From: Afipia clevelandensis ATCC 49720
GTDB taxonomy: Bacteria > Pseudomonadota > Alphaproteobacteria > Rhizobiales > Xanthobacteraceae
Direction of reading: 5' to 3'
Assembly (NCBI RefSeq): GCF_000336555.1
Contig: NZ_KB375281.1
Span: 2,964,926 to 3,028,925, forward strand
Length of the DNA stretch: 64,000 bases
Part shown: piece after piece, positions 1 through 64,000 of the stretch
How the letters are laid out: each line of letters starts with the position of its first letter
Numbering within the stretch: the stretch's first letter is position 1
Notes under the pieces: model-generated
Seen by the model: only the letters and a program-made list of their open reading frames with translations
What the model was told of the DNA's origin: nothing
Database searches by the model: none
Program-made: the position numbers and the translations under genes

Positions 1-368
1 GGAAAGTGCCCCTTGATGTTCACCGGCAACGACGAGCGCAGGGTGGCGAACCCGGAATGAATTTCCCCGCAGATCGAGCGGCAATGCGCCCGCGGAATGC
101 GCTCGGACGGCAATAAACCCGCATCCGGCATGAGATCGTTGAGATATTCGCCGATTGCCAGGGTGTCCCAGACCGTCGCGCCGTCATGGCGCAGGCATGG
201 CACCAGAATGGAGGACGACAACAACAGGATTTCGGCGCGCGCCGAGGGATCGTCCGGCGCGATAACGATCTCGTCAAAGTCCAAACCAGAGAATTTGGTC
301 AGCAGCCAGCCGCGCAGCGACCATGATGAATAATTCTTGCTGCTGATGGTCAAAGTGGCCTTGGCCAT
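1..368 (-). CDS. Glutathione S-transferase family protein (3' end cut by window edge)
   Basis: About 122 codons are visible, reading leftward off the window. The start is ATG at 368, with AGGAG seven bases upstream. The protein opens MAKATLTISSKNYSSWSLRG, the N-terminal thioredoxin-like fold of a GST, with the Ser-rich S-S-W segment where the glutathione-activating residue normally sits. It continues with the DGATVWDTLAIGEYL segment, typical of the helix that contacts the gamma-glutamyl group. GSTs conjugate or isomerise small electrophiles with glutathione in the cytosol. The helical C-terminal domain that would indicate the substrate lies outside the window, so no subclass is assigned. It is divergent from the phaZ gene to its right. 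Confidence 0.85.
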   Translation of the reverse strand, partial: MAKATLTISSKNYSSWSLRGWLLTKFSGLDFDEIVIAPDDPSARAEILLLSSSILVPCLRHDGATVWDTLAIGEYLNDLMPDAGLLPSERIPRAHCRSICGEIHSGFATLRSSLPVNIKGHF

Positions 369-550
369 GGTCGCTCTCCTGACGCCTGCACATCAAAGGG
401 GCGGGCCGATTCCCGCCGATTACGCCCGCGCCTGCCTGTTGTTTAAGCGCCTGCTCCTTTTGCACACAGCAAACGACATGCCAGTCCGGATGACCAATTG
501 ACGGGACTTTGGCTTCAAGTTTGCATGGCAGAGGCAAAGGAATGCGCCGG

Positions 551-1774
551 ATGTCGCCAATGATGTACCAGACCTATCAGAACACCATGGACATGACCGC
601 CCCGTGGCGGAGCGGGGCCGCGACCGCACTATCATATCTGAAGATGTTTCCCGGGGGCTTTTCCGACAAGGTCTTCGGGCGCGTCGCCGCCGCGCTCGAA
701 CTGGTATCGCGCAGCTCGCTGACCTACAAGCGGCCGGACTACGACATCAAGCCGGTTGCGGTCGGCAATCGCGAGTGGCCGGTGATCGAGGAAGTCCCGT
801 TCGCGACGCCGTTCGGCTCGCTGCTGCATTTCAGGAAGGAAGGCGCGCCGGAACAGCCGAAGCTGCTGCTGGTCGCGCCGATGTCAGGCCACTTCGCAAC
901 ACTGCTGCGCGGCACGGTGCAGACGCTGCTGCAGGATCACGACGTCTACATCACCGACTGGCACAATCCGCGCGACATTCCGCTGGATCAGGGCAAGTTC
1001 GGCCTCGACGAATATACCGAGCACCTCATCACTTTCATGGATCAGCTCGGCCCGAAATCGCATATGGTCGCGGTCTGCCAGCCATCCGTGTCGGCGCTGG
1101 CCGCCTGCGCCATCATGTCGGAAGACAATCACAGCGCGCGGCCTGCGAGCCTCACGCTGATGGCGGGGCCGATCGACACCCGCATCCAGCCCACCAAGGT
1201 CAACGAGTTCGCGACCTCGAAGCCGCTGCAATGGTTCGAGGATAATCTCATCAACTACGTGCCGATGCAGTGCAAGGGCGCGTTTCGGAAGGTCTATCCC
1301 GGATTCATCCAGGTCACGGCGTTCATGTCGATGAATCTCGAACGTCACGTCAAGTCCCACACCGATCTGCTCGAGCATCTGGCGAAAGGCGAGGTGGAGA
1401 AGGCCGACACCATCAAGACCTTCTACGACGAGTATTTCGCGGTGATGGATCTGCCCGCTGATTTCTACATCGACACCATTCGCGATGTGTTTCAGGAACA
1501 TCTGCTGCCCAAGGGTCAGCTCACCTACAAGGGACGCACGGTCAATCCGGGCTCCATCAAGAAGATGGGCCTGATGACGGTGGAAGGCGAAAAGGACGAC
1601 ATCTGCTCGATCGGCCAGACACTCGCCGCGCAGGATCTCTGCACCGGTGTGCGCGCCTATCGCAAGGTGCATCACATGCAGGCCGGGGTCGGCCATTACG
1701 GTGTCTTCAGCGGACGCAAGTGGAATAGCGAAATCTATCCGCTGCTGCGGGATTTCATTCACGTCAATTCGTGA
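551..1774 (+). CDS. phaZ: Intracellular polyhydroxyalkanoate (PHB) depolymerase PhaZ
   Basis: This 407-residue protein matches the intracellular PhaZ family, which hydrolyses granule-bound poly-3-hydroxybutyrate to oligomers or monomers so stored carbon can be reused. The N terminus (MSPMMYQTYQNTMDMTAPWR) and the segment HMVAVCQPSVSAL are characteristic. The cysteine at about residue 176 lies in the lipase-box-like turn and is the expected nucleophile, in place of the serine of extracellular depolymerases. No signal peptide is seen, in keeping with a cytosolic, granule-associated enzyme. Several ATGs are in frame; 551 is chosen because AAAGGA at 536-541 sits nine bases before it. No other PHA gene is in the window. 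Confidence 0.88.
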   Translation: MSPMMYQTYQNTMDMTAPWRSGAATALSYLKMFPGGFSDKVFGRVAAALELVSRSSLTYKRPDYDIKPVAVGNREWPVIEEVPFATPFGSLLHFRKEGAPEQPKLLLVAPMSGHFATLLRGTVQTLLQDHDVYITDWHNPRDIPLDQGKFGLDEYTEHLITFMDQLGPKSHMVAVCQPSVSALAACAIMSEDNHSARPASLTLMAGPIDTRIQPTKVNEFATSKPLQWFEDNLINYVPMQCKGAFRKVYPGFIQVTAFMSMNLERHVKSHTDLLEHLAKGEVEKADTIKTFYDEYFAVMDLPADFYIDTIRDVFQEHLLPKGQLTYKGRTVNPGSIKKMGLMTVEGEKDDICSIGQTLAAQDLCTGVRAYRKVHHMQAGVGHYGVFSGRKWNSEIYPLLRDFIHVNS

Positions 1775-1830
1775 TTGTTTTCGCGCTGACAGCAGCCAAT
1801 AGCGAGGGAATGCTCGCACGATCTCTCTAC

Positions 1831-1918
1831 GTCATGCCCGCATTCGTTGCGGGCATCCACGTCTTTTGCTCCCGATACGAAAGCAAGATGCGGATGGCCG
1901 GACAAGCCCGGTCATGAC
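1831..1918. repeat. Short interspersed hairpin repeat, family A copy 1
   Basis: The element begins GTCATGCCCG and ends CCGGTCATGAC, so its ends are imperfect inverted repeats, and it contains CATCCACGTCTTTTG. A second copy with the same ends and the same internal CATCCACGTCTTTTG lies at 44571-44654. Both lie between convergent genes (here phaZ and tarD). It resembles the REP-like elements scattered in Bradyrhizobium-group genomes; no transposase is attached. Confidence 0.65.
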
Positions 1919-1948
1919 AAAAGATCGAGGCATCAGCGCAGCCACTGA

Positions 1949-3118
1949 TCACGCCGCCAGCGCCTTCATTTCCCTGTAGAGATCGGCCTTGCCTTCAAAG
2001 CCGATGCCCGGAAGATCCGGCATGGTGATGTGGCCGTTCTCGACCCGCACGCCGTCCGGGAATCCGCCGTACGGCTGGAACAGGTCCGGATAGCTTTCAT
2101 TGCCGCCGAGGCCGAGACCGGCTGCGATGTTCAGCGACATCTGATGGCCGCCATGGGGAATGCAGCGTGACGGCGACCAGCCGTGAGTCTTCAGCACATC
2201 CAGCGTGCGTAGATATTCGCACAGCCCATACGACAGCGCGCAGTCGAACTGCAGCCAGTCGCGATCCGGACGCATGCCGCCGTAGCGAATGAGGTTGCGC
2301 GCGTCGTGATGACTGAACAGGTTTTCGCCGGTCGCCATCGGCCCGGGATAGAACTCGGCGAGCGAGGCCTGCAGATGATAATCGAGCGGATCGCCCGCTT
2401 CCTCGTACCAGAACAGCGGATAGTCGCGCAGCATCTTGGCATAGGCGATGGCGGTTTCGAGATCGAAGCGACCGTTGGCGTCCACCGCCAGTTGCGCCTG
2501 ACTGCCGATCTCCTTCAGCACGGCCTCGATGCGCGCGCGGTCTTCAGCGAGCGACGCGCCGCCGATCTTCATCTTGACCACGTTGTAGCCGCGGTCGAGA
2601 TAGCCGCGCATTTCCGCGCGCAGCGCCGAATTGTCCTTGCCGGGATAGTAGTAGCCACCCGCCGCATAGACGAACACGCGCGGATCGGCCTTGCGGTTGT
2701 GCCGCTCCGCCAGCAGCCGGAACAGCGGCTTGCCCGCGATCTTCGCCACCGCGTCCCAGATCGCCATGTCGATGGTGCCGACCGCGACCGAGCGCTCGCC
2801 ATGGCCGCCCGGCTTCTCGTTCGACATCAGCGCCGCCCATGCCTTGTCGGGGTCGATGTTGTCGCCGGATGCATCGAGCAGCGTTTTCGGATCGGCCTCC
2901 AGAAGGCGCGAGGCGAAACGCTCGCGGATTAGGCCGCCCTGCCCGTAACGGCCGTTGGAATTGAAGCCGTAGCCGACCACGCGCCTGCCGTCGCGCACGA
3001 CATCGGTCACTACCGCGACGAGGCTGGTCGTCATTTTCGTGAAGTCGATATAGGCGTTCCGGATCGGGGACGAGATCGGCTTGGTGATTTCGCGGATATC
3101 GACAATGCGGACGGACAT
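1949..3118 (-). CDS. tarD: D-tartrate dehydratase (enolase superfamily)
   Basis: This 389-residue protein has the full active-site layout of the D(-)-tartrate dehydratase of Bradyrhizobium, an enolase-superfamily enzyme that dehydrates D-tartrate to oxaloacetate using Mg2+. Visible residues are K102, the K-M-K motif at 182-184 (K184 as base), metal ligands D213, E239 and E265, and H322 in PHGGHQMSLN. The spacing equals the structurally characterised family member as I recall it. The reading frame extends upstream to 3592, but the family starts at MSVRIVDIREITKP, so ATG 3118 is chosen. No tartrate transporter or regulator adjoins it. It is divergent from the caspase-like gene. Confidence 0.88.
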   Translation of the reverse strand: MSVRIVDIREITKPISSPIRNAYIDFTKMTTSLVAVVTDVVRDGRRVVGYGFNSNGRYGQGGLIRERFASRLLEADPKTLLDASGDNIDPDKAWAALMSNEKPGGHGERSVAVGTIDMAIWDAVAKIAGKPLFRLLAERHNRKADPRVFVYAAGGYYYPGKDNSALRAEMRGYLDRGYNVVKMKIGGASLAEDRARIEAVLKEIGSQAQLAVDANGRFDLETAIAYAKMLRDYPLFWYEEAGDPLDYHLQASLAEFYPGPMATGENLFSHHDARNLIRYGGMRPDRDWLQFDCALSYGLCEYLRTLDVLKTHGWSPSRCIPHGGHQMSLNIAAGLGLGGNESYPDLFQPYGGFPDGVRVENGHITMPDLPGIGFEGKADLYREMKALAA

Positions 3119-3283
3119 GAATGGCGAGTCCCGTTGGCTGGTGGTGGATGTTTGCGGGGGCGGGCGATGTCTACGCCTCGCCCGAAAAAGTTCAAGCGAA
3201 ACAGCGATTTTTTGCCACAGCCGGGCTCTTTTCCGCCGTTCCGCGCCTGTGATAGATAACGCGCCGGAAGTCCGGAGGATACC

Positions 3284-4711
3284 GTGCGCGCCCTGCTGCG
3301 TTCCCTGCTGATCCTGTTTGCGTTGCTGACCGCGGCGCAGTTCTCGACGCGCGCCGCGCTGGCCGACAAGCGCGTGGCGCTGGTGCTCGGCATCTCGGCC
3401 TATCAGCATGTCGCCAAGCTGCCGAATCCATCGAATGACGCGAACGCGATGGCGAACCTGTTCCGTACCTCCGGCTTTGATGTTGTCGAGGTCAAGCGCG
3501 ACGTCGGCATTGCCGATCTGCGCCGCGCGGTCGGTGATTTTTCCGACAAGGCGCAGGACGCCGATGTCGCAGTGGTGTTCTTCGCCGGTCATGGCATCGA
3601 GGTCGATGGCACCAACTATCTGGTGCCCGCCGATGCGAAGCTCGCGCGCGATTTCGACATCGAGGACGAGGCGCTCTCGCTCGACCGGCTGCTGAAGGCG
3701 ATCGAGCCGGCGAAGCGCCTGCGTCTGGTGATGTTAGACGCCTGCCGTGACAATCCCTTTGCCAAAACCATGAAGCGCACCGTGGCGTCGCGCTCGGTCG
3801 GGCGCGGCCTCGCCAAGATCGAGCCGACGGTGTCGGACACGCTGATCGCGTTCGCCGCCAAAGCGGGCTCGATCGCGCTCGACGGCGACAACAGCAACAG
3901 CCCGTTCACGACGGCGCTGCTTCAACATATCGCCACGCCGGGCGTCGATCTGCGAATCGCGTTCGGGCGGGTGCGGGACGCGGTGCTGACCTCCACCGGC
4001 CGCAAGCAGGAGCCTTATGTCTACGGCTCGCTCGGCGGCAACACGGTCGCTATTGTCGACGCGAATGTCGCAACCGCCAAAGCCGCACCGGCAGCCGACA
4101 GCAAGCCGGCCGCGGCACAGGTTGCTTCGGCCAATCTGGACGGCGCGCCATCGCCGCGCGCACCTGCGGCGTCCGCAGCCGCTCCATCATCCGGCGAGAT
4201 CGCCGAGGCGTGGCGCGCGGTGTCCACAACCACAAGCCCCGCCGTGCTTGAAGCCTTCGTGCGCCGCTTCGGCGACAGCATCTATGGCGATCTCGCCCGC
4301 GCGCGCCTGCAGGATATCAAGGCGGCCGACACGAAAGTCGCCGCCGCGAAGCCGGACGAGCGCTCGCTGCATCCGGCACAAGGCGCCACCGCCTCCGCTC
4401 CAGGGTCGGCTGCGGTCAACACAGGTACATCCGGCGCTGCGAAGGGCTATCTCGGCTGCTTCAAGGACGACAGCAAGCGCGATCTCGACGGGCACAATTT
4501 CTACGACCGCAACATGACGACAGACCTGTGCGTCTCAACCTGCCGCGCCAAAGGGTTCAGCCACGCAGGCACACAGTATGCGTCGTATTGCTTCTGCGGC
4601 AACACTTTCGGCAAGTTCGGAAAGTCCGATGGCTGCAACGCCAGGTGCACCGGCAACCGCGACGAGACCTGCGGCGGCACCTGGGCCAACGCGATCCACA
4701 AGGTGAACTGA
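3284..4711 (+). CDS. Secreted caspase-like (peptidase C14) protein with C-terminal WSC domain
   Basis: This 475-residue protein has four parts. Residues 1-28 are a signal peptide ending near ALA. Residues 29-260 are a caspase-type p20-like fold with the catalytic pair H103 (FFAGHGIE) and C154 (LDACRDNPF). Residues 265-385 are an Ala/Pro-rich linker that includes a helical segment (EAWRAVSTTTSPAVLEAFVRRF is the start, about 308-342) often seen after bacterial caspase domains. Residues 388-475 form a WSC-like domain with eight cysteines (392, 416, 420, 436, 438, 451, 455, 463). WSC domains bind carbohydrate. GTG 3284 is chosen because GGAGG lies five bases upstream. Substrate and role are unknown; export suggests a periplasmic or surface protease. 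Confidence 0.85.
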   Translation: MRALLRSLLILFALLTAAQFSTRAALADKRVALVLGISAYQHVAKLPNPSNDANAMANLFRTSGFDVVEVKRDVGIADLRRAVGDFSDKAQDADVAVVFFAGHGIEVDGTNYLVPADAKLARDFDIEDEALSLDRLLKAIEPAKRLRLVMLDACRDNPFAKTMKRTVASRSVGRGLAKIEPTVSDTLIAFAAKAGSIALDGDNSNSPFTTALLQHIATPGVDLRIAFGRVRDAVLTSTGRKQEPYVYGSLGGNTVAIVDANVATAKAAPAADSKPAAAQVASANLDGAPSPRAPAASAAAPSSGEIAEAWRAVSTTTSPAVLEAFVRRFGDSIYGDLARARLQDIKAADTKVAAAKPDERSLHPAQGATASAPGSAAVNTGTSGAAKGYLGCFKDDSKRDLDGHNFYDRNMTTDLCVSTCRAKGFSHAGTQYASYCFCGNTFGKFGKSDGCNARCTGNRDETCGGTWANAIHKVN

Positions 4712-4757
4712 AGCGTCTCGAACCTGACCGCTGTCGCGCGCTGGCATCAGCGGCGTA

Positions 4758-5144
4758 TCATTCGCAGAGCCGCTTGCCGTTTTCGTAAAGACAGCGCGGA
4801 GAACGGTTTGCGGGCGGCGAGATTTGCCGCGCAATGTTCCGGCGATTCCGGATCGCGGCCCGCTGATACTTGTTGAGACGCGGCGCGGGCGCGGTGCAGC
4901 GGCGGCTGAGTGTCTCGTCGGTCACCGTGACCCACGCGGCTTTCCCGTTATCCAATGTGCATGTCTGCATCGCAGCCTTCTGCACGCAGACAGTCGCGCC
5001 TTCGCTGTAGTTTCTGCTGTTGTAGATGCAGACGACGGCGGCGGGCTTTACGACCTCTGCCGCAGGATTCTGCTCCGCCGGCGTTTGCGCGGCGGCAGGC
5101 AAAACGGACAACAGAAGCAGGTACGGCATGAGACGATGGATCAT
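4758..5144 (-). CDS. Small secreted hypothetical protein
   Basis: A 128-residue protein with a clear signal peptide (MIHRLMPYLLLLSVLPAAAQ). The mature part contains VCIYNSRNYSEGATVC, which recalls the DUF1496-type YNGKxYSEGA motif, and an even number of cysteines (six) that could pair in the periplasm. The C-terminal third is basic. No enzymatic motif is recognised. It stands between the caspase-WSC gene (convergent, 46-base gap) and the binding protein at 5288, which is on the same strand. A 12-bp hairpin at 5247-5276 separates these last two, so it probably has its own promoter. Function unknown. Confidence 0.65.
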   Translation of the reverse strand: MIHRLMPYLLLLSVLPAAAQTPAEQNPAAEVVKPAAVVCIYNSRNYSEGATVCVQKAAMQTCTLDNGKAAWVTVTDETLSRRCTAPAPRLNKYQRAAIRNRRNIARQISPPANRSPRCLYENGKRLCE

Positions 5145-5246
5145 GGCCTGATCCTAGCGCGGCGCGGCCCGTTCAAGAAGATGGCGGCGCCATTCATGCT
5201 TAAGAAGCATGGTTTCCGGTCAAGTCAATTGAAGGAAGATGCGGGA

Positions 5247-5276
5247 CATCCGGCCCGGCGAGAACCGGGCCGGATG
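5247..5276 (-). terminator. Strong hairpin at the 3' end of the 5288-6484 gene
   Basis: A perfect 12-bp stem, CATCCGGCCCGG (5247-5258) and CCGGGCCGGATG (5265-5276), encloses a six-base loop. It lies just after the stop codon of the substrate-binding-protein gene. There is no clear U-tract, so it may act as an RNA-stabilising 3' stem as much as a terminator. Confidence 0.6.
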
Positions 5277-5287
5277 CAGAAATGAGG

Positions 5288-6484
5288 TTACTTGGTCAGC
5301 GGACAGCCGCTGTCCTTGGCGCTTGGATAGGCCGTGCTGCCGGGCACCTTGGCGAGCAGCTTGTAGTAGTCCCAGTCGCGCTTGCTCTCTTCCGGCTTCT
5401 TGACCTCGAAGAGATACAGATCCGCGACCATGCGGCCGTTGGCCTGCACCTTGCCGCCCGAGGTGAAGGAATCGTCGACCGGCAGTTCCTTCAGTTTCTT
5501 CACAACGGCATCGCTGTCCTTGGTCCCGGCGGCCTTCACCGCCTTGAGATAAGACAGGGTCGAGGAGTAGGTGCCGGCCTGGATCATGCTCGGCATGCGG
5601 CCGGTGCGCTTGTAGAACTTCTCGCTGAAGGCGCGGGTCTTGTCGTTGAGGTCCCAGTAGAAGCTCTCCGTGAGAACCAGACCCTGCGCGGCCTTGAGCC
5701 CGAGGCCATGAACCTCCGACGCCGTGAGCAGAAGCCCCGCGAGCTTTTGCCCACCGGCGACGATGCCGAACTCAGCCGCCTGCTTCACCGAGTTGATGGT
5801 GTCGGCGCCGGCATTGGCGAGACCGATGACCTTTGCCTTCGACGCCTGCGCCTGCAGCAGGAATGACGAGAAGTCCGACGAGTTCAGCGGATGGCGGACC
5901 GCGCCGAGCACCTTGCCGCCGTTGGCCTTGACCACATCGCTGGTATCCTTCTCCAGCGCATGTCCGAAAGCATAGTCCGCCGTGAGGAAGAACCAGCTAT
6001 CGCCGCCCGCCTTCACCAGCGCGCCGCCGGTGCCGACCGCGAGCGCATGGGTATCGAACGCCCAGTGGAAGCCATAGGGCGAGCAGGATGCACCGGTCAA
6101 AGCCGACGACGCCGCGCCGACCACGATATTGATCTTCTTCTTTTCCTTGGTGACTTCCTGAACCGCGAGCGCGACCGACGATGTCGTCAGTTCGGTGATC
6201 ATGTCGACGCTTTCGGTGTCGTACCACTTGCGCGCGATGCTGACCGCAAGGTCAGGCTTGTTCTGGTGATCGGCCGATACGATCTCGATCTTGCCGCCAA
6301 GCACAGTGCCGCCGAACTCCTCAGCCGCGATTTTCGCAGCTTCGATCGAGCTCTTGCCGCCGTAATCCGCGTAGACGCCCGACTGATCGTTGAGAATGCC
6401 GATCTTCACGCCTTGCGCTGCAGCCGGCAGCACCGCCGTCAGACTGAATGCCGCAACAGCCGCGGCCACAAACCTCGATGTCAT
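5288..6484 (-). CDS. ABC transporter substrate-binding protein (branched-chain amino-acid/amide type)
   Basis: A 398-residue Peripla_BP_6/LivK-type periplasmic protein. A signal peptide of about 23 residues ends at PAAAQG and is followed by VKIGILNDQSGVYADYGG, the first strand and ligand loop of the family. A cysteine pair is possible in the ASCSPYGFHWAFDTHA segment, where family members contact the lobe hinge. Such proteins deliver branched-chain amino acids, amides, ureas or aromatic acids to LivHMGF-type permeases. No permease or ATPase gene is nearby, so the partner must be encoded elsewhere and the ligand cannot be named. A second, only distantly similar paralogue lies at 16792-17985. 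Confidence 0.87.
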   Translation of the reverse strand: MTSRFVAAAVAAFSLTAVLPAAAQGVKIGILNDQSGVYADYGGKSSIEAAKIAAEEFGGTVLGGKIEIVSADHQNKPDLAVSIARKWYDTESVDMITELTTSSVALAVQEVTKEKKKINIVVGAASSALTGASCSPYGFHWAFDTHALAVGTGGALVKAGGDSWFFLTADYAFGHALEKDTSDVVKANGGKVLGAVRHPLNSSDFSSFLLQAQASKAKVIGLANAGADTINSVKQAAEFGIVAGGQKLAGLLLTASEVHGLGLKAAQGLVLTESFYWDLNDKTRAFSEKFYKRTGRMPSMIQAGTYSSTLSYLKAVKAAGTKDSDAVVKKLKELPVDDSFTSGGKVQANGRMVADLYLFEVKKPEESKRDWDYYKLLAKVPGSTAYPSAKDSGCPLTK

Positions 6485-6626
6485 AAGTGCGCTCCCGATT
6501 ATTCTTGTTTGAGACGCCTGTTATAGCGGGAGCGCGTTTGCACGAGGCATTGAACTTTCGCAGCGGCCCCGTGCAATTTCCGCAAACGTATTGCGGCGCA
6601 CAAGGAATATCCCGCGCGCTCCGGGG

Positions 6627-6899
6627 TCAATGCCCGGGCCTGTACCGCCCCGCCGACAACCTGCGAAAACGGACGCCCTTGCCGTCCGCAAGCCGGGTTG
6701 CCTCGTAGCCACCGTCACGAATGGCGTCACGCTGCGGTCGTGCATTCTCCGGATTGCGCTCCTTCTCCCACCACGACGCGCGCTGTGACGCGCGCGGCAA
6801 GGCGAAGCCGAGGATGTCCTCGATCTCCTCGAAGGTCAGGACCAGTTCCACTCTGGTCTGTTGCGCAAGATAGTCGCGAAGCGGATCGAAATCGCCCAA
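6627..6899 (-). CDS. Conserved hypothetical protein (DUF7662-like)
   Basis: A 90-residue protein with the pattern FDPLRDYLAQQT...LTFEEIEDILGFALPRAS...WWEKE, followed by a short strand-rich C terminus ending in ADGKGVRFRR. I recognise this as a small widespread bacterial domain (the DUF7662 pattern, from memory) with no assigned function. The start is TTG at 6899, supported by GAGGAG six bases upstream; no ATG is available downstream before the conserved core. It is divergent from the SDR gene at 6975 and stands alone. Confidence 0.65.
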   Translation of the reverse strand: MGDFDPLRDYLAQQTRVELVLTFEEIEDILGFALPRASQRASWWEKERNPENARPQRDAIRDGGYEATRLADGKGVRFRRLSAGRYRPGH

Positions 6900-6974
6900 A
6901 CCGGCTCCTCACATTGTCATCGGCTTTCCGAGTCGATAGGTACGTGGCATCGGTTCGGTTGAACAGGGCTTTTC

Positions 6975-7850
6975 GTGAATCTGTTTGTCTTCGGCCTCGG
7001 CTACAGCGCCAGGCATTTTGCGCAGCGGCGTCTTGCCCGTCATGATCGGGTCAGCGGAACGGTGCGCACGCCTGAAAAGGCTGCGGCCCTGTCCGCCGCG
7101 GGACTCGCCGCGCATGTGTTCGGCCCGGAAGCGCGCGACGGCGCGATTGATGCCGGTGTTGCGGACGCCGATGCGCTGCTGATCTCGGTTCCGCCCGGCA
7201 TGAGCGGCGATCCCGTCCTTGCAGCCTATGCCGAGCGCATCGCGCGCGCGCCAAAGCTGCGCTGGATCGGCTATCTCTCGACCATCGGCGTCTACGGCGA
7301 TCATCGAGGGGCATGGGTCGACGAACAGACCCCGGCGACGCCAACCAATGCGCGCTCGGTCGAGCGCGCACAGGCCGAACGGGGATGGCTTGCCTTCGGA
7401 GCACGAACGAACAAACCGGTCCACATTTTCCGGCTCGCCGGAATTTATGGCCCGGGCCAGAGCCAGCTTGTGCAACTGGCGCGCGGCACCGCGAAGCGCA
7501 TCATCAAGCCGGGACAGGTGTTCAACCGCATTCATGTCGAGGACATCGCGCGGACGCTGGACGCCTCGCTCGCGCGGCCGCGCGCCGGCGCGATCTACAA
7601 CGTGACCGACAACGAACCGGCACCGCCGCAGGAGGTCGTGACGTTTGCCGCATCGCTCTGCGGCGTCACGCCGCCGCCGGAAATCAGCCTCGATGACGCC
7701 GGCCTCACCGACATGGGCCGCTCGTTCTATGCCGAGAGCAAGCGCGTGAAGAATGATCTTATACGCGGCGAACTCGGCGTGACGCTGGCCTATCCGACCT
7801 ACCGCGAGGGCTTGCGCGCGCTGCGCGCGGCCGGCGAAGGGCCGCGCTGA
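6975..7850 (+). CDS. SDR-family NAD(P)-dependent epimerase/dehydratase (YeeZ-like)
   Basis: A 291-residue atypical short-chain dehydrogenase. The N terminus MNLFVFGLGYSARHF carries a GxGxxA dinucleotide-binding turn. YLSTIGVYGDHRGAWVDE matches the extended-SDR STxGVYG segment, and FRLAGIYGPGQS is the usual epimerase R-x-x-x-x-YG-P-G motif. The classical YxxxK catalytic pair is not evident, as in the YeeZ-type subgroup. The product is cytosolic and probably binds NAD(P); the substrate is unknown. The start is GTG 6975. The stop is six bases from the end of the convergent Mo-hydroxylase gene. Confidence 0.8.
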   Translation: MNLFVFGLGYSARHFAQRRLARHDRVSGTVRTPEKAAALSAAGLAAHVFGPEARDGAIDAGVADADALLISVPPGMSGDPVLAAYAERIARAPKLRWIGYLSTIGVYGDHRGAWVDEQTPATPTNARSVERAQAERGWLAFGARTNKPVHIFRLAGIYGPGQSQLVQLARGTAKRIIKPGQVFNRIHVEDIARTLDASLARPRAGAIYNVTDNEPAPPQEVVTFAASLCGVTPPPEISLDDAGLTDMGRSFYAESKRVKNDLIRGELGVTLAYPTYREGLRALRAAGEGPR

Positions 7851-7856
7851 AAGCGT

Positions 7857-10187
7857 TTATGCCGCCTTCGTGGCTTTCGCCTGCTGGATCGCATCCCAGA
7901 TTTTTACTGGCGTGAGCGGCGTCTGCAGCGAGGTGATGCCAAACTCGCTCAACGCATCCATCACGCCATTCACGACGCAAGGCGGCCCGCCAATCGCGCC
8001 GGATTCGCCGCAGCCCTTGGCGCCGAGCGGATTGGTCTTGCACGGCGCGGAATCGTCAAGCGTGACGTCGATATGCGGCATGTCGCTGGCGCGCGGGATG
8101 CAGTAATCCTGATAGCTCGCGGTGAGCAATTGCCCCGACGGATCGTAGACCACGGCTTCGTACAGCGCCTGGCCGATGCCCTGCGCGACACCGCCGTGAA
8201 CCTGTCCGGTGACCAGCATCGGATTGATCGCGATGCCGACGTCGTCCACCGTGGTGTAACGCACCACGCGCGTGATGCCGGTCTCCGGATCAATTTCGAC
8301 TTCGCAGATATGCGTGCCGTTCGGCCAGGTAGGCCCGTCGACATCGCCCTGACTATTGACGGTAAGACGCGCGTCCTCCTCGTCCTTCGCTAGGTCGAAC
8401 AGGCTGACACGGCGGTCGGTGCCAACCACGGTCAGCATCCCGTCGCCATATTCGATATCGCCGACGGACGCTTCAAGCACATGCGAGGCCTTCTCGCGCG
8501 CCTTCTGAATGAGGTCGCCCGCCGAGACGACAGCCGCGGTGCCGCCCACGAACAGCGAACGCGAGCCGACGCTGCCGCCGCCAGTCGCCTTGTCGGTGTC
8601 GCCCTGAATGACGTCAATGCGGTCCAGCGGAATGCCAAGCGCCCCGGCGACCATCTGCGAATAACTGGTCTGCAATCCCTGCCCCATCGCCTGCGTGCCC
8701 GACTGCAGGATGACGCGCCCTTCCGCCGTTGCGTGCAGCGTCACCTTCTCGGTGTGAACGCGTCCGCCGGTCCACTCGATGTAGCTGGTCAGGCCGCGGC
8801 CGTAGAGCAGGCCTTTTTTCTTTGCGGCCTTCTTGCGCGCATTGAACCCGTCCCAGTCGGCGAGTTTCGAGGCGCGCTCCAGCATGTGCGCGAAAGCACC
8901 GCTGTCATAGGTTTCGCCGACCGCGTTCTTGTAGGGCAGTTGCGACGGCTTGATGTAGTTCACCTTGCGGATCTGGCGCGGGTCCATGCCGATCTGGCGG
9001 GCGGCCGCGTCCATCAGCCGCTCGACAATGAACACCGCTTCCGGCCGTCCGGCGCCGCGATAGGGGCCGGTGGGCGCGGTATGAGTCAGCACAGCCTTGA
9101 TGTCGAAGTGAATCAGCGGCAGGTCGTAGACACCCGTCGCCACGAACGGCCCGAGCACGAGCGGGATGATGACGCCCGCGCCGGTGAGATAGGCGCCCAC
9201 ACCGCCCAGCGAACGGACACGGAATGCCAGCACGCGGCCCTTTTCATCGAGCGCGAATTCACCGGTCGAGGTGAGATCGCGGCCATGATGGCCGCCGACA
9301 AAATCGTCGAGGCGGTCGCCGCGCCAGCGCACCGTGCGCTTCAGCTTCTGTGCCGCATAGGCGACGATGCCGTCTTCCGGATAAAGATTGACCTTGTGGC
9401 CGAAGCCGCCGCCGATGTCGCCGACCAGCACATGGACGCTGTCCTTCGGGCGCTTGAGCACAACATCGGCCAGAATGTCGCGCGTGGCGGTCGGAGTCTG
9501 GCTTTGAACATGCAGTGTCAGACGGCCGGTCTTCTTGTCGATCTCCGCCATGGTGCTGCGCGGCTCCAGTGCGGACGGCACCAGACGCTGGCTGGTCAGA
9601 TCGAGCGAAACGACGTGTTTGGCCTTCGCAAAGGCGGCTTCCGTTGCAGTTGCATCGCCGTAGCTCATGGAGGCTGCGATGTTGTCCGGCGCATCGGGCC
9701 AGACCACCGGCGCACCCGGCGCGAGTGCATCGGCCGGCGCAACCACTGCAGGCAGAATTTCATAGTCGATGGCAATGGCCTCGGCTGCGGTCTGCGCGTC
9801 GGCGCGCGACGCCGCCAGCACGGCGGCGACCGGTTCGCCCGCGAAGCGAACAATCTCATGCGCCAGAAGCCGGCGCGGGGGCGCCTGCATCGACGAGCCG
9901 TCGGGCCGCTTGAAAATCGGCAGTGTCGGAATGGTGCCGATATTGTCCGCGACCAGATCGGCGCCGGTATAGACGGCGGCTACGCCCTCCATCGCCAACG
10001 CTGCACCGGTGTCGATGGCCTTGATCCTCGCGTGCGCGTGCGGCGAACGCAGAACGTAGAGCCAAAGGCCACCGTCCTGCGGCTTGTCGTCGACGAAATG
10101 TCCCTGCCCGGTGAGAAGCCGCTGGTCTTCGAGACGCTTGACGGATTGTCCCGCGCCGAAGCGCAGATTGGCAGGCAGAATGTTCAT
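7857..10187 (-). CDS. Xanthine dehydrogenase-family molybdopterin-binding (large) subunit, orphan
   Basis: A 776-residue large subunit of a molybdenum hydroxylase. It begins with the aldehyde-oxidase a/b hammerhead (SVKRLEDQRLLTGQGHFVDD, then SPHAHARI) and carries the form II type active-site loop PYRGAGR at about 375-381. True CO dehydrogenases have AYxCSFR, so this is not a CO oxidiser. GxGGFGxK-type loop IGGGFGHK and a late CGESGAIGGPP segment with the catalytic glutamate are present. Small [2Fe-2S] and FAD subunits are absent next door. The open frame continues far upstream, antisense to the next gene; ATG 10187 is the real start, with AAGGAA six bases before it. Confidence 0.88.
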   Translation of the reverse strand: MNILPANLRFGAGQSVKRLEDQRLLTGQGHFVDDKPQDGGLWLYVLRSPHAHARIKAIDTGAALAMEGVAAVYTGADLVADNIGTIPTLPIFKRPDGSSMQAPPRRLLAHEIVRFAGEPVAAVLAASRADAQTAAEAIAIDYEILPAVVAPADALAPGAPVVWPDAPDNIAASMSYGDATATEAAFAKAKHVVSLDLTSQRLVPSALEPRSTMAEIDKKTGRLTLHVQSQTPTATRDILADVVLKRPKDSVHVLVGDIGGGFGHKVNLYPEDGIVAYAAQKLKRTVRWRGDRLDDFVGGHHGRDLTSTGEFALDEKGRVLAFRVRSLGGVGAYLTGAGVIIPLVLGPFVATGVYDLPLIHFDIKAVLTHTAPTGPYRGAGRPEAVFIVERLMDAAARQIGMDPRQIRKVNYIKPSQLPYKNAVGETYDSGAFAHMLERASKLADWDGFNARKKAAKKKGLLYGRGLTSYIEWTGGRVHTEKVTLHATAEGRVILQSGTQAMGQGLQTSYSQMVAGALGIPLDRIDVIQGDTDKATGGGSVGSRSLFVGGTAAVVSAGDLIQKAREKASHVLEASVGDIEYGDGMLTVVGTDRRVSLFDLAKDEEDARLTVNSQGDVDGPTWPNGTHICEVEIDPETGITRVVRYTTVDDVGIAINPMLVTGQVHGGVAQGIGQALYEAVVYDPSGQLLTASYQDYCIPRASDMPHIDVTLDDSAPCKTNPLGAKGCGESGAIGGPPCVVNGVMDALSEFGITSLQTPLTPVKIWDAIQQAKATKAA

Positions 10188-10388
10188 GGATATTCCTTCG
10201 CGATGTGCAGCCAGACACCGGGGTCGGCACGCTGACGCGACCCGAATGCTGGTTCCGCATAGCACAAACGTGCTACCGGAGTTGAGTCCGCGATTTGGTT
10301 TTCCGCCATGCGCGGGAATCGGGGCTTTCCTGCCCCGAAAGCCGTGCCGCAGCCTTGCATGCCGCTCCACGCCCACTAAGGTCGTGTC

Positions 10389-12509
10389 ATGAACCAGATG
10401 CTGCGTCCCAAATCCTCGCCGCCGAAATCTGTGCCTCAACGGGTCGCAGCCACCGCCTGTCCGCACGATTGCCCGTCGACCTGCGCCCTGGAAGTGGATG
10501 TGCTGGACGAGCGCACCATCGGCCGCGTGCGCGGAGCGCGGGACAACAGCTACACCGCAGGCGTGATCTGCGCCAAGGTCGCCCGCTATGCCGAACGGAT
10601 TCATCATCCGGATCGCCTGACCAGGCCGCTGGTCCGCACCGGCGCAAAAGGCTCCGGCACCTTCGCGCCGATTGCGTGGGACGAGGCGCTCGATCTGGCC
10701 GCAGAGAAGTTTCGCGTGGCTGAGGCGCGCTACGGTTCCGAGACGGTGTGGCCGTACCAGTATGCCGGCACCATGGGCCTTGTGATGCGCGACGGCATCC
10801 ATCGCCTGCGCCATGCCAAGAAGTATTCCGGCTTTCACTCCACCATCTGCGTCAATCCGGCATGGACCGGATTTGTCGCAGGCACCGGCCTGCTCGCCGG
10901 ACCCGATCCGCGCGAGATGGCGAAGTCCGATTGCGTGGTGATCTGGGGCACCAACGCGGTCAGCACCCAGGTCAACGTGATGACCCACGCAACCCGCGCG
11001 CGCAAGGAGCGCGGCGCGAAGATCGTCGCGGTCGATGTCTATATGAACGGCACCATGGAACAGGCCGACCTTGCCGTGCTGGTGCGGCCCGGCACCGACG
11101 GCGCGCTGGCTTGCGCGGTGATGCATTGCCTGTTCCGCGACGGCAAGGCCGATCGCGATTTCCTCGCGCAACATACCGACGCGCCGGATGAACTCGAGCA
11201 ACATCTGCGCAGCCGTGGCCCCGAATGGGCCTCGCAAATCACCGGCTGCCCGGTCGAGACCATCGAAGAATTCGCGCGGCTCGTCGGCAACACGCCGCGA
11301 ACCTATTTCCGGCTGGGCTACGGTTTCGCGCGGTCGCGCAACGGCGCGGCGAACATGCATGCGGCAAGTTGCATCGCGGCGGTGAGCGGCGCATGGCGTT
11401 ACGAGGGCGGCGGCGCATTCCACAACAACGGCGCAATCTTTCACTGGGACCGCAGCCTGATCGAGGGAACCGATATGGTCGATCCCTCGATCCGCATGCT
11501 GGACCAGTCGCAAATTGGCGCGATCCTGTGCGGCGACAAGGATGCGTTGTTCAACGGCCCGCCGGTGACGGCGATGCTGATCCAGAACACCAATCCGGTG
11601 ACGGTGGCGCCGGACCAGACCCGCGTGAAACAGGGCTTCGCGCGCGACGACCTGTTCGTCTGCGTGCATGAGCAGTTCATGACCGAGACGGCGAAGGCCG
11701 CCGATCTCGTGCTGCCCGCGACAATGTTCATGGAGCATGACGACATCTATCAGGGCGGCGGGCAGCAGCACATCCTGCTTGGACCCAAGCTGATCGAGCC
11801 TCCGGGAGAATGCCGCTCCAACCATGATGTCATCGTCGGTCTTGCGAAGCGGCTCGGCGCGCAGCATCGCGGCTTCGACATGACGCCGCGCGACATCATC
11901 GACTGGACGCTGCAAAAATCCGGCTGGGGCACGCTGGAAAATCTGGAGCGCGAGCGCTGGATCGACTGCCAGCCGGATTTCGACACCGCGCACTACACCA
12001 AGGGTTTTGCGTGGCCCGACAAGAAATTCCGCTTCAAGCCGGACTGGCCGACAGTGCCGTTCCGCAGCCCGGGGCTTTCCGGCCCGGTGGACGGCCTTCC
12101 GAAACTGCCGGACCACTGGACGGTGATCGAGGAAGCCGATGAGCGCCACGCCTTCCGGCTCGCCACGTCTCCGGCGCGCAACTTCCTCAACACGACCTTC
12201 AATGAAACGCCGACATCGCTCGGTCGCGAACAGCGGCCGACGGTGATGATCCACCCCGAAGATGCAGCCACTCTTTCGATTGCCGATGGCGACAAGGTGA
12301 TCCTCGGCAATCCGCGCGGCGAGGTGCGCCTTCATGCAAAGATCTTCGAGGGCGTGCGCCGCGGCGTGCTGATCGCAGAATCAATCTGGCCGAACAGCGC
12401 TTTTGAGGACGGGCGCGGCATCAACACCCTCACCGGCGCGGACCCGGTGGCGCCCTATGGTGGCGCGGCCTTCCACGACAACCGGGTGTGGATCAAGCCG
12501 GCGGCGTGA
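10389..12509 (+). CDS. Molybdopterin oxidoreductase of the DMSO-reductase/formate dehydrogenase family
   Basis: A 706-residue single-subunit Mo-bisMGD enzyme. The N-terminal [4Fe-4S] motif is C24-x3-C28-x3-C32 with the fourth cysteine at C61 (GVICAKV). The family's MGD-binding segments follow (for example VVIWGTNAVSTQVN and IQNTNPVTVAPD), and a C-terminal molydopterin-dinucleotide domain closes the protein (MIHPEDAATLSIADGDKV). No Tat signal is visible, so it is probably cytosolic. Electron donor and acceptor are unknown. It faces away from the Mo-hydroxylase gene. Its stop abuts the stop of the convergent TauE gene with no gap. Confidence 0.85.
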   Translation: MNQMLRPKSSPPKSVPQRVAATACPHDCPSTCALEVDVLDERTIGRVRGARDNSYTAGVICAKVARYAERIHHPDRLTRPLVRTGAKGSGTFAPIAWDEALDLAAEKFRVAEARYGSETVWPYQYAGTMGLVMRDGIHRLRHAKKYSGFHSTICVNPAWTGFVAGTGLLAGPDPREMAKSDCVVIWGTNAVSTQVNVMTHATRARKERGAKIVAVDVYMNGTMEQADLAVLVRPGTDGALACAVMHCLFRDGKADRDFLAQHTDAPDELEQHLRSRGPEWASQITGCPVETIEEFARLVGNTPRTYFRLGYGFARSRNGAANMHAASCIAAVSGAWRYEGGGAFHNNGAIFHWDRSLIEGTDMVDPSIRMLDQSQIGAILCGDKDALFNGPPVTAMLIQNTNPVTVAPDQTRVKQGFARDDLFVCVHEQFMTETAKAADLVLPATMFMEHDDIYQGGGQQHILLGPKLIEPPGECRSNHDVIVGLAKRLGAQHRGFDMTPRDIIDWTLQKSGWGTLENLERERWIDCQPDFDTAHYTKGFAWPDKKFRFKPDWPTVPFRSPGLSGPVDGLPKLPDHWTVIEEADERHAFRLATSPARNFLNTTFNETPTSLGREQRPTVMIHPEDAATLSIADGDKVILGNPRGEVRLHAKIFEGVRRGVLIAESIWPNSAFEDGRGINTLTGADPVAPYGGAAFHDNRVWIKPAA

Positions 12510-13283
12510 TTACATCACGCTGCGGGCCAGCATATAGATCGCCACAACAGTAATGACGCCCACGAAAATATCGTTGAGCAAGGCCCGCCGGTCGGCGAGC
12601 AGATGCACCGATTTCACGCCGAGATAGCCGCCCGCAAGTCCCCCGCCGATAAAGACCGCGGTCAGCGGCCAGTTCACAAGGCCGGAGACCGCGTAGCTTG
12701 CGGCGGTGGTCAGGCCGAAAGCCAGCACCGCCACCAGCGACGAACTGACCGCGTAGACCAGCGGCATGTCGGTGGCGAACACCAATGCCGGCACGATCAG
12801 AAATCCGCCGCCGATTCCAAAGAAGCCCGACAGAATTCCGGTCACCAGTCCGAGGCCGGCCAGCACCGGCGCGTTGGCCTGGCTGAGTTGCACCGACTTG
12901 TCGCCGCCATGATCGCGGCGGCGGCGCATCAGAAAGGCAACCACCAGCATCAGCATCGCGAACATCATCAGCAGCCGCTGGCCGTCCACCATCTTGCCGA
13001 CAACGGAGCCGAGCGCCGCGCCGGCCACCCCGGCCGCGGCCAGCACCGCCGCGCAGCCCCATTTCACCATGCCGGTGCGCGCATGGATCATCAGGTTGAA
13101 CGCCGCGCTCGCCGCCACCGCCAGCGAACTGGTGCCGATCGCCACATGCGCGTTCGGGACGCCGACCAGATAGACCATCAGCGGCACCGCGAGAATTGAC
13201 CCTCCGCCGCCCACGAGACCGAGCGAGAAACCAACAAGCGAGCCTGACGCCGCTCCGAGCAACCCTTGCGTCAGGGACATCAT
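12510..13283 (-). CDS. Sulfite exporter TauE/SafE family membrane protein
   Basis: A 257-residue membrane protein with about seven or eight hydrophobic segments and the glycine-rich loop GFSLGLVGGGGSILAVPLMVYL, repeated in the second half as GFFGIGGGFLIVPALV. This two-fold internal repeat is the TauE/SafE signature. Family members export sulfite, sulfoacetate or related organosulfur anions. It is the last gene of the bigR-rhodanese-tauE operon (39-base gap to the rhodanese). The likely cargo is therefore sulfite made when persulfide is oxidised by Blh. Start ATG 13283; a second ATG follows at once. Confidence 0.85.
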   Translation of the reverse strand: MMSLTQGLLGAASGSLVGFSLGLVGGGGSILAVPLMVYLVGVPNAHVAIGTSSLAVAASAAFNLMIHARTGMVKWGCAAVLAAAGVAGAALGSVVGKMVDGQRLLMMFAMLMLVVAFLMRRRRDHGGDKSVQLSQANAPVLAGLGLVTGILSGFFGIGGGFLIVPALVFATDMPLVYAVSSSLVAVLAFGLTTAASYAVSGLVNWPLTAVFIGGGLAGGYLGVKSVHLLADRRALLNDIFVGVITVVAIYMLARSVM

Positions 13284-13322
13284 GGTTTCATTCTCACTTG
13301 CAACGGGGAAGCGTTCGCGCGA

Positions 13323-13859
13323 TCAGGCCGGACCCAGTATGCCGCGATTCCATGGCGCGAACTTTAGCAGCTTGGCCATTCCACAGGTTCCGGTCAGTCC
13401 CGCGAACAAAAGGCCCGCGCCGATGAATCCAGGCACCGCATAGAATGCCGGCGAGACGAACGCGCCCAGCAGCACGCCGCCAAGACCAAGGCTGCCAGCC
13501 ACGATCTGCACCTGCCGCTGCATTTCGATCGGCTGACGGCGATCCGTCACCACCGGCAATCCGGCCTTGCGCCACGCATCGAGACCGCCCTCCACAACGA
13601 AGGCCTCGCAACCGTCGCCTGCGCGCGCCTGCAGCCGGGCCGCGTTCATCTGTGTCCGCTGGCCGGAGCGGCAATGGAAGATCACGGGCTTTCCGCGATG
13701 AAGCGCGAAATCTGCCTGATCCAGCGTGGAGAGCGGCAGGCTCCGGGCGGCGGCAATGCGCTCGCGCGCATGCTCGTCCGCCTCGCGGATATCGAGCAGA
13801 ATCGCACCCTCGTTCAGCATCTCGCGGGCTTTCTTGGGACTGACAGTTCGCAGCGTCAT
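13323..13859 (-). CDS. Membrane-anchored rhodanese-like sulfurtransferase (with DUF2892-type tail)
   Basis: A 178-residue protein. Residues 1-115 form a single rhodanese domain with active-site C63 in FHCRSGQRTQ. The loop after the cysteine is six residues, as in single-domain thiosulfate sulfurtransferases. Residues 120-178 hold two hydrophobic segments of the DUF2892 type, so the catalytic domain is probably tethered to the inner face of the membrane. Rhodaneses move sulfane sulfur between persulfide, thiosulfate and sulfite. It is the second gene after bigR (22-base gap), which fits a role in clearing persulfide together with Blh and the TauE exporter. Confidence 0.87.
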   Translation of the reverse strand: MTLRTVSPKKAREMLNEGAILLDIREADEHARERIAAARSLPLSTLDQADFALHRGKPVIFHCRSGQRTQMNAARLQARAGDGCEAFVVEGGLDAWRKAGLPVVTDRRQPIEMQRQVQIVAGSLGLGGVLLGAFVSPAFYAVPGFIGAGLLFAGLTGTCGMAKLLKFAPWNRGILGPA

Positions 13860-13881
13860 GATGGTTCTCCAATCGTGAGGT

Positions 13882-14217
13882 TCAGCGCCGGGTCCGGCGC
13901 GCGGGTGGCGGACAAAAGAGGCCTTGAAGCGTCGACAGAAGCTGTTCGATGCGCGGATCGGCGATCCGGTACCAGAGCACTTGTGACTCCCGCCGGAAGG
14001 TCACGAGCTTCTCGTCCCGCATCCTCGCCAGATGTTGCGACAGTGCCGACTGGCTCAAGCCAACGGCCTCCGCCAGCGCCGAGACGTTCGCCTCGCCCCA
14101 TTCCACCAGCTTGCAAAGGATCATCAGCCGCCGCTCGTTGCCGAGTTCGCGCAGGATCGCCGCGACTTCGGCGGCTTGCGCCTCGAACGCGGCAAGATCG
14201 GAAAATCGGACGCTCAT
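13882..14217 (-). CDS. bigR: ArsR-family sulfide/persulfide-responsive repressor BigR
   Basis: A 111-residue winged-helix regulator of the ArsR fold: ERRLMILCKLVEWGEANVSALAEAVGLSQSALSQHLARMRDE contains the recognition helix. The two cysteines of the BigR/SqrR subfamily are present, one in ILCKLV (C35) and one in LFCPPP (C102). In characterised members these form a disulfide or tetrasulfide and release DNA on exposure to sulfide or persulfide. Two starts are possible: ATG 14223 touches AAGGA with no spacing, whereas ATG 14217 has six bases, so 14217 is chosen. It heads the rhodanese and TauE genes and is divergent from blh across an AT-rich inverted repeat. Confidence 0.88.
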   Translation of the reverse strand: MSVRFSDLAAFEAQAAEVAAILRELGNERRLMILCKLVEWGEANVSALAEAVGLSQSALSQHLARMRDEKLVTFRRESQVLWYRIADPRIEQLLSTLQGLFCPPPARRTRR

Positions 14218-14226
14218 CGCCATTCC

Positions 14227-14265
14227 TTATATTAGCTATTGCTTATTTAGCATTGTCTAATATAA
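14227..14265. promoter_or_regulatory. Probable BigR operator and divergent promoter region
   Basis: TTATATTAG (14227-14235) and CTAATATAA (14257-14265) form a perfect 9-bp inverted repeat in a markedly AT-rich gap between bigR and blh. The element lies only ten bases upstream of the bigR start and 42 bases from blh. A repressor bound here could block both promoters. Published BigR boxes are also AT-rich palindromes of the ATATTAG type; binding here is inferred. Confidence 0.65.
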
Positions 14266-14306
14266 TAAGTCAACTCCCGACTGACCGACATTGAAAGGCG
14301 CGCACC

Positions 14307-15188
14307 ATGACTGTCACACCGGACATCCAGGCGTTCTTCGACGAACCCACCAACACCATCAGCTATCTGGTCTCAGACCCTTCGACGGGACAAAGCGCGG
14401 TGATCGACCCTGTGCTCGATTACGATCCCAAATCGGGCGAGGTAGACACCCGCTCCGTGGAGACGATTCTCAAGGCCGCCGCCGACCGCAAGCTGACCAT
14501 CGTCTGGGCGCTGGAAACCCATGCCCATGCCGATCACCTTTCGGGCGCTCCTTACATCAAGGCGAAAACCGGCGCGCAGATCGGCATTGGCGAACACATC
14601 AAGGATGTGCAGCGGATCTTCCGCCCTATCTTCAATGCAACCGACATGAAGCCCGAAGGCGGCGATTTCGATCACCTGTTCAAGGACGGCGAAGTTTTCA
14701 AGATCGGCAATCTCGCGGTGGAATGCATCTATACGCCGGGCCATACACCCGCCGACCTCAGCTACAGGATCGGCGACGCCGTGTTTGTCGGCGACACGAT
14801 GTTCATGCCGGACTACGGCACCGCGCGCGCGGATTTCCCCGGCGGCGACGCGCACCAGTTGTATCGCTCGATCTGGAAGCTGCTGTCATTGCCGCCGGAG
14901 ACGCGCCTGTTCATGTGTCACGACTACAAGGCGCCGGGCCGCGATACCTACGCATGGGAAACCACGGTGCGCGAACAGCGCGAGCGGAACGTCCACATCG
15001 GCGGCGGCAAGACCGAGGACGAGTTTGTGGCCGCCCGCATGACGCGCGACGCCACGCTGTCCGCACCGACCCTGCTGCTGCCGTCGATTCAGGTCAACAT
15101 CCGCGCCGGGGCGTTTCCGCCGGCGGAAGATAACGGCGTGCATTACCTGCTGATTCCGGTGACATTCAAGGCATCGGCAGCGCGATAG
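14307..15188 (+). CDS. blh: Blh: ETHE1-like metallo-beta-lactamase fold persulfide dioxygenase
   Basis: A 293-residue MBL-fold hydrolase. The HxHxDH motif is H72-A-H74-A-D76-H77, followed by H146 (YTPGHTPADLSY), D163 (VGDTMFMPDYG) and H205 (MCHDYKAPG). This ligand set, with the PDYGTARADFPGG segment, matches ETHE1/Blh enzymes that use one mononuclear iron to oxidise glutathione persulfide to sulfite. It is transcribed away from bigR, rhodanese and the TauE exporter. The locus therefore reads as sulfide or persulfide sensing, oxidation to sulfite, sulfur transfer and sulfite export. Confidence 0.9.
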   Translation: MTVTPDIQAFFDEPTNTISYLVSDPSTGQSAVIDPVLDYDPKSGEVDTRSVETILKAAADRKLTIVWALETHAHADHLSGAPYIKAKTGAQIGIGEHIKDVQRIFRPIFNATDMKPEGGDFDHLFKDGEVFKIGNLAVECIYTPGHTPADLSYRIGDAVFVGDTMFMPDYGTARADFPGGDAHQLYRSIWKLLSLPPETRLFMCHDYKAPGRDTYAWETTVREQRERNVHIGGGKTEDEFVAARMTRDATLSAPTLLLPSIQVNIRAGAFPPAEDNGVHYLLIPVTFKASAAR

Positions 15189-15195
15189 TCGCCGC

Positions 15196-16716
15196 TTATG
15201 CCCTTGCGGCATTCTCCCAATAAGGATCGCGCAGCTTGCGCTTGAAAATCTTGCCGCTGGCCTCGCGCGGAAGTTCGTCGAGGAACCTGATGTCCTTCGG
15301 CACCTTGAAATTCGCGAGCCGCTTGCGGAGATAATCCTGCACGGCTGCGGGCGTCAGTGACACGCCGGCGTCCTGCTCGATGCAGGCCATCAGCCGTTCG
15401 CCATACTCGTCATCGGGGATGCCGAACACCGCGCAATCGCGCACGCCGTCCATGCCGATCAGCGTGTTCTCGATCTCGGCGGGATAGATGTTGACGCCAC
15501 CCGAAATCACCATGTCGCGCTTGCGGTCGCACAGGAACAAGTAGCCATCGTCGTCGAGATAGCCGACGTCCCCGACGCTGATCAGTCCCTCGCGGCCCGC
15601 TTCCTCGCGCGCGCCGGCCTTGCGGTGATAGTCGAAATCCGGGATCGCGGTCTGCCGCATGAAAATCTCACCGATCTCGTTGGCCTTGCGTGGCTCTCCG
15701 TTCGGACCGAAAATTTTCACGATGCCGCCTTCGATAGCGCGGCCAACGGTGCCGGGTTTCGCCAGCGCTTCCTGCGCAGAGTGCCAGACCGGAATGCCGG
15801 TTTCGGTCGAGCCAAAGTATTCATGAACCACCGGTCCCCACCAGTCGATCATCGCCCGCTTCACAGGCACCGGGCACGACGCCGCGCCATGCACGACAAA
15901 GCGCAGCGACGACAGGTCGTAGCGGGATTTCACCTCATCCGGCAGCCGCAGCAGGCGCACGAACATGGTCGGCACCATGTGCATGTGCGTGACCTTGTGC
16001 CGCTCAATGAGCTGCAGCAGATCCTCGGGATCGAAGCGCGGCTCAAGCACGATGGTGCAGCCGTGACGGAATGCCAGCATGCCGTAGGAATTCGGCGCCG
16101 AGTGATACATCGGCCCGTTCATCAGAATGATCTGATCCTCGTTTGGTTTCACGCCATAGGTGATGCCACTGACGCGCTCTGCGGCAGCCATCAGCTCCGG
16201 CGGCATCGGCATACGACGCACGCCTTTCGGACGGCCCGTGGTGCCGGAGGTATAGAACATCGGCGAGGCGCGGCCCGGCGCTTCGCGCGACGGCGCGTGA
16301 CCATCGCGCCAGGTGTCCCAGTTGACATAGCCATCGGGCACGCGCGCGAGTTCGGGCGAAACGCCGAACGCGCCGACGATTTCGGGCGGCGTTTCCACCA
16401 CCAGCAATGGCAACCGCTTGGGCAGACCGTCCTTGATCTGCGGCAGCAGGTCGGCGTGACAGACCAGCGCCTGCGCGCCGCTGTCGGCGAGAATGTAGGC
16501 GACCTCCTCGGACTTCAGGTGCCAGTTGATCGGCACCACCGGCGAGCCGAGCATTGCTGCGGCCGACGAAGCCTCGAAGAACGCGAAATCGTTGCGCAGC
16601 ATCAGCCCCACGGGCGCGCCATCGCGGACGCCCAGCGCCTTGAAGCCGCTGGCGGCCCGCGCAATGCGTTCCTGGATGTCGGGATAACTGATCCGGCGTT
16701 CGCCGCTGATAATCAT
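15196..16716 (-). CDS. AMP-binding acyl-CoA synthetase (fatty/aromatic acid CoA ligase)
   Basis: A 506-residue adenylate-forming ligase. The phosphate-binding loop YTSGTTGRPKG is at about 155-165. The hinge region VGDVGYLDDDGYLFLCDRKRDM and the C-terminal catalytic lysine segment EASGKIFKRKLRD are intact. Such enzymes activate a carboxylic acid with ATP and attach CoA. ATG 16716 is preferred over upstream codons because GGAGCG lies five bases before it. It follows a binding protein and a nitronate-monooxygenase-like gene on the same strand but is separated from them by a strong terminator hairpin, so its expression may be partly uncoupled. The acid is unknown. Confidence 0.86.
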   Translation of the reverse strand: MIISGERRISYPDIQERIARAASGFKALGVRDGAPVGLMLRNDFAFFEASSAAAMLGSPVVPINWHLKSEEVAYILADSGAQALVCHADLLPQIKDGLPKRLPLLVVETPPEIVGAFGVSPELARVPDGYVNWDTWRDGHAPSREAPGRASPMFYTSGTTGRPKGVRRMPMPPELMAAAERVSGITYGVKPNEDQIILMNGPMYHSAPNSYGMLAFRHGCTIVLEPRFDPEDLLQLIERHKVTHMHMVPTMFVRLLRLPDEVKSRYDLSSLRFVVHGAASCPVPVKRAMIDWWGPVVHEYFGSTETGIPVWHSAQEALAKPGTVGRAIEGGIVKIFGPNGEPRKANEIGEIFMRQTAIPDFDYHRKAGAREEAGREGLISVGDVGYLDDDGYLFLCDRKRDMVISGGVNIYPAEIENTLIGMDGVRDCAVFGIPDDEYGERLMACIEQDAGVSLTPAAVQDYLRKRLANFKVPKDIRFLDELPREASGKIFKRKLRDPYWENAARA

Positions 16717-16734
16717 CGTATCGCTCCGGCTCAA

Positions 16735-16775
16735 AGAAAACGAAACAGGCACGTCCGGGAGTCCGGACGTGCCTG
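16735..16775 (-). terminator. Intrinsic terminator or attenuator between binding-protein and ligase genes
   Basis: A perfect 13-bp stem, CAGGCACGTCCGG (16746-16758) and CCGGACGTGCCTG (16763-16775), has a four-base loop. On the minus strand it is followed by TTTCGTTTTCTTT, a good U-rich tract. It would end most transcripts after the binding-protein gene and lower expression of the ligase. Confidence 0.78.
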
Positions 16776-16791
16776 CCGCTGACGCATGTGT

Positions 16792-17985
16792 TTACTGGTC
16801 GTCGAGCACCTTGCCGAAACCGACCCAGCTCTTGCCGTCGAAGCGGCGGAGCAGAAGCTGCTGGAACGGCAGATAATCGTCCGGCCCTGTATTGACCGTG
16901 ATCCCGGGCAGCAACAGCGGCAGGTGCACGTCCTTGAGCGAAGCGGCCTGACGCCTGATGTTCTCGCTGCTGAAGTCGTCCTTGCAGGCCTTGAGCACGG
17001 CGACCATCAACTGCGCGTAGTGATAGCCGGCGGAATAGTTGGAGTTGTTCAGGTCGGCATTCGGCATGTACTGCTTCATGAACGCGAAGAACTCTTTCAC
17101 GCCGGGATCGTTCGCCCATTGCACGTCATTGACGTCTTTCTGGTTGCTCGACGAAATCATGCCGACGGCATTCTCCAGTCCGGCCGGGGCGAGGAAGGAA
17201 ATCGACGCCGCCGAAGTCGGCAGGAACGTCATGTCGGGTTTCCAGCCCAGTTCGGCGATGCCCTTGATGAGCTGCGACGTGAACTTTCCGAGCACCACGC
17301 CGAACAGCACGTCGGCGCCGGATGCCTTCAGTGTCGCAAGCTGCGAATTGATGGTGGGCGCAGTCACTTCATAGCTCGCCTCGGCCACGATCATGGTTGC
17401 GGCCTTGGCGCCCAGCGCGCGCTTGAAGCCGCCGACATAGTCACGGCCGAAATCATCATTTTGCGCCAGAATGGCAATCTTCGCATCCGGCTTGGTCGCC
17501 AGGATATGCTTGGCGTAGATCACGCCTTCGGATGCATAGGCGGCCATGCCCGGCATCGTATAGGGGAAGCCCTTCGGATCGGCCCATTTGGTCGCGCCGC
17601 TGAGAACGAACAGTTGCGGAATCTTCTTGCCGTTGAGATAGCGATGCACAGCGTTGTTGGTCGCGGTGCCGAGCGAGGCGAACATCACCTGCACTTCGTC
17701 CTGTTCGACCAGCTTGCGGGTGTGCTCGACAGTTTTCGGCGGCGAATAGGCGTCATCCATGCTGATGAACTTGATCTTGCGCCCGTTGATGCCGCCTTCG
17801 GCATTGATCTTCTCGAAATACGCCTCCTGCACCCGGCCGATCATGCCGAAGCCCGACAGCGGCCCGCTGTAGGGCAAGGTCTGGCCGATGCGGATCTCCC
17901 CCTTTGTATCCGCCTGCACCTGTGTGATCCCGAACGCCACGAGCGTCAGGACCGCAAGCGTCCGTATTGATCCAGCTTTCATCAT
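16792..17985 (-). CDS. ABC transporter substrate-binding protein (LivK-like)
   Basis: A 397-residue Peripla_BP_6 protein. The signal peptide ends near VQADTKGE, and GEIRIGQTLPYSGPLSGFGMIGR is the first strand and ligand loop. IAILAQNDDFGRDYVGGFKRAL is the conserved N-lobe segment. Close relatives sit beside acyl-CoA ligases and carry aromatic or other hydrophobic carboxylates as well as amino acids, which fits the neighbouring ligase. No permease genes are present. It lies 63 bases after the flavin monooxygenase gene and has GGGAGGAAA before its ATG at 17985. Confidence 0.87.
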   Translation of the reverse strand: MMKAGSIRTLAVLTLVAFGITQVQADTKGEIRIGQTLPYSGPLSGFGMIGRVQEAYFEKINAEGGINGRKIKFISMDDAYSPPKTVEHTRKLVEQDEVQVMFASLGTATNNAVHRYLNGKKIPQLFVLSGATKWADPKGFPYTMPGMAAYASEGVIYAKHILATKPDAKIAILAQNDDFGRDYVGGFKRALGAKAATMIVAEASYEVTAPTINSQLATLKASGADVLFGVVLGKFTSQLIKGIAELGWKPDMTFLPTSAASISFLAPAGLENAVGMISSSNQKDVNDVQWANDPGVKEFFAFMKQYMPNADLNNSNYSAGYHYAQLMVAVLKACKDDFSSENIRRQAASLKDVHLPLLLPGITVNTGPDDYLPFQQLLLRRFDGKSWVGFGKVLDDQ

Positions 17986-18048
17986 GCTCTTTCCTCCCGG
18001 TTGGTTATTGTTGTGAGGCCGCGCTTTTGCGCGTGCCCTGGACGCCGA

Positions 18049-19023
18049 TCAGGCGCTGATGCGCTTTGCAAAATCTCCGGTGGCGTCGTTGAACTCACCC
18101 TTCAGGCGCTCCACCAGTTCGGCCACCGACGGCACGTCTGTGATCTGGCCGATGCCCTGTCCGCAGCCCCAGATGTCGCGCCAGGCTTTGGCTTTCATGT
18201 TGCCGCCGGAGCCGAAATTCATTTTGGTCTTGTCCGCCACCGGCAGGTTGGCGGGATCGAGACCCGCGGCCGCGATCGAGGGGCCGAGATAATTGCCGTG
18301 AACGCCGGTGAACAGGTTGGTGTAGACCGTGTCATGCGCGGCGTATTCGGTCAGCGCCTTCTTGTAGGCTTCATCGGCATTGGCCTCGACGGTCGCGATA
18401 AAGCGCGTGCCCATGTAGGCCATGTCGGCGCCGAGCGCGAGCGCGGAGGCGATGCCCCAGCCATCGGAAATCGCGCCCGAGAGCAGGATCGTGCCCTTGA
18501 ACCATTGCTTCACTTCACGCACCAGCGCGAAGGGCGACAGCGTTCCCGCATGCCCGCCTGCACCTGCGCAAACCAGAATGAGACCGTCGACGCCCTGCTC
18601 CGCCGCCTTGCGCGCGTGCTTCACGTTGATGACATCGTGGAACACCACGCCGCCATAGGAGTGCGCCGCGTCGACGATTTCGGACGGCGGGCGCAGCGAG
18701 GTGATGATGACCGGAACCTTGTGCTTCACGCAGGTTTCCATGTCCTTCATCAGGCGATCGTTGGAGGCGTGGCAAATCTGGTTGACCGCGTAGGGCGCGA
18801 CCTTCTTGTCGGGGTTGTTCGCCTGATACTCGCCAAGCTCATCCTCGATCTGGGTCAGCCATTCGCCGAGCTTTTCCGCAGGCCGCGCGTTGAGCGCCGG
18901 GAATGAGCCGACGACACCCGCCTTGCACTGGGCGATGACGAGTTCAGGACCCGAGACAATAAACAGCGGCGATCCGAGAACGGGCAGTTCAAGTTTACCG
19001 GCGAGCGAGGCTGGAAGCGGCAT
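18049..19023 (-). CDS. NAD(P)H-dependent flavin oxidoreductase / nitronate monooxygenase
   Basis: A 324-residue FMN-dependent TIM-barrel protein of the 2-nitropropane dioxygenase family. Typical segments are ELPVLGSPLFIVSGPELVIAQCKAGVVGSFPALN at the N terminus (first part of the barrel), the glycine-rich phosphate loop GAGGHAGTLSPF and LSGAISDGWGIASALALGADMAYMGTRF (its beginning and end bracket the second FMN phosphate site). Members oxidise alkyl nitronates or reduce quinones and enoyl compounds. The frame runs to 19122, but ATG 19023 fits the family start and has AGGAAC upstream. It heads the operon with the binding protein and ligase and is divergent from the LysR gene. Confidence 0.85.
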   Translation of the reverse strand: MPLPASLAGKLELPVLGSPLFIVSGPELVIAQCKAGVVGSFPALNARPAEKLGEWLTQIEDELGEYQANNPDKKVAPYAVNQICHASNDRLMKDMETCVKHKVPVIITSLRPPSEIVDAAHSYGGVVFHDVINVKHARKAAEQGVDGLILVCAGAGGHAGTLSPFALVREVKQWFKGTILLSGAISDGWGIASALALGADMAYMGTRFIATVEANADEAYKKALTEYAAHDTVYTNLFTGVHGNYLGPSIAAAGLDPANLPVADKTKMNFGSGGNMKAKAWRDIWGCGQGIGQITDVPSVAELVERLKGEFNDATGDFAKRISA

Positions 19024-19084
19024 CGGAGGGTTCCTGTTCTGAATGTAAGCAACAATAACATCTTGACCGGAGCCTCTGGATGTC

Positions 19085-19114
19085 CAATCTTGAACAATTG
19101 AGACATCAAGATTG
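19085..19114. promoter_or_regulatory. Inverted repeat, probable LysR-family operator
   Basis: CAATCTTGA (19085-19093) and TCAAGATTG (19106-19114) are perfect 9-bp inverted arms with a 12-base spacer, in the 97-base gap between the monooxygenase operon and the LysR gene. The right arm ends six bases before the regulator's ATG. This fits LysR-type dyads that serve both autorepression and activation of the divergent operon. Confidence 0.65.
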
Positions 19115-19120
19115 AACAGC

Positions 19121-20020
19121 ATGGATTGGGATCTCTGCAGAACGTTCCTCGCCGTCGCCGAATCCGGCAGCTACCTCGCCGCGGCCCGGCGGCTGCGCTC
19201 CAGCCATCCGACCGTGAGCCGTGACATCGCCGCGCTGGAAGCCCAGCTCGGGACCAAACTGTTTGTCCGATCCAATGAAGGGCTGACTCTCACCGCGCAG
19301 GGCCGTCGCTTCCGCGAACACACGACCGCGATGGAGGCGGCTGCGCTGCGCGCCGAGGCCGCTGTGTCGGCGAAAGGCACTAAGGCGCGCGGGCTGGTGA
19401 AATTCTCCATCGGCCCGACGCTCGCGGCCTACTGGCTGATGCCGCACATGGCATCCTTTATCGCGGAGCATCCCGACGTTCAGATCGAGTTCGTCACGCA
19501 TCCGTTTCCGGTCAGCGTACGCAAGCGCGAGGCCGACATCGTGCTGCGCATCTACCAGAGCGGCGACGAAAATCTCGTCGGCCGCAAGATCGCGCGGCTG
19601 GGCGTCGGCTTCTATGCCTCGCGCGATTACGCGGCGCGGCATCCCCTGCCCGCGAGTCGCGACGACTGGAAACATCATAGCGTCATCGGCTTCGCAGACC
19701 GCGCCTCCAATGCCGAACTCGGCCGCTGGAGCGATCACGTCGCGCGGCAGGCCTCCGTGGCGATGCGCTGCTCGTCGCAGGCCGACATGCTGGCCGCCGT
19801 GCGCGCCGGGGTCGGCATCTGCGCCATGTCCTGCATCGTGGCCGATGCGCATGACGACCTGATCCGCGTTTCGCCGCATAAGCTCGCCGGAATTTCCGAT
19901 ATCTGGCTATTGGCGCATCCCGACCTGATCGACCTTCCGCCGGTGCGCGCGGTGATCAATTTCGTCACCCAGCGCTCGCGCATCGACCGCGAGATTCTCA
20001 GCGGCGGCGCTAAAGTTTAG
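19121..20020 (+). CDS. LysR-family transcriptional regulator
   Basis: A 299-residue LTTR. The N-terminal winged helix is at 1-62 (CRTFLAVAESGSYLAAARRLRSSHPTVSRDIAALEAQLG spans the recognition helix) and the effector domain follows from about 90 (GLVKFSIGPTLAAYWLMP). It is divergent from the monooxygenase-binding protein-ligase operon and probably controls it through the dyad at 19085-19114. ATG 19121 is taken; an in-frame TTG at 19112 lies inside the dyad and is less likely. The inducer is unknown, possibly the transported acid or its CoA ester. Confidence 0.87.
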   Translation: MDWDLCRTFLAVAESGSYLAAARRLRSSHPTVSRDIAALEAQLGTKLFVRSNEGLTLTAQGRRFREHTTAMEAAALRAEAAVSAKGTKARGLVKFSIGPTLAAYWLMPHMASFIAEHPDVQIEFVTHPFPVSVRKREADIVLRIYQSGDENLVGRKIARLGVGFYASRDYAARHPLPASRDDWKHHSVIGFADRASNAELGRWSDHVARQASVAMRCSSQADMLAAVRAGVGICAMSCIVADAHDDLIRVSPHKLAGISDIWLLAHPDLIDLPPVRAVINFVTQRSRIDREILSGGAKV

Positions 20021-20185
20021 CCCGGCGCCGCGGATCGTTGACTTCGCGAAGCGCGACAGGTCAACAGCTATATATTCCTTCTGCCTCATTGCCTGCGCGC
20101 GTGAATCCGGCGCAAAGTGCCCTCCGCCGCCGTTAGAAGTCGGCATGCGTTTCAAACAAGGCGTCACTTGTTACGGGAGAACACC

Positions 20186-21316
20186 ATGGGTTTCGAGGGA
20201 CTTGAACTGCGCTCCTTGATCAAGAAGAGCGGCGAACTTGAACTGTCGCTGGCCAAGGTCAAGATTCCCGAACCCGCCGCCGACGAAGTCGTGGTCCGAG
20301 TCGAAGGCGCGCCGATCAACCCGTCGGATCTCGGCCTGCTGCTCGGCGCCGCCGACATGACCACCGCGAAATCATCCGGCTCCGGCGACAGCATCGTTGT
20401 GACAGCCACCGTGCCGCAGCCGCTGATGCGCGCCATGGCAGGTCGCCTCGATGAGTCCATGCCGGTCGGGAATGAAGGCGCGGGCGTCGTGGTCGCCGCC
20501 GGAAGCTCCAGCCGCGCGCAGTCGATGATGGGCAAGATGGTCGCGATGATCGGCGGCGCGATGTACGCGCAATATCGCTGCATCAAGGCCGCCGACTGCA
20601 TGGTGCTGCCCGATGGCACCACTGCGGCCGAAGGCGCGTCGTGCTTTGTCAATCCGCTCACCTCGCTCGGCATGACCGAGACCATGCGCCGCGAGGGACA
20701 TACCGCGCTGGTTCACACCGCGGCCGCCTCGAACCTCGGTCAGATGCTGAACAAGATCTGCATCAAGGACGGCATCGGCCTCGTGAACATCGTGCGCAGC
20801 GCCGAGCAGGCGGAGATTCTGCGCAAACTCGGCGCGACGCATATCTGCGATTCCACCAGCGCAACCTTCATGGAAGATCTGACACAGGCGCTGATCGCCA
20901 CCGGCGCGACACTGGCGTTCGACGCGATCGGCGGCGGCAAGCTGGCGGGCCAGATTCTCACCTGCATGGAAATCGCGGCCAACAAGACCGCGAAGGTCTA
21001 CAGCCGCTACGGCTCGACCGTTCACAAGCAGGTCTATATCTACGGCGGTCTCGATACCCGCCCGACCGAACTCAACCGGAATTTCGGCATGACATGGGGT
21101 CTCGGCGGCTGGCTGCTGTTTCCGTTCCTGCAGAAGATCGGCCCGGCGGAGGCGCAGAAACTGCGCGAGCGTGTCGCCGCCGAACTCAAGACCACGTTCG
21201 CCAGTCACTACACACAGGAGGTGTCGCTTCAGGAAGCGCTGCAATTGCCGAACATCGCAGCTTACGCCAAGCGCGCGACCGGCGAGAAGTTCCTGATCAA
21301 CCCGAACAAGGGCTAA
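20186..21316 (+). CDS. Zinc-independent MDR-family oxidoreductase (quinone reductase-like)
   Basis: A 376-residue medium-chain dehydrogenase/reductase. GroES-like residues 30-150 contain NPSDLGLLLGAAD and VGNEGAGVVVAAG. The Rossmann half starts near ALVHTAAASNLGQMLNKIC, where a usual GxGxxG is replaced by AAASNLG as in quinone reductase and crotonyl-CoA reductase relatives. No catalytic zinc cysteines are seen. A long insertion (GGAADMTTAKSSGSGDS type) is unusual for simple quinone reductases. It probably uses NADPH to reduce a quinone or enone. ATG 20186 has GGGAGA six bases upstream. A bidirectional terminator follows it. Confidence 0.82.
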   Translation: MGFEGLELRSLIKKSGELELSLAKVKIPEPAADEVVVRVEGAPINPSDLGLLLGAADMTTAKSSGSGDSIVVTATVPQPLMRAMAGRLDESMPVGNEGAGVVVAAGSSSRAQSMMGKMVAMIGGAMYAQYRCIKAADCMVLPDGTTAAEGASCFVNPLTSLGMTETMRREGHTALVHTAAASNLGQMLNKICIKDGIGLVNIVRSAEQAEILRKLGATHICDSTSATFMEDLTQALIATGATLAFDAIGGGKLAGQILTCMEIAANKTAKVYSRYGSTVHKQVYIYGGLDTRPTELNRNFGMTWGLGGWLLFPFLQKIGPAEAQKLRERVAAELKTTFASHYTQEVSLQEALQLPNIAAYAKRATGEKFLINPNKG

Positions 21317-21350
21317 AACCCGGCTTGCCGTTACAGTGCCGCGCCAAATA

Positions 21351-21378
21351 AAAAGGCCCCGGGAAACCGGGGCCTTTT
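21351..21378. terminator. Bidirectional intrinsic terminator
   Basis: AAAAGGCCCCGG (21351-21362), loop GAAA, CCGGGGCCTTTT (21367-21378). The A-run and T-run flank a perfect GC stem, so it can end both the oxidoreductase transcript and the convergent porin transcript. Confidence 0.9.
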
Positions 21379-21409
21379 GTTGTCTTTCGACGAACTCAGT
21401 ACTTATCAA

Positions 21410-22129
21410 TCAGTACTTCGCGACGACCGGGCCACCCCAGTTGAAGCGATAGTTCAGGCCAACCTTCACAGTGTGGAGGTCGTCCTTGTAGGACAGAGCG
21501 CCAGCCGCCGAAGCAACGTTGGTCGTGTCGAAGTTGTAGTACTGGTACTCAACCTTGGCCGACCAGGCCGGAGCGAACATGTATTCGAGGCCGCCACCGA
21601 CGGTGTAGCCGGTCGACTGGCGGTCGGTCACAGCCGGCAGGAAGCCAGCGGTTGCAGCAAGGCCGTTGTCGTCACGGAACGCGACACCGCCCTTGGCGTA
21701 GATCAGGCCCGGACCCCAGGTGTAGCCGAGGCGGCCGGTGACCGAAGCGAGCCAGTCGGACTTGTCACGGAACGAGTCCACGCCGTTGGTGAAGGTGCGG
21801 TTGTTGTCCGAGAGGCCCGAGATCTGACCTTCGATACCGACCAGCCAGTTCGGAGCGAACTGGTAGTCAGCGCCGATCTGACCGCCGCCGAGGAAGGCTG
21901 CGTCGCGGTTGTTGCCGGTCAGGCCGGGGATCGTTGTGGCGTAGCCGTTGTCGCCACCGAAGGCTGCGCCGATGTGCACACCGGCGTAAAAGCCGGTCCA
22001 GTTGTAGATCGGTGCAGGCGCGTAAACCGGCGCCTTGGTGTAGGTGCGAGGGCCGAGGTCCGCGGCGAGAGCGGCAGTCGAAGCCAGCAGGGTGGCGGAC
22101 AAGGCCAGGAAAGCAGAACGAATACGCAT
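21410..22129 (-). CDS. Outer-membrane beta-barrel protein, Omp25/RopB porin family
   Basis: A 239-residue protein. A signal peptide of 22 residues ends STAALAA. The mature part begins with the Rhizobiales pattern YNWTGFYAGVHIGAAFGGDNG, then alternates aromatic and polar residues as expected for an eight-stranded barrel. It finishes VGLNYRFNWGGPVVAKY with an aromatic final residue that serves as an outer-membrane insertion signal. Family members (Omp25 of Brucella, RopB of rhizobia) are abundant surface proteins that stabilise the envelope and link to lipopolysaccharide. GGGGAA precedes the ATG. Codon use is highly regular, as in a strongly expressed gene. Confidence 0.87.
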   Translation of the reverse strand: MRIRSAFLALSATLLASTAALAADLGPRTYTKAPVYAPAPIYNWTGFYAGVHIGAAFGGDNGYATTIPGLTGNNRDAAFLGGGQIGADYQFAPNWLVGIEGQISGLSDNNRTFTNGVDSFRDKSDWLASVTGRLGYTWGPGLIYAKGGVAFRDDNGLAATAGFLPAVTDRQSTGYTVGGGLEYMFAPAWSAKVEYQYYNFDTTNVASAAGALSYKDDLHTVKVGLNYRFNWGGPVVAKY

Positions 22130-22387
22130 GGTTTTTCCCCGTGTTGAGTTGGGACGGACCCTATTGGCCCCCCGGTTAATGAAAAATGGAGACGGGGCGT
22201 TTCAGTTCCTGCCCGGGGGGATCGCGCGCCTCATTCCCTGCGAGCGTGACAAAAAAGAGACTCTTGGGGCCGGTTTGGAAAGGAGGCGTTAGGCATAACG
22301 TGCGTCGCCGCCGCAGGCCCTGCCCGGTGCAAGCCGTCTCTTCCGCCCAACCTGCGGTCGCTATTCTTGATGCTGCGGAGAATTCTC

Positions 22388-22477
22388 TGGCGGAGAGAGC
22401 GGGATTCGAACCCGCGATACGGTTTCCCGTATACACACTTTCCAGGCGTGCGCCTTCAACCACTCGGCCACCTCTCC
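22388..22477 (-). tRNA. tRNA-Ser (anticodon GGA)
   Basis: The reverse strand gives a 90-base type II tRNA. GGAGAGG at the 5' end pairs with the acceptor 3' side, which is followed by an encoded CCA. The D-loop GCCGAGTGGTTGAAGG, anticodon loop CTGGAAA, a long variable arm and GGTTCGAATCC are all present. The long variable arm and GGA anticodon identify serine, decoding UCC and UCU. Confidence 0.95.
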
Positions 22478-22567
22478 GTGGCGCCTGTCATGAAGGGACC
22501 CGCGCCGATTTGCAAGAGAGCGCGGGCTTCCGGTCGAAATATTCCCTAAATATTTGAGATTTATGCG

Positions 22568-24064
22568 CTAATTGGCTATCGGGCGGGGCGCAAAGCGGGA
22601 CGGATCGCGCATCTGGCCGCCGCTCAGGGCCGGTCCGCTGGCCAGCCGGAGCGGCCGAACAACCGATGGCGAAAGGCTGGGGCCTGCCGCCCCGCGCGTC
22701 GCCTCCAGCGCGTCGATAAATCCGGCAAACCAGTTATGGATGGTTCCGGCGCGCAGCTTCCTCATCATGGCCTCCCACCGCATCCGCCGTTCAGTCGCGG
22801 GCATCGAGAGCGCCGTGGCGATGCCCCGCGCCATGCCGTCGATGTCGTGCGGATTGACCAGCAGCGCGGTGTCCAGTTCGTTCGCGGCACCGGCGAACTT
22901 CGACAGCACCAGGACGCCGGGGTCGATCGGATTTTGCGCGGCGACATATTCCTTGGCGACTAGGTTCATTCCGTCATGCAGCGGTGTCACCACACCGACC
23001 TGCGCGGCGCGATAGAAGCCGGCCAGTACAGTCTGGCTGAACCCCTTGCTCAGATAGCGGATCGGCGTCCAGTCCACCTCGCCATGACGGCCGTTGACCT
23101 CGGTGACCTGCTTCGACAGTTCATCCTGAAGGTTGCTGTAGGCCTCGATGCCGCCGCGCGATGGCGTCGCGATCTGCAGCAGGGAGACCGACCGCTTCAG
23201 CGACGGCTGGATTTCAAACAGCCGGTCGAACGCGCTGATGCGATTGACCAGCCCCTTGGAATAATCGACCCGGTCGACGCCGATCGCGAGCCGTTCGCCG
23301 TGCAGGCTCTTGCGCAGACGGGATACGTCGGGATGCGAGGCCGCGCGCTGGGCCTGCGCCGCGAACCCATCGACGTCGATACCGATAGGAAAAACTCCGA
23401 TGCGCGAGGTGCCGAACCGCGACGAGACCAGTTCGCCATCGACATCAAGACCCAGTTCCGCCTGCAGATAGTCAGCGAAATTCTCGCAGTCGTCCTCGGT
23501 CTGGAATCCAATCAGATCGTAGGCCAGCATCGCCTCGACCAGATCGCGGTGATGCGGCACGCCCGAAATCACACGCCGCGAAGGCCAGGGCGTATGGAGG
23601 AAGAAGCCCAGCGGATTGCCGACGCCGAGATCGCGCATCTCCGCGCCGAGCGTCAGAAAATGATAATCCTGAATCCAGAACGCGGCGGTCGGCTTGTTGA
23701 AACGCATCAGCGCACGCGCCATGAATGCGTTCACTTCGCGATAAGACTGATAATCATCCAGGGAAACCTTGATCAGATCGTTGCGCGAATGCAGCGCGGG
23801 CCATAACGCGGAATTCGCGAAGCCTTCATAATATCCGCCGTAGTGAGCCGCAGGCAGATCGAGCAAGGCCAGCGCGCCTGCGCCAAGCGATTCGATTTCC
23901 GCGAACGAATCCTTCGAGATGTTGTCGCGCACGCGGCCCGAAGAGCCCACCCAGATCGCGCCTGATTTTTCCACCACTGGCAACAGAGCCGCCGCCAGTC
24001 CACCGGTCATCGGTTCATTTGCTTTTGCCCGCGCGACACGATTGGAAACGACAACGAGATCCAC
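22568..24064 (-). CDS. otsA: Trehalose-6-phosphate synthase OtsA
   Basis: A 498-residue GT20 glycosyltransferase that joins UDP-glucose and glucose-6-phosphate to give trehalose-6-phosphate. Conserved segments are MDLVVVSNRVAR, VWVGSSGR-like IWVGSSGR, IQDYHFLTLG, FLHTPWPS, GVDRVDYSKGL (the base-binding Arg/Lys pair) and DGMNLVAKEYVA. The start is GTG 24064, with GGAGGGG five bases upstream. It is the last gene after MFS, otsB and GH15 on the same strand but is separated from GH15 by 251 bases that contain an 18-bp palindrome and a possible EcfG promoter, so it can be expressed alone. Trehalose protects against osmotic and desiccation stress. Confidence 0.93.
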   Translation of the reverse strand: MDLVVVSNRVARAKANEPMTGGLAAALLPVVEKSGAIWVGSSGRVRDNISKDSFAEIESLGAGALALLDLPAAHYGGYYEGFANSALWPALHSRNDLIKVSLDDYQSYREVNAFMARALMRFNKPTAAFWIQDYHFLTLGAEMRDLGVGNPLGFFLHTPWPSRRVISGVPHHRDLVEAMLAYDLIGFQTEDDCENFADYLQAELGLDVDGELVSSRFGTSRIGVFPIGIDVDGFAAQAQRAASHPDVSRLRKSLHGERLAIGVDRVDYSKGLVNRISAFDRLFEIQPSLKRSVSLLQIATPSRGGIEAYSNLQDELSKQVTEVNGRHGEVDWTPIRYLSKGFSQTVLAGFYRAAQVGVVTPLHDGMNLVAKEYVAAQNPIDPGVLVLSKFAGAANELDTALLVNPHDIDGMARGIATALSMPATERRMRWEAMMRKLRAGTIHNWFAGFIDALEATRGAAGPSLSPSVVRPLRLASGPALSGGQMRDPSRFAPRPIAN

Positions 24065-24079
24065 AGGGTCCCCTCCCTA

Positions 24080-24097
24080 GTTTTGCGTACGCAAAAC
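24080..24097. promoter_or_regulatory. 18-bp perfect palindrome upstream of otsA
   Basis: GTTTTGCGTACGCAAAAC is a perfect palindrome that ends 16 bases upstream of the otsA GTG, just beyond its ribosome-binding site. Its size and symmetry resemble operators of LacI- or GntR-type repressors. If the promoter at 24099-24123 is real, the palindrome covers its transcription start, a position suited to repression. No matching regulator gene is in the window. Confidence 0.6.
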
Positions 24098-24098
24098 C

Positions 24099-24123
24099 AA
24101 CACCTGTTCATCAATATGGTTCC
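24099..24123 (-). promoter_or_regulatory. Candidate EcfG (general stress sigma) promoter of otsA
   Basis: On the minus strand GGAAC (24123-24119) is followed after 16 bases by TGTT (24102-24099). The alphaproteobacterial EcfG consensus is GGAAC, 16-17 bases, then CGTT. The spacing fits and one base of the -10 element differs. otsA is a known member of this regulon in several rhizobia. Confidence 0.42.
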
Positions 24124-24212
24124 TCGCCACCCTCTCGACTGATTCACGTCAAACTTGGGCGCTCAATGCGGAACCGGGTTCCATTAAGACAAAAGGTTGG
24201 CCGATTAAAAGC

Positions 24213-24266
24213 AATCTGCATAGTCTTGACACACCTCGAATTGCGCAACGCGCACCTATGCAGATT
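24213..24266. repeat. Long-spaced 11-bp inverted repeat in the otsA leader region
   Basis: AATCTGCATAG (24213-24223) and CTATGCAGATT (24256-24266) are perfect inverted arms separated by 32 bases, between the GH15 stop codon and otsA. It could be a looping or dimer-binding operator, or a long-loop RNA hairpin at the GH15 3' end. No U-tract follows. Confidence 0.5.
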
Positions 24267-24315
24267 ACCTCCCGTTTGAGTCGTGAACGTTACAACCCTT
24301 GCGATGAAACGCGCA

Positions 24316-26154
24316 CTAGCTGCGCCAGTAACGATCCTCCCAATTGCGCGACAACTTCATGCCGGTGAGAATCAATCCCGCCATTGAATAGGTTTGCGGG
24401 AAGTTTCCGAACAACGCACCGGTTTTTGGATCGACGTCTTCCGACAGCAAGCCGTAGCGGTTGCGATGCGCGAGCGCGTCGACAAACGCCTCACGCGCTT
24501 CCTCGCGGCGGCCTTGCTGCCACCACGCATCGATCAGCCAGAACCGGCAGATCATGAACGCGGTCGCCGGCAATCCGAAATCGTCCTCGGCTGCATACCG
24601 CATCACATGCTTCTCACGCAGCAGATCGCGCTCCATCGCCGCCACCGTCTTGATGAAACGCGGATCGTCGACCTCGCATACGCCCAGATCGGGCAACAAC
24701 AGAACGCTGGCGTCGAGATCGTCCGACCCGAACGCCGCCGTGAAGGCCTCGCGCTTCGGATTCCAAGCGCGTTCCAGCAATTCCTTGTGAATCGGGTCGG
24801 CGACCGAATTCCAATAGGCCGCGCGGTCATGCAGGCCGAGCCGCGTTGCGATCGACGCGAGACGATTGACGCCTGCCCAGCACATCGCGGCGGAGTGGGT
24901 GTGGACCCGCTGACGCCCGCGATATTCCCAGATGCCTGCATCGGGCTTTAGCGCAACCTGCGCGGCTTTCTCGCCGAGGTCTTCGAGCAGCCGGAACAGT
25001 TTTTCGCCAGCGGGGGTCGGCAATCGCCGGTCGAAGAACAGAGGCAGCGCCGCAAGGATCACACTGCCATAGGTATCGTGCTGGCTTTGCTCGACGGCGG
25101 CATTGCCGATGCGCACCGGCCCGTCGCCGCGATAGCCTTTAAGATCGTGCGCGATCCACTCATCGAGGGCAAGATTCGGCACCACGCTGTAGACCGGCTT
25201 CAATGGCCCGTCGGAATTGGTCGCCAGCGACAGCGTGAAGCCGATGAAGTCTTCCATCGTCTGCGTGGCGCCGACGCGGTTCAGTGCCTTCACGACGAAG
25301 TAGGCGTCGCGGAGCCAGCAGAAGCGGTAGTCCCAGTTGCGGCCCGATCCGGGAGCCTCCGGAATTGACGTGGTATGCGCGGCAATGATGCCGCCGGTCT
25401 CCTCGAAATTCGACAGCTTGAGCGTGATCGCGGCGCGAATGATCGCTTCCTGATAATCGTACGAGATGTACAGACGCCGAACCCAATGCAGCCAATAGGC
25501 CTTGGTCTGCTCCGCGAACGAGGTCGCCGTCGCGGCAAGGTCGCCCGGATACGGTTCGTCCTGGCCGAACACCATGTGCACCGGGCGCGTCAGCACGAAC
25601 GGCGTTTCGTGCTCGATCATCGCAATCGGCGCATCGGTGGTGACGCGAACCGTCGATTCCTCCTCGACATAGCGGATATGATTGCTGCCGAGGGAGCTGC
25701 GCTTCAACGGCTTGCCGTAGGAGTGCGTCGGCCTCACCCGGATCGTGATCCGCGGCAGCCCTGCGATCGGCTCGATGATACGGAACAACTGCGGCGGCCG
25801 GAACATGCGGCCATACTGCCGGAAGCGCGGCGCGAAATCGGTGATGCGGACGGCGTTGCCCTTGGCGTCGGTCAGGATCGTTTCGACCAGCGCGGTGTTG
25901 CGGACATAGTCGGACGTGTATTCGACCATTCCGTCGAGCACGACATCGCTGAAGCCCTTTTCCTCGTCGCCCGCGACCAGCCGGGAGAAAACCGGATCGC
26001 CGTCGAAGCGCGGGAAACACCACCACACCAGCCGCGAGGTCGGCTCAAGCAGCGCCGCCGTCTTGCAGTTGCCGATCACCGCGAGATCGAGACCATGATC
26101 TATCTTCGCACCGGCTTCGGCCTGTGAAGCCGTGACCACCTTGGGAATGTTCAT
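24316..26154 (-). CDS. Glycoside hydrolase family 15 protein (glucoamylase/trehalase type)
   Basis: A 612-residue two-domain GH15 enzyme. The N-terminal beta-sandwich covers about 1-230, with the family's early GNCKTAALLEPTSRLVWWCFPRFD segment (GNC...W..PRFD). The (alpha/alpha)6 domain contains GSGRNWDYRFCWLRDA and, near the end, EDVDPKTGALFGNFPQTYS with the catalytic glutamate region. Characterised relatives in actinobacteria and archaea include alpha,alpha-trehalases as well as glucoamylases. Its place between otsB and otsA, with an ATGA overlap (26151-26154) with otsB, makes trehalose or a trehalose-related glucoside the likely substrate. There is no signal peptide. ATG 26154 is chosen from that coupling. 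Confidence 0.86.
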   Translation of the reverse strand: MNIPKVVTASQAEAGAKIDHGLDLAVIGNCKTAALLEPTSRLVWWCFPRFDGDPVFSRLVAGDEEKGFSDVVLDGMVEYTSDYVRNTALVETILTDAKGNAVRITDFAPRFRQYGRMFRPPQLFRIIEPIAGLPRITIRVRPTHSYGKPLKRSSLGSNHIRYVEEESTVRVTTDAPIAMIEHETPFVLTRPVHMVFGQDEPYPGDLAATATSFAEQTKAYWLHWVRRLYISYDYQEAIIRAAITLKLSNFEETGGIIAAHTTSIPEAPGSGRNWDYRFCWLRDAYFVVKALNRVGATQTMEDFIGFTLSLATNSDGPLKPVYSVVPNLALDEWIAHDLKGYRGDGPVRIGNAAVEQSQHDTYGSVILAALPLFFDRRLPTPAGEKLFRLLEDLGEKAAQVALKPDAGIWEYRGRQRVHTHSAAMCWAGVNRLASIATRLGLHDRAAYWNSVADPIHKELLERAWNPKREAFTAAFGSDDLDASVLLLPDLGVCEVDDPRFIKTVAAMERDLLREKHVMRYAAEDDFGLPATAFMICRFWLIDAWWQQGRREEAREAFVDALAHRNRYGLLSEDVDPKTGALFGNFPQTYSMAGLILTGMKLSRNWEDRYWRS

Positions 26155-26963
26155 TGCGCCGCTATCGCCTCTTCGTCGAGTAATTGCGCGAGCCACGCGC
26201 GAACGTCCTTCGGGGCCTTGAACTGCCCGTTGACGCCGTGCGCGCGGCGGCCCACGGAAAATGAAACACCGCGAAACGCCGGCATGATGGCGAACACGGA
26301 TTCGTCGGTGACATCGTCACCAATAAATATGGGATTGCGTCCGGAGAACGGCGCATGGTTCATCAGTTCGCGAACGCCGGTCGCCTTGGTGAAGCCGGCG
26401 GGCTTGATCTCGCAGACGAACTTGCCGGGAAGCACCTCGATGGGCGCCTGCGGCAGGTCGGCGCGAATCGCGGAGACCGCCTCGTAGATGGCTTTCTCGA
26501 ACTGTGGCGCCAGACGATAATGCAGCGCGATCGAATAGCCCTTGTCTTCGTACAAGATTCCCGGACTGAGCTGCGAGATGGCGATGAAACGGCGCTTCAG
26601 ATCGTTGTCCATCGGCGGCGCGCGCGATGCGACCGCCTCGCTTTCGACCGAGAGGCGCATCTCCGCGCCATGACCGCCGACGGCGGGAAACTGCAACGGC
26701 GCGAAGATCACATCAATGTCGGTCAGTGAGCGCCCGCTCACGAGCGCGAGCGCGCCATCCAGCCTTTCATGCAGCGTCTGCAGGACCGCGCCAAGATTCG
26801 GCGGCACCACGACATCGCGCGGCGTCGGTGCCAGCTCCAGCAACGTGCCGTCGATGTCGAGCAGAAGCGCGGTCTGGCTCAAGTCCGGAACGATTCCGGC
26901 CGGGGCGAGCAGTACGTCGCTCCCGGATTTTGCCGACGAATTTTCAATCACACGATGATCCAT
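26151..26963 (-). CDS. otsB: Trehalose-6-phosphate phosphatase OtsB
   Basis: A 270-residue HAD-superfamily phosphatase that releases trehalose from trehalose-6-phosphate. Motif I is LLLDIDGTLLELAPTP with nucleophile D36 and acid D38; VSGRSLTDID is motif II; FIGDDVTDESVF is motif IV with the Mg2+ aspartates. VGGHGAEMR is the trehalose-phosphatase cap signature. It starts three bases after the MFS stop and overlaps the GH15 start by four bases, so MFS-otsB-GH15 are one transcript, with otsA next. Confidence 0.92.
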   Translation of the reverse strand: MDHRVIENSSAKSGSDVLLAPAGIVPDLSQTALLLDIDGTLLELAPTPRDVVVPPNLGAVLQTLHERLDGALALVSGRSLTDIDVIFAPLQFPAVGGHGAEMRLSVESEAVASRAPPMDNDLKRRFIAISQLSPGILYEDKGYSIALHYRLAPQFEKAIYEAVSAIRADLPQAPIEVLPGKFVCEIKPAGFTKATGVRELMNHAPFSGRNPIFIGDDVTDESVFAIMPAFRGVSFSVGRRAHGVNGQFKAPKDVRAWLAQLLDEEAIAAQ

Positions 26964-26966
26964 CCG

Positions 26967-28466
26967 TTACTCATGCGCCGCCAGCGGCCGCGCAACCTCC
27001 TCAAGCGATTTGCACTCGGCGTCGATACAGTAACGCCATGCGATGATTGCCGCGCCGACCATCAGCGCCGATCCGAGCAGATAGCCGGCGAACACGCTAT
27101 CGCGCGAGCCGGTGTCGATCAGCACCCCGAACAGCGCGGGCCCGGCGATGCCGCCGACGCCGGTGCCGATGGCATAGAACAATGCGATGGCCAGCGCACG
27201 AACCTCGAGCGGAAATGTCTCGCTCACGGTGAGATACGCCGCACTCGCCGCCGGAGACGCAAAGAAGAAGATCACCATCCAGGCAATCGTCTGGGTTTGC
27301 GCGGTCAGCACGCCAATCGAGAACAGGTAGCCCGACACGGCAAGCAGGATGCCGGACACGCCATAGGTGAATGCGATCATGCTGCGCCGGCCCAGCGTGT
27401 CGAACAGCGAACCGAGCAGCAGCGGGCCGAGAAAATTCCCGGCCGCGAAGGGCAAGATGTACCAGCCGACATTTGCCGCCGGGATAGCGAAGAAATCTGT
27501 CAAAACCAAAGCATAGGTGAAGAAAATCGCGTTGTAGAAAAATGCCTGCGCGACCATCAGGGACAGCCCGACCAGCGAACGGCTCCGATAGGTCCGGAAC
27601 AGTGTCGCGATCACCTCACGGATCGGTGTATGCGTCCGCATGGTCAGCCTGATCGTGGGGAACGGCGTGGCATTCTGTTGTCCGCTATGCGCGACCGATT
27701 GTTCGATCTCAGCCGCGATCGCCAGCGCCCGCTCCGGCTGACCGTGAATCATCAGCCAGCGCGGACTTTCCGGAATCCAGAACCGCATCACGAACACGAT
27801 CAGGCCGAGGCCAGCGCCGGTCAGGAAAGCCAGACGCCATCCCTGCTCCGGATCAATGATGGCCGGATCGAGCAGCACGATAGCACTGACCGCACCGATA
27901 GCCGCGCCGATCCAGAAACTGCCGTTGACGATCAGATCGGTGCGGCCGCGATAACGCGCAGGCACAAGCTCCTGAATGGTCGAGTTGATCGCGGTGTATT
28001 CGCCGCCGATGCCGGCGCCGGTCAGAAACCGGAACAGCGCGAAGCTCGCGAGATTCCAGGACAACGCCGTCGCAGCCGTTGCCGCGAGATAGACGGCTAG
28101 CGTGACGAAAAACAGCTTCTTGCGACCGATCCGGTCGGTCAGCCACCCAAAGCCGATGGCGCCCAGGACCGCGCCGGCGAGATAGGCGCTGGTCGCGATT
28201 CCGATATCCGTATTCGAGAAGCGCAGGACGGGACTGTCCTTCAGCGCACCGGACAGCGCGCCTGCCAGCGTGACCTCGAGGCCGTCGAGAATCCAGGTGA
28301 TCCCGAGCGCGGCGATCACCCGGGTGTGAAAGCCGCTCCACGGCAGGGAATCCAGACGCGCAGGGATATCGGTTTCGACAACCACGCCCGCCCGCGCGAA
28401 GGAGACCACGCCGCCTTCCGATACCGTTTTTGCAGGGGACATCTGGATGTTTGTCAAAACTGACAT
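26967..28466 (-). CDS. MFS transporter (sugar/aromatic-acid symporter type)
   Basis: A 499-residue major-facilitator protein with twelve hydrophobic segments. The GWLTDRIGRKKLF loop 2-3 motif and PESPRWLMIHGQPERAL after TM6 are the sugar-porter-like signatures; FDTLGRRSMI is the matching loop 8-9 motif. RFLTGAGIGGEYTAINS is the TM4-5 motif. A long frame continues upstream to 28961 but lacks family similarity; ATG 28466 with AAGGA seven bases upstream is chosen. It is co-transcribed with otsB (three-base gap), so it may move trehalose, a precursor sugar or another solute linked to osmotic stress; the substrate is not established. Confidence 0.85.
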   Translation of the reverse strand: MSVLTNIQMSPAKTVSEGGVVSFARAGVVVETDIPARLDSLPWSGFHTRVIAALGITWILDGLEVTLAGALSGALKDSPVLRFSNTDIGIATSAYLAGAVLGAIGFGWLTDRIGRKKLFFVTLAVYLAATAATALSWNLASFALFRFLTGAGIGGEYTAINSTIQELVPARYRGRTDLIVNGSFWIGAAIGAVSAIVLLDPAIIDPEQGWRLAFLTGAGLGLIVFVMRFWIPESPRWLMIHGQPERALAIAAEIEQSVAHSGQQNATPFPTIRLTMRTHTPIREVIATLFRTYRSRSLVGLSLMVAQAFFYNAIFFTYALVLTDFFAIPAANVGWYILPFAAGNFLGPLLLGSLFDTLGRRSMIAFTYGVSGILLAVSGYLFSIGVLTAQTQTIAWMVIFFFASPAASAAYLTVSETFPLEVRALAIALFYAIGTGVGGIAGPALFGVLIDTGSRDSVFAGYLLGSALMVGAAIIAWRYCIDAECKSLEEVARPLAAHE

Positions 28467-28759
28467 CCCGTCGTCCTTCTCGGTTCCACTCTTGCCCCTG
28501 CGATGGACGCCGTGACCGGCGAAAACGAATGGAACGCCGCGAGGTCCTGACATCACGGCGAATGACGAAAGGCTCTCCGGTATCTGGGCACTGGAGAGCA
28601 CGGTAACGCGAGAACGGAATGGCCTGGAACGCCAGTGCCAAGCCGCTTCGCCTGACTGCGGGTACATCCGCCGCCGTCTCAGAAACAACGTCGAGGTGGG
28701 GGTTGGGTTCCATAGGGAACCCGGATGGTCTGGATCGCCAACCGGAGTTCCCGCAACGA

Positions 28760-29443
28760 TCAGGCCGCGCGCGCAGGCGGCATCATGTCCTTGTAGCCAG
28801 GCGCAAGCTGCAGTTTCGGCTCGGTCATGGACTGCAGCGTTTCGAGCGTCATGCCGGGAATCATCTCGGCGACCATCAGGCCCTGCGGCGTGACGTCGAT
28901 GACGGCGTAGTTGGTATAGATGCGTTTCACCACACCTGCCGCTGTCAAAGGATAGCTGCACTTGAACTTGATGCGCGGCTGGCCCTTCTTGTCGGTGTGC
29001 TCCATCAGCACACGAATTTCCTTGGCCCCGACCGCAAGATCCATCGCACCGCCGACACCGGGCGGAAACTCTGAATCCTCAGTGGTCCAGTTGGCGAGAT
29101 CGCCTTTCTCGGAAACTTCAAATGCGCCGAGCAGGCTGAAATCGAGATGACCGCCGCGGATCATCAGAAAGGCATCGGCATGATGGACGTAACAGCCGCC
29201 GGTCACGAGCGTCGTGAGGTTCTTGCCGGCGTCGGTGAGTTCTTCATCTTCCTCGCCCGGCTTCGGAGGACCACCCATGCCGAGCACGCCGTTCTCGCTG
29301 TGAAAGATCACTTCGCGCGTCTTCGGCACATATCCTGATGTGAGTGTCGGAATGCCGATGCCGAGATTGACATAGGCGCCTTCCGGCAAATCCTGCGCGG
29401 CGCGCCAGGCGATCTGGTGACGTGTCAAAGGCGTATAGGTCAC
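28760..29443 (-). CDS. pcaJ: 3-oxoacid/3-oxoadipate CoA-transferase, subunit B
   Basis: A 227-residue class I CoA-transferase beta subunit. The catalytic glutamate lies in FHSENGVLGMGGPP, about residue 49. YVNLGIGIPTL is the family N-terminal motif, and PGEEDEELTDAGK plus TGGCYVHHADAFLMIRGGHLD matches PcaJ more than succinyl-CoA:acetoacetate transferases. It moves CoA from succinyl-CoA to a 3-oxoacid such as 3-oxoadipate (protocatechuate pathway). The A subunit ends four bases upstream, so the two are translated together. No other pca gene is present, which leaves acetoacetate as an alternative substrate. Confidence 0.85.
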   Translation of the reverse strand: MTYTPLTRHQIAWRAAQDLPEGAYVNLGIGIPTLTSGYVPKTREVIFHSENGVLGMGGPPKPGEEDEELTDAGKNLTTLVTGGCYVHHADAFLMIRGGHLDFSLLGAFEVSEKGDLANWTTEDSEFPPGVGGAMDLAVGAKEIRVLMEHTDKKGQPRIKFKCSYPLTAAGVVKRIYTNYAVIDVTPQGLMVAEMIPGMTLETLQSMTEPKLQLAPGYKDMMPPARAA

Positions 29444-29446
29444 GAT

Positions 29447-30127
29447 TCAGCTCCCGATCTTGAGCGGTTCGGCAACGACAATCCTGTCGACGAAAATTCC
29501 CGGTGTGACGACGGCCTCGGGATCGAGCGTCCCGAGTTCGACCATGGTCTCGACCTCGACCACGGTCAATTCCGCCGCCATGGCGCAGACCGGATTAAAG
29601 TTACGCGCGGACTTGCGATAGACAAGATTGCCCCAGCGGTCGGCCTTCGCCGCCTTCACCAGCGCGATGTCGCCTTTCAGCGGTTTCTCGAACACATGCA
29701 GACGGCCGTCGATTTCGCGCTGCTCCTTGCCATCGGCGAGCTTGGTCCCCGCCGATACCGGCGAGAAAAATCCGCCAAGACCCGCGGCCGCGCAGCGCAT
29801 CCGCTCGCTGATGGTGCCCTGCGGCACCAATTCCAGTTCAAGACTCTTGGCGCGATAGGCTTTGAGAAAGGCGCTGTAGTCGCCCGAACGCGGATAGGAG
29901 CAGATCACCTTGCGCACACGGCCCGAATTGATCAGCCGCGCCAGTCCGTGATCGCCATTGCCTGAATTGTTGGCGACAATCGTCAGCTCCTTCGCGCCCT
30001 GATCGTGCAACGCTTCAAGGAGATTGTCGGCGATCCCGACGGCACCAAAACCGGGCACCAGAACGGTCGCACCATCCTTCACGCCGGCGACCGCGGCCTC
30101 CAGCGACTCCACGCGCTTGTCGATCAC
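29447..30127 (-). CDS. pcaI: 3-oxoacid/3-oxoadipate CoA-transferase, subunit A
   Basis: A 226-residue class I CoA-transferase alpha subunit. The CoA-binding pattern VLVPGFGAVGIADNLLEAL is the family GxGGxGxP-like loop. NNSGNGDHGLARLI, VPQGTISERMR and KADRWGNLVYRKSARNFNPV follow the PcaI layout. With subunit B it forms the heteromer that transfers CoA from succinyl-CoA. The start at 30127 is ATG; the next upstream 319 bases carry no gene. Control may come from the divergent region it shares with the Mo-hydroxylase operon. Confidence 0.85.
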   Translation of the reverse strand: MIDKRVESLEAAVAGVKDGATVLVPGFGAVGIADNLLEALHDQGAKELTIVANNSGNGDHGLARLINSGRVRKVICSYPRSGDYSAFLKAYRAKSLELELVPQGTISERMRCAAAGLGGFFSPVSAGTKLADGKEQREIDGRLHVFEKPLKGDIALVKAAKADRWGNLVYRKSARNFNPVCAMAAELTVVEVETMVELGTLDPEAVVTPGIFVDRIVVAEPLKIGS

Positions 30128-30446
30128 GCCTTACTCCTTGTTCGTGTTCTATTTTCCGAGCTTTGATCGCGAGAGCCTAAGCAAAAAGACGGGACCGATC
30201 AAACGTCACATCCGCATTGAGGGAATGCAGAAAGCGGCATTGCTTGCACCTTCCGCACAATCTGCTTTCGCAACTGCGAAATAACATCATGCGCATCGCG
30301 AACACGCACGCTTCACGTCCAGATGATCGCACGATGACACCCGCGACGAAAATCGGCGTTGCAAAGTTTTGCGCGCCGGTTGTTAATTAGAACAATTACA
30401 AAAAACGATTTCCAAAAGTCCGTTGGAATCACTTTGGGAGGTGCTT
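30128..30446. other. Intergenic region between pcaI and the Mo-hydroxylase operon
   Basis: No gene is seen in these 319 bases, which separate two divergent operons and must hold both promoters. TTGTT (30380-30384) and AACAA (30391-30395) form a small dyad around AATTAG, about 50 bases before the small-subunit start. The region near 30375-30415 is AT-rich. No sigma-70 element with good spacing could be fixed by eye. Confidence 0.5.
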
Positions 30447-30932
30447 GTGTCGACAATCAAATTAACGGTCAACGGCAAGGCGGTGTCCGCCGATGTCGAG
30501 GATCGCACTCTTCTGGTTCACCTGCTGCGCGATCATCTCGGTCTCACCGGCACCCATGTCGGATGCGACACCAGCCAGTGCGGCGCCTGTATCGTCCATA
30601 TCGACGGGCGCGCGGTCAAATCCTGCACCACACTGGTCGGTCAGGCCAGCGGCGCCAATGTCACCACCATCGAAGGCATCTCGAAGGGCGACGACCTGCA
30701 TCCGATGCAGGCCGCGTTTCGCGACAATCACGGCCTGCAATGCGGGTATTGCACGCCGGGCATGATCATGTCGGCCATCGACATCGTGCATCGCCATCAG
30801 GGCAACCTCGATGAGGCTACCGTGCGCCACGAACTGGAAGGCAACATCTGCCGCTGCACGGGATACCACAACATCGTCAAATCGGTGCTCGACGCCGCCG
30901 GACGCATGAAGGTTGCCGCCGCCGCGGAATGA
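30447..30932 (+). CDS. Molybdenum hydroxylase [2Fe-2S] small subunit (CoxS-like)
   Basis: A 161-residue iron-sulfur subunit. The ferredoxin-type cluster is bound by C40, C45, C48 and C60 ([12 protein letters not shown] ... KSC). The second, helical cluster by C99, C102, C135 and C137 (CGYCTPG ... CRC). It passes electrons from the molybdenum site to the FAD subunit. GTG 30447 is chosen: GGGAGG lies about five bases upstream and the protein then starts STIKLTVNG, as in relatives. First gene of a small-large-medium operon. Confidence 0.92.
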
Positions 30933-31017
30933 TCCGCGACGAGGACTCACTCATCGGATGTGCAGTCGCCCGCGCTGCTCGCGCGACCACGGCGACGATT
31001 ATGGAAAGGTCGAGATT

Positions 31018-33372
31018 ATGAGTGCTGAAGGTATCGGCGCACGGGTTACGCGCAAGGAAGACAAGCGTTTCATCACCGGCAAGGGCAAATATACCGACGA
31101 CGTCCGCCTGTTTGGCATGACTTACGCCTCGTTCGTCCGTAGCCCCCACGCCCACGCAAAAATCAAAAGCATCAAGGTCGACGCCGCCAAGGCCATGCCG
31201 GGCGTGGTCGATGTGCTCACCGGCCAGCAGATCGTCGACGACAAGGTCGGCAACCTGATCTGCGGATGGATGATCCATTCCAAGGACGGCTCGCCGATGA
31301 AAATGGGCGCGTGGCCGGCGATGGCGCCGGAAGTCGTGCGCTTTGTCGGAAACGCCGTGGCCGTTGTCATCGCCGAAACCCGCAATCAGGCGCGCGACGC
31401 CGCCGAAGCCGTCGAGGTGGTTTACGAAGAACTCCCCGCCGCCGCCGATATTCGCGCAGCCATCGCCGCCGGCGCGCCGCAGCTTCATCCTGAAGCACCC
31501 GGCAATGTCATCTATGACTGGAGCATCGGCGACGAAGCCGCGACCAACGACGCTTTCAAGAAGGCCGCCAATGTGGTGGCGATGGACATCACCAACAACC
31601 GGCTGGTGCCGAACGCGATGGAGCCGCGATCTGCCGTGGCGGAATACGATTCCGCCGAGGATCACTTCACGCTCTATACGACATCGCAGAATCCGCATGT
31701 CGCACGGCTGGTGCTGTCGGCGTTCTACAACATCGCACCAGAGAACAAGCTGCGCGTGATCGCGCCCGATGTGGGCGGCGGCTTCGGCTCGAAAATCTTC
31801 ATCTATCCGGAAGAGATGGTGGCGCTGTGGGCCTCCAAGCGCACCGGCCGTCCGGTGAAATGGACCGCAGACCGCACCGAGGCGTTTCTCACCGACGCCC
31901 ATGGCCGCGATCATCTCACCAAGGCCGAGATGGCCTTCGACAAGGACAACAAGATCATCGGCCTGCGGGTGAAGACCCACGCCAATCTCGGCGCCTACAT
32001 GTCGCTGTTCTCGTCCTCGGTCCCGACCTATCTCTACGCCACGCTGCTGTCGGGCCAGTACAACATCCCGAATATCTACGCCGAAGTCATCAGCGTCTAC
32101 ACCAATACCACGCCGGTCGACGCCTACCGCGGCGCGGGCCGTCCGGAAGCCTCGTTCGTGATGGAGCGGCTGATGGAAACCGCGGCGCGGCAGCTCAAGG
32201 TCGATCCGGCCGAACTGCGGCGCAAGAACTTCATCACCAGCTTCCCGCATCAGACACCGGTGATCATGGCCTACGACGCGGGCGACTTTAACGCCTCGCT
32301 GGATGCCGCGCTGAAAGCCATCGACTATGCCGGCTTCCCTGCCCGCAAGGAGAAGGCGAAGAAGGAAGGCAAGCTGCGCGGTATCGGCTTCTCCTGCTAC
32401 ATCGAAGCCTGCGGCATCGCGCCGTCGAAGGCCGTCGGCAGTCTCGGCGCAGGCGTCGGCCTGTGGGAATCCTGCGAGGTGCGGGTCAATCCCGTCGGCA
32501 CCATCGAAATCCTCACCGGCTCGCACAGCCACGGTCAGGGCCACGAGACGACGTTTGCCCAGGTGGTCGCGGATCGCCTCGGCATTCCGATCGGTCAGGT
32601 GTCGATCGTTCACGGCGACACCGACAAGGTGCAGTTCGGCATGGGCACCTACGGCTCGCGCTCCGGCGCGGTCGGCATGTCCGCCATCGTGAAGGCGATG
32701 GAAAAAGTCGAGGCCAAGGCAAAGAAGATTGTCGCGCACCAGCTAGAGGCTTCCGAGAACGACATCGTCATCGAGGAAGGCCAGTTCAAGGTGGCCGGCA
32801 CCGACAAGGCCATCGCGCTGCCGATGGTCGCGCTGGCCGCCTACACCGCGCACAACCTGCCGGACGGCATGGAGCCCGGCCTGAAGGAAACCGCGTTCTA
32901 CGATCCGACCAACTTCACCTTCCCCGCCGGCGCCTATGTCTGCGAAGTCGACGTCGATCCCGGCACCGGCAAGACCGACATCATCAACTTCGTTGCCGCC
33001 GATGACTTCGGACGCCTCATCAATCCGATGATCGTCGAAGGCCAGGTCCATGGCGGCATCGCGCAGGGCGTCGGCCAGGCCCTGCTCGAAGGCGCGGTCT
33101 ATGACAAGAGCGGCCAGCTCGTAACAGCGTCGTTCATGGATTACGCCATGCCGCGCGCCGACGATCTGCCGTCGTTCAAGATCTCGCACACCATGACGCC
33201 GTGCCCGAGCAATCCGCTCGGCATCAAGGGCTGCGGTGAAGCCGGCGCCATCGGCTCGACGCCGGCGGTGATCAACGCCATCACCGACGCCATCGGCACC
33301 AACAATCTTGAAATGCCGGCCTCGCCGTCGCGGGTGTGGCACGCGATCCATCAACAGCAGGCCGCAGAGTAA
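31018..33372 (+). CDS. Molybdenum hydroxylase large subunit (CoxL form II type)
   Basis: A 784-residue subunit with the molybdopterin-cytosine-dinucleotide cofactor. It begins GARVTRKEDKRFITGKGKYTDD, has GGGFGSKIF near 260 and the active-site loop AYRGAGR at 369-375. In true CO dehydrogenases this loop is AYxCSFR with a Cu-binding cysteine, so this is a form II enzyme whose substrate is probably an aldehyde, purine or N-heterocycle. The late CGEAGAIGSTPAV contains the catalytic glutamate. It follows the small subunit by 85 bases; the medium subunit starts 12 bases after its stop. ATG 31018 has AAAGG upstream. Confidence 0.9.
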   Translation: MSAEGIGARVTRKEDKRFITGKGKYTDDVRLFGMTYASFVRSPHAHAKIKSIKVDAAKAMPGVVDVLTGQQIVDDKVGNLICGWMIHSKDGSPMKMGAWPAMAPEVVRFVGNAVAVVIAETRNQARDAAEAVEVVYEELPAAADIRAAIAAGAPQLHPEAPGNVIYDWSIGDEAATNDAFKKAANVVAMDITNNRLVPNAMEPRSAVAEYDSAEDHFTLYTTSQNPHVARLVLSAFYNIAPENKLRVIAPDVGGGFGSKIFIYPEEMVALWASKRTGRPVKWTADRTEAFLTDAHGRDHLTKAEMAFDKDNKIIGLRVKTHANLGAYMSLFSSSVPTYLYATLLSGQYNIPNIYAEVISVYTNTTPVDAYRGAGRPEASFVMERLMETAARQLKVDPAELRRKNFITSFPHQTPVIMAYDAGDFNASLDAALKAIDYAGFPARKEKAKKEGKLRGIGFSCYIEACGIAPSKAVGSLGAGVGLWESCEVRVNPVGTIEILTGSHSHGQGHETTFAQVVADRLGIPIGQVSIVHGDTDKVQFGMGTYGSRSGAVGMSAIVKAMEKVEAKAKKIVAHQLEASENDIVIEEGQFKVAGTDKAIALPMVALAAYTAHNLPDGMEPGLKETAFYDPTNFTFPAGAYVCEVDVDPGTGKTDIINFVAADDFGRLINPMIVEGQVHGGIAQGVGQALLEGAVYDKSGQLVTASFMDYAMPRADDLPSFKISHTMTPCPSNPLGIKGCGEAGAIGSTPAVINAITDAIGTNNLEMPASPSRVWHAIHQQQAAE

Positions 33373-33384
33373 GGAGGCACGACC

Positions 33385-34185
33385 ATGTACGAGACCACCT
33401 ATCATCGCGCCTCAAGCGTCGAAAACGCGCTCGATCTGTTCAAGAGGGGATCGGACGCAAAGTATCTCGCCGGCGGACAAACTCTGCTGCCGGTGATGAA
33501 GCAGCGGCTGGCGCAGCCGTCGGATGTCATTGACCTTGCCCGTATCCCGGGCCTGAGCGGCGTGTCGGCCACCGGCGACGCGCTCGTCATCAAGGCGGCG
33601 ACGACCTATTACGACATCATGACCAGCGCCGATGCGAAGAAGGCCATCCCCGCCATCGTGCATCTGACCTCGGTGCTCGGCGATCCCGCCGTGCGCTATC
33701 GTGGCACCATCGGCGGCTCGATTGCCAACAACGATCCGGCGGCGGATTTCCCCGCAGCCCTCGTGGCGCTCGACGCCACGGTGAAAACCAACAAGCGCAG
33801 CATCAAGGCCGATGATTTCTTCCAGGGCCTGTTCACGACCGCGCTGGAAGACGGCGAGATCATCACTGAGGTCTCGTTCCCGATTCCGGCAAAGGCCGCC
33901 TACGAGAAGATGCGTCACCCGGCGTCACGCTTCGCGCTCACCGGCGTGTTCGTCGCGAAGACGAAATCGGGAGACGTCCGTGTCGCCGCCACCGGCGCAT
34001 CGCAAAGCGGCGTGATGCGCGTGCCGGCCATCGAGGCTGCCTTGAAGGCGAACTGGTCCGCCAGCGCCATCGACGGAGTGAAAATCTCCGCCGACGGGCT
34101 GATGGAGGATATCCATGGCTCGGCGCCCTACCGCGCCAACCTGATCAAGGTGCTGGCGCAACGCGCGGTTACAGCGGCAGGCTGA
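33385..34185 (+). CDS. Molybdenum hydroxylase FAD-binding medium subunit (CoxM-like)
   Basis: A 266-residue flavoprotein. The two FAD pyrophosphate loops are AGGQTLLP (29-36) and TIGGSIANNDPAADFP (108-123), both standard for this family. The C-terminal CO-dehydrogenase flavoprotein domain includes ASRFALTGVFVAK. It receives electrons from the [2Fe-2S] subunit and hands them to a quinone or another acceptor. Third gene of the operon; a terminator follows at 34205-34232. No CoxD/E/F-type maturation genes are next to it. Confidence 0.9.
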   Translation: MYETTYHRASSVENALDLFKRGSDAKYLAGGQTLLPVMKQRLAQPSDVIDLARIPGLSGVSATGDALVIKAATTYYDIMTSADAKKAIPAIVHLTSVLGDPAVRYRGTIGGSIANNDPAADFPAALVALDATVKTNKRSIKADDFFQGLFTTALEDGEIITEVSFPIPAKAAYEKMRHPASRFALTGVFVAKTKSGDVRVAATGASQSGVMRVPAIEAALKANWSASAIDGVKISADGLMEDIHGSAPYRANLIKVLAQRAVTAAG

Positions 34186-34204
34186 CACCGCCAAATCGAA
34201 ACTT

Positions 34205-34232
34205 AACGGCGCGCAGCGATGCGCGCCGTTTT
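34205..34232 (+). terminator. Intrinsic terminator of the Mo-hydroxylase operon
   Basis: AACGGCGCGCA (34205-34215), loop GCGA, TGCGCGCCGTT (34220-34230) then TT. An 11-bp perfect stem ending in a short U-run, 20 bases after the medium-subunit stop codon. Confidence 0.85.
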
Positions 34233-34476
34233 CGTTGAATCGGCGCTGTTTTGCGAGCTTTCGAGCCGCCGATAGCTGTTTCGGTCCGAAAACCGCCGCA
34301 AACGGCCACCAAAAGCCTCGGCATCACAGTATTCGTTGGTGCTTTTGCCGCAACTGCCCTAAAGCACATCCAATTCATCCTCGCGCCGATGCCTCAGTCC
34401 GGTCACGCCCTTCGGGAGCGATGACCGCTGCGTCTCGGCTGTTTCTGGCGATCCCGCCAATCAAGGTCTGACGTTC

Positions 34477-36423
34477 GTGAAATCCCTGCCTGCAAGTCCG
34501 CCGCTCGCCCGTGCTCTGGCCGAGCGCAACTATCATGACGCAACGCCGGTCCAGACGGCCGTGCTCGCGCCCGAGGCCATCGGCCGCGATCTTCTGGTGT
34601 CGGCGCAAACCGGCTCAGGCAAGACGGTCGCTTACGGGCTCGCAATCGCAAGTGACATGATGGGTGACGCCGAGCGCCTGCCGCGCGCCGCATCGCCGCT
34701 CGCGCTGATCGTCGCGCCGACCCGCGAACTCGCCTTGCAGGTTCATCGCGAACTGGAATGGCTGTACGCCCATGCCGGCGCGCGCGTCGTATCCTGTGTC
34801 GGTGGCATGGACCCGCAGCGTGAAAAGCGCGAACTCGAAGCCGGAGCGCATATCGTGGTCGGCACGCCGGGCCGGCTGTGCGATCACATCCGCCGCAAGC
34901 GTCTCGACGTCACCGAGCTGAAAGCGGTCGTGCTCGACGAAGCCGACGAAATGCTCGATCTCGGCTTCCGCGAGGATATGGAATTCATCCTGGAGACGAC
35001 GCCCGAGACGCGGCGGACGTTGCTGTTCTCGGCAACCCTGCCGCGCACCATCATTACGATGGCAAAGCAGTATCAGCAGGATGCATTCCGCATCGAGGTC
35101 GCCGGTGGTGACGGTGGCCACGCCGACATCGAGTACCGCGCCATCCGCATCGCCCCCGGCGATGTCGAGCATGCGGTCGTCAATGTCCTGCGCTTCTTTG
35201 AATCGCCGACCACCATCGTGTTTTGCAACACCCGCAACGCGGTGAATCATCTGCAGGCTGCACTCCTGGAGCGGGGCTTCTCTGTCGTCGCGCTCTCCGG
35301 CGAACTGACCCAGAACGAGCGCACCAAGGCACTGCAATCCCTGCGCGACGGCCGCGCGCGGGTCTGCGTGGCCACCGATGTCGCCGCCCGCGGCATCGAC
35401 CTGCCCAATCTCGGTCTCGTGATTCATGCGGACCTGCCAAACGACCCGGAGGTGCTGCAGCATCGCTCCGGCCGCACCGGACGCGCCGGCAAGAAAGGCG
35501 TCAGCGTCCTCTTGGTCGTGCCGGCGCGGCGGAAGCGCGCAGAATTTCTGCTCGATCACGCAGGCGTTGAAGCGGCCTGGGGTGTAGCGCCTACCGTTGA
35601 GGAAATCCGCGCGCTGGACCAGCAGCGCATGCTGCAGGATGGACTGTTCGGCGAGGCGGCGACCGAAGACGATCTTGTGCTGGCGCGGACATTGCTCGCA
35701 GAGCGGTCGGCGGAAGACATCGCAACGGCATTGGCGCGGCTCTATCGCTCACGCCTTCCCGCGCCCGAAGACATTCTCGATCCGGGACAGGGGCGCTCAC
35801 GCGACGAGCGCGGCTCAAAGCGCGACAGCCGCGAGCCCCGCAGTGATGATCGTGCGCAGAAGTCAAAAGCGAAGCGGGCCGAGATGCCGGAAGGCAGCAT
35901 GTGGTTTCGCGCCGCGATCGGCCGCAACAAGAATGCCGAAGCGCGCTGGCTGCTGCCGATGATCTGCCGCCGCGGCGGAATCGGCAAGCAGGACATCGGC
36001 GCCATCCGCATTTACGGCAGCAGCACCGAGTTTCAGATTTCCGCCAACGCCGTCGATGGGTTCACTGCAAAGATCAAACGACCCGACAAGGAAGACAATA
36101 TCCGCATCGAGGCATTGCCGGACGGGCCACAGGGCGAGACCGCGGCTTTCGACAAGCGCCCGCGCAAGCCGGCTCGTGAGGATGGAGACTTCAGTGCAAG
36201 GCCGCGCCGCGAGGACAAGCCGCGCTACGACGATAAGCCGCGCTACGACAAGCCGAAGCACGGCGGCAAGCCTCAAGGTGAGGACGCACGCCGTTTCGAG
36301 AACGCGCCGGCGCGCGGCAAAAATCTGCCAACCGGCAAAAAGGCAAACCGCAAGGAATGGCCCGATGTCGAGAAGCCGGCTTTCGGCAAGAAGCCGAAGA
36401 AGAAGCACCGCAAGGGACACTGA
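34477..36423 (+). CDS. DEAD-box RNA helicase with DbpA-type RNA-binding domain
   Basis: A 648-residue helicase. Visible motifs: Q motif ATPVQ (22-26), Walker A AQTGSGKT (43-50), DEAD (154-157), SAT (185-187), ARGIDLP (304-310) and HRSGRTGRAG (329-338). Residues about 474-545 (GSMWFRAAIGRNKNAEARWL onward) are a DbpA-like C-terminal domain, which in relatives recognises structured rRNA. The last hundred residues are low-complexity and rich in Lys, Arg, Asp, with a short DKPRYD repeat. Such enzymes remodel rRNA during 50S assembly or help RNA decay in the cold. The start is GTG 34477. Confidence 0.88.
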   Translation: MKSLPASPPLARALAERNYHDATPVQTAVLAPEAIGRDLLVSAQTGSGKTVAYGLAIASDMMGDAERLPRAASPLALIVAPTRELALQVHRELEWLYAHAGARVVSCVGGMDPQREKRELEAGAHIVVGTPGRLCDHIRRKRLDVTELKAVVLDEADEMLDLGFREDMEFILETTPETRRTLLFSATLPRTIITMAKQYQQDAFRIEVAGGDGGHADIEYRAIRIAPGDVEHAVVNVLRFFESPTTIVFCNTRNAVNHLQAALLERGFSVVALSGELTQNERTKALQSLRDGRARVCVATDVAARGIDLPNLGLVIHADLPNDPEVLQHRSGRTGRAGKKGVSVLLVVPARRKRAEFLLDHAGVEAAWGVAPTVEEIRALDQQRMLQDGLFGEAATEDDLVLARTLLAERSAEDIATALARLYRSRLPAPEDILDPGQGRSRDERGSKRDSREPRSDDRAQKSKAKRAEMPEGSMWFRAAIGRNKNAEARWLLPMICRRGGIGKQDIGAIRIYGSSTEFQISANAVDGFTAKIKRPDKEDNIRIEALPDGPQGETAAFDKRPRKPAREDGDFSARPRREDKPRYDDKPRYDKPKHGGKPQGEDARRFENAPARGKNLPTGKKANRKEWPDVEKPAFGKKPKKKHRKGH

Positions 36424-36495
36424 CTGCGGACCATCATGCGCGGCGAACCGCCGCTACGGTGTTTTTTACAGGAAAATCAAAAAGCTATTTGTGTT

Positions 36496-36585
36496 TGGCG
36501 GAGAGGGAGGGATTCGAACCCCCGATAGGCTTGCACCTATGCCGCATTTCGAGTGCGGTGCATTCAACCACTCTGCCACCTCTCC
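36496..36585 (-). tRNA. tRNA-Ser (anticodon CGA)
   Basis: Reverse-strand 90-base type II tRNA: 5' GGAGAGG pairs with CCTCTCC at the 3' end, followed by encoded CCA. The D-loop GCAGAGTGGTTGAA, anticodon loop CTCGAAA, long variable arm and GGTTCGAATCC are all recognisable. CGA decodes UCG. Confidence 0.95.
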
Positions 36586-36667
36586 AGGCGCCAAGACGGC
36601 GTGACCGCCGGGTTGGGCGGAGTTCTATGCGAGGATTCCCGTCCAGACAAGGCGCTGGAGAGGTTTT

Positions 36668-36691
36668 CCGGTCCCGGAATCGCGGGACCGG
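36668..36691. repeat. Hairpin downstream of the glycosyltransferase operon
   Basis: CCGGTCCCG (36668-36676), loop GAATCG, CGGGACCGG (36683-36691): a perfect 9-bp stem 78 bases past the stop of the last glycosyltransferase gene. On the minus strand no U-tract follows, so it is a candidate Rho-linked or RNA-stabilising end rather than a clear intrinsic terminator. Confidence 0.45.
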
Positions 36692-36768
36692 GAAGCCAAT
36701 GCAGCGGACCAGCCGTTAAAGAGGCAAATTCGGCCGTCTTGCCCCGTTCCGCCGCAGGCAGGCCGCCG

Positions 36769-37458
36769 CTACCGGGGCTTGTTCCTGTGCTGAAGGATGA
36801 TGCTCCGCAGGGCATTCATGGTTTCCTCATCCCTTTCCCCGGTGCTCGTGCGTCCGTAATTGTTCTGGTGCAGCCTGCGGTGGACGATCACTTGATCCAG
36901 CATTCTGGTCGCAAGTCCCATCTGCTTCGCGCGGCCGAGCCATTCCACGAACGAGACGCCGCCGCGATACGAGGGATCGAACGCGCCGATCCTGTCGAAC
37001 TCGGACCTGCGAATGAGCATGCAGGTGCGAATCTCCCCCGGGGCGATGTCCGCGGCGGGCTGCATCGCGGGTCTGCGCTCCAGCGGAACATCAGGGCTGA
37101 TGAACTGCTTCATCAGCCCGAAGACGGCGCCCAGTTCCGGAGCCGTCTGAAGAGCCGCGAGTTGTCGCGCCTGCTTCTCTTCGGCCCAGATGTCGTCGGA
37201 ATCCTGGAATGCAAGCAACTCTCCCCGCGCCATGCCGATCGCACGGTTGAGGGCCGCGGTCTGGCCACGGTTGTCCTGCGTGACAAGCGTCGCGCGCGGC
37301 GAGAAACTCTCGACGATGGCCCGGGTGCTGTCGGTCGACCCGTCATCGACAACAATCACCTCGGCTGGAGGCACGCTCTGCCGCAGCACGCTGTCAATGG
37401 CTTCGGCGACATACAGTTCGGCGTTGTACGCCGCCATGACCACCGACACCTGCGTCAT
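36769..37458 (-). CDS. Glycosyltransferase family 2 protein (second of pair)
   Basis: A 229-residue GT-A fold enzyme. The N terminus MTQVSVVMAAYNAELYV and the nucleotide-binding VIVVDDGSTD are followed by the metal-binding QDSDD and a C-terminal acceptor region (FDPSYRGGVSFVEW). There is no membrane segment. It transfers a sugar from a nucleotide donor to an unknown acceptor. Its start overlaps the stop of the upstream GT2 gene by four bases. It is the last gene in the PqqD-HprK-GT2-GT2 operon, which points to glycosylation of the same substrate the kinase acts on, or of a surface glycan. Confidence 0.86.
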   Translation of the reverse strand: MTQVSVVMAAYNAELYVAEAIDSVLRQSVPPAEVIVVDDGSTDSTRAIVESFSPRATLVTQDNRGQTAALNRAIGMARGELLAFQDSDDIWAEEKQARQLAALQTAPELGAVFGLMKQFISPDVPLERRPAMQPAADIAPGEIRTCMLIRRSEFDRIGAFDPSYRGGVSFVEWLGRAKQMGLATRMLDQVIVHRRLHQNNYGRTSTGERDEETMNALRSIILQHRNKPR

Positions 37459-38141
37459 CGCGGATTGCCCGGCTGTCGGGCCCGCCGCAGTTTCCGGATG
37501 AGGGATGCCGAGATTCCTTCCCGAATCTTGAGCAGGTCATTCGAAGCATTCCCGGCATGGCGACGGTAGCAAAGGCTGATGATGTCGACGCGAACTTCCC
37601 GCATGCCTGCCTCGGCGAGCCTTATGGAGAAATCAATGTCTTCGCCAAAATGCATGCCCTCATCGAAGTGGCCAACGCGATCAATCAAGTTGCGGCGGTA
37701 AAGACCTGTTGCGATATGCGCAGACATATACTGCCCCTCCCACGAGACCGAGTGGGACGAACTGAGGGCGTCTGCTTCAACGATAACGTGCATCCGCCCA
37801 TAGACAGCGTCGCAGTCCCGCTGGCGCCGCATAACTTCGAGAAAACTTTTATGGCGACCTTCAGGCCATGCATCGTCATGATCGAGAAAGCAGATAAATT
37901 CCCCCGATGCATGGTCCAGCCCGATATTGCGCGCGGATGAGACACCCTTCGCAAGGCCGGGAAGAATTCTGATACGCGAATCTCCAATACGCCGGACAAT
38001 CTCACACGTATTGTCGGTGCTGCCATCATCGACAACCAGGATTTCGTCATCATCCTGCAATTGAGCCGTGACCGACATTATCGCCTGGGCAATAAAGCGC
38101 TCTCCGTTTCGCACCGGAACAATGACGCTCGTGACGGTCAT
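37455..38141 (-). CDS. Glycosyltransferase family 2 protein (first of pair)
   Basis: A 228-residue GT-A fold enzyme. MTVTSVIVPVRNGERFI, VVDDGSTDN (around 37-45) and the DHDD metal site (about 87-90) are typical, as is HFGEDIDFSIRLAEAG near the base-binding end. It is only broadly similar to its downstream neighbour, so the pair probably adds different sugars or acts in sequence. It starts six bases after the HprK-like gene and overlaps the next GT2 by four bases, all signs of translational coupling. The acceptor is unknown. Confidence 0.86.
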   Translation of the reverse strand: MTVTSVIVPVRNGERFIAQAIMSVTAQLQDDDEILVVDDGSTDNTCEIVRRIGDSRIRILPGLAKGVSSARNIGLDHASGEFICFLDHDDAWPEGRHKSFLEVMRRQRDCDAVYGRMHVIVEADALSSSHSVSWEGQYMSAHIATGLYRRNLIDRVGHFDEGMHFGEDIDFSIRLAEAGMREVRVDIISLCYRRHAGNASNDLLKIREGISASLIRKLRRARQPGNPR

Positions 38142-38147
38142 CTGGCA

Positions 38148-39149
38148 CTACACTCGATCAAGAAAATCCCGGAACGCGTCCGGAATATAGTTGGGCGTGG
38201 TCCCTGTATCCACAAAAAAGGCCGGAGCTTTTTCCACCAAGGCCGCGACCTTGCGGGTCGTCTTGTCGGGCCAGCCGAGAAGACCGACAGATGTGTGCGG
38301 CAGCAGCGCCGCGAACGCATCGGAGCGACGCGCCGAAGAAAAAACCGGCCTTTCGGAGCCAAGCCGGCGCGGCAGCAGGATCGCTGCGATCTTCCCGCCT
38401 CTCAAACGATGCTGGCCGAATGCGCCGCCAAGGCGCAACTCGTGCCGCGCATCGCCGTCATCGTGAGAGAGTTCGGCGGCGGTGTTGAGCAGGCCCGTAA
38501 ACTCCGACGCCGCGGTTATGCGAAGCCGCGCGGTCGCAAACAACGGCTCGACCTGTCCGGTGTCCGTATTCGCAAACACGAAATCATCTCCGGCATAATC
38601 CCAGCCCGCACGCGCGCAGGCGAGAGACGCGGTGGTCTTCCCGGACTTTCCCTTGCCCGCGAGCAGCAGAAAGCGTCCTTCGCGACCAACGCAACCACCA
38701 TGCACGGCACTCCACGCAGTATCCTTCGTCAGCGCATGAACGAGAGGAAGCCCGGGGCGGCTTGCATACCATGCGGGAGGAGCATCCTGAGGGAGCCAGA
38801 TCAGCGCCCGCTTCGATTCAAAATTCAGGAGCGAAAGAACGTCTTTCTCTCCAGGCTGCCAAGCAGCGTAGCCGGCCTCGCCTGCAAATGTACGAGGTCT
38901 GTCGCGGGGTACCGGGACGATGCCGGAAAGATCAACATCCTTGGCGCCTGCAACCGCCACCGTCAGATCGGCCCTTTGATCGTCACCCGAAAGAAACGAC
39001 GGCAGGAAAATATCCGCGAGGTCCGGCGAAGCAAATTTCAGGGAAAGCGTCAGCGATCCGCAGCGAACAAAATGGCATTCTGCGCGGGAAAAAATCTCGC
39101 TCTGAAAAATCTCATCGACGGATCGCGATAGTTGTCTGTCAGCGGACAT
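38148..39149 (-). CDS. HprK-like serine kinase (HPr-kinase-related, tailoring type)
   Basis: A 333-residue protein. The C-terminal half has the HPr kinase/phosphorylase P-loop GKGKSGKTT (165-173) in LLLAGKGKSGKTTASLACARAG and the acidic pair in YAGDDFVF (D188, D189). H150 lies in VHGG, as in HprK-related kinases. The N-terminal half is not the usual HprK domain. HprK relatives in lasso-peptide loci phosphorylate a serine of the peptide. The pair with PqqD resembles the uncharacterised HPr-rel systems of TIGRFAMs (from memory). ATG 39149 overlaps the PqqD stop by 11 bases; an in-frame ATG at 39185 is less likely. Substrate unknown. Confidence 0.78.
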   Translation of the reverse strand: MSADRQLSRSVDEIFQSEIFSRAECHFVRCGSLTLSLKFASPDLADIFLPSFLSGDDQRADLTVAVAGAKDVDLSGIVPVPRDRPRTFAGEAGYAAWQPGEKDVLSLLNFESKRALIWLPQDAPPAWYASRPGLPLVHALTKDTAWSAVHGGCVGREGRFLLLAGKGKSGKTTASLACARAGWDYAGDDFVFANTDTGQVEPLFATARLRITAASEFTGLLNTAAELSHDDGDARHELRLGGAFGQHRLRGGKIAAILLPRRLGSERPVFSSARRSDAFAALLPHTSVGLLGWPDKTTRKVAALVEKAPAFFVDTGTTPNYIPDAFRDFLDRV

Positions 39150-39561
39150 CGTCCGCCTTGACGGGCCAGCCAGCTTCGTCGACATCGTGAACGGGATCGA
39201 GAAGCAGCAGTTCCTTCAGGTCATCGAACCGATCGAGCACCGGAGCCTGAAATTCGTGCAGCAGGTCGAGCGACGGACCTGCGTTTTGATCCCCGCTGTC
39301 GGCCGGGACGATCAGGCCTTCGCGCACAAGGTGCGCGATGAACGCGCGGACGCTTGCTTCAACGTCCGCCGCCGCGGGAAATTTGCCGGCGAATGCGGTG
39401 ATGATGCTCTGATCGGACGCTCCGGCTCTTAACGCCAGCCACACCTTGGCGCCGCTGTCGGCAAGACTGTAATAGAGGCCGCTGTCGTAGTTCGCGAGCA
39501 CCACTTCGTCATCGAATTCCTTGCTGATGATCTTCGGTACTTCTGTTGTGTAGTACTGCAC
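39139..39561 (-). CDS. PqqD-like peptide-recognition protein with precursor-like C-terminal tail
   Basis: A 140-residue protein. Residues 1-85 are a PqqD/RRE fold: an early strand pair around EVVLANYDSGLYYSLADSGAKVW (its beginning is the substrate-binding edge) and a three-helix part ending FIAHLVREGLIVP. The tail (95-140) contains F-Q-A-P-V-L at 104-109, which fits the Y/FxxPxL motif that RREs bind in lasso-peptide leaders, then LDPVHDVDEAGWP (121-133). GTG 39561 is chosen because GGAGCAG lies before it and relatives start close to the first strand; ATG 39600 without a clear ribosome site is the alternative. First gene of the HprK-GT2-GT2 operon. Confidence 0.72.
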   Translation of the reverse strand: MQYYTTEVPKIISKEFDDEVVLANYDSGLYYSLADSGAKVWLALRAGASDQSIITAFAGKFPAAADVEASVRAFIAHLVREGLIVPADSGDQNAGPSLDLLHEFQAPVLDRFDDLKELLLLDPVHDVDEAGWPVKADDVR

Positions 39562-40032
39562 GGTTCTGCTCCGCAGAAATGAGACGTCATCAAATGCCAT
39601 GGCGGACGAGCGAAAAACATTAAAAAAGGCCGAAATCTTGCCCGCAAATCCATGGTTCAATAGCCTGGCCGCTCCCCGTTTTGCTACGTCAGGCGCTTGC
39701 CGGAAACCAAGTGAGCCGACGTGCGGATCAAGAAGGGACCAACCGCATATAATATATTAATACCTTCAATCACTTCGGAGGAAAAGAACTGGCTTCTTCC
39801 GGTTATCACAGCGCGCCGCTGACCTGCGCGATCAGGCGCGTCTCGAGCTGTTGCGTCAGGATCTCATCGGTTCCTATGTCGCGAAAGTCTTGTTGATTCC
39901 ATAACAACGATATTCATTGGCTACGATGAAACAGAGCGACATGGGACGTCGCGACTAGTATAAAGTTTAGTATCGCAAGTCAGTAAGAGCATATCATTCT
40001 TCAATGCATTTCTCCCGCCAGTTTTCCGCCTT
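39562..40032. other. Divergent intergenic region of the PqqD/nucleotidyltransferase cluster
   Basis: These 471 bases separate the PqqD operon from the nucleotidyltransferase gene. TATAAT at 39748-39753 is a good plus-strand -10 element, without a clear -35. GGAGG at 39777-39781 is a strong ribosome-binding site, but no ATG, GTG or TTG follows at useful spacing; only CTG 39789 does, opening a 35-codon frame rich in Ser and Cys that ends at 39896. Another frame (39761-39903) encodes a helix-like ADLRDQARLELLRQDLIGSY without a start codon. It may be a decayed gene or an undetected peptide gene. Confidence 0.4.
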
Positions 40033-41523
40033 ATGTCCTATCTGAACTCGAGACAGAAACTCATCCTGTCGGCGGCGCTCGATGCCCCGCCCAAAGCGCT
40101 GGAGTCGTTCAAGGCCTGGCAGAATGAAGTCAGGCTCGACGATATCGATGGCGCGGGCATACGCCTCGTCCCGCTGATCTACAAGAATATCGGACGAAGT
40201 ATTCCGGACAAGGATGTTGCGGGCCGCCTGAAAGGCATCAGCCGCTATACCTGGATCAGAAACAGCTACCGGGTCGATCTCTGCGCGCGTCTGCTCGGTC
40301 AGTTGAACAGCAGGGGCGTCTCCTCCGTTCTGCTCAAAGGGAGTGCCCTCATGGCCGGGATCACCGACGATCTCAGCACACGGCAGATGGGCGATTGCGA
40401 TCTTCTCGTTGCAGACCGGGATAAACACGTCGCCTTTGAAGCGATTGAGCGGGAAGGCATGCGTACGGTTCCGGCAAACTGGGCCGCGTTGAGTGAACCC
40501 GAGCGGGAATCGTTTCACGGGCTGACGTTTGAGATTCCCGACAAGCTACAGGACGCTATCGACCTGCACTGGCGCCCGCTGCGTGAAGTCACGAGCCTCG
40601 AACTGACGGACCGCTTTTTCAAGCATGCCCGTCCTGTTGTGGTCTATGGCCAGCAGACCCACATTCCCTGCGCCGAGCACATGCTGCTTCACTGCCTGGT
40701 TCATGGCGGCGAGGCGGATACTCGTGTGTCTTACGATTGGATCGCCGACGCTTTCCTGATCAGCAAATTTGCCGGTAATAATCTCGACTGGCGCCTGTTC
40801 GCAAGAACCGCACTTGACTTCCGGCTTGGCGCACTTGCCCGGCATGCGCTCGAAACCCTTCAGAAAGAAACCACGATCGACGTTCCACAAACTGCATGGG
40901 ACGAACTTAAGTCCGCCCCGATGACGTTTTCCGACCGGCTGGAAGCAAGGTATCGCGGAAAGCAAGACAAGCAGCACACCGCCGTTACGGAGACGGTTCG
41001 GCTGCTGCAATCTGTCCGACGTTCCAGCCCTCAGAATGCCGAGTTGCCGTTCACGCGCGCGCTCGGAAAAATGTGGCGGCTTTTCGCGACCGGATTTGTG
41101 GACGCGAGAACCAGCGGCCCGCGCAGCCGGGACGATGAAGTCTCGTATCCGACCGGATGGCACTATCAGGAAAGCACAGGCCGCTGGACTGCGGCCCGGC
41201 TGTCATCCGTTTGCCTTTCCAGAAGCCCGGAAAAGGAGTTCGGCGACGTTCTCCGCGTCACGGTCCGGTCGCCGCGATGGCAAGTCTTCGCCATCGCCAG
41301 CGGCTGGAGACTTTTAGTTCTGAGGCCGACATTCTCCGGCGGAGAAATTGCCGTCAGCGCGCATCTGCCGCCAACCTTGCGCCGCAAGACCGCCCTCAGC
41401 CTGCAATTTTTCGTTCTGCGACTCTGGTCTCCCGCCCGCCGCAGCAGCTCTCGCGATTTACGCTGGCTGGGCATTTTCGTCGGAAACATTCGCACGGCAT
41501 CTTCCAAACATACTGCTGACTGA
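40033..41523 (+). CDS. PF14907-type nucleotidyltransferase with C-terminal accessory domain
   Basis: A 496-residue protein. The nucleotidyltransferase core has VLLKGSALMAG (K102, S104) and MGDCDLLV with the metal aspartates D121 and D123, followed by IDLHW (177-180) and HCLVHGGEADTRVSYDWIAD, the usual pattern of the uncharacterised NTP_transf_5 family. Residues about 370-496 carry a separate module starting GWHYQESTGRWTAARLS, which recalls the WxxxE-x-x-G-x-W-T modules of surface-polysaccharide proteins. Members of this family occur in lasso-peptide loci with HprK-like kinases. It is divergent from the PqqD-HprK-GT2 operon. It may nucleotidylate the peptide or sugar; not known. Confidence 0.75.
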   Translation: MSYLNSRQKLILSAALDAPPKALESFKAWQNEVRLDDIDGAGIRLVPLIYKNIGRSIPDKDVAGRLKGISRYTWIRNSYRVDLCARLLGQLNSRGVSSVLLKGSALMAGITDDLSTRQMGDCDLLVADRDKHVAFEAIEREGMRTVPANWAALSEPERESFHGLTFEIPDKLQDAIDLHWRPLREVTSLELTDRFFKHARPVVVYGQQTHIPCAEHMLLHCLVHGGEADTRVSYDWIADAFLISKFAGNNLDWRLFARTALDFRLGALARHALETLQKETTIDVPQTAWDELKSAPMTFSDRLEARYRGKQDKQHTAVTETVRLLQSVRRSSPQNAELPFTRALGKMWRLFATGFVDARTSGPRSRDDEVSYPTGWHYQESTGRWTAARLSSVCLSRSPEKEFGDVLRVTVRSPRWQVFAIASGWRLLVLRPTFSGGEIAVSAHLPPTLRRKTALSLQFFVLRLWSPARRSSSRDLRWLGIFVGNIRTASSKHTAD

Positions 41524-41544
41524 AGCATCGTCTCGCGAAGACCG

Positions 41545-42654
41545 CTACGACGCCTTTTTATCCTTGGCTTTCTTGTCCTTCGCCTCGGCCTTGTCGGCTT
41601 TCTTGCGGTTGGTGAAGCGCGCGTTGCCAAGACCGGTGCCGATGGTCAACACGCCCCAGCGCGCGTAATCCTGCATGAAGGGAATTTCGCTCAATCCCTG
41701 CACCACGCCATCGTTGTGCATGAGCACCGCCGTATCGTGATCGCCGATGGTGGGGATCAGCTCGATCAGACTTGCCGGCAGATTGAATTTACTGCTCTCC
41801 CAGTTTCCCGGCAGATTCTGCGCGCCCTTTTCGATGGAGCCGTCCGCGTTGATCGCGCCGGGACATGACAAGCCAATAAACGGCGCAAGTTTCAGGCCCT
41901 CCTCCTCCGCTTCCTTCAGCAATCCCTTCAGCATGTTCGCCAGCTTCTTCACCGCGCCTTCGCGGGTCGGCTCATCGTCCGCGTGGCGCCAGAGCTCGGA
42001 CTTCCACACCGACGCCTTCGACAAGTCCGGTGTTTTCTTCTGGCGCGTCTCAACCACGCCGCAGCGAATGTTGGTACCGCCGATATCGACGCTAAGGATG
42101 CTGTCGTGGCCCTCGAAAATCCACGACGGCGCCAGATGGGCGCATCCGATCAGCGCCGCCTCATCGGGATGAAAGCGGATCGGGATCAGGCTGACCTTCG
42201 CGCCATCGGCCTTGAGGATGATGTCGGCCCGGGCAATCGCCAGCTCGCCGATCCGGCTTTGCCGGAAACCACCGCCGACAATGATCGCCTCGGTCTTGTC
42301 CCACGCCTTGGTCTTGAGAAAGCGGGACGTGACATAGGCCAGTTCCTGAGCGAATTCCTCGATCGCGCTATGGACCAGCGCCGCCGCCTCGACGTCGTCG
42401 CCCACAAGGATGCTGTCCAGGGTCTTCTTGCTGATGTCCTCGGTCGATTTCGCACCGAACGGGTCTTCGTCATTTTTCTTTAATGGTTTCCGCCACTTAT
42501 CGAGAATATTCTGAAACGCGCCCTTGCTGGCGCGGTCACCCAGGAAGCCGTCCTCGTCCTTGAGCTCGATATTGTAGCTGTCGATATCCACGGACGGCAG
42601 CCGCGCCGCCCCATGCTTGCCAATCCCGGCGGTTGCCAGCGTGTCCTCAGCCAT
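41545..42654 (-). CDS. ROK-family sugar kinase-like protein with permuted motif order
   Basis: A 369-residue protein. The ATP-binding DIGGTN (190-195), the NLPGNW substrate loop (280-285), the catalytic D315 (HND) and GTGLGN (339-345) are all ROK motifs, but they lie in the second half. The adenosine-side motif IIVGGGFRQSRIGE (124-137) and DEAALIGCAHL (164-174), which end a normal ROK kinase, here precede DIGGTN. The gene therefore looks circularly permuted. The last 19 residues are a Lys-rich tail. It probably phosphorylates a hexose or aminosugar, but no sugar pathway gene adjoins it. It is divergent from rplU. Confidence 0.8.
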   Translation of the reverse strand: MAEDTLATAGIGKHGAARLPSVDIDSYNIELKDEDGFLGDRASKGAFQNILDKWRKPLKKNDEDPFGAKSTEDISKKTLDSILVGDDVEAAALVHSAIEEFAQELAYVTSRFLKTKAWDKTEAIIVGGGFRQSRIGELAIARADIILKADGAKVSLIPIRFHPDEAALIGCAHLAPSWIFEGHDSILSVDIGGTNIRCGVVETRQKKTPDLSKASVWKSELWRHADDEPTREGAVKKLANMLKGLLKEAEEEGLKLAPFIGLSCPGAINADGSIEKGAQNLPGNWESSKFNLPASLIELIPTIGDHDTAVLMHNDGVVQGLSEIPFMQDYARWGVLTIGTGLGNARFTNRKKADKAEAKDKKAKDKKAS

Positions 42655-42803
42655 CCAGAAAGCCCCTTGTCTGTTGCCGGGGATAACGGCGAGGGAACAG
42701 GAAGGTTTCGGGCACCGGATGACCCGGCGGCGCGCCAGCGCTCAAACGCCCGGAAAATCGGCCCAAACCACGCGAAAATGGCCGGTTTTCCGGGCACTTT
42801 TCC

Positions 42804-42831
42804 TTGACTCACCGGTCGCCCCGGCTATAAC
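42804..42831 (+). promoter_or_regulatory. Housekeeping-sigma promoter of rplU-rpmA
   Basis: TTGACT (42804-42809), a 16-base spacer, TATAAC (42826-42831). It is the best -35/-10 pair in the region and points toward rplU. Transcription would begin near 42838. Confidence 0.68.
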
Positions 42832-42841
42832 ACCCGCAACC

Positions 42842-42873
42842 CGGCGCGGGAGTTTCTCGCGCCGTTTGTTTTT
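42842..42873 (+). terminator. Terminator-like hairpin in the rplU leader (candidate attenuator)
   Basis: CGGCGCGGG (42842-42850) pairs with CTCGCGCCG (42856-42864), nine pairs with one G-U, followed by TTTGTTTTT. No plus-strand gene ends here: the upstream neighbour is divergent. The structure therefore sits at the start of the rplU transcript and may regulate or stabilise it. Confidence 0.55.
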
Positions 42874-42987
42874 GCGTGGCATGGCCTCGACGCCGTAGCG
42901 ACGCAGATCATTGAACCCTTAGCGACTGAACAAGAAGCCGGCCCGGATCAATCCGAGCGCCGGGATTGAACACGAAGGATAAAAACG

Positions 42988-43479
42988 ATGTTCGCAGTCA
43001 TCAAAACCGGCGGCCGGCAGTTCCGCGTCGTTCCGGATGATGTCCTTGAGATTGGCAAGATCGCCGGCGATGTCGGCACGATCGTGCAGCTTGGTGAAGT
43101 GTTGGTGGTGGGCGGCGACACGCCGGTCCTCGGTGCTCCGTTCGTCAGCGGCGCGTCGGTGGCGGCTGAAGTGCTCGACCACAAGCGTGGCGCGAAGGTC
43201 ATCGCCTTCAAGAAGCGCCGCCGCAAGAATTCAAAGCGCAAGCGCGGCTATCGCGACGAAATCACGGTGATCCGCGTCACCGAGATTCTGACCGACGGCA
43301 AGGCCCCGAGCGTGGGTCCGCGCCCGAAGAAGGCAAAGGCCGAAGCACCAGCCGCTGAGGGTGATGCTCCTGCCAAGGCTGCGAAGAAGGCTCCGGCCAA
43401 GAAAGCCGCAGCTCCGAAGGCTGCAGCGAAGGCTCCCGCCAAGAAGGCTGCGCCGAAGGCAAAGAGCGACAAAAAGTGA
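42988..43479 (+). CDS. rplU: 50S ribosomal protein L21 with Ala/Lys-rich C-terminal extension
   Basis: A 163-residue L21. Residues 1-103 are the standard ribosomal domain (MFAVIKTGGRQFRV at the start, GYRDEITVIRVTEI at the end of the core). Residues 104-163 are an extension made almost wholly of Ala, Lys and Pro in AKKAPAKK-like units. This resembles histone H1-type tails and is seen in some Rhizobiales L21 proteins. L21 binds 23S rRNA domains in the 50S subunit. It is followed by rpmA after 56 bases, and expression is probably set by the promoter at 42804 and the leader hairpin. Confidence 0.95.
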   Translation: MFAVIKTGGRQFRVVPDDVLEIGKIAGDVGTIVQLGEVLVVGGDTPVLGAPFVSGASVAAEVLDHKRGAKVIAFKKRRRKNSKRKRGYRDEITVIRVTEILTDGKAPSVGPRPKKAKAEAPAAEGDAPAKAAKKAPAKKAAAPKAAAKAPAKKAAPKAKSDKK

Positions 43480-43535
43480 AATGATTCCGTCAAGGAATCG
43501 GTCTATAGACTAGACACAAGTTTGGAGACGGAGCG

Positions 43536-43805
43536 ATGGCTCACAAAAAAGCAGGCGGTTCTTCGCGCAACGGGCGCGACTCGGCTGGCAAGCGCCTCGG
43601 TGTGAAGGCGTTCGGCGGTCAGCATGTGATTCCGGGCAATATCATTGCCCGCCAGCGCGGCACGACCTGGCACCCTGGCCAGAACGTCGGCATGGGCACC
43701 GATCACACCATCTTCGCCAAGGTCGAAGGCCGCGTGGAATTCCGCGCCAAAGCCAACGGCCGCACGTACATCTCGGTTCTTCCGATGGTGGACGCGGCTG
43801 AATAA
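43536..43805 (+). CDS. rpmA: 50S ribosomal protein L27
   Basis: An 89-residue L27. [20 protein letters not shown] is the flexible N-terminal tail that reaches the peptidyl-transferase centre, and [17 protein letters not shown] is the family signature. The tail starts directly with MAHKKAGG, so no cleaved extension as in Firmicutes is present. It is co-transcribed with rplU, with a terminator about 60 bases after its stop. Confidence 0.97.
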
Positions 43806-43864
43806 ACGGTAGACACATCGCGTCTGCCGGATCTCGTTGAACCGGCAGAGCGCCAGAAGGCTCG

Positions 43865-43897
43865 AAAGGGGAGACGGGTAAACCGGCCTCCCCTTTT
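43865..43897 (+). terminator. Intrinsic terminator after rpmA
   Basis: AAAGGGGAG (43865-43873) and CTCCCCTTTT (43888-43897) form a 9-bp stem with a U-run, between rpmA and the GNAT gene. The loop includes a smaller CGGGTAAACCGG stem. Confidence 0.85.
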
Positions 43898-43939
43898 CGT
43901 TTGCGCTCGTGGGGGGCGAGCACATCAAGGAGCCTGACC

Positions 43940-44527
43940 ATGCTGCTGGAAAAGCCGACACCCACCTTGCGGGAATCAAGAGCCGTCGTCCTCGAGACCG
44001 ATCGGCTGGTCCTTCGTCAGCCGACACTCGCGGACGTAAAAGCCATTGCGCATGTCGTGGGTGACAAGCGCGTGTCGATCAATCTGCGCCGCGTGCCGCA
44101 TCCCTATACGGCCGAGGATGCCATCAGCTTCGTCACTACCATCGCCGCCACCATCGACACGGTGTTTCTGGTCGAGCGCGAACGCACGGTGGTCGGGCTG
44201 GTCGGCGTGAGCTGGGAAGACGAAAGCGCGCCGGAACTCGGCTACTGCTTCGGTGTCGAGCACTGGGGCAAGGGCTATGCCACGGAAGCCGCGCGTGCCG
44301 TCATCGACTACGCTTTCGAGGAATTCGCCATCGACCAGTTGCTGGCAGGCGCCCGCGTGCTGAACCCTGCGTCACGCCATGTGCTGGAGAAGTGCGGCTT
44401 CCAGTGGACCGGCGTCGAACTGCACCGATTTCTCGCGCTTGGATCGTCGACACCGGTCGACCGCTTCAAGCTGGAGCGCGGCGTGTGGTCGTCGATCAAG
44501 AGCTGGCACAACTCGACCAGGCGGTGA
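43940..44527 (+). CDS. GNAT-family N-acetyltransferase (RimJ-like)
   Basis: A 195-residue acetyltransferase of the RimJ/RimL subgroup: VLETDRLVLRQPTLADVKAI is the N-terminal signature. The acetyl-CoA pyrophosphate loop falls in GKGYATEAARAVIDYAFEEF. LNPASRHVLEKCGFQWTG is the closing V-shaped strand and helix. These enzymes acetylate protein N termini, amino acids or antibiotics; no substrate is evident. ATG 43940 is chosen over the longer frame from 43901 because AAGGAG lies about seven bases upstream. It stands alone between the rpmA terminator and a repeat element. Confidence 0.85.
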   Translation: MLLEKPTPTLRESRAVVLETDRLVLRQPTLADVKAIAHVVGDKRVSINLRRVPHPYTAEDAISFVTTIAATIDTVFLVERERTVVGLVGVSWEDESAPELGYCFGVEHWGKGYATEAARAVIDYAFEEFAIDQLLAGARVLNPASRHVLEKCGFQWTGVELHRFLALGSSTPVDRFKLERGVWSSIKSWHNSTRR

Positions 44528-44570
44528 CATTCGTTTCGTCATCCCGAGTGACGGACTGTAGCTAAGGTTC

Positions 44571-44654
44571 GTCATGGCCGGATTTATTCCGGCCATCCAC
44601 GTCTTTTGGCTGCTTTCACAAGGCGTGGATGCCCGGGACAAGCCCGGGCATGAC
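44571..44654. repeat. Short interspersed hairpin repeat, family A copy 2
   Basis: GTCATGGCCG starts the element, CCGGGCATGAC ends it, and GGCCATCCACGTCTTTTG lies inside, as in the copy at 1831-1918. GGCGTGGATGCCCGGGAC also pairs with the internal CATCCACG. It lies between the convergent GNAT and DMT exporter genes. Possible REP-like mobile hairpin; no coding capacity. Confidence 0.65.
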
Positions 44655-44744
44655 GGAAAAGATATCTTGCCTCCACTCATCGAACAAATTCGTCGCCTTT
44701 TGAGTCATATTCTGAGGTGCGAGCGGCGAGAGTGACCGCTAGGG

Positions 44745-45671
44745 TCACACCACCGTGGGCGGATTGGGCTCCGGCTCGCGGCGGGTCACCTTCTGCTCGC
44801 GGATGAAAATATAGATTCCCGCGCAGGCAACGATTCCCGCGCCGAGCATGGTGTTCGCCGATGGCACATCGCCGAACACCAGAAAGCCGAGCACAATGGC
44901 CCAGACGATCATCGTGTACTGAAACGGCGCGACCACGCTGGCCGGGGCGAGAATCAGCGAGCGATTGAGACAGAGCACGGCGGCGACGTTGACCACGCCG
45001 CTGATCAGCAGCGCCACCACCAGAATCCATGTCGGCTGGACAAAGATGAAGGCCGAAACGATCCCTCCGAACGCGAATGAACCGACCACCTGCGTGGTCG
45101 CGAGGAAGATGTTGGAGGTGCCGCGCACATAGCGTGTCACGATCATGAAGATCGACTGGCACAGGCACCCCGCCAGCGCGATCAGCGCTGGCCAGGAGAT
45201 CGCAGCCCCGGTCGGGCGCAGCGCGATCAGAACGCCGACAAAGCCCGCGGCGACGGCGCTCCAGCGCCGCCAGCCGACATGCTCGCGCAGGAAGATCGCC
45301 GAAAACGCCGTGACGAAAATCGGCGCGGCCAGATAGCAAGTGGTGGCGTCGGCGAGCGGAATATATTTGATCGCAGTGAAGAACAGCATGCCGTCCGAAA
45401 CCGACAGCATCATGCGCAACACCTGCAAGCCGGGTCTCGGCACGTTGCGCACAGCGGCAAAATTCTCTCGCGCGAGAAACGGCAGCAACGTCGCAATCGC
45501 CCCGAACCCGCGAATGAAAAAGAGCTGCGCCGGCGGATAGGCCGCCACCATCATCTTGCTGAAGACATTGACCAGCGAAAAGATTGTCATCGCCGCCAGC
45601 ATGAACAAAATGCCGGAGAGCGCGGACGACAGCGGCGTCGTGCGGCGAAAAAAGCGAGGCGGAAAATTCAT
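44745..45671 (-). CDS. DMT-superfamily (EamA) transporter 1
   Basis: A 308-residue membrane protein with ten predicted hydrophobic segments in two EamA repeats; each repeat contains the usual mid-membrane proline/glycine pattern (YLAAPIFVTAFSAIFLREHV and YTMIVWAIVLGFLVFGDVP). Members export amino acids or other metabolites. It closely parallels the upstream gene on the same strand (for example LADATTCYLAAPIFVTA against LADVITYYLAAPIFVTA), which marks a tandem duplication. ATG 45671 begins the family-like N terminus; the frame is open further upstream. The substrate is unknown. Confidence 0.86.
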   Translation of the reverse strand: MNFPPRFFRRTTPLSSALSGILFMLAAMTIFSLVNVFSKMMVAAYPPAQLFFIRGFGAIATLLPFLARENFAAVRNVPRPGLQVLRMMLSVSDGMLFFTAIKYIPLADATTCYLAAPIFVTAFSAIFLREHVGWRRWSAVAAGFVGVLIALRPTGAAISWPALIALAGCLCQSIFMIVTRYVRGTSNIFLATTQVVGSFAFGGIVSAFIFVQPTWILVVALLISGVVNVAAVLCLNRSLILAPASVVAPFQYTMIVWAIVLGFLVFGDVPSANTMLGAGIVACAGIYIFIREQKVTRREPEPNPPTVV

Positions 45672-45845
45672 CGGCAATGGCAGGCGCTGGACAGGATGAA
45701 AGACAACGCAATGACCGCACAACGCAATCGGTCCTGATTAGAAAGCAACCGGTCCGCGCGCAACCGCCAGAAACGCAGCCCGTTTCGCGCGGCCATGCTT
45801 TGAAGCAGAGCCTTGCGAGTTTGCCTTGAAAGTTCGCCCTGGGAG

Positions 45846-46766
45846 TCAGCCCGGCGGCGGCACCACCACCGGCTCCTCCCGCACGAGATCGCGCTCGCGC
45901 AGGAAAATATAGAGGCCGGCGAGAATGATGACCGCGGCGCCCACCAGCATCGCCGCTGAGGGCACGTCGCCGAAGACGACATAGCCGAAGATCACCGCCC
46001 AGATGATCATGGTGTACTGGTAAGGCGTCACAACGCTGGCGGGCGCCAGCTTGAGCGAGCGGTTGACGCACATCGCCGCTCCGATGGAGATACAGCCCGC
46101 GACGGCGAACAATCCGAAGTCCGGCAGGCTCGGCGTGATCCAGCCGAACGGCGCAACCACGATGCCGAACAGCAGCGTTCCGCAGAATTGCGCCGTGGTC
46201 AGAACCACGTCCGGCGTACCGCGCAACGAACGGGTGATGATCATCAGCGCGGCGAATGACGCGCTGCCGGCCAGCGCGATCATCGCCGGCCAGCTAAACG
46301 CCTGTGTGGACGGACGCAACGCGATCATCACGCCGGCGAAACCGACCATGATCGCACTCCAGCGCCGCCAGCCGACCTTCTCGCCGAGGAAGATCGCCGA
46401 CGCCGCGGTAACGAAAATCGGGGCTGCAAGATAGTAGGTGATGACGTCCGCGAGAGGCAGATAAACCGACGCCGCGAAAAATGCTGCGACCTCCAGTGTC
46501 GACAGCACCACACGAACCACCTGCAGTCCGGGGCGCTGGATGGTCCGGAACGCGGCGCGATTCTGCCAGATCGCCGGCGACAGCAGGACGAGGCTGGCGG
46601 CGGCGCGCAGCAGAAGCAACTGGCCGACCGAATAGGTCGCGACGATGAATTTCCCCAGCGCATCGCCGAACGAAAACATCCAGACCGCAAGCAGCATCAG
46701 CGCGATGCCCGCAAGCGTGGCGGACCGGTTCCCGGCGTCGGCGGAGATCTTTGCAAGCACGGACAT
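45846..46766 (-). CDS. DMT-superfamily (EamA) transporter 2
   Basis: A 306-residue, ten-segment EamA transporter and the upstream paralogue of the 44745 gene. SVYLPLADVITYYLAAPIFVTAASAIFLGEKVGWRRW (start and end of the first repeat boundary) and PASVVTPYQYTMIIWAVIFGYVVFGDVPS match the neighbour segment for segment, with the same closing AGLYIFLRERDLV. The 174-base gap between the two genes suggests they are expressed separately or with a small spacer transcript. ATG 46766. Divergent from obgE. Cargo unknown. Confidence 0.86.
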   Translation of the reverse strand: MSVLAKISADAGNRSATLAGIALMLLAVWMFSFGDALGKFIVATYSVGQLLLLRAAASLVLLSPAIWQNRAAFRTIQRPGLQVVRVVLSTLEVAAFFAASVYLPLADVITYYLAAPIFVTAASAIFLGEKVGWRRWSAIMVGFAGVMIALRPSTQAFSWPAMIALAGSASFAALMIITRSLRGTPDVVLTTAQFCGTLLFGIVVAPFGWITPSLPDFGLFAVAGCISIGAAMCVNRSLKLAPASVVTPYQYTMIIWAVIFGYVVFGDVPSAAMLVGAAVIILAGLYIFLRERDLVREEPVVVPPPG

Positions 46767-46885
46767 GGGGGCGTTGCCGGATAGCGTTAATTCGTCAAAA
46801 AAGCGCGCGGAGGACGTCGTTTAGAAGGCGAATGGCGGTTCGGCAACCGTTACAAATGCAGGCTTTGTCGCCATATCCTGCATGA

Positions 46886-48067
<1,182 letters not shown>

Positions 48068-48112
48068 AACTTTCGCACGCATTTTATCACGATCACGTCA
48101 CGCTGTTGTCCG

Positions 48113-49261
48113 ATGTCGAATCCCAAACTTCAGAATTTCCGCCGCATCGTCGTCAAGGTCGGATCGTCGCTGCTGATTGATTCCGCAGCCGGTGAAGTCC
48201 GCGCAAGCTGGCTCGCCGCGCTCGCCGCCGATATCGCCAAGCTTCACAAAGCAGGCAAGGATGTGCTCGTGGTGTCGTCCGGCTCGATCGCGCTCGGTCG
48301 CAGCCGCCTCAAGCTACCGGGCGGCGCACTCAAGCTGGAAGAAAGTCAGGCCGCCGCCGCGGTGGGCCAGATCGAGCTCGCGCGCATCTGGTCCGGCGTG
48401 CTTGGCGATCACGGCATTGGCGCGGGACAGATTCTGGTCACGTTGCAGGACACCGAGGAGCGCCGCCGTTATCTCAACGCACGCTCGACCATCGCCAAAC
48501 TTCTCGAATGGCGCGCGGTGCCGGTGATCAACGAGAACGACACCGTCGCCACCAACGAAATCCGCTACGGCGACAACGACCGTCTCGCGGCGCGCGTCGC
48601 CACCATGACCAGTTCGGATCTTCTGATCCTGCTGTCGGACATCAACGGCCTCTACACCGCGCCGCCCTCCGCCAATCCGAACGCGAAGCTCATCCCGGTT
48701 GTCGAAGCCGTCACCGCCGACATCGAAGCCATGGCGGGCGCGGCGGAATCCGAACTATCGCGCGGCGGCATGCGCACCAAGATCGAGGCTGCGAAGATCG
48801 CAACCAGCGCGGGCACGCATATGCTCATTGCGTCGGGCAAGATCGAGCACCCGCTGCAGGCCATCGCCGATGGCGGACCCTGCACATGGTTTCTCACGCC
48901 CGCCAATCCGGTCACCGCGCGCAAGCGCTGGATCGCAGGATCGCTGGAGCCGAAGGGCACGCTCACCATCGACGCGGGCGCCGTCGCGGCGCTGCGCGCC
49001 GGCAAGAGCCTGCTCCCCGCCGGGGTGATCCGGGTGGATGGCCAGTTCGCGCGCGGTGATGCCGTGATCGTGCGCGGCCCGGACACCCATGAAATCGGGC
49101 GCGGCCTTGTGGCTTACGACGCGGAGAACGCCGAACTGATCAAGGGCCGGTCATCTTCCGATGCTGCGCAGATCCTCGGGATCAGCGGCCGGGCCGAGAT
49201 GATTCATCGCGACGATCTGGTGGTGGGTGGCCCGCGCGGCGGGACCGAGAGCGCGAAATAA
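48113..49261 (+). CDS. proB: Glutamate 5-kinase ProB with PUA domain
   Basis: A 382-residue enzyme for the first step of proline synthesis, phosphorylating glutamate at the gamma carboxylate. The amino-acid-kinase domain opens [14 protein letters not shown], with [11 protein letters not shown] and the [17 protein letters not shown] substrate loop. The PUA domain fills roughly 285-375 ([24 protein letters not shown] onward). ATG 48113 follows obgE by 45 bases; proA lies 148 bases downstream. ProB is normally feedback-inhibited by proline; the residues for this were not assessed. Confidence 0.95.
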
Positions 49262-49288
49262 CAACCCGGCCAATGACCTAGCAGCGCC

Positions 49289-49305
49289 CTCGGCCATTGG
49301 CCGAG
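49289..49305. repeat. Short palindrome between proB and proA
   Basis: CTCGGCCATTGGCCGAG is a near-perfect 17-base palindrome (8-bp arms, one central base) 27 bases after the proB stop. It lacks a U-tract. It may act as an RNA stem at the proB 3' end. Confidence 0.4.
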
Positions 49306-49409
49306 CCGCGAATCCCGGTGTTTGGCAGCCATGTTCCCGACGCCTCGCCCGGCCAAAATTTCTGTGCTAGAGCATGGCCTTACGGAAATTGAACCTTACG
49401 TAGTGCGAC

Positions 49410-50717
49410 ATGTCCGCTCCGCTCAAAGCTCTCGATAGCGCTTCAGACCCGGCCGCCTCCGACCTGGCACGGCTGATGACCGAACTCGGCGCCGGCGCCC
49501 GCCGCGCGGCGCGCATGCTGGCGCTGGCCTCGAGCGAGCAGAAGGACGCGGCGCTGTCCGCCATGGCTCAGGCAATCCGCGCCCATGCGGCGCAGATTCT
49601 GGCTGCCAATGCTGAAGACGTCACTGAAGCCAAAGCCGGCGGTATGAGCAGCGCCTTCGTGGACCGGCTTGCACTCACGCAGGCGCGCGTCAACGCGATG
49701 GCCGACGGCATCGACGTGGTGCGCGCGATTCCCGATCCCGTCGGCAAGGTCACCGAAACCTGGACGCGCCCGAACGGCATGACCATCGAGCGCGTGCGCG
49801 TGCCGCTCGGTGTGGTCGGCGTGATCTTCGAGAGCCGCCCCAATGTCGCAGCGGACGCCGGCGCGCTGTGCCTGAAGTCCGGCAACGCCGTGATCCTGCG
49901 TGGCGGTTCGGACAGTTTCCGCTCGTGCCGCGCGATACATCAATGTCTGACCGAAGGCCTGCGCAAGGCCGGATTGCCTGAAGAGTCCATTGCGCTGGTC
50001 CCGACTCGCGACCGTGCGGCGGTGGGCCTGATGCTCGGCGGCCTCGATGGCGCGATCGACATCATCGTGCCGCGCGGCGGCAAGGGGCTTGTGGCCCGCG
50101 TGCAGGATGAAGCGCGTGTGCCGGTGTTCGCCCATCTCGACGGCGTCAATCATGTCTACATCGACAAGGCTGCATCGCTCGACATGGCCAAGACCATTGT
50201 ACTCAATGCGAAGATGCGCCGTCCCGGCGTCTGCGGCGCGGCGGAAACGCTGCTGGTCGACAAGGCGGCGGCGGAGGCGCAACTCAAGCCGCTGGTGACC
50301 ATGTTGCTCGATGCCGGCTGCGAAGTGCGTGGCGGCGACGACATCCGCAAGGTCGACGCGCGCGTGAAGCCTGTCACGGAAGACGACTGGGGAACCGAAT
50401 ACGAAGACGCGATCATTTCGGCCAAGGTCGTCAACGGCGTCGACGACGCGCTGGCGCATATCGCACGCTACGGCTCGCACCACACCGATGCCATCGTCAC
50501 CGAGGACGCGAATGTCGCGCAGAAATTCCTCAACGAGGTGGACTCAGCCATCGTGCTGCATAACGCCTCGACGCAGTTCGCCGATGGCGGCGAATTCGGC
50601 TTCGGCGCGGAAATCGGAATTGCCACCGGCAAATTCCATGCGCGCGGCCCGGTCGGCGCGGAGCAGTTGACGAGCTTCAAATACCGCGTGCACGGCACCG
50701 GACAAACACGTCCGTGA
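49410..50717 (+). CDS. proA: Gamma-glutamyl phosphate reductase ProA
   Basis: A 435-residue NADPH-dependent enzyme that reduces gamma-glutamyl phosphate to glutamate semialdehyde, the second step of proline synthesis. [21 protein letters not shown] is the cofactor-binding segment; [18 protein letters not shown] contains the catalytic cysteine. The aldehyde-dehydrogenase fold is complete. An N-terminal extension of about 15 residues precedes the usual family start. The stop overlaps the nadD GTG by four bases, so the two are translationally coupled. Confidence 0.95.
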
Positions 50718-51364
50718 CTTGCGCGCCCGTGAGCGAAGCACGTCTGCCGCGCGCGTTGCCGATTCATGCCGACGGCATGCGGATCGGGCTGCTGGGCGGA
50801 TCGTTCAATCCGCCGCATGAAGCACACCGCGCCATCAGCCTGTTTGCACTCAAGCGCCTCAATCTCGACCGCATCTGGTGGCTGGTGTCGCCGGGCAATC
50901 CGCTCAAGAACAACGGCGCGCTGCATGACCTGCGCGAGCGCATGGCCGCAGCAGCGAAGGTCGCGCACGATCCGCGCATCGACATCAGTTGTCTCGAAAC
51001 CGTCATCGGCACCCGCTACACTGCAGATACGATTTCCTACTTGCGGCGCCGGTGTCCCGGCGTGCGCTTTGTCTGGATCATGGGCGCTGACAATCTCGCG
51101 CAGTTCAATCGCTGGGAGCGCTGGCAGAACATCGCCAGCATGGTGCCGATTGCGGTGGTCGACCGTCCGCCCGACAGCTTCCGCGCCCTCGCCTCTGTTG
51201 CCGCGCAGACGCTGATGCCCTATCGGGTCGATGAACGGAATGCGGGCCTGCTCGCGAGCCGCCGTGCGCCGGCCTGGGCATTCCTGACCGGCCTGAAATC
51301 GAGCCTGTCCTCCACGCGCCTGCGGAACCCGGACGGGAGTTGGAAGGACACCGGCCCGCAATGA
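50714..51364 (+). CDS. nadD: Nicotinate-nucleotide adenylyltransferase NadD
   Basis: A 216-residue enzyme that adenylates nicotinate mononucleotide to deamido-NAD, the late step of NAD synthesis. [15 protein letters not shown] carries the nucleotidyltransferase HxxH-type motif and the C-terminal LSSTRLRN is the ISSTxIR-like motif. [10 protein letters not shown] is the substrate loop. GTG 50714 overlaps the proA stop by four bases. About 20 residues precede the core MRIGLLGG; a GTG at 50729 is a possible shorter start. Confidence 0.92.
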
Positions 51365-51510
51365 CGTTTTCCGGCAACAGCACAGCGCAAATCATCGCGG
51401 CCATGTCTGGAACATTGAAACCGTTAACCCCACATGCGTATGATCACAGTGGGCGCCAAGATTCGGCGCTCGCGATACAGTGAAAGGAATGGTCCCTGAC
51501 CACATCTGTA

Positions 51511-51936
51511 TTGTCCAAAACCGCCTCGTCCAAGCCTCGTGCCAAAGCGATGCCTGTGTCCGCCGACCCGGCCCCCGCCCTCAAGGCGCGGCCTGATGCC
51601 GACGAAACACTCAGCCTGATCCTCTCCCGCCTCGACGACATGAAAGCGGAAGAAACGGTCACCATCGACCTTCGCGGCAAATCCTCCATCACCGACTACA
51701 TGATCGTGACTTCGGGACGGGCCAACCGTCACGTCGGCGCGATCGCGGAGAATGTCGCCAAGGGCCTCAAGGAAAGCGGCGCCCCGGCCCCTCATATCGA
51801 GGGACTGCCCAATTGCGACTGGGTGCTGATCGATTCCGGCGATGTGATCGTTCATGTGTTCAGGCCGGAAGTCCGCGAGTTCTACAATCTCGAAAAGATG
51901 TGGGACTCCGACAAGCCGGTGAAGAGGGCGCGCTAG
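51511..51936 (+). CDS. rsfS: Ribosome silencing factor RsfS
   Basis: A 141-residue RsfS/Iojap protein that binds L14 and blocks 30S-50S joining in poor nutrient conditions. DLRGKSSITDYMIVTSGRANRHV and DWVLIDSGDVIVHVFRPEVREFYNLEKMW are the family hallmarks (start and end of the core). TTG 51511 is used as the start here. However AAGGA (51484-51488) lies seven bases before an in-frame CTG at 51496 that encodes LTTSVLSKT, and relatives begin with MTTSVL-like residues as I recall, so translation may begin at CTG. It sits between nadD and rlmH. Confidence 0.9.
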   Translation: MSKTASSKPRAKAMPVSADPAPALKARPDADETLSLILSRLDDMKAEETVTIDLRGKSSITDYMIVTSGRANRHVGAIAENVAKGLKESGAPAPHIEGLPNCDWVLIDSGDVIVHVFRPEVREFYNLEKMWDSDKPVKRAR

Positions 51937-51990
51937 GAGCGTTGAAGCGGTGCGTGTTCATGCGTTTGCGCGCATGCTAGTTTGCGCGCC

Positions 51991-52473
51991 ATGCGCATTG
52001 TCGTCATCGCCATCGGCCGTCTGAAGCAAGGTCCGGAACGGGAGCTTGCCGAACGATATCGCGACCGGTTCGACGATATCGGCCGCAAGCTCGGTTTTCG
52101 CTCTCTCGAAATCCATGAAATTCCGGAAAGCCGGGCGCGCGAGGCTGCAGCCCGCATGACCGATGAAGCCGCCGCGATCTCGGCGCTGATCCCTGACAAA
52201 TCGTCCATCATTGCCCTCGACGAGCGCGGCGAAACCATCGACAGCGCCGCCTTCGCGCGGCATCTTGGGCGTTGGCGCGACGAATCGGTTCCCACTGCTG
52301 TTTTTCTGATCGGCGGGGCGGACGGACTTTCGCCTGAATTGCGGCGCAAGGTGAACCTGAGCGTTGCATTTGGCAAGGCGACGTGGCCGCATCAGATGGT
52401 GCGGGTCATGCTGCTGGAACAGATTTACCGGGCCGCGACCATATTATCCGGCCATCCGTACCATCGCGCGTAG
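51991..52473 (+). CDS. rlmH: 23S rRNA pseudouridine-1915 N3-methyltransferase RlmH
   Basis: A 160-residue SPOUT methyltransferase that modifies pseudouridine 1915 in helix 69 of 23S rRNA. MRIVVIAIGRLKQGPERELAERYRDR is the typical start. FLIGGADGLSPEL is the knotted S-adenosylmethionine site, and WPHQMVRVMLLEQIYRAATILSGHPYHR is the highly conserved end. The length equals the E. coli type to within a few residues. It comes 54 bases after rsfS, a conserved neighbour pair. Confidence 0.95.
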   Translation: MRIVVIAIGRLKQGPERELAERYRDRFDDIGRKLGFRSLEIHEIPESRAREAAARMTDEAAAISALIPDKSSIIALDERGETIDSAAFARHLGRWRDESVPTAVFLIGGADGLSPELRRKVNLSVAFGKATWPHQMVRVMLLEQIYRAATILSGHPYHRA

Positions 52474-52487
52474 GACAAGCTCCCGAA

Positions 52488-53921
52488 ATGCAATCTGTGG
52501 TTTTCGGAAGCCTGAGGCCCATCATCCGATCTCGAAAGATCAAACTGCCCGTGGTCAAAGCGACGGTTTCCGAAGCGACTAATCCCGCAGGTCTGCGGCG
52601 GCTGACGCGTGGCGCGGCATTGCCGCTGTCCGTGATGCTGGCGGCGTTGCATGTTGCAGGAATTGACGCCGCGAATGCGCAGACCGCGAGCAAACAGGTT
52701 GCGGCTCCCGATCCCGAAGCGATCAGGCAGCGCACGCAGGAACTGGAAGCAGCCCGCGAACAGCAGAAGAAAGCTGCGGAGCTTGAACAGAAACTCAAGG
52801 CCGATATCGCCGCCATCGGCCAGGATCGCACCAAGCTCAATCAGCAATTGATCGGCATTGCCGCGCAGGTGCGCGATGTCGAAGGCAAGATGGCCGACAC
52901 CGAGGGCCGTTTGCGTCCGCTGGATGCGCGCGAGTTGCAGATTCGCGCCGCCTTGGAATCGCGCCGCGATGAAATCGCCGAAGTGCTCGCAGCATTGCAG
53001 CGCGCCGGGCGCCGCGCGCCGCCTGCGCTGTTCGTCCGGCCGGAAGACGCGCTGAAGTCGCTGCGCACCGCGATGCTGCTTGGCGCGGTCGTGCCCGACA
53101 TGCGCGCGCGCGCCGCGAAGCTCGCCAGTGACCTCGGCGAACTCGTCAGCCTGCGCAAGAATATCGCGCAAGAGCGCGACCGGCTGGCGGCGGATCGCGA
53201 CAGGCTCAATGAGGATCGCACCCGCCTCGCCGCACTGGTGCAGGAGCGCCAGAAACAGCAGTCCGACACCGAGAAAAACATGGAGGCGGAGCGCCAGCGC
53301 GCCGTCGCGCTTTCCAAACAGACCGAGACGCTGCAGGACCTGATCGCCAAGATGGAGCAGGAGGTTAAGGCGGCGGCCAAGGCTGCCGCGGCTGCCGAAT
53401 TAAAGGGCACTCCGAGCACGCCGAACGGCAAGCCTAATCTGGCCGCGCTGAAAGACCCCGCCCGCCTCAGCCCCGCCGTCGCCTTCAGTTCGGCCAAGGG
53501 GCTTTTGCCGATTCCGGTTAACGGCACCCGGATCCGCGGTTTTGGCGGTTCCGACGGCGCCGGAGGCCAGGAAAAGGGCATTTCCATCGCGACAAGACCC
53601 GGGGCGCAGGTCACAACACCTTGTGATGGTTGGGTTGTTTACTCGGGCCCGTTCCGCAGCTACGGACAACTCTTGATCCTCAATGCGGGCGGCGGGTATC
53701 ATGTCCTGATCGCCGGGATGGAACGTATTTCGGTCACGATCGGGCAGTTTGTTCTGACTGGAGAACCGGTCGCGACCATGGGGACCACGTCTCAGGTCGC
53801 GTCAATTCTGGCAGCTTCGTCTAGCCAGCCTGTGCTCTATATCGAGTTCCGTAAGGACGGCACTCCAATCGATTCTGGTCCATGGTGGGCCGCAAGTGAA
53901 GGCCAAAAGGTTCGCGGATGA
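52488..53921 (+). CDS. envC: Murein hydrolase activator EnvC-like protein (degenerate LytM)
   Basis: A 477-residue protein. Residues about 30-65 contain a membrane/signal segment (LPLSVMLAALHVAGIDAANAQ). Long coiled coils follow (75-320, Ala/Glu/Arg/Lys-rich heptads). The C-terminal LytM/M23 domain (about 345-475) has GQEKGISIATRPG where an active enzyme has HxGxD, and YHVLIAGM without the second histidine, so zinc ligands are missing. That is the EnvC state: not a hydrolase but an activator of amidases for daughter-cell separation. ATG 52488 is taken, with a weak ribosome site. The stop overlaps ctpA by four bases. Confidence 0.85.
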   Translation: MQSVVFGSLRPIIRSRKIKLPVVKATVSEATNPAGLRRLTRGAALPLSVMLAALHVAGIDAANAQTASKQVAAPDPEAIRQRTQELEAAREQQKKAAELEQKLKADIAAIGQDRTKLNQQLIGIAAQVRDVEGKMADTEGRLRPLDARELQIRAALESRRDEIAEVLAALQRAGRRAPPALFVRPEDALKSLRTAMLLGAVVPDMRARAAKLASDLGELVSLRKNIAQERDRLAADRDRLNEDRTRLAALVQERQKQQSDTEKNMEAERQRAVALSKQTETLQDLIAKMEQEVKAAAKAAAAAELKGTPSTPNGKPNLAALKDPARLSPAVAFSSAKGLLPIPVNGTRIRGFGGSDGAGGQEKGISIATRPGAQVTTPCDGWVVYSGPFRSYGQLLILNAGGGYHVLIAGMERISVTIGQFVLTGEPVATMGTTSQVASILAASSSQPVLYIEFRKDGTPIDSGPWWAASEGQKVRG

Positions 53922-55261
53922 TGCGCAAGACTTCCCTGGTTCTCCTCAGCGCCGCAGCAGGCGCCGCGGCTACTCTCTTCCTCACACAGCCGCGTGCGAC
54001 CCTGATGGGATCGACCGCGCGGGCTGCGTCGTCTGACACGTACCGTCAGCTCAATCTGTTCGGCGACGTGTTCGAGCGGGTGCGCAGCGACTATGTCGAG
54101 AAGCCTGACGACAGCAAGCTGGTCGAGACCGCGATCAGCGGCATGCTCACCGGCCTCGATCCGCATTCCAGCTACATGGACGCGAAGAGCTTCCGCGACA
54201 TGCAGGTGCAGACCCGCGGCGAGTTCGGCGGCCTCGGCATCGAAGTCACGATGGAAGACGGCCTGATCAAGGTGGTCTCGCCGATCGACGAAACCCCGGC
54301 CTCCAAGGCCGGCATCATGGCCAATGACATCATCACCAATCTCGACGATGAAGCGGTGCAGGGTCTGACCCTGAATCAGGCCGTCGAGAAAATGCGCGGC
54401 CCTGTCAACACCAAGATCAAGCTCAAGATCATCCGTAAGGGTCAGGATAAGCCGCTCGAGATCACGCTGACGCGCGACAACATTCGCGTCCGCTCGGTGC
54501 GGGCGCGCGTCGAAAGCGATGACATCGCCTATATCCGCATCACGACCTTCAACGAGCAGACCACCGAAGGCCTCAAGCGCGAGATGGCCAACCTGACCAA
54601 CCAGATCGGTCCGGACAAGATCAAGGGTTACATCCTTGACCTGCGCAACAATCCGGGCGGCCTGCTCGAGGAAGCCGTGTCGGTTTCCGACGCATTCCTG
54701 GATCGCGGCGAGATCGTCTCGACCCGCGGCCGCAACGCCGAGGAAACCCAGCGCCGCACCGCCAAGCCCGGCGATCTCGCCAAGGGCAAGCCGGTGATCG
54801 TACTGATCAACGGCGGTTCGGCGTCGGCATCGGAAATCGTCGCCGGCGCGCTGCAAGATCACAAGCGCGCCACGCTGCTCGGCACCCGCTCGTTCGGCAA
54901 GGGGTCGGTGCAGACCATTATCCCGCTCGGATCGGGCAACGGCGCGCTGCGCCTGACCACCGCGCGTTACTTCACGCCATCGGGCAAGTCGATCCAGGCC
55001 AAGGGCATCACCCCGGATATCGAGGTGCTGCAGGACGTGCCTGACGACCTGAAGGCGAAGACGGACACCAAGGGCGAAGCCTCGCTGCGCGGCCATCTCA
55101 AGGCCGAGGGCCAGGAAGAGACCGGCTCGCAGTCCTACGTGCCGCCGGATGCCAAGGACGACAAGGCGCTCAAGATGGCCGCCGACCTCCTCCATGGCAT
55201 CAAGCAGACCACGTCGGCTCCGGCGCCGACCGAGAAGGCCAACAACAAGGCCGCGAACTGA
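53918..55261 (+). CDS. ctpA: C-terminal processing peptidase CtpA (S41)
   Basis: A 447-residue periplasmic serine protease. Residues 1-37 form a signal/anchor segment. The PDZ domain is at about 95-185 (GEFGGLGIEVTMEDGLIKVV onward). The catalytic part has DLRNNPGGLLEEA, NGGSASASEI (serine at 301-305) and the general base K328 in RSFGKGSVQ. It trims C termini of exported or misfolded envelope proteins and helps control cell-wall hydrolases. ATGA overlap with envC ties the two together. A terminator follows 28 bases after the stop. Confidence 0.93.
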   Translation: MMRKTSLVLLSAAAGAAATLFLTQPRATLMGSTARAASSDTYRQLNLFGDVFERVRSDYVEKPDDSKLVETAISGMLTGLDPHSSYMDAKSFRDMQVQTRGEFGGLGIEVTMEDGLIKVVSPIDETPASKAGIMANDIITNLDDEAVQGLTLNQAVEKMRGPVNTKIKLKIIRKGQDKPLEITLTRDNIRVRSVRARVESDDIAYIRITTFNEQTTEGLKREMANLTNQIGPDKIKGYILDLRNNPGGLLEEAVSVSDAFLDRGEIVSTRGRNAEETQRRTAKPGDLAKGKPVIVLINGGSASASEIVAGALQDHKRATLLGTRSFGKGSVQTIIPLGSGNGALRLTTARYFTPSGKSIQAKGITPDIEVLQDVPDDLKAKTDTKGEASLRGHLKAEGQEETGSQSYVPPDAKDDKALKMAADLLHGIKQTTSAPAPTEKANNKAAN

Positions 55262-55289
55262 CACCGCGACACAGGAACTGACTGGATCG

Positions 55290-55314
55290 GGGCGGCTTTC
55301 GGGCCGCCCTTTTT
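55290..55314 (+). terminator. Intrinsic terminator after ctpA
   Basis: GGGCGGC (55290-55296), loop TTTCGG, GCCGCCC (55303-55309) followed by TTTTT. A strong plus-strand terminator. Confidence 0.9.
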
Positions 55315-55415
55315 CGTGGCCGCAGGCACGAGCGCGAACCGGAACCGCCAGCCTTGACGACCGGCTCCGCCTGACCGTGGTAGGATTCGCGAATTGATTC
55401 GCGAGGTTGAACGCC

Positions 55416-56621
55416 GTGACAACCGACGATCTGAGCGCTCCGCTCGGGCAAGATCGGCCGCGCAAGCGGCGATACAGACTGCCGTTCAGCGCCCCACAGG
55501 CCGTCGTGGGCGCGTGCGGGTTGTTTCTCGTGACCTTCCTCGGCTTCGCGATCTTCAATCACAATCCGCTGGGCGGCGAGCCTCTGGCGCGGGTGTCCTA
55601 CGATCCCGCCACCCTGCCCGGCGAGAAGACAGCAAAATCCGCGAGCCCCGCGCCAGCCACGACAAAGGAGGCCGCAGCGCCGGTCAAGGAACCTCCCGCC
55701 GGCCAACAGACCATCACCATCATTGATGGCTCGAGCGGCGCGCGGCAGGACGTCGTTGTCGGCGGGGGTGCGGCCGATATGTCCGAAAAGGCCCCATCAC
55801 AGACCCCGCTGATGGCCGGCATCAATCCGAAACTGCTGGAGCCGTCGCGCTACGGCATGATTCCGGTGTCCGCTGGCGGCCTGAAATCATTCCGGGCCTA
55901 CGCCGCCGGCAACGATGCCGACCGGGCCGCCATCGCCAAAAAGCCCGTGATCGCCATCGTCATCACGGGGCTTGGTGTCGGCGCTGCAAAAACCACCGAC
56001 GCGATCGCCAAGCTCCCCGGCGCGGTGACGCTGGCCTTCACACCGTATGGCGCCGATCCCGGCAAGCTGGTCGAACGCGCCCGCGCGCAAAAACACGAAG
56101 TGCTGCTCCAGGTTCCGATGGAGCCGTTCGACTATCCGGACAACGATCCCGGCCCGCAGACATTGCTGACCACGCTCTCCGCGGAGCAGAACGCCGACCG
56201 GCTTGCGTGGCATATGAGCCGGTTTCAGGGCTATGTCGGCATCGCCAATTTCATGGGCGGCCGCTTCGTTGCGACAGAGGCTGCGATGCAGCCGCTGGTG
56301 AAGGAAGCAGCCCGGCGCGGCCTCGCCTGGCTCGACGACGGCACCGCTCCCCGCAGCATCGCCGGCGTGATCGCGGAAGGTCAGGCCATGCCGTTCGCGC
56401 GCGCCGATGTCAGCATCGACACCGTGCCGACACCTGCCGAAATCGACCGGGCGCTGGGCAAGCTCGAAAACCTTGCGAAGGAGCGCGGAACCGCCGTCGG
56501 CGTTGCCTCGGCGCTGCCGATTTCCATCGAGCGGATCGCAGGGTGGGCGCGTCAGCTCGAGGCAAGAGGTATCGTCCTTGTGCCGTTGACAACAGCGATG
56601 CTCAAACCAAAATCAAGCTAG
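55416..56621 (+). CDS. Divergent polysaccharide deacetylase family protein (YibQ-like)
   Basis: A 401-residue envelope protein. A short cytoplasmic N terminus is followed by one membrane segment (VVGACGLFLVTFLGFAIF), a Pro/Ala-rich linker and, from about 175, the divergent polysaccharide deacetylase domain (KPVIAIVITGLGVGAAKT, LLQVPMEPFDYPDNDPGP, GIANFMGGRF). The usual metal-binding aspartate/histidine set of true deacetylases is only partly present. The function in cell-wall metabolism is not established; the position after envC and ctpA is conserved in alphaproteobacteria. GTG 55416 is preferred to TTG 55407 because GAGG lies nine bases before it. Confidence 0.85.
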   Translation: MTTDDLSAPLGQDRPRKRRYRLPFSAPQAVVGACGLFLVTFLGFAIFNHNPLGGEPLARVSYDPATLPGEKTAKSASPAPATTKEAAAPVKEPPAGQQTITIIDGSSGARQDVVVGGGAADMSEKAPSQTPLMAGINPKLLEPSRYGMIPVSAGGLKSFRAYAAGNDADRAAIAKKPVIAIVITGLGVGAAKTTDAIAKLPGAVTLAFTPYGADPGKLVERARAQKHEVLLQVPMEPFDYPDNDPGPQTLLTTLSAEQNADRLAWHMSRFQGYVGIANFMGGRFVATEAAMQPLVKEAARRGLAWLDDGTAPRSIAGVIAEGQAMPFARADVSIDTVPTPAEIDRALGKLENLAKERGTAVGVASALPISIERIAGWARQLEARGIVLVPLTTAMLKPKSS

Positions 56622-56719
56622 ATGCGCTGCTGGCCGGAACCGGCCGATGAGCGCATGGAGCGGCGGCATGGAAGTGACTCACACGCCTCGTGAGTCGGGG
56701 GATCAGAGGTTTTAGCAGG

Positions 56720-57220
56720 ATGACTCGTTACGACGATCTGCCCTATCGGACCTGCGTCGGGATTACCCTGATCAACCCAGAGGGACTTGTGTTCATCGGC
56801 CGCCGGGTCGGCGGACCCGAACATGTCGATCAAGCCCATGTCTGGCAGATGCCGCAAGGCGGCGTCGATGCGGGTGAGGACACCTGGGCGGCGGCCAAGC
56901 GCGAGCTTTACGAAGAGACCAATGCGCGCTCGGTCGAGAAGCTGGGCGAAGTCTCCGACTGGCTGACCTACGATATTCCGCGCACGGTCGCGGGACGCGC
57001 ATGGAAAGGCCGGTTCCGCGACCAGAAGCAGAAATGGTACGCGATGCGCTTCACCGGCAAGGACAGCGAGATCAATGTCGCCGCGCCCGCCGGTCACAAG
57101 GCCGAGTTCATCGACTGGCGCTGGGAGCCGATGCAGAATCTTCCCGAACTCATCGTGCCGTTCAAGCGCCCGGTCTATGAGCGCGTGGTTCAGGAATTCA
57201 CGAAGTTTTCCGGCAAGTAA
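56720..57220 (+). CDS. rppH: RNA pyrophosphohydrolase RppH (Nudix)
   Basis: A 166-residue Nudix hydrolase that removes pyrophosphate from the 5' end of triphosphorylated RNA and so starts mRNA decay. The Nudix box is [20 protein letters not shown], with the REL..EE metal-binding residues. [17 protein letters not shown] is the family start, and [25 protein letters not shown] the conserved tail. ATG 56720 is used. It closes the run that begins at obgE; a bidirectional terminator separates it from the convergent atp operon. Confidence 0.93.
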
Positions 57221-57242
57221 AACCCGGAAGTTCTCCGGATAC

Positions 57243-57270
57243 AAAAAAGCCCCGCGATTGCGGGGCTTTT
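57243..57270. terminator. Bidirectional terminator between rppH and atpC
   Basis: AAAAAAGCCCCGC, loop GATT, GCGGGGCTTTT. The stem is 57249-57255 with 57260-57266. The A-run and T-run allow termination of both rppH and the atp operon. Confidence 0.92.
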
Positions 57271-57293
57271 CCAATTCATCTGGATGGCTCCAG

Positions 57294-57704
57294 TCAATGC
57301 ATCGCGGTCGAATTGACGATCTGCCGCTGGATGGTCTTGAAGTGGTCAAGCCGCTCGATCGCCTGATCGAGAACCGAACCTTCCTTTTCCTTCAAATCTT
57401 CTTCCATCTGCGCGATCTTGTCGGCGAACGCCACCGCGTCGAGTTCTGCCATCGAGGTCGCGGTATCGGCGAGAACGGTCAGGCCCTTGTCGGAGATTTC
57501 GGCGAGGCCGCCGAGCACGATGATCTTCTCGTGCTTGCCGCCAACAGTCACCGTCATGATGCCGGGACGAATGGTCGCGACCAGCGGCGCATGCCCGGCC
57601 ATCACGCCGAGATCGCCATCGACGCCGGGAATATCGACCTGCTCGACTTCACCCGAGAAGGCGATCTTTTCCGGAGAAACGAGATCGAAGTGAAAGGTGG
57701 CCAT
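57294..57704 (-). CDS. atpC: F-type ATP synthase epsilon subunit
   Basis: A 136-residue epsilon subunit of F1. [48 protein letters not shown] is the start and end of the N-terminal beta-sandwich; a two-helix hairpin follows at the C terminus. It forms part of the rotor stalk with gamma and can inhibit ATP hydrolysis. It starts five bases after the atpD stop, so is translated with it, and is the last gene in the operon. Confidence 0.96.
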
Positions 57705-57709
57705 CGTGA

Positions 57710-59149
<1,440 letters not shown>

Positions 59150-59178
59150 TTAAAAGCTCGGTCTGGTCGGCGGTCGGC

Positions 59179-60057
59179 TCAGAGGGCCTCGGCGCCGGAG
59201 ATGATTTCGATCAGTTCCTTGGTAATCATCGCCTGACGCGTGCGGTTGTAGACCAGCGTCTGCCTGCGGATCATGTCGCCGGCGTTGCGTGTAGCGTTAT
59301 CCATCGCGCTCATTTGCGCGCCGTAGAACGACGCGTTGTTTTCGAGCAGTGCGCGGAAAATCTGCACCGCGAGGTTGCGCGGCAGCAGGCTCGAAAGGAT
59401 TTCGTCTTCGGCAGGTTCGTAGTCGTACACCGCCGACGCGCCGGCCTTGTCGTCCTTCGCCTCGATCACCAGCGGAATGATCTGCTGCGCGGTCGGCACC
59501 TGCGAAATCACTGACTTGAAGCGCGAGTAGAACAGCGTGCAGACATCGAAGTCGCCCGCCTCGAACATCGCAATGATCTTCTTGGCGATGTCTTCGGCAT
59601 TCTTGAAGCCAAGCACCTTGACCGAGCGCAGTTCGACGTTTCCGACAATGTTGCGCTCGAACTGGCGGCGGAGCTGCTCGTAGCCCTTCTTGCCGACGCA
59701 GAAAATCTTGACCTCTTTGCCCTGATTGAGCAGCGACAGCGCGCGCTCGCGCGCCAGACGCACGATGGACGAGTTGAACGCACCCGAGAGACCGCGCTCG
59801 CCGGTGCAAACCAGCAGCAGGTGAACCTTGTCGCTGCCCGTGCCGGCCAGCAACGCCGGAGCGGAGCCCGAGCCGGAGGCCGCGCCTGCGATATTGCTGA
59901 TCACGGCGTCCATGCGCTCGGCATAGGGACGCGCCGCTTCGGCCGCGGTCTGGGCACGGCGCAATTTCGACGCCGCAACCATCTGCATGGCCTTGGTGAT
60001 CTTCTGCGTCGCCTTGGTGGAGGCGATGCGGACACGCATGTCCTTGAGAGACGCCAT
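59179..60057 (-). CDS. atpG: F-type ATP synthase gamma subunit
   Basis: A 292-residue central rotor subunit of F1. [34 protein letters not shown] (start and end) is the N-terminal coiled-coil helix and the C-terminal helix reads [44 protein letters not shown]. These two helices turn inside the alpha3beta3 ring. The gap to atpA is 89 bases and contains a short GC-rich palindromic stretch, while the gap to atpD is 41 bases. Confidence 0.97.
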
Positions 60058-60146
60058 TCTTTATCTCACCCTGCCGATCCAGCCTGACACCGGATCGCAA
60101 CCCCGAATTCGCCGCGCACGATCAAGGATCGGCGCGGCGATGATGT

Positions 60147-62239
<2,093 letters not shown>

Positions 62240-62972
62240 AAAAATCTCTTCTAGCTGTCGAATGCCCAAGAAAAAGACCATCGCTGCGGGGTCGGTGTCA
62301 GGGACGACACCAAGCGATCCAAGTCCTTGGAATTCAAGCGGGACTTCGATTTATGGCCGGAGCAACGAACCCAGCAGCCTAAAATCGCGGTTTTGCTATC
62401 ATAGGGCGCGCGCAGGTGCAACATGACGCCGATTGCGAACGCACTTTTGCTGGCACCGGTTTGTCGCAGACGGCGAGCGGATGCCAGCCGCGCAATCAAG
62501 GGACGGCTTCCGCACAACCTCCGGGGCGAATCCCGAGCGCCTTGATTGCTTACAGGCCGAATCGGCCCTTGCTTCCGCAGCCAGGTCCAGAACTGTTTGC
62601 TGTAGAAGCTCCCAACAACGCTTCGCAGATTCCATCCGGAAGTAATGCCAAGCTACCCGTATACCGCATGCAGCATTGCAGTATGCGCATGATTGAAACC
62701 AATTGGGCGATATTGCGTTTACTTAGCGGAGCCAATAGTTGCGCCAACTATTCAGTATATAAACGTATATACTGCCACCGAAAACTTTGTGAACTGATTA
62801 CTGTCAAGTAATCACAGTCATCTCTCAAATTCTGAACGAATATGTGACGGCACATGGAACGATTCTTCGTGCCGTGCTTATGCCTCATTATGGAAACATC
62901 CATCCGCCCACGCAAGCGGCGGCTCGATTTAGCCAGCCGCTGGATGAATATACCAATTTGAGGGACAACTAT
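62240..62972. other. Intergenic region between atpH and the RlpA-like gene
   Basis: No convincing gene is seen in these 733 bases. The first 200 bases must hold the atp operon promoter on the minus strand. From about 62670 the composition becomes AT-rich, and three perfect inverted repeats lie at 62734-62814. An open frame at 62416-62811 has composition and codon use unlike a gene and no known similarity. Confidence 0.5.
62734..62814. repeat. Array of three perfect inverted repeats
   Basis: AATAGTTG-CGC-CAACTATT (62734-62752) is followed at once by CAGTATATA-AACG-TATATACTG (62753-62774), and 20 bases later by TGATTACT-GTCA-AGTAATCA (62795-62814). All arms are perfect (8, 9 and 8 bp) with loops of 3-4 bases. 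The three differ in sequence, so they are not copies of one operator. They lie 160-240 bases upstream of the RlpA-like start. Confidence 0.75.
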
Positions 62973-63419
62973 ATGATTGCCGCTATCAAGCGCATGCCGG
63001 GGCGACCCGCGAAGAATCGGAATGCCTCTGTCGCTTTGATCGCCATCGGCCTGCTGGCGCTGGGCGCCACCGCAAGCGAAGCCGGCCACCGCAAAGCTTC
63101 TCATGAAAGGTCTTGGCGCGACGCCAATGCCTCTATCGGCCGCAGCTTTTCGGGCAAGGCTTCGTACTACGGCAACGAATCCGGCAGCCGCACCGCGTCG
63201 GGCCAGCGCTTCAATCAGGAAGCCATGACCGCCGCCCACCGGACCCTGCCGTTTGGCACCCGCGTCAAGGTCACCCATGCCGGCCGCAGCGTGGTCGTCA
63301 CCATCAACGACCGTGGCCCGTTCATCAAAGGCCGCGTGCTCGATCTGTCGAAGGGCGCAGCCCGCGCCGTCGGCCTGACCGGTCGTGGCGTCGGCCACGT
63401 GGTCGCGGAAGTTCAGTAA
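62973..63419 (+). CDS. RlpA-like septal ring/lytic transglycosylase family protein
   Basis: A 148-residue exported protein. The N-terminal hydrophobic segment (NASVALIAIGLLALGATASEAG) is a signal peptide or anchor after a basic start. The double-psi beta-barrel follows from about 50: GKASYYGNESGSRTASGQRF and NDRGPFIKGRVLDLSKGAARAVGL contain the catalytic aspartate (DRGP). No SPOR domain is present, so it is the short type. It should cleave or bind peptidoglycan. ATG 62973 is used, with GAGGGA seven bases upstream; the frame is open from 62844 but that part is not conserved. Confidence 0.88.
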   Translation: MIAAIKRMPGRPAKNRNASVALIAIGLLALGATASEAGHRKASHERSWRDANASIGRSFSGKASYYGNESGSRTASGQRFNQEAMTAAHRTLPFGTRVKVTHAGRSVVVTINDRGPFIKGRVLDLSKGAARAVGLTGRGVGHVVAEVQ

Positions 63420-63457
63420 GCGTTGCGTTGAGTCAAGTTGCGTAACATGTCGCGTTG

Positions 63458-63489
63458 AAAAGGCCGATGCCAGTCGCACCGGCCTTTTT
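63458..63489 (+). terminator. Intrinsic terminator after the RlpA-like gene
   Basis: AAAAGGCCG (63458-63466) and CGGCCTTTTT (63480-63489): a 9-bp stem with a 13-base loop and U-run, 39 bases after the stop codon. Confidence 0.82.
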
Positions 63490-63509
63490 CATGGGTACGC
63501 TCTCCACTT

Positions 63510-63605
63510 CGTCATTGCGAGCGAAGCGAAGCAATCCATGGCTCACATGGATTGCTTCGTCGCCATAGACGCGCTTGAACGCGCTAATGGCTCCTCGCAA
63601 TGACG
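63510..63605. repeat. Interspersed repeat, family B (CGTCATTGCGAG type)
   Basis: Perfect terminal inverted repeats CGTCATTGCGAG (63510-63521) and CTCGCAATGACG (63594-63605). Inside, GCGAAGCAATCCATG pairs with CATGGATTGCTTCG. This 96-base fold-back element has the CGTCATTGCGAGCGAAGC start of a repeat that is common in several alphaproteobacterial genomes. It lies between the convergent RlpA-like and priA genes. No coding capacity. Confidence 0.8.
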
Positions 63606-63607
63606 AT

Positions 63608-64000
63608 CTACAGAAAACTCTGCGGATCGATATCGACCTCGAGCTTGAGATTGCCCTTGGTTGTCGGGCCGGCCGAGAGCCAGTCGCGCATGTAAGCCGA
63701 CAGGTCGATGCTGCGCACCGATTTCACCAGAATGCGAAAGCGATAGCGGCCCTTGATAACCGCAAGCGGCGCTTCCGCCGGTCCCAGCACCTGAACCCGC
63801 TCGTCGAGCGGCGCTGCCGCCGCGAGCTTGCGCGCAAAACCCTCCGCAGTCGGACGATCGCCCGCCGAAATAATCAGCGACGCCAGCCGCCCGAACGGCG
63901 GATACAGCGTTCGTTCGCGCGCCTCGATCTCGCTGGCATAGAAAGCCTCGCGATCCGACGCGACCAGCGCCTTCATCACCGGATGCTCGGGCTGATGGGT
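63608..64000 (-). CDS. priA: Primosomal protein N' PriA (C-terminal part, cut by window edge)
   Basis: About 130 C-terminal codons are visible. HQPEHPVMKALVASDREAFYASEIEARERTLYPPFGRLASLIIS (start and end of the stretch) is the conserved region after the helicase core, and VLGPAEAPLAVIKGRYRFRILVKS is the usual end of PriA. Stop codon TAG at 63608-63610. PriA restarts stalled replication forks by loading DnaB. The DEAH helicase core and zinc-binding cysteines lie beyond the window. Confidence 0.93.
   Translation of the reverse strand, partial: THQPEHPVMKALVASDREAFYASEIEARERTLYPPFGRLASLIISAGDRPTAEGFARKLAAAAPLDERVQVLGPAEAPLAVIKGRYRFRILVKSVRSIDLSAYMRDWLSAGPTTKGNLKLEVDIDPQSFL

Follow-up and report, generated by a model that had tools for sequence, protein, structure and literature searches.

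The mycofactocin and PQQ systems have a PqqD-like RRE, and mycofactocin also has a GT2 enzyme. One open-access lasso-peptide paper names both the PqqD family and HPr kinase; in the open-access literature we found no mention of HPr-rel-A, TIGR04352, TIGR04353 or HprK-related. LPPs, which occur predominantly in Bacillota, are made from separate precursors, and their clusters include a SipW-like peptidase and an MsbA-like transporter (PMC13381572); the precursor motif is YxxPxVLxHQxIxFETxxS, and the core Ser is multiply phosphorylated. For pseudomycoidin, the nucleotidyltransferase homologue PsmN has been linked to hexose on phosphoserine (PMC9266682).

We analysed a 64,000-nucleotide stretch of Afipia clevelandensis ATCC 49720 (contig NZ_KB375281.1), called the window here. 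A preliminary description had reported four packed minus-strand genes, for a PqqD-like protein, an HprK-like kinase and two GT2 enzymes, facing a nucleotidyltransferase. An ORF check of the window found all five frames where they had been placed (Table 1), with the 4-base overlap and 6-base gap as claimed; the 11-base overlap corresponds to a kinase start at ATG 39149, and a longer ORF from 39185 is also open. Homologue comparison makes ATG 39600 the more likely start of the PqqD ORF than TTG 39660. The named gene families were recovered as well, by Pfam for PF00535 (twice), PF05402 and PF14907, and through profile and conserved residues for the kinase. Because the 4.4-Mb genome holds one PF14907 match, one match to the cassette kinase and eight GT2 matches at E <= 1e-10, this grouping goes beyond chance.

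Table 1. Features of the five-gene cassette, in window coordinates.
Feature	Position	Strand	Evidence and remarks
GT2 glycosyltransferase b	36769..37458	-	229 aa; PF00535 6e-31
GT2 glycosyltransferase a	37455..38141	-	228 aa; PF00535 3e-28
HprK-like kinase	38148..39185	-	start probably 39149; TIGR04352 8.7e-6, partial; profile matches HPr kinase structures
PqqD-like RRE protein with C-terminal tail	39139..39660	-	start probably 39600; PF05402 9.5e-11
RRE domain	39310..39543	-	residues ~40-117 of PqqD-like protein; Pfam/NCBIfam and structure-profile matches
Leader-like tail FQAPVLDRFDDLKELLLLDPVHDVDEAGWP	39163..39252	-	residues 137-166; alignments, tail-only search, motif controls
PF14907 nucleotidyltransferase	40033..41523	+	N-terminal NTase domain and C-terminal extension; PF14907 6e-29, residues 44-275
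C-terminal extension of nucleotidyltransferase	40858..41520	+	comparison among NTase-bearing loci
Stretch missing in relatives (ends approximate)	36682..41548	.	~4.9 kb; contains all five genes

The kinase ORF had no significant Pfam match and matched NCBIfam TIGR04352 in part, at 25 bits against a cut-off of 200. A profile of 13 cassette kinases matched the solved HPr kinases 1ko7 (5.7e-7), 1jb1 and 2qmh, and among the aligned HprK-like proteins His162, Lys183 and Asp200 were each kept in 24/24 and Asp201 in 23/24 (numbering from 39185). This His-Lys-Asp-Asp motif is shared with the tailoring kinases of paeninodin and pseudomycoidin, PadeK/ThcoK and PsmK (PMC9266682). K102, G103, R117, D121 and D123 of the nucleotidyltransferase were invariant in 10 cassette members; judged from sequence, the motifs of both enzymes are intact. 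Of 19 NTase-bearing cassette loci, 11 have the C-terminal extension of the nucleotidyltransferase; the significant NTase matches of the 15 HPr-rel-A-type loci do not cover it. No PDB entry matched the nucleotidyltransferase profile, and single-sequence PDB searches gave nothing informative. GT2a had as its best NCBIfam match MftF, the mycofactocin glycosyltransferase (TIGR03965, 83.7 bits against a cut-off of 280). Unlike the mycofactocin and PQQ systems, the five genes include no radical SAM enzyme, and all matches to these systems fell below cut-off.

The PqqD-like protein consists of the RRE and a fused C-terminal tail with the consensus FxxPxLxRFxDMxELLLLDPIHDVDExGWP. Over 24 aligned rows, mean column identity was 0.73 for residues 154-166 and 0.56 for residues 137-153, compared with 0.43 for the RRE and 0.28 for the linker; in the 17 rows collected without the tail pattern it was 0.68 and 0.57, against 0.43 and 0.30. 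The tail is better conserved than the RRE domain. Full invariance of the DP.H and GWP letters in 13 rows is by construction, because the pattern used to collect them required DP.H and GWP. In the 17 other rows, D155 was kept in 17, P156 in 16, H158 in 14, G164 in 13 and W165 in 14. Tail ends were altered in L078, L138 and L171. The conserved, leader-like tail had been missed in the preliminary description.

The tail begins with a motif like those bound by lasso-type RREs. The form [FYW]xxPx[LVIAFYM] occurred in the last 48 residues of 19/25 proteins, whereas 2000 shuffles gave 3.5 +/- 1.7 (maximum 11) and the upstream parts contained it in 1/25; with five later proteins added the count was 22/30, the motif being absent from 8/30. 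The published lasso recognition motif starts with Y or W (PMC13381572), and F in that position, which predominates in the tails, is a widening made in this analysis. Under the strict [YW] form, 9/25 tails matched, compared with 2.0 +/- 1.4 in shuffles (maximum 7), the window tail having F. The RRE profile matched TbiB1 (5v1u, 5e-18), 9x90, 9x8z and TfuB1 (6jx3), and for each of these four closest solved RREs a complex with a leader is known (PMC13381572). When 36 genomes or records were searched with the tail alone, 25 of 25 matches sat on RRE proteins; in six genomes with more candidates 150 stretches were scored, and a divergent free tail there could escape. The PqqD protein was the one small ORF, antisense ORFs aside, whose conservation extended to at least three of the 16 cassette regions. 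A PDB search with the tail alone returned no matches. In the open-access literature retrieved for an RRE and precursor in a single polypeptide, no title or abstract opening described a recognition domain joined to its own leader.

On balance, a leader built into the RRE is slightly more probable than not: one protein would combine RRE and leader, perhaps also core, and the kinase, nucleotidyltransferase and glycosyltransferases would work without a separate precursor gene, either on the RRE protein or on an acceptor lacking a leader. We found no description of such a branch of RRE-dependent chemistry in the open-access literature. One form of this, which we regard as unlikely, unites recognition domain, leader and core in a single chain: the kinase and/or the GT2 enzymes would modify conserved residues of DPxHDVxxxGWP (His, Asp or Trp, for example), and a host protease would later free a peptide or peptide-derived cofactor. 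A single-product precursor would be expected to show the conservation that we observed: tail residues D, H, G, W and P were invariant across 18 full tails (13 of the rows were from the pattern requiring most of these letters), and 13-17 of the 17 remaining rows retained them; the failure to find a separate precursor in the 16 cassette regions or in the tail search, and the likeness of GT2a to the mycofactocin glycosyltransferase, also favour it. However, at least 7 of 25 tails, among them the window's and two short ones, have no Ser, Thr or Tyr beyond DP, and therefore O-linked modification cannot be general, while no protease family was found in the five genes and 30 neighbour ORFs scanned. 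HDVxxxGWP is, moreover, missing from three short-tailed cassette proteins, which keep [Y]xxPxLxRYxDMAxLxALDP; since their loci retain the enzymes (kinase detected in 2/3, NTase and GT2 in 3/3), docking fits better than a fixed modified residue.

Whether the families occur together elsewhere had been set as a test by the preliminary description, with rarity counting as refutation; they do co-occur, in distant genomes. We assembled 29 tailed-PqqD loci, the window included, from the same class as the window, from the phylum to which a Planctomycetia genome belongs and from one cyanobacterial plasmid. An HprK-like kinase was present in 26/29, GT2 in 26/29 and PF14907 in 21/29, the kinase and NTase profiles behind these counts having been trained on 17 and 15 sequences, respectively, from the same loci. 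The nucleotidyltransferase facing the operon is a member of the gene set, as had been claimed. For the 17 loci found via the PqqD query the counts were 14, 14 and 11; the 11 kinase-found loci were counted separately because there the kinase is present by construction, and the Crinalium copy, found by both queries, was counted as PqqD-found. The three PqqD-found loci with no kinase detected in the fetched stretch were L072 (at a contig end), L073 and L079. No NTase was detected in L033, L034, L073, L074 and L075; among five late-added loci, L167, L168 and L169 had neither GT2 nor NTase, and two reach contig ends. Conversely, of 14 kinase-match places fetched in full, 11 had a tailed PqqD protein and three (L036-L038) did not; nine further weak kinase places were left out of the counts, one of which (L024) adjoins a tailed protein.

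Cassette neighbours vary between loci. Other glycosyltransferase families adjoin copies L026, L031, L032 and L035, FkbM methyltransferases adjoin L031 and the Crinalium copy, and the latter also has an ABC transporter. Such neighbours would suit a carbohydrate or cell-surface locus in which the kinase makes a sugar phosphate, the PF14907 enzyme activates it and the GT2 enzymes use it, with the PqqD-like protein as scaffold or regulator. This is distinctly improbable: the neighbours are inconstant, some copies lie among unrelated genes, and it offers no obvious role for an RRE that carries a leader-like motif.

We compared the cassette with the described systems. The preliminary description's view that this is not a standard lasso locus was borne out, because PF13471, the leader peptidase B2, has no match in the whole genome at E <= 0.001. 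PF00733 (asparagine-synthetase-like cyclase) matches lie at 1.90-1.91 Mb and 3.93 Mb and the cassette at 3.00 Mb, so the locus has no cyclase. Across 17 genomes with a kinase match, PF13471 occurred in three, never near that match. The discrete RRE (B1) of lasso clusters has its counterpart in the cassette, as the TbiB1 match indicates, but the cassette RRE has a fused tail. Paeninodin and pseudomycoidin differ further in having a cyclase, leader peptidase and lasso precursor, and nothing in the window tail corresponds to the C-terminal Ser of their precursors (PMC9266682). Since Ser, Thr and Tyr are all absent from this tail, its O-phosphorylation, the paeninodin-type reaction suggested earlier, is excluded; the exclusion applies to the tail and leaves the other parts of the protein aside.

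Placement in canonical HPr-rel-A also failed: the PqqD protein, at 16.5 bits against 35 for TIGR04353, is like the kinase below its family cut-off, and 15 HPr-rel-A-type loci (13/60 genomes exceeded the TIGR04352 cut-off, and two places scored below it) differ from the cassette. All 15 have an HprK-like kinase beside a PF14907-type nucleotidyltransferase, and the window too has an adjacent PF14907 gene, but the nucleotidyltransferases match just the core of the cassette profile and no cassette-type GT2 was found in the 15 stretches. The cassette profile found a short PqqD protein in three, each ending at the RRE, and no tail match was found in the 13 HPr-rel-A-type genomes searched.

LPPs share with the cassette a discrete RRE, an HprK-like kinase, an NTP transferase, the lack of a lasso cyclase and a YxxPx-type motif, which in the cassette is fused to the RRE and in LPPs lies in a separate precursor (PMC13381572). 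With these core enzymes in common, the RRE might serve a separate peptide encoded elsewhere, the tail being an auto-inhibitory lid that the precursor displaces; the RRE profile matches to 9x8z (LppB with LppA leader) and 9x90 (PbaB1 with PbaA leader; same source) would agree with this. We consider it a rather improbable account, as no SipW-like signal peptidase or MsbA-like transporter was found in the five genes and 12 flanking genes (28760-36423, 41545-49261), and no conserved small ORF stands beside the RRE in the 16 cassette regions. Two EamA-type transporters lie at 44745-46766.

The gene content, with its tailed RRE, suggests that the cassette is an unstudied relative of machinery that phosphorylates and glycosylates bacterial peptides. 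The earlier proposal of a candidate peptide-modification system is partly supported: the cassette is genuine and its kinase and nucleotidyltransferase motifs are intact; the HPr-rel-A placement and paeninodin-type tail phosphorylation fall. Tentatively, and as the leading possibility though somewhat short of even, we propose a variant of the HPr-rel-A/LPP kind whose leader is built into the RRE and whose docked enzymes modify a leaderless acceptor. The FxxPxL motif of the tail would fold back in cis and occupy the peptide groove of the RRE that carries it, although the linker would also permit binding in trans. The permanently "loaded" RRE, with the LLLLDP(HDVxxxGWP) end, would dock and activate the kinase, nucleotidyltransferase and GT2 enzymes, which would phosphorylate an acceptor without a leader of its own; the phosphate would then be extended with sugars, as reported for PsmK/PsmN on pseudomycoidin (PMC9266682). 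In this proposal we infer the cis binding, the docking, the order of steps and the identity of the acceptor.

RiPP mining usually seeks a precursor gene, and a group with its leader fused to the RRE, as proposed here, would escape precursor-based searches. Laboratory-made leader-enzyme fusions exist, and the cassette would then be their natural counterpart. The conserved 30-residue tail offers a precise handle for finding the group and for testing the roles of HprK-like and PF14907 enzymes outside lasso peptides.

The cassette is apparently self-contained, mobile and horizontally spread. Alignment with the sister genome L139 runs to 36681 and resumes at 41549, the content between differing, and in five same-genus relatives the tRNA-Ser(CGA) and ROK blocks are only 99-398 bp apart and the five-gene stretch is absent. 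G+C of 36682..41548 is 0.589, compared with 0.626 +/- 0.015 for same-length stretches in the window (lowest 0.584). The absence of this stretch from related genomes was not noticed earlier. Integration into a tRNA 3' end was not supported, because the stretch sits 5' of tRNA-Ser(CGA). Nor was a phage-borne cassette, phage records giving no kinase match and 41 pattern matches in viral contigs yielding no confirmed PqqD relative; PADLOC gave no match for the kinase, PqqD, NTase or ROK, leaving a defence system unsupported. Among the cassette copies, HprK (residues 1-375) and GT2 (385-600) were fused in one ORF at L033:9029-10855, and two GT2 domains shared one open frame at L034:9464-11680.

The genome that contains the window is a single contig of 4.4 Mb. 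The preliminary description placed four minus-strand genes facing a nucleotidyltransferase, and we found exactly this arrangement, with GT2b, GT2a, an HprK-like kinase and a PqqD-like protein opposed to the PF14907 protein.

Genes of the cassette, in window positions
Gene	Position	Strand	Remark
GT2b	36769-37458	minus	
GT2a	37455-38141	minus	
HprK-like kinase	38148-39149/39185	minus	
PqqD-like protein	39139-39600/39660	minus	
PF14907 nucleotidyltransferase	40033-41523		faces the four minus-strand genes

The PqqD-like protein carries a leader-like C-terminal tail fused to its RRE domain. The consensus FxxPxLxRFxDMxELLLLDPIHDVDExGWP ends nearly all cassette PqqD proteins, the exceptions being three with a short tail (L076, L077 and L079, among the genome stretches fetched for comparison) and three altered near the end (L078, L138 and L171). 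Mean column identity over 24 aligned rows, 13 of them selected beforehand by the tail-end pattern, was 0.43 in the RRE, 0.28 in the linker, and 0.56 and 0.73 in the first and second halves of the tail; over 17 rows selected without that pattern, the values were 0.43, 0.30, 0.57 and 0.68. In loci found through the kinase, PqqD proteins detected from their similarity to the full-length window protein, with no use of the tail-end pattern, also bore the tail. At the tail start, [FYW]xxPx[LVIAFYM] occurred in 19 of 25 proteins, compared to 3.5 ± 1.7 in shuffles (22/30 once later rows were added), and the strict published Y/W form in 9 of 25 tails, compared to 2.0 ± 1.4, being absent from the window tail. 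A profile search gave TbiB1, PbaB1 (9x90), LppB (9x8z) and TfuB1 as the closest solved structures to the cassette RRE, and according to PMC13381572 all of these crystal structures include leader peptides.

We searched 36 genomes or records with a profile of the tail only, and all 25 matches fell at known tailed or short-tailed RRE proteins; 13 genomes with canonical HPr-rel-A kinases gave no match. Small ORFs conserved in at least three of 16 cassette regions, PqqD aside, were all antisense to cassette genes. Because the tail matches all lie on RRE proteins and the other conserved small ORFs are antisense, leader and recognition domain seem to be one molecule in this cassette; that the cassette instead serves an unlinked precursor is, in our judgment, rather improbable. 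We lean slightly towards a leader fused to the RRE, whatever the acceptor. This broader view covers both a built-in leader and a tail that is the substrate, and our confidence in it was set slightly below the sum of the two since both could be wrong in detail.

Of the specific mechanisms considered, the one we tentatively favor, possible from the sequences, is that the tail would occupy the groove of its own RRE in cis, and that the filled RRE would recruit or activate the kinase, nucleotidyltransferase and GT2 enzymes to modify an acceptor needing no leader. We consider it unlikely that the tail itself is the substrate. The window tail (residues 137-173) contains no Ser, Thr or Tyr, which rules out the paeninodin-type phosphorylation raised in the preliminary description as far as that tail is concerned; Ser, Thr and Tyr elsewhere in the protein are possible sites. 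After the DP, Ser, Thr and Tyr are likewise missing from at least 7 of 25 tails, of which two are short. In the three proteins with a short tail, the leader-like part and LDP are retained and HDVxxxGWP is absent; their loci have a detected kinase (2/3), nucleotidyltransferase (3/3) and GT2 (3/3). Since the part common to short and full tails is the leader-like one, the comparison speaks more for a predicted role in docking than for one residue that is always modified.

Pfam fails to detect the kinase because of its divergence, but a profile built from 13 cassette kinases matched HPr kinases in a solved-structure search. Among 24 aligned HprK-like proteins, His162, Lys183 and Asp200 were kept in all and Asp201 in 23, the same His-Lys-Asp-Asp set as that reported for lasso kinases in PMC9266682. 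Nucleotidyltransferase residues K102, G103, R117, D121 and D123 were invariant in 10/10 aligned cassette members; in a wider alignment the motif was partly lost in some rows, mainly second nucleotidyltransferases of short-tail loci and the first of the Crinalium plasmid. An extra C-terminal region was present in 11 of 19 nucleotidyltransferase-bearing cassette loci, a unit of ~125-140 residues at its C-terminus occurring twice in L029, L030 and L138, and no Pfam family matched this region of the window protein. Single open frames encoding HprK-GT2 (L033:9029-10855) and GT2-GT2 (L034:9464-11680) tie the cassette enzymes together. That these enzymes form a plain carbohydrate pathway we regard as rather improbable.

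The kinase query matched in 17 of 198 family genomes and in no phage record. PqqD profiles detected a tailed protein in 11 of the 198 (13 places), and were positive in 9/385 class genomes (own genome counted, 3 of the 9 short-tailed). The Planctomycetia genome behind L025 belongs to a phylum in which 6/294 genomes were positive, one of them for a protein whose end is altered, and the 72,556 plasmid records gave a single hit (Crinalium epipsammum NC_019735.1). Together with the window, 11 kinase-found and 12 plus 5 PqqD-found loci gave a set of 29, in which genes were counted inside the fetched stretch only (at most 10 kb on each side for the first 24). GT2 genes and the kinase each occurred in 26 loci, PF14907 in 21. 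The expected co-occurrence of the gene families in other genomes was borne out in the 17 PqqD-found loci (kinase 14/17, GT2 14/17, PF14907 11/17), and because the own genome has 8 GT2 matches and 1 PF14907 match, this clustering is not chance. The Crinalium plasmid is mobilizable and cyanobacterial, and its tailed cassette (5896-17248; L069, L080) is accompanied by genes for an FkbM methyltransferase, a second nucleotidyltransferase, a TPR protein and an ABC transporter. In other family genomes (L036, L037, L038), an HprK-like kinase adjoins a short PF14907 protein without a tailed PqqD.

Of the 398 genomes searched in the phylum, 60 carried a kinase above the cut-off of the HPr-rel-A family TIGR04352 (the PqqD-like family of that system being TIGR04353), and curated cut-offs rejected membership of the window in this system. 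Our comparison set of 15 HPr-rel-A-type loci, from 13 of the 60 genomes plus two places below cut-off, had a kinase adjoining a nucleotidyltransferase in 15/15, a detected tail-less PqqD in 3/15 and cassette-type GT2 in 0/15. The cassette profile is matched by their nucleotidyltransferases in its core only, unlike those cassette loci that carry the further C-terminal region. Near HPr-rel-A genes, a small ORF at L102:6831-7364 has relatives in 3 other loci and no Pfam match; its start resembles a twin-arginine signal, and its product may be a substrate of canonical HPr-rel-A enzymes. Directly before an HPr-rel-A kinase, a 103-residue ORF (L106:7320-7631) with relatives in 5 further loci resembles a PqqD-type protein, although Pfam gives it no PqqD match.

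Linear polyphosphorylated peptide (LPP) clusters, as described in PMC13381572, share an RRE, a kinase and an NTP transferase with the cassette but encode their precursors separately and also contain a SipW-like peptidase and an MsbA-like transporter; neither of the latter two was detected among the five cassette genes and 12 nearby genes scanned. For pseudomycoidin, the review PMC9266682 reports that the kinase acts first and a hexose is then added on the phosphate, a step linked to a nucleotidyltransferase homologue whose direct action is left open. By analogy, the window cassette probably uses the same chemistry as HPr-rel-A/LPP-type systems.

We compared the genomic site in 11 relatives with the ROK gene, the window's genome apart; of the 15 genomes we examined, another 3 lacked a ROK match (E <= 1e-40). 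In five relatives from the same genus (L128, L129, L130, L133, L137), the blocks aligned at tRNA-Ser(CGA) and at ROK are separated by 99-398 bp, and the same interval in the window is ~4.9 kb. Alignment with the sister L139 ends at window 36681 and restarts at 41549, the intervening 1.5 kb of L139 being occupied by different ORFs, of the enoyl-CoA hydratase family and cupin; L140 and L142 have an AraC-type regulator and a DUF2336 protein at the site; tRNA-Ser(CGA) was not found within the fetched stretches of L141, L143 and L144. Gene content in this gap (window 36586-41545) differs among related genomes, and the gap may be an insertion hotspot. G+C was 0.589 in the cassette stretch versus 0.626 ± 0.015, and third-position G+C was 0.61-0.68 in four of the five cassette genes and 0.80 in GT2b, with 0.74-0.84 in six flanking genes. 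The family sample includes 11 other genomes of the same genus, none of which had a tailed PqqD protein. Horizontal gain is the simplest reading of the stretch; loss in several relatives is a possible, less simple alternative. Elsewhere in the window (28760-34185), two CoA-transferase subunits point away from a three-subunit molybdenum hydroxylase with 2Fe-2S, molybdopterin and FAD-binding subunits.
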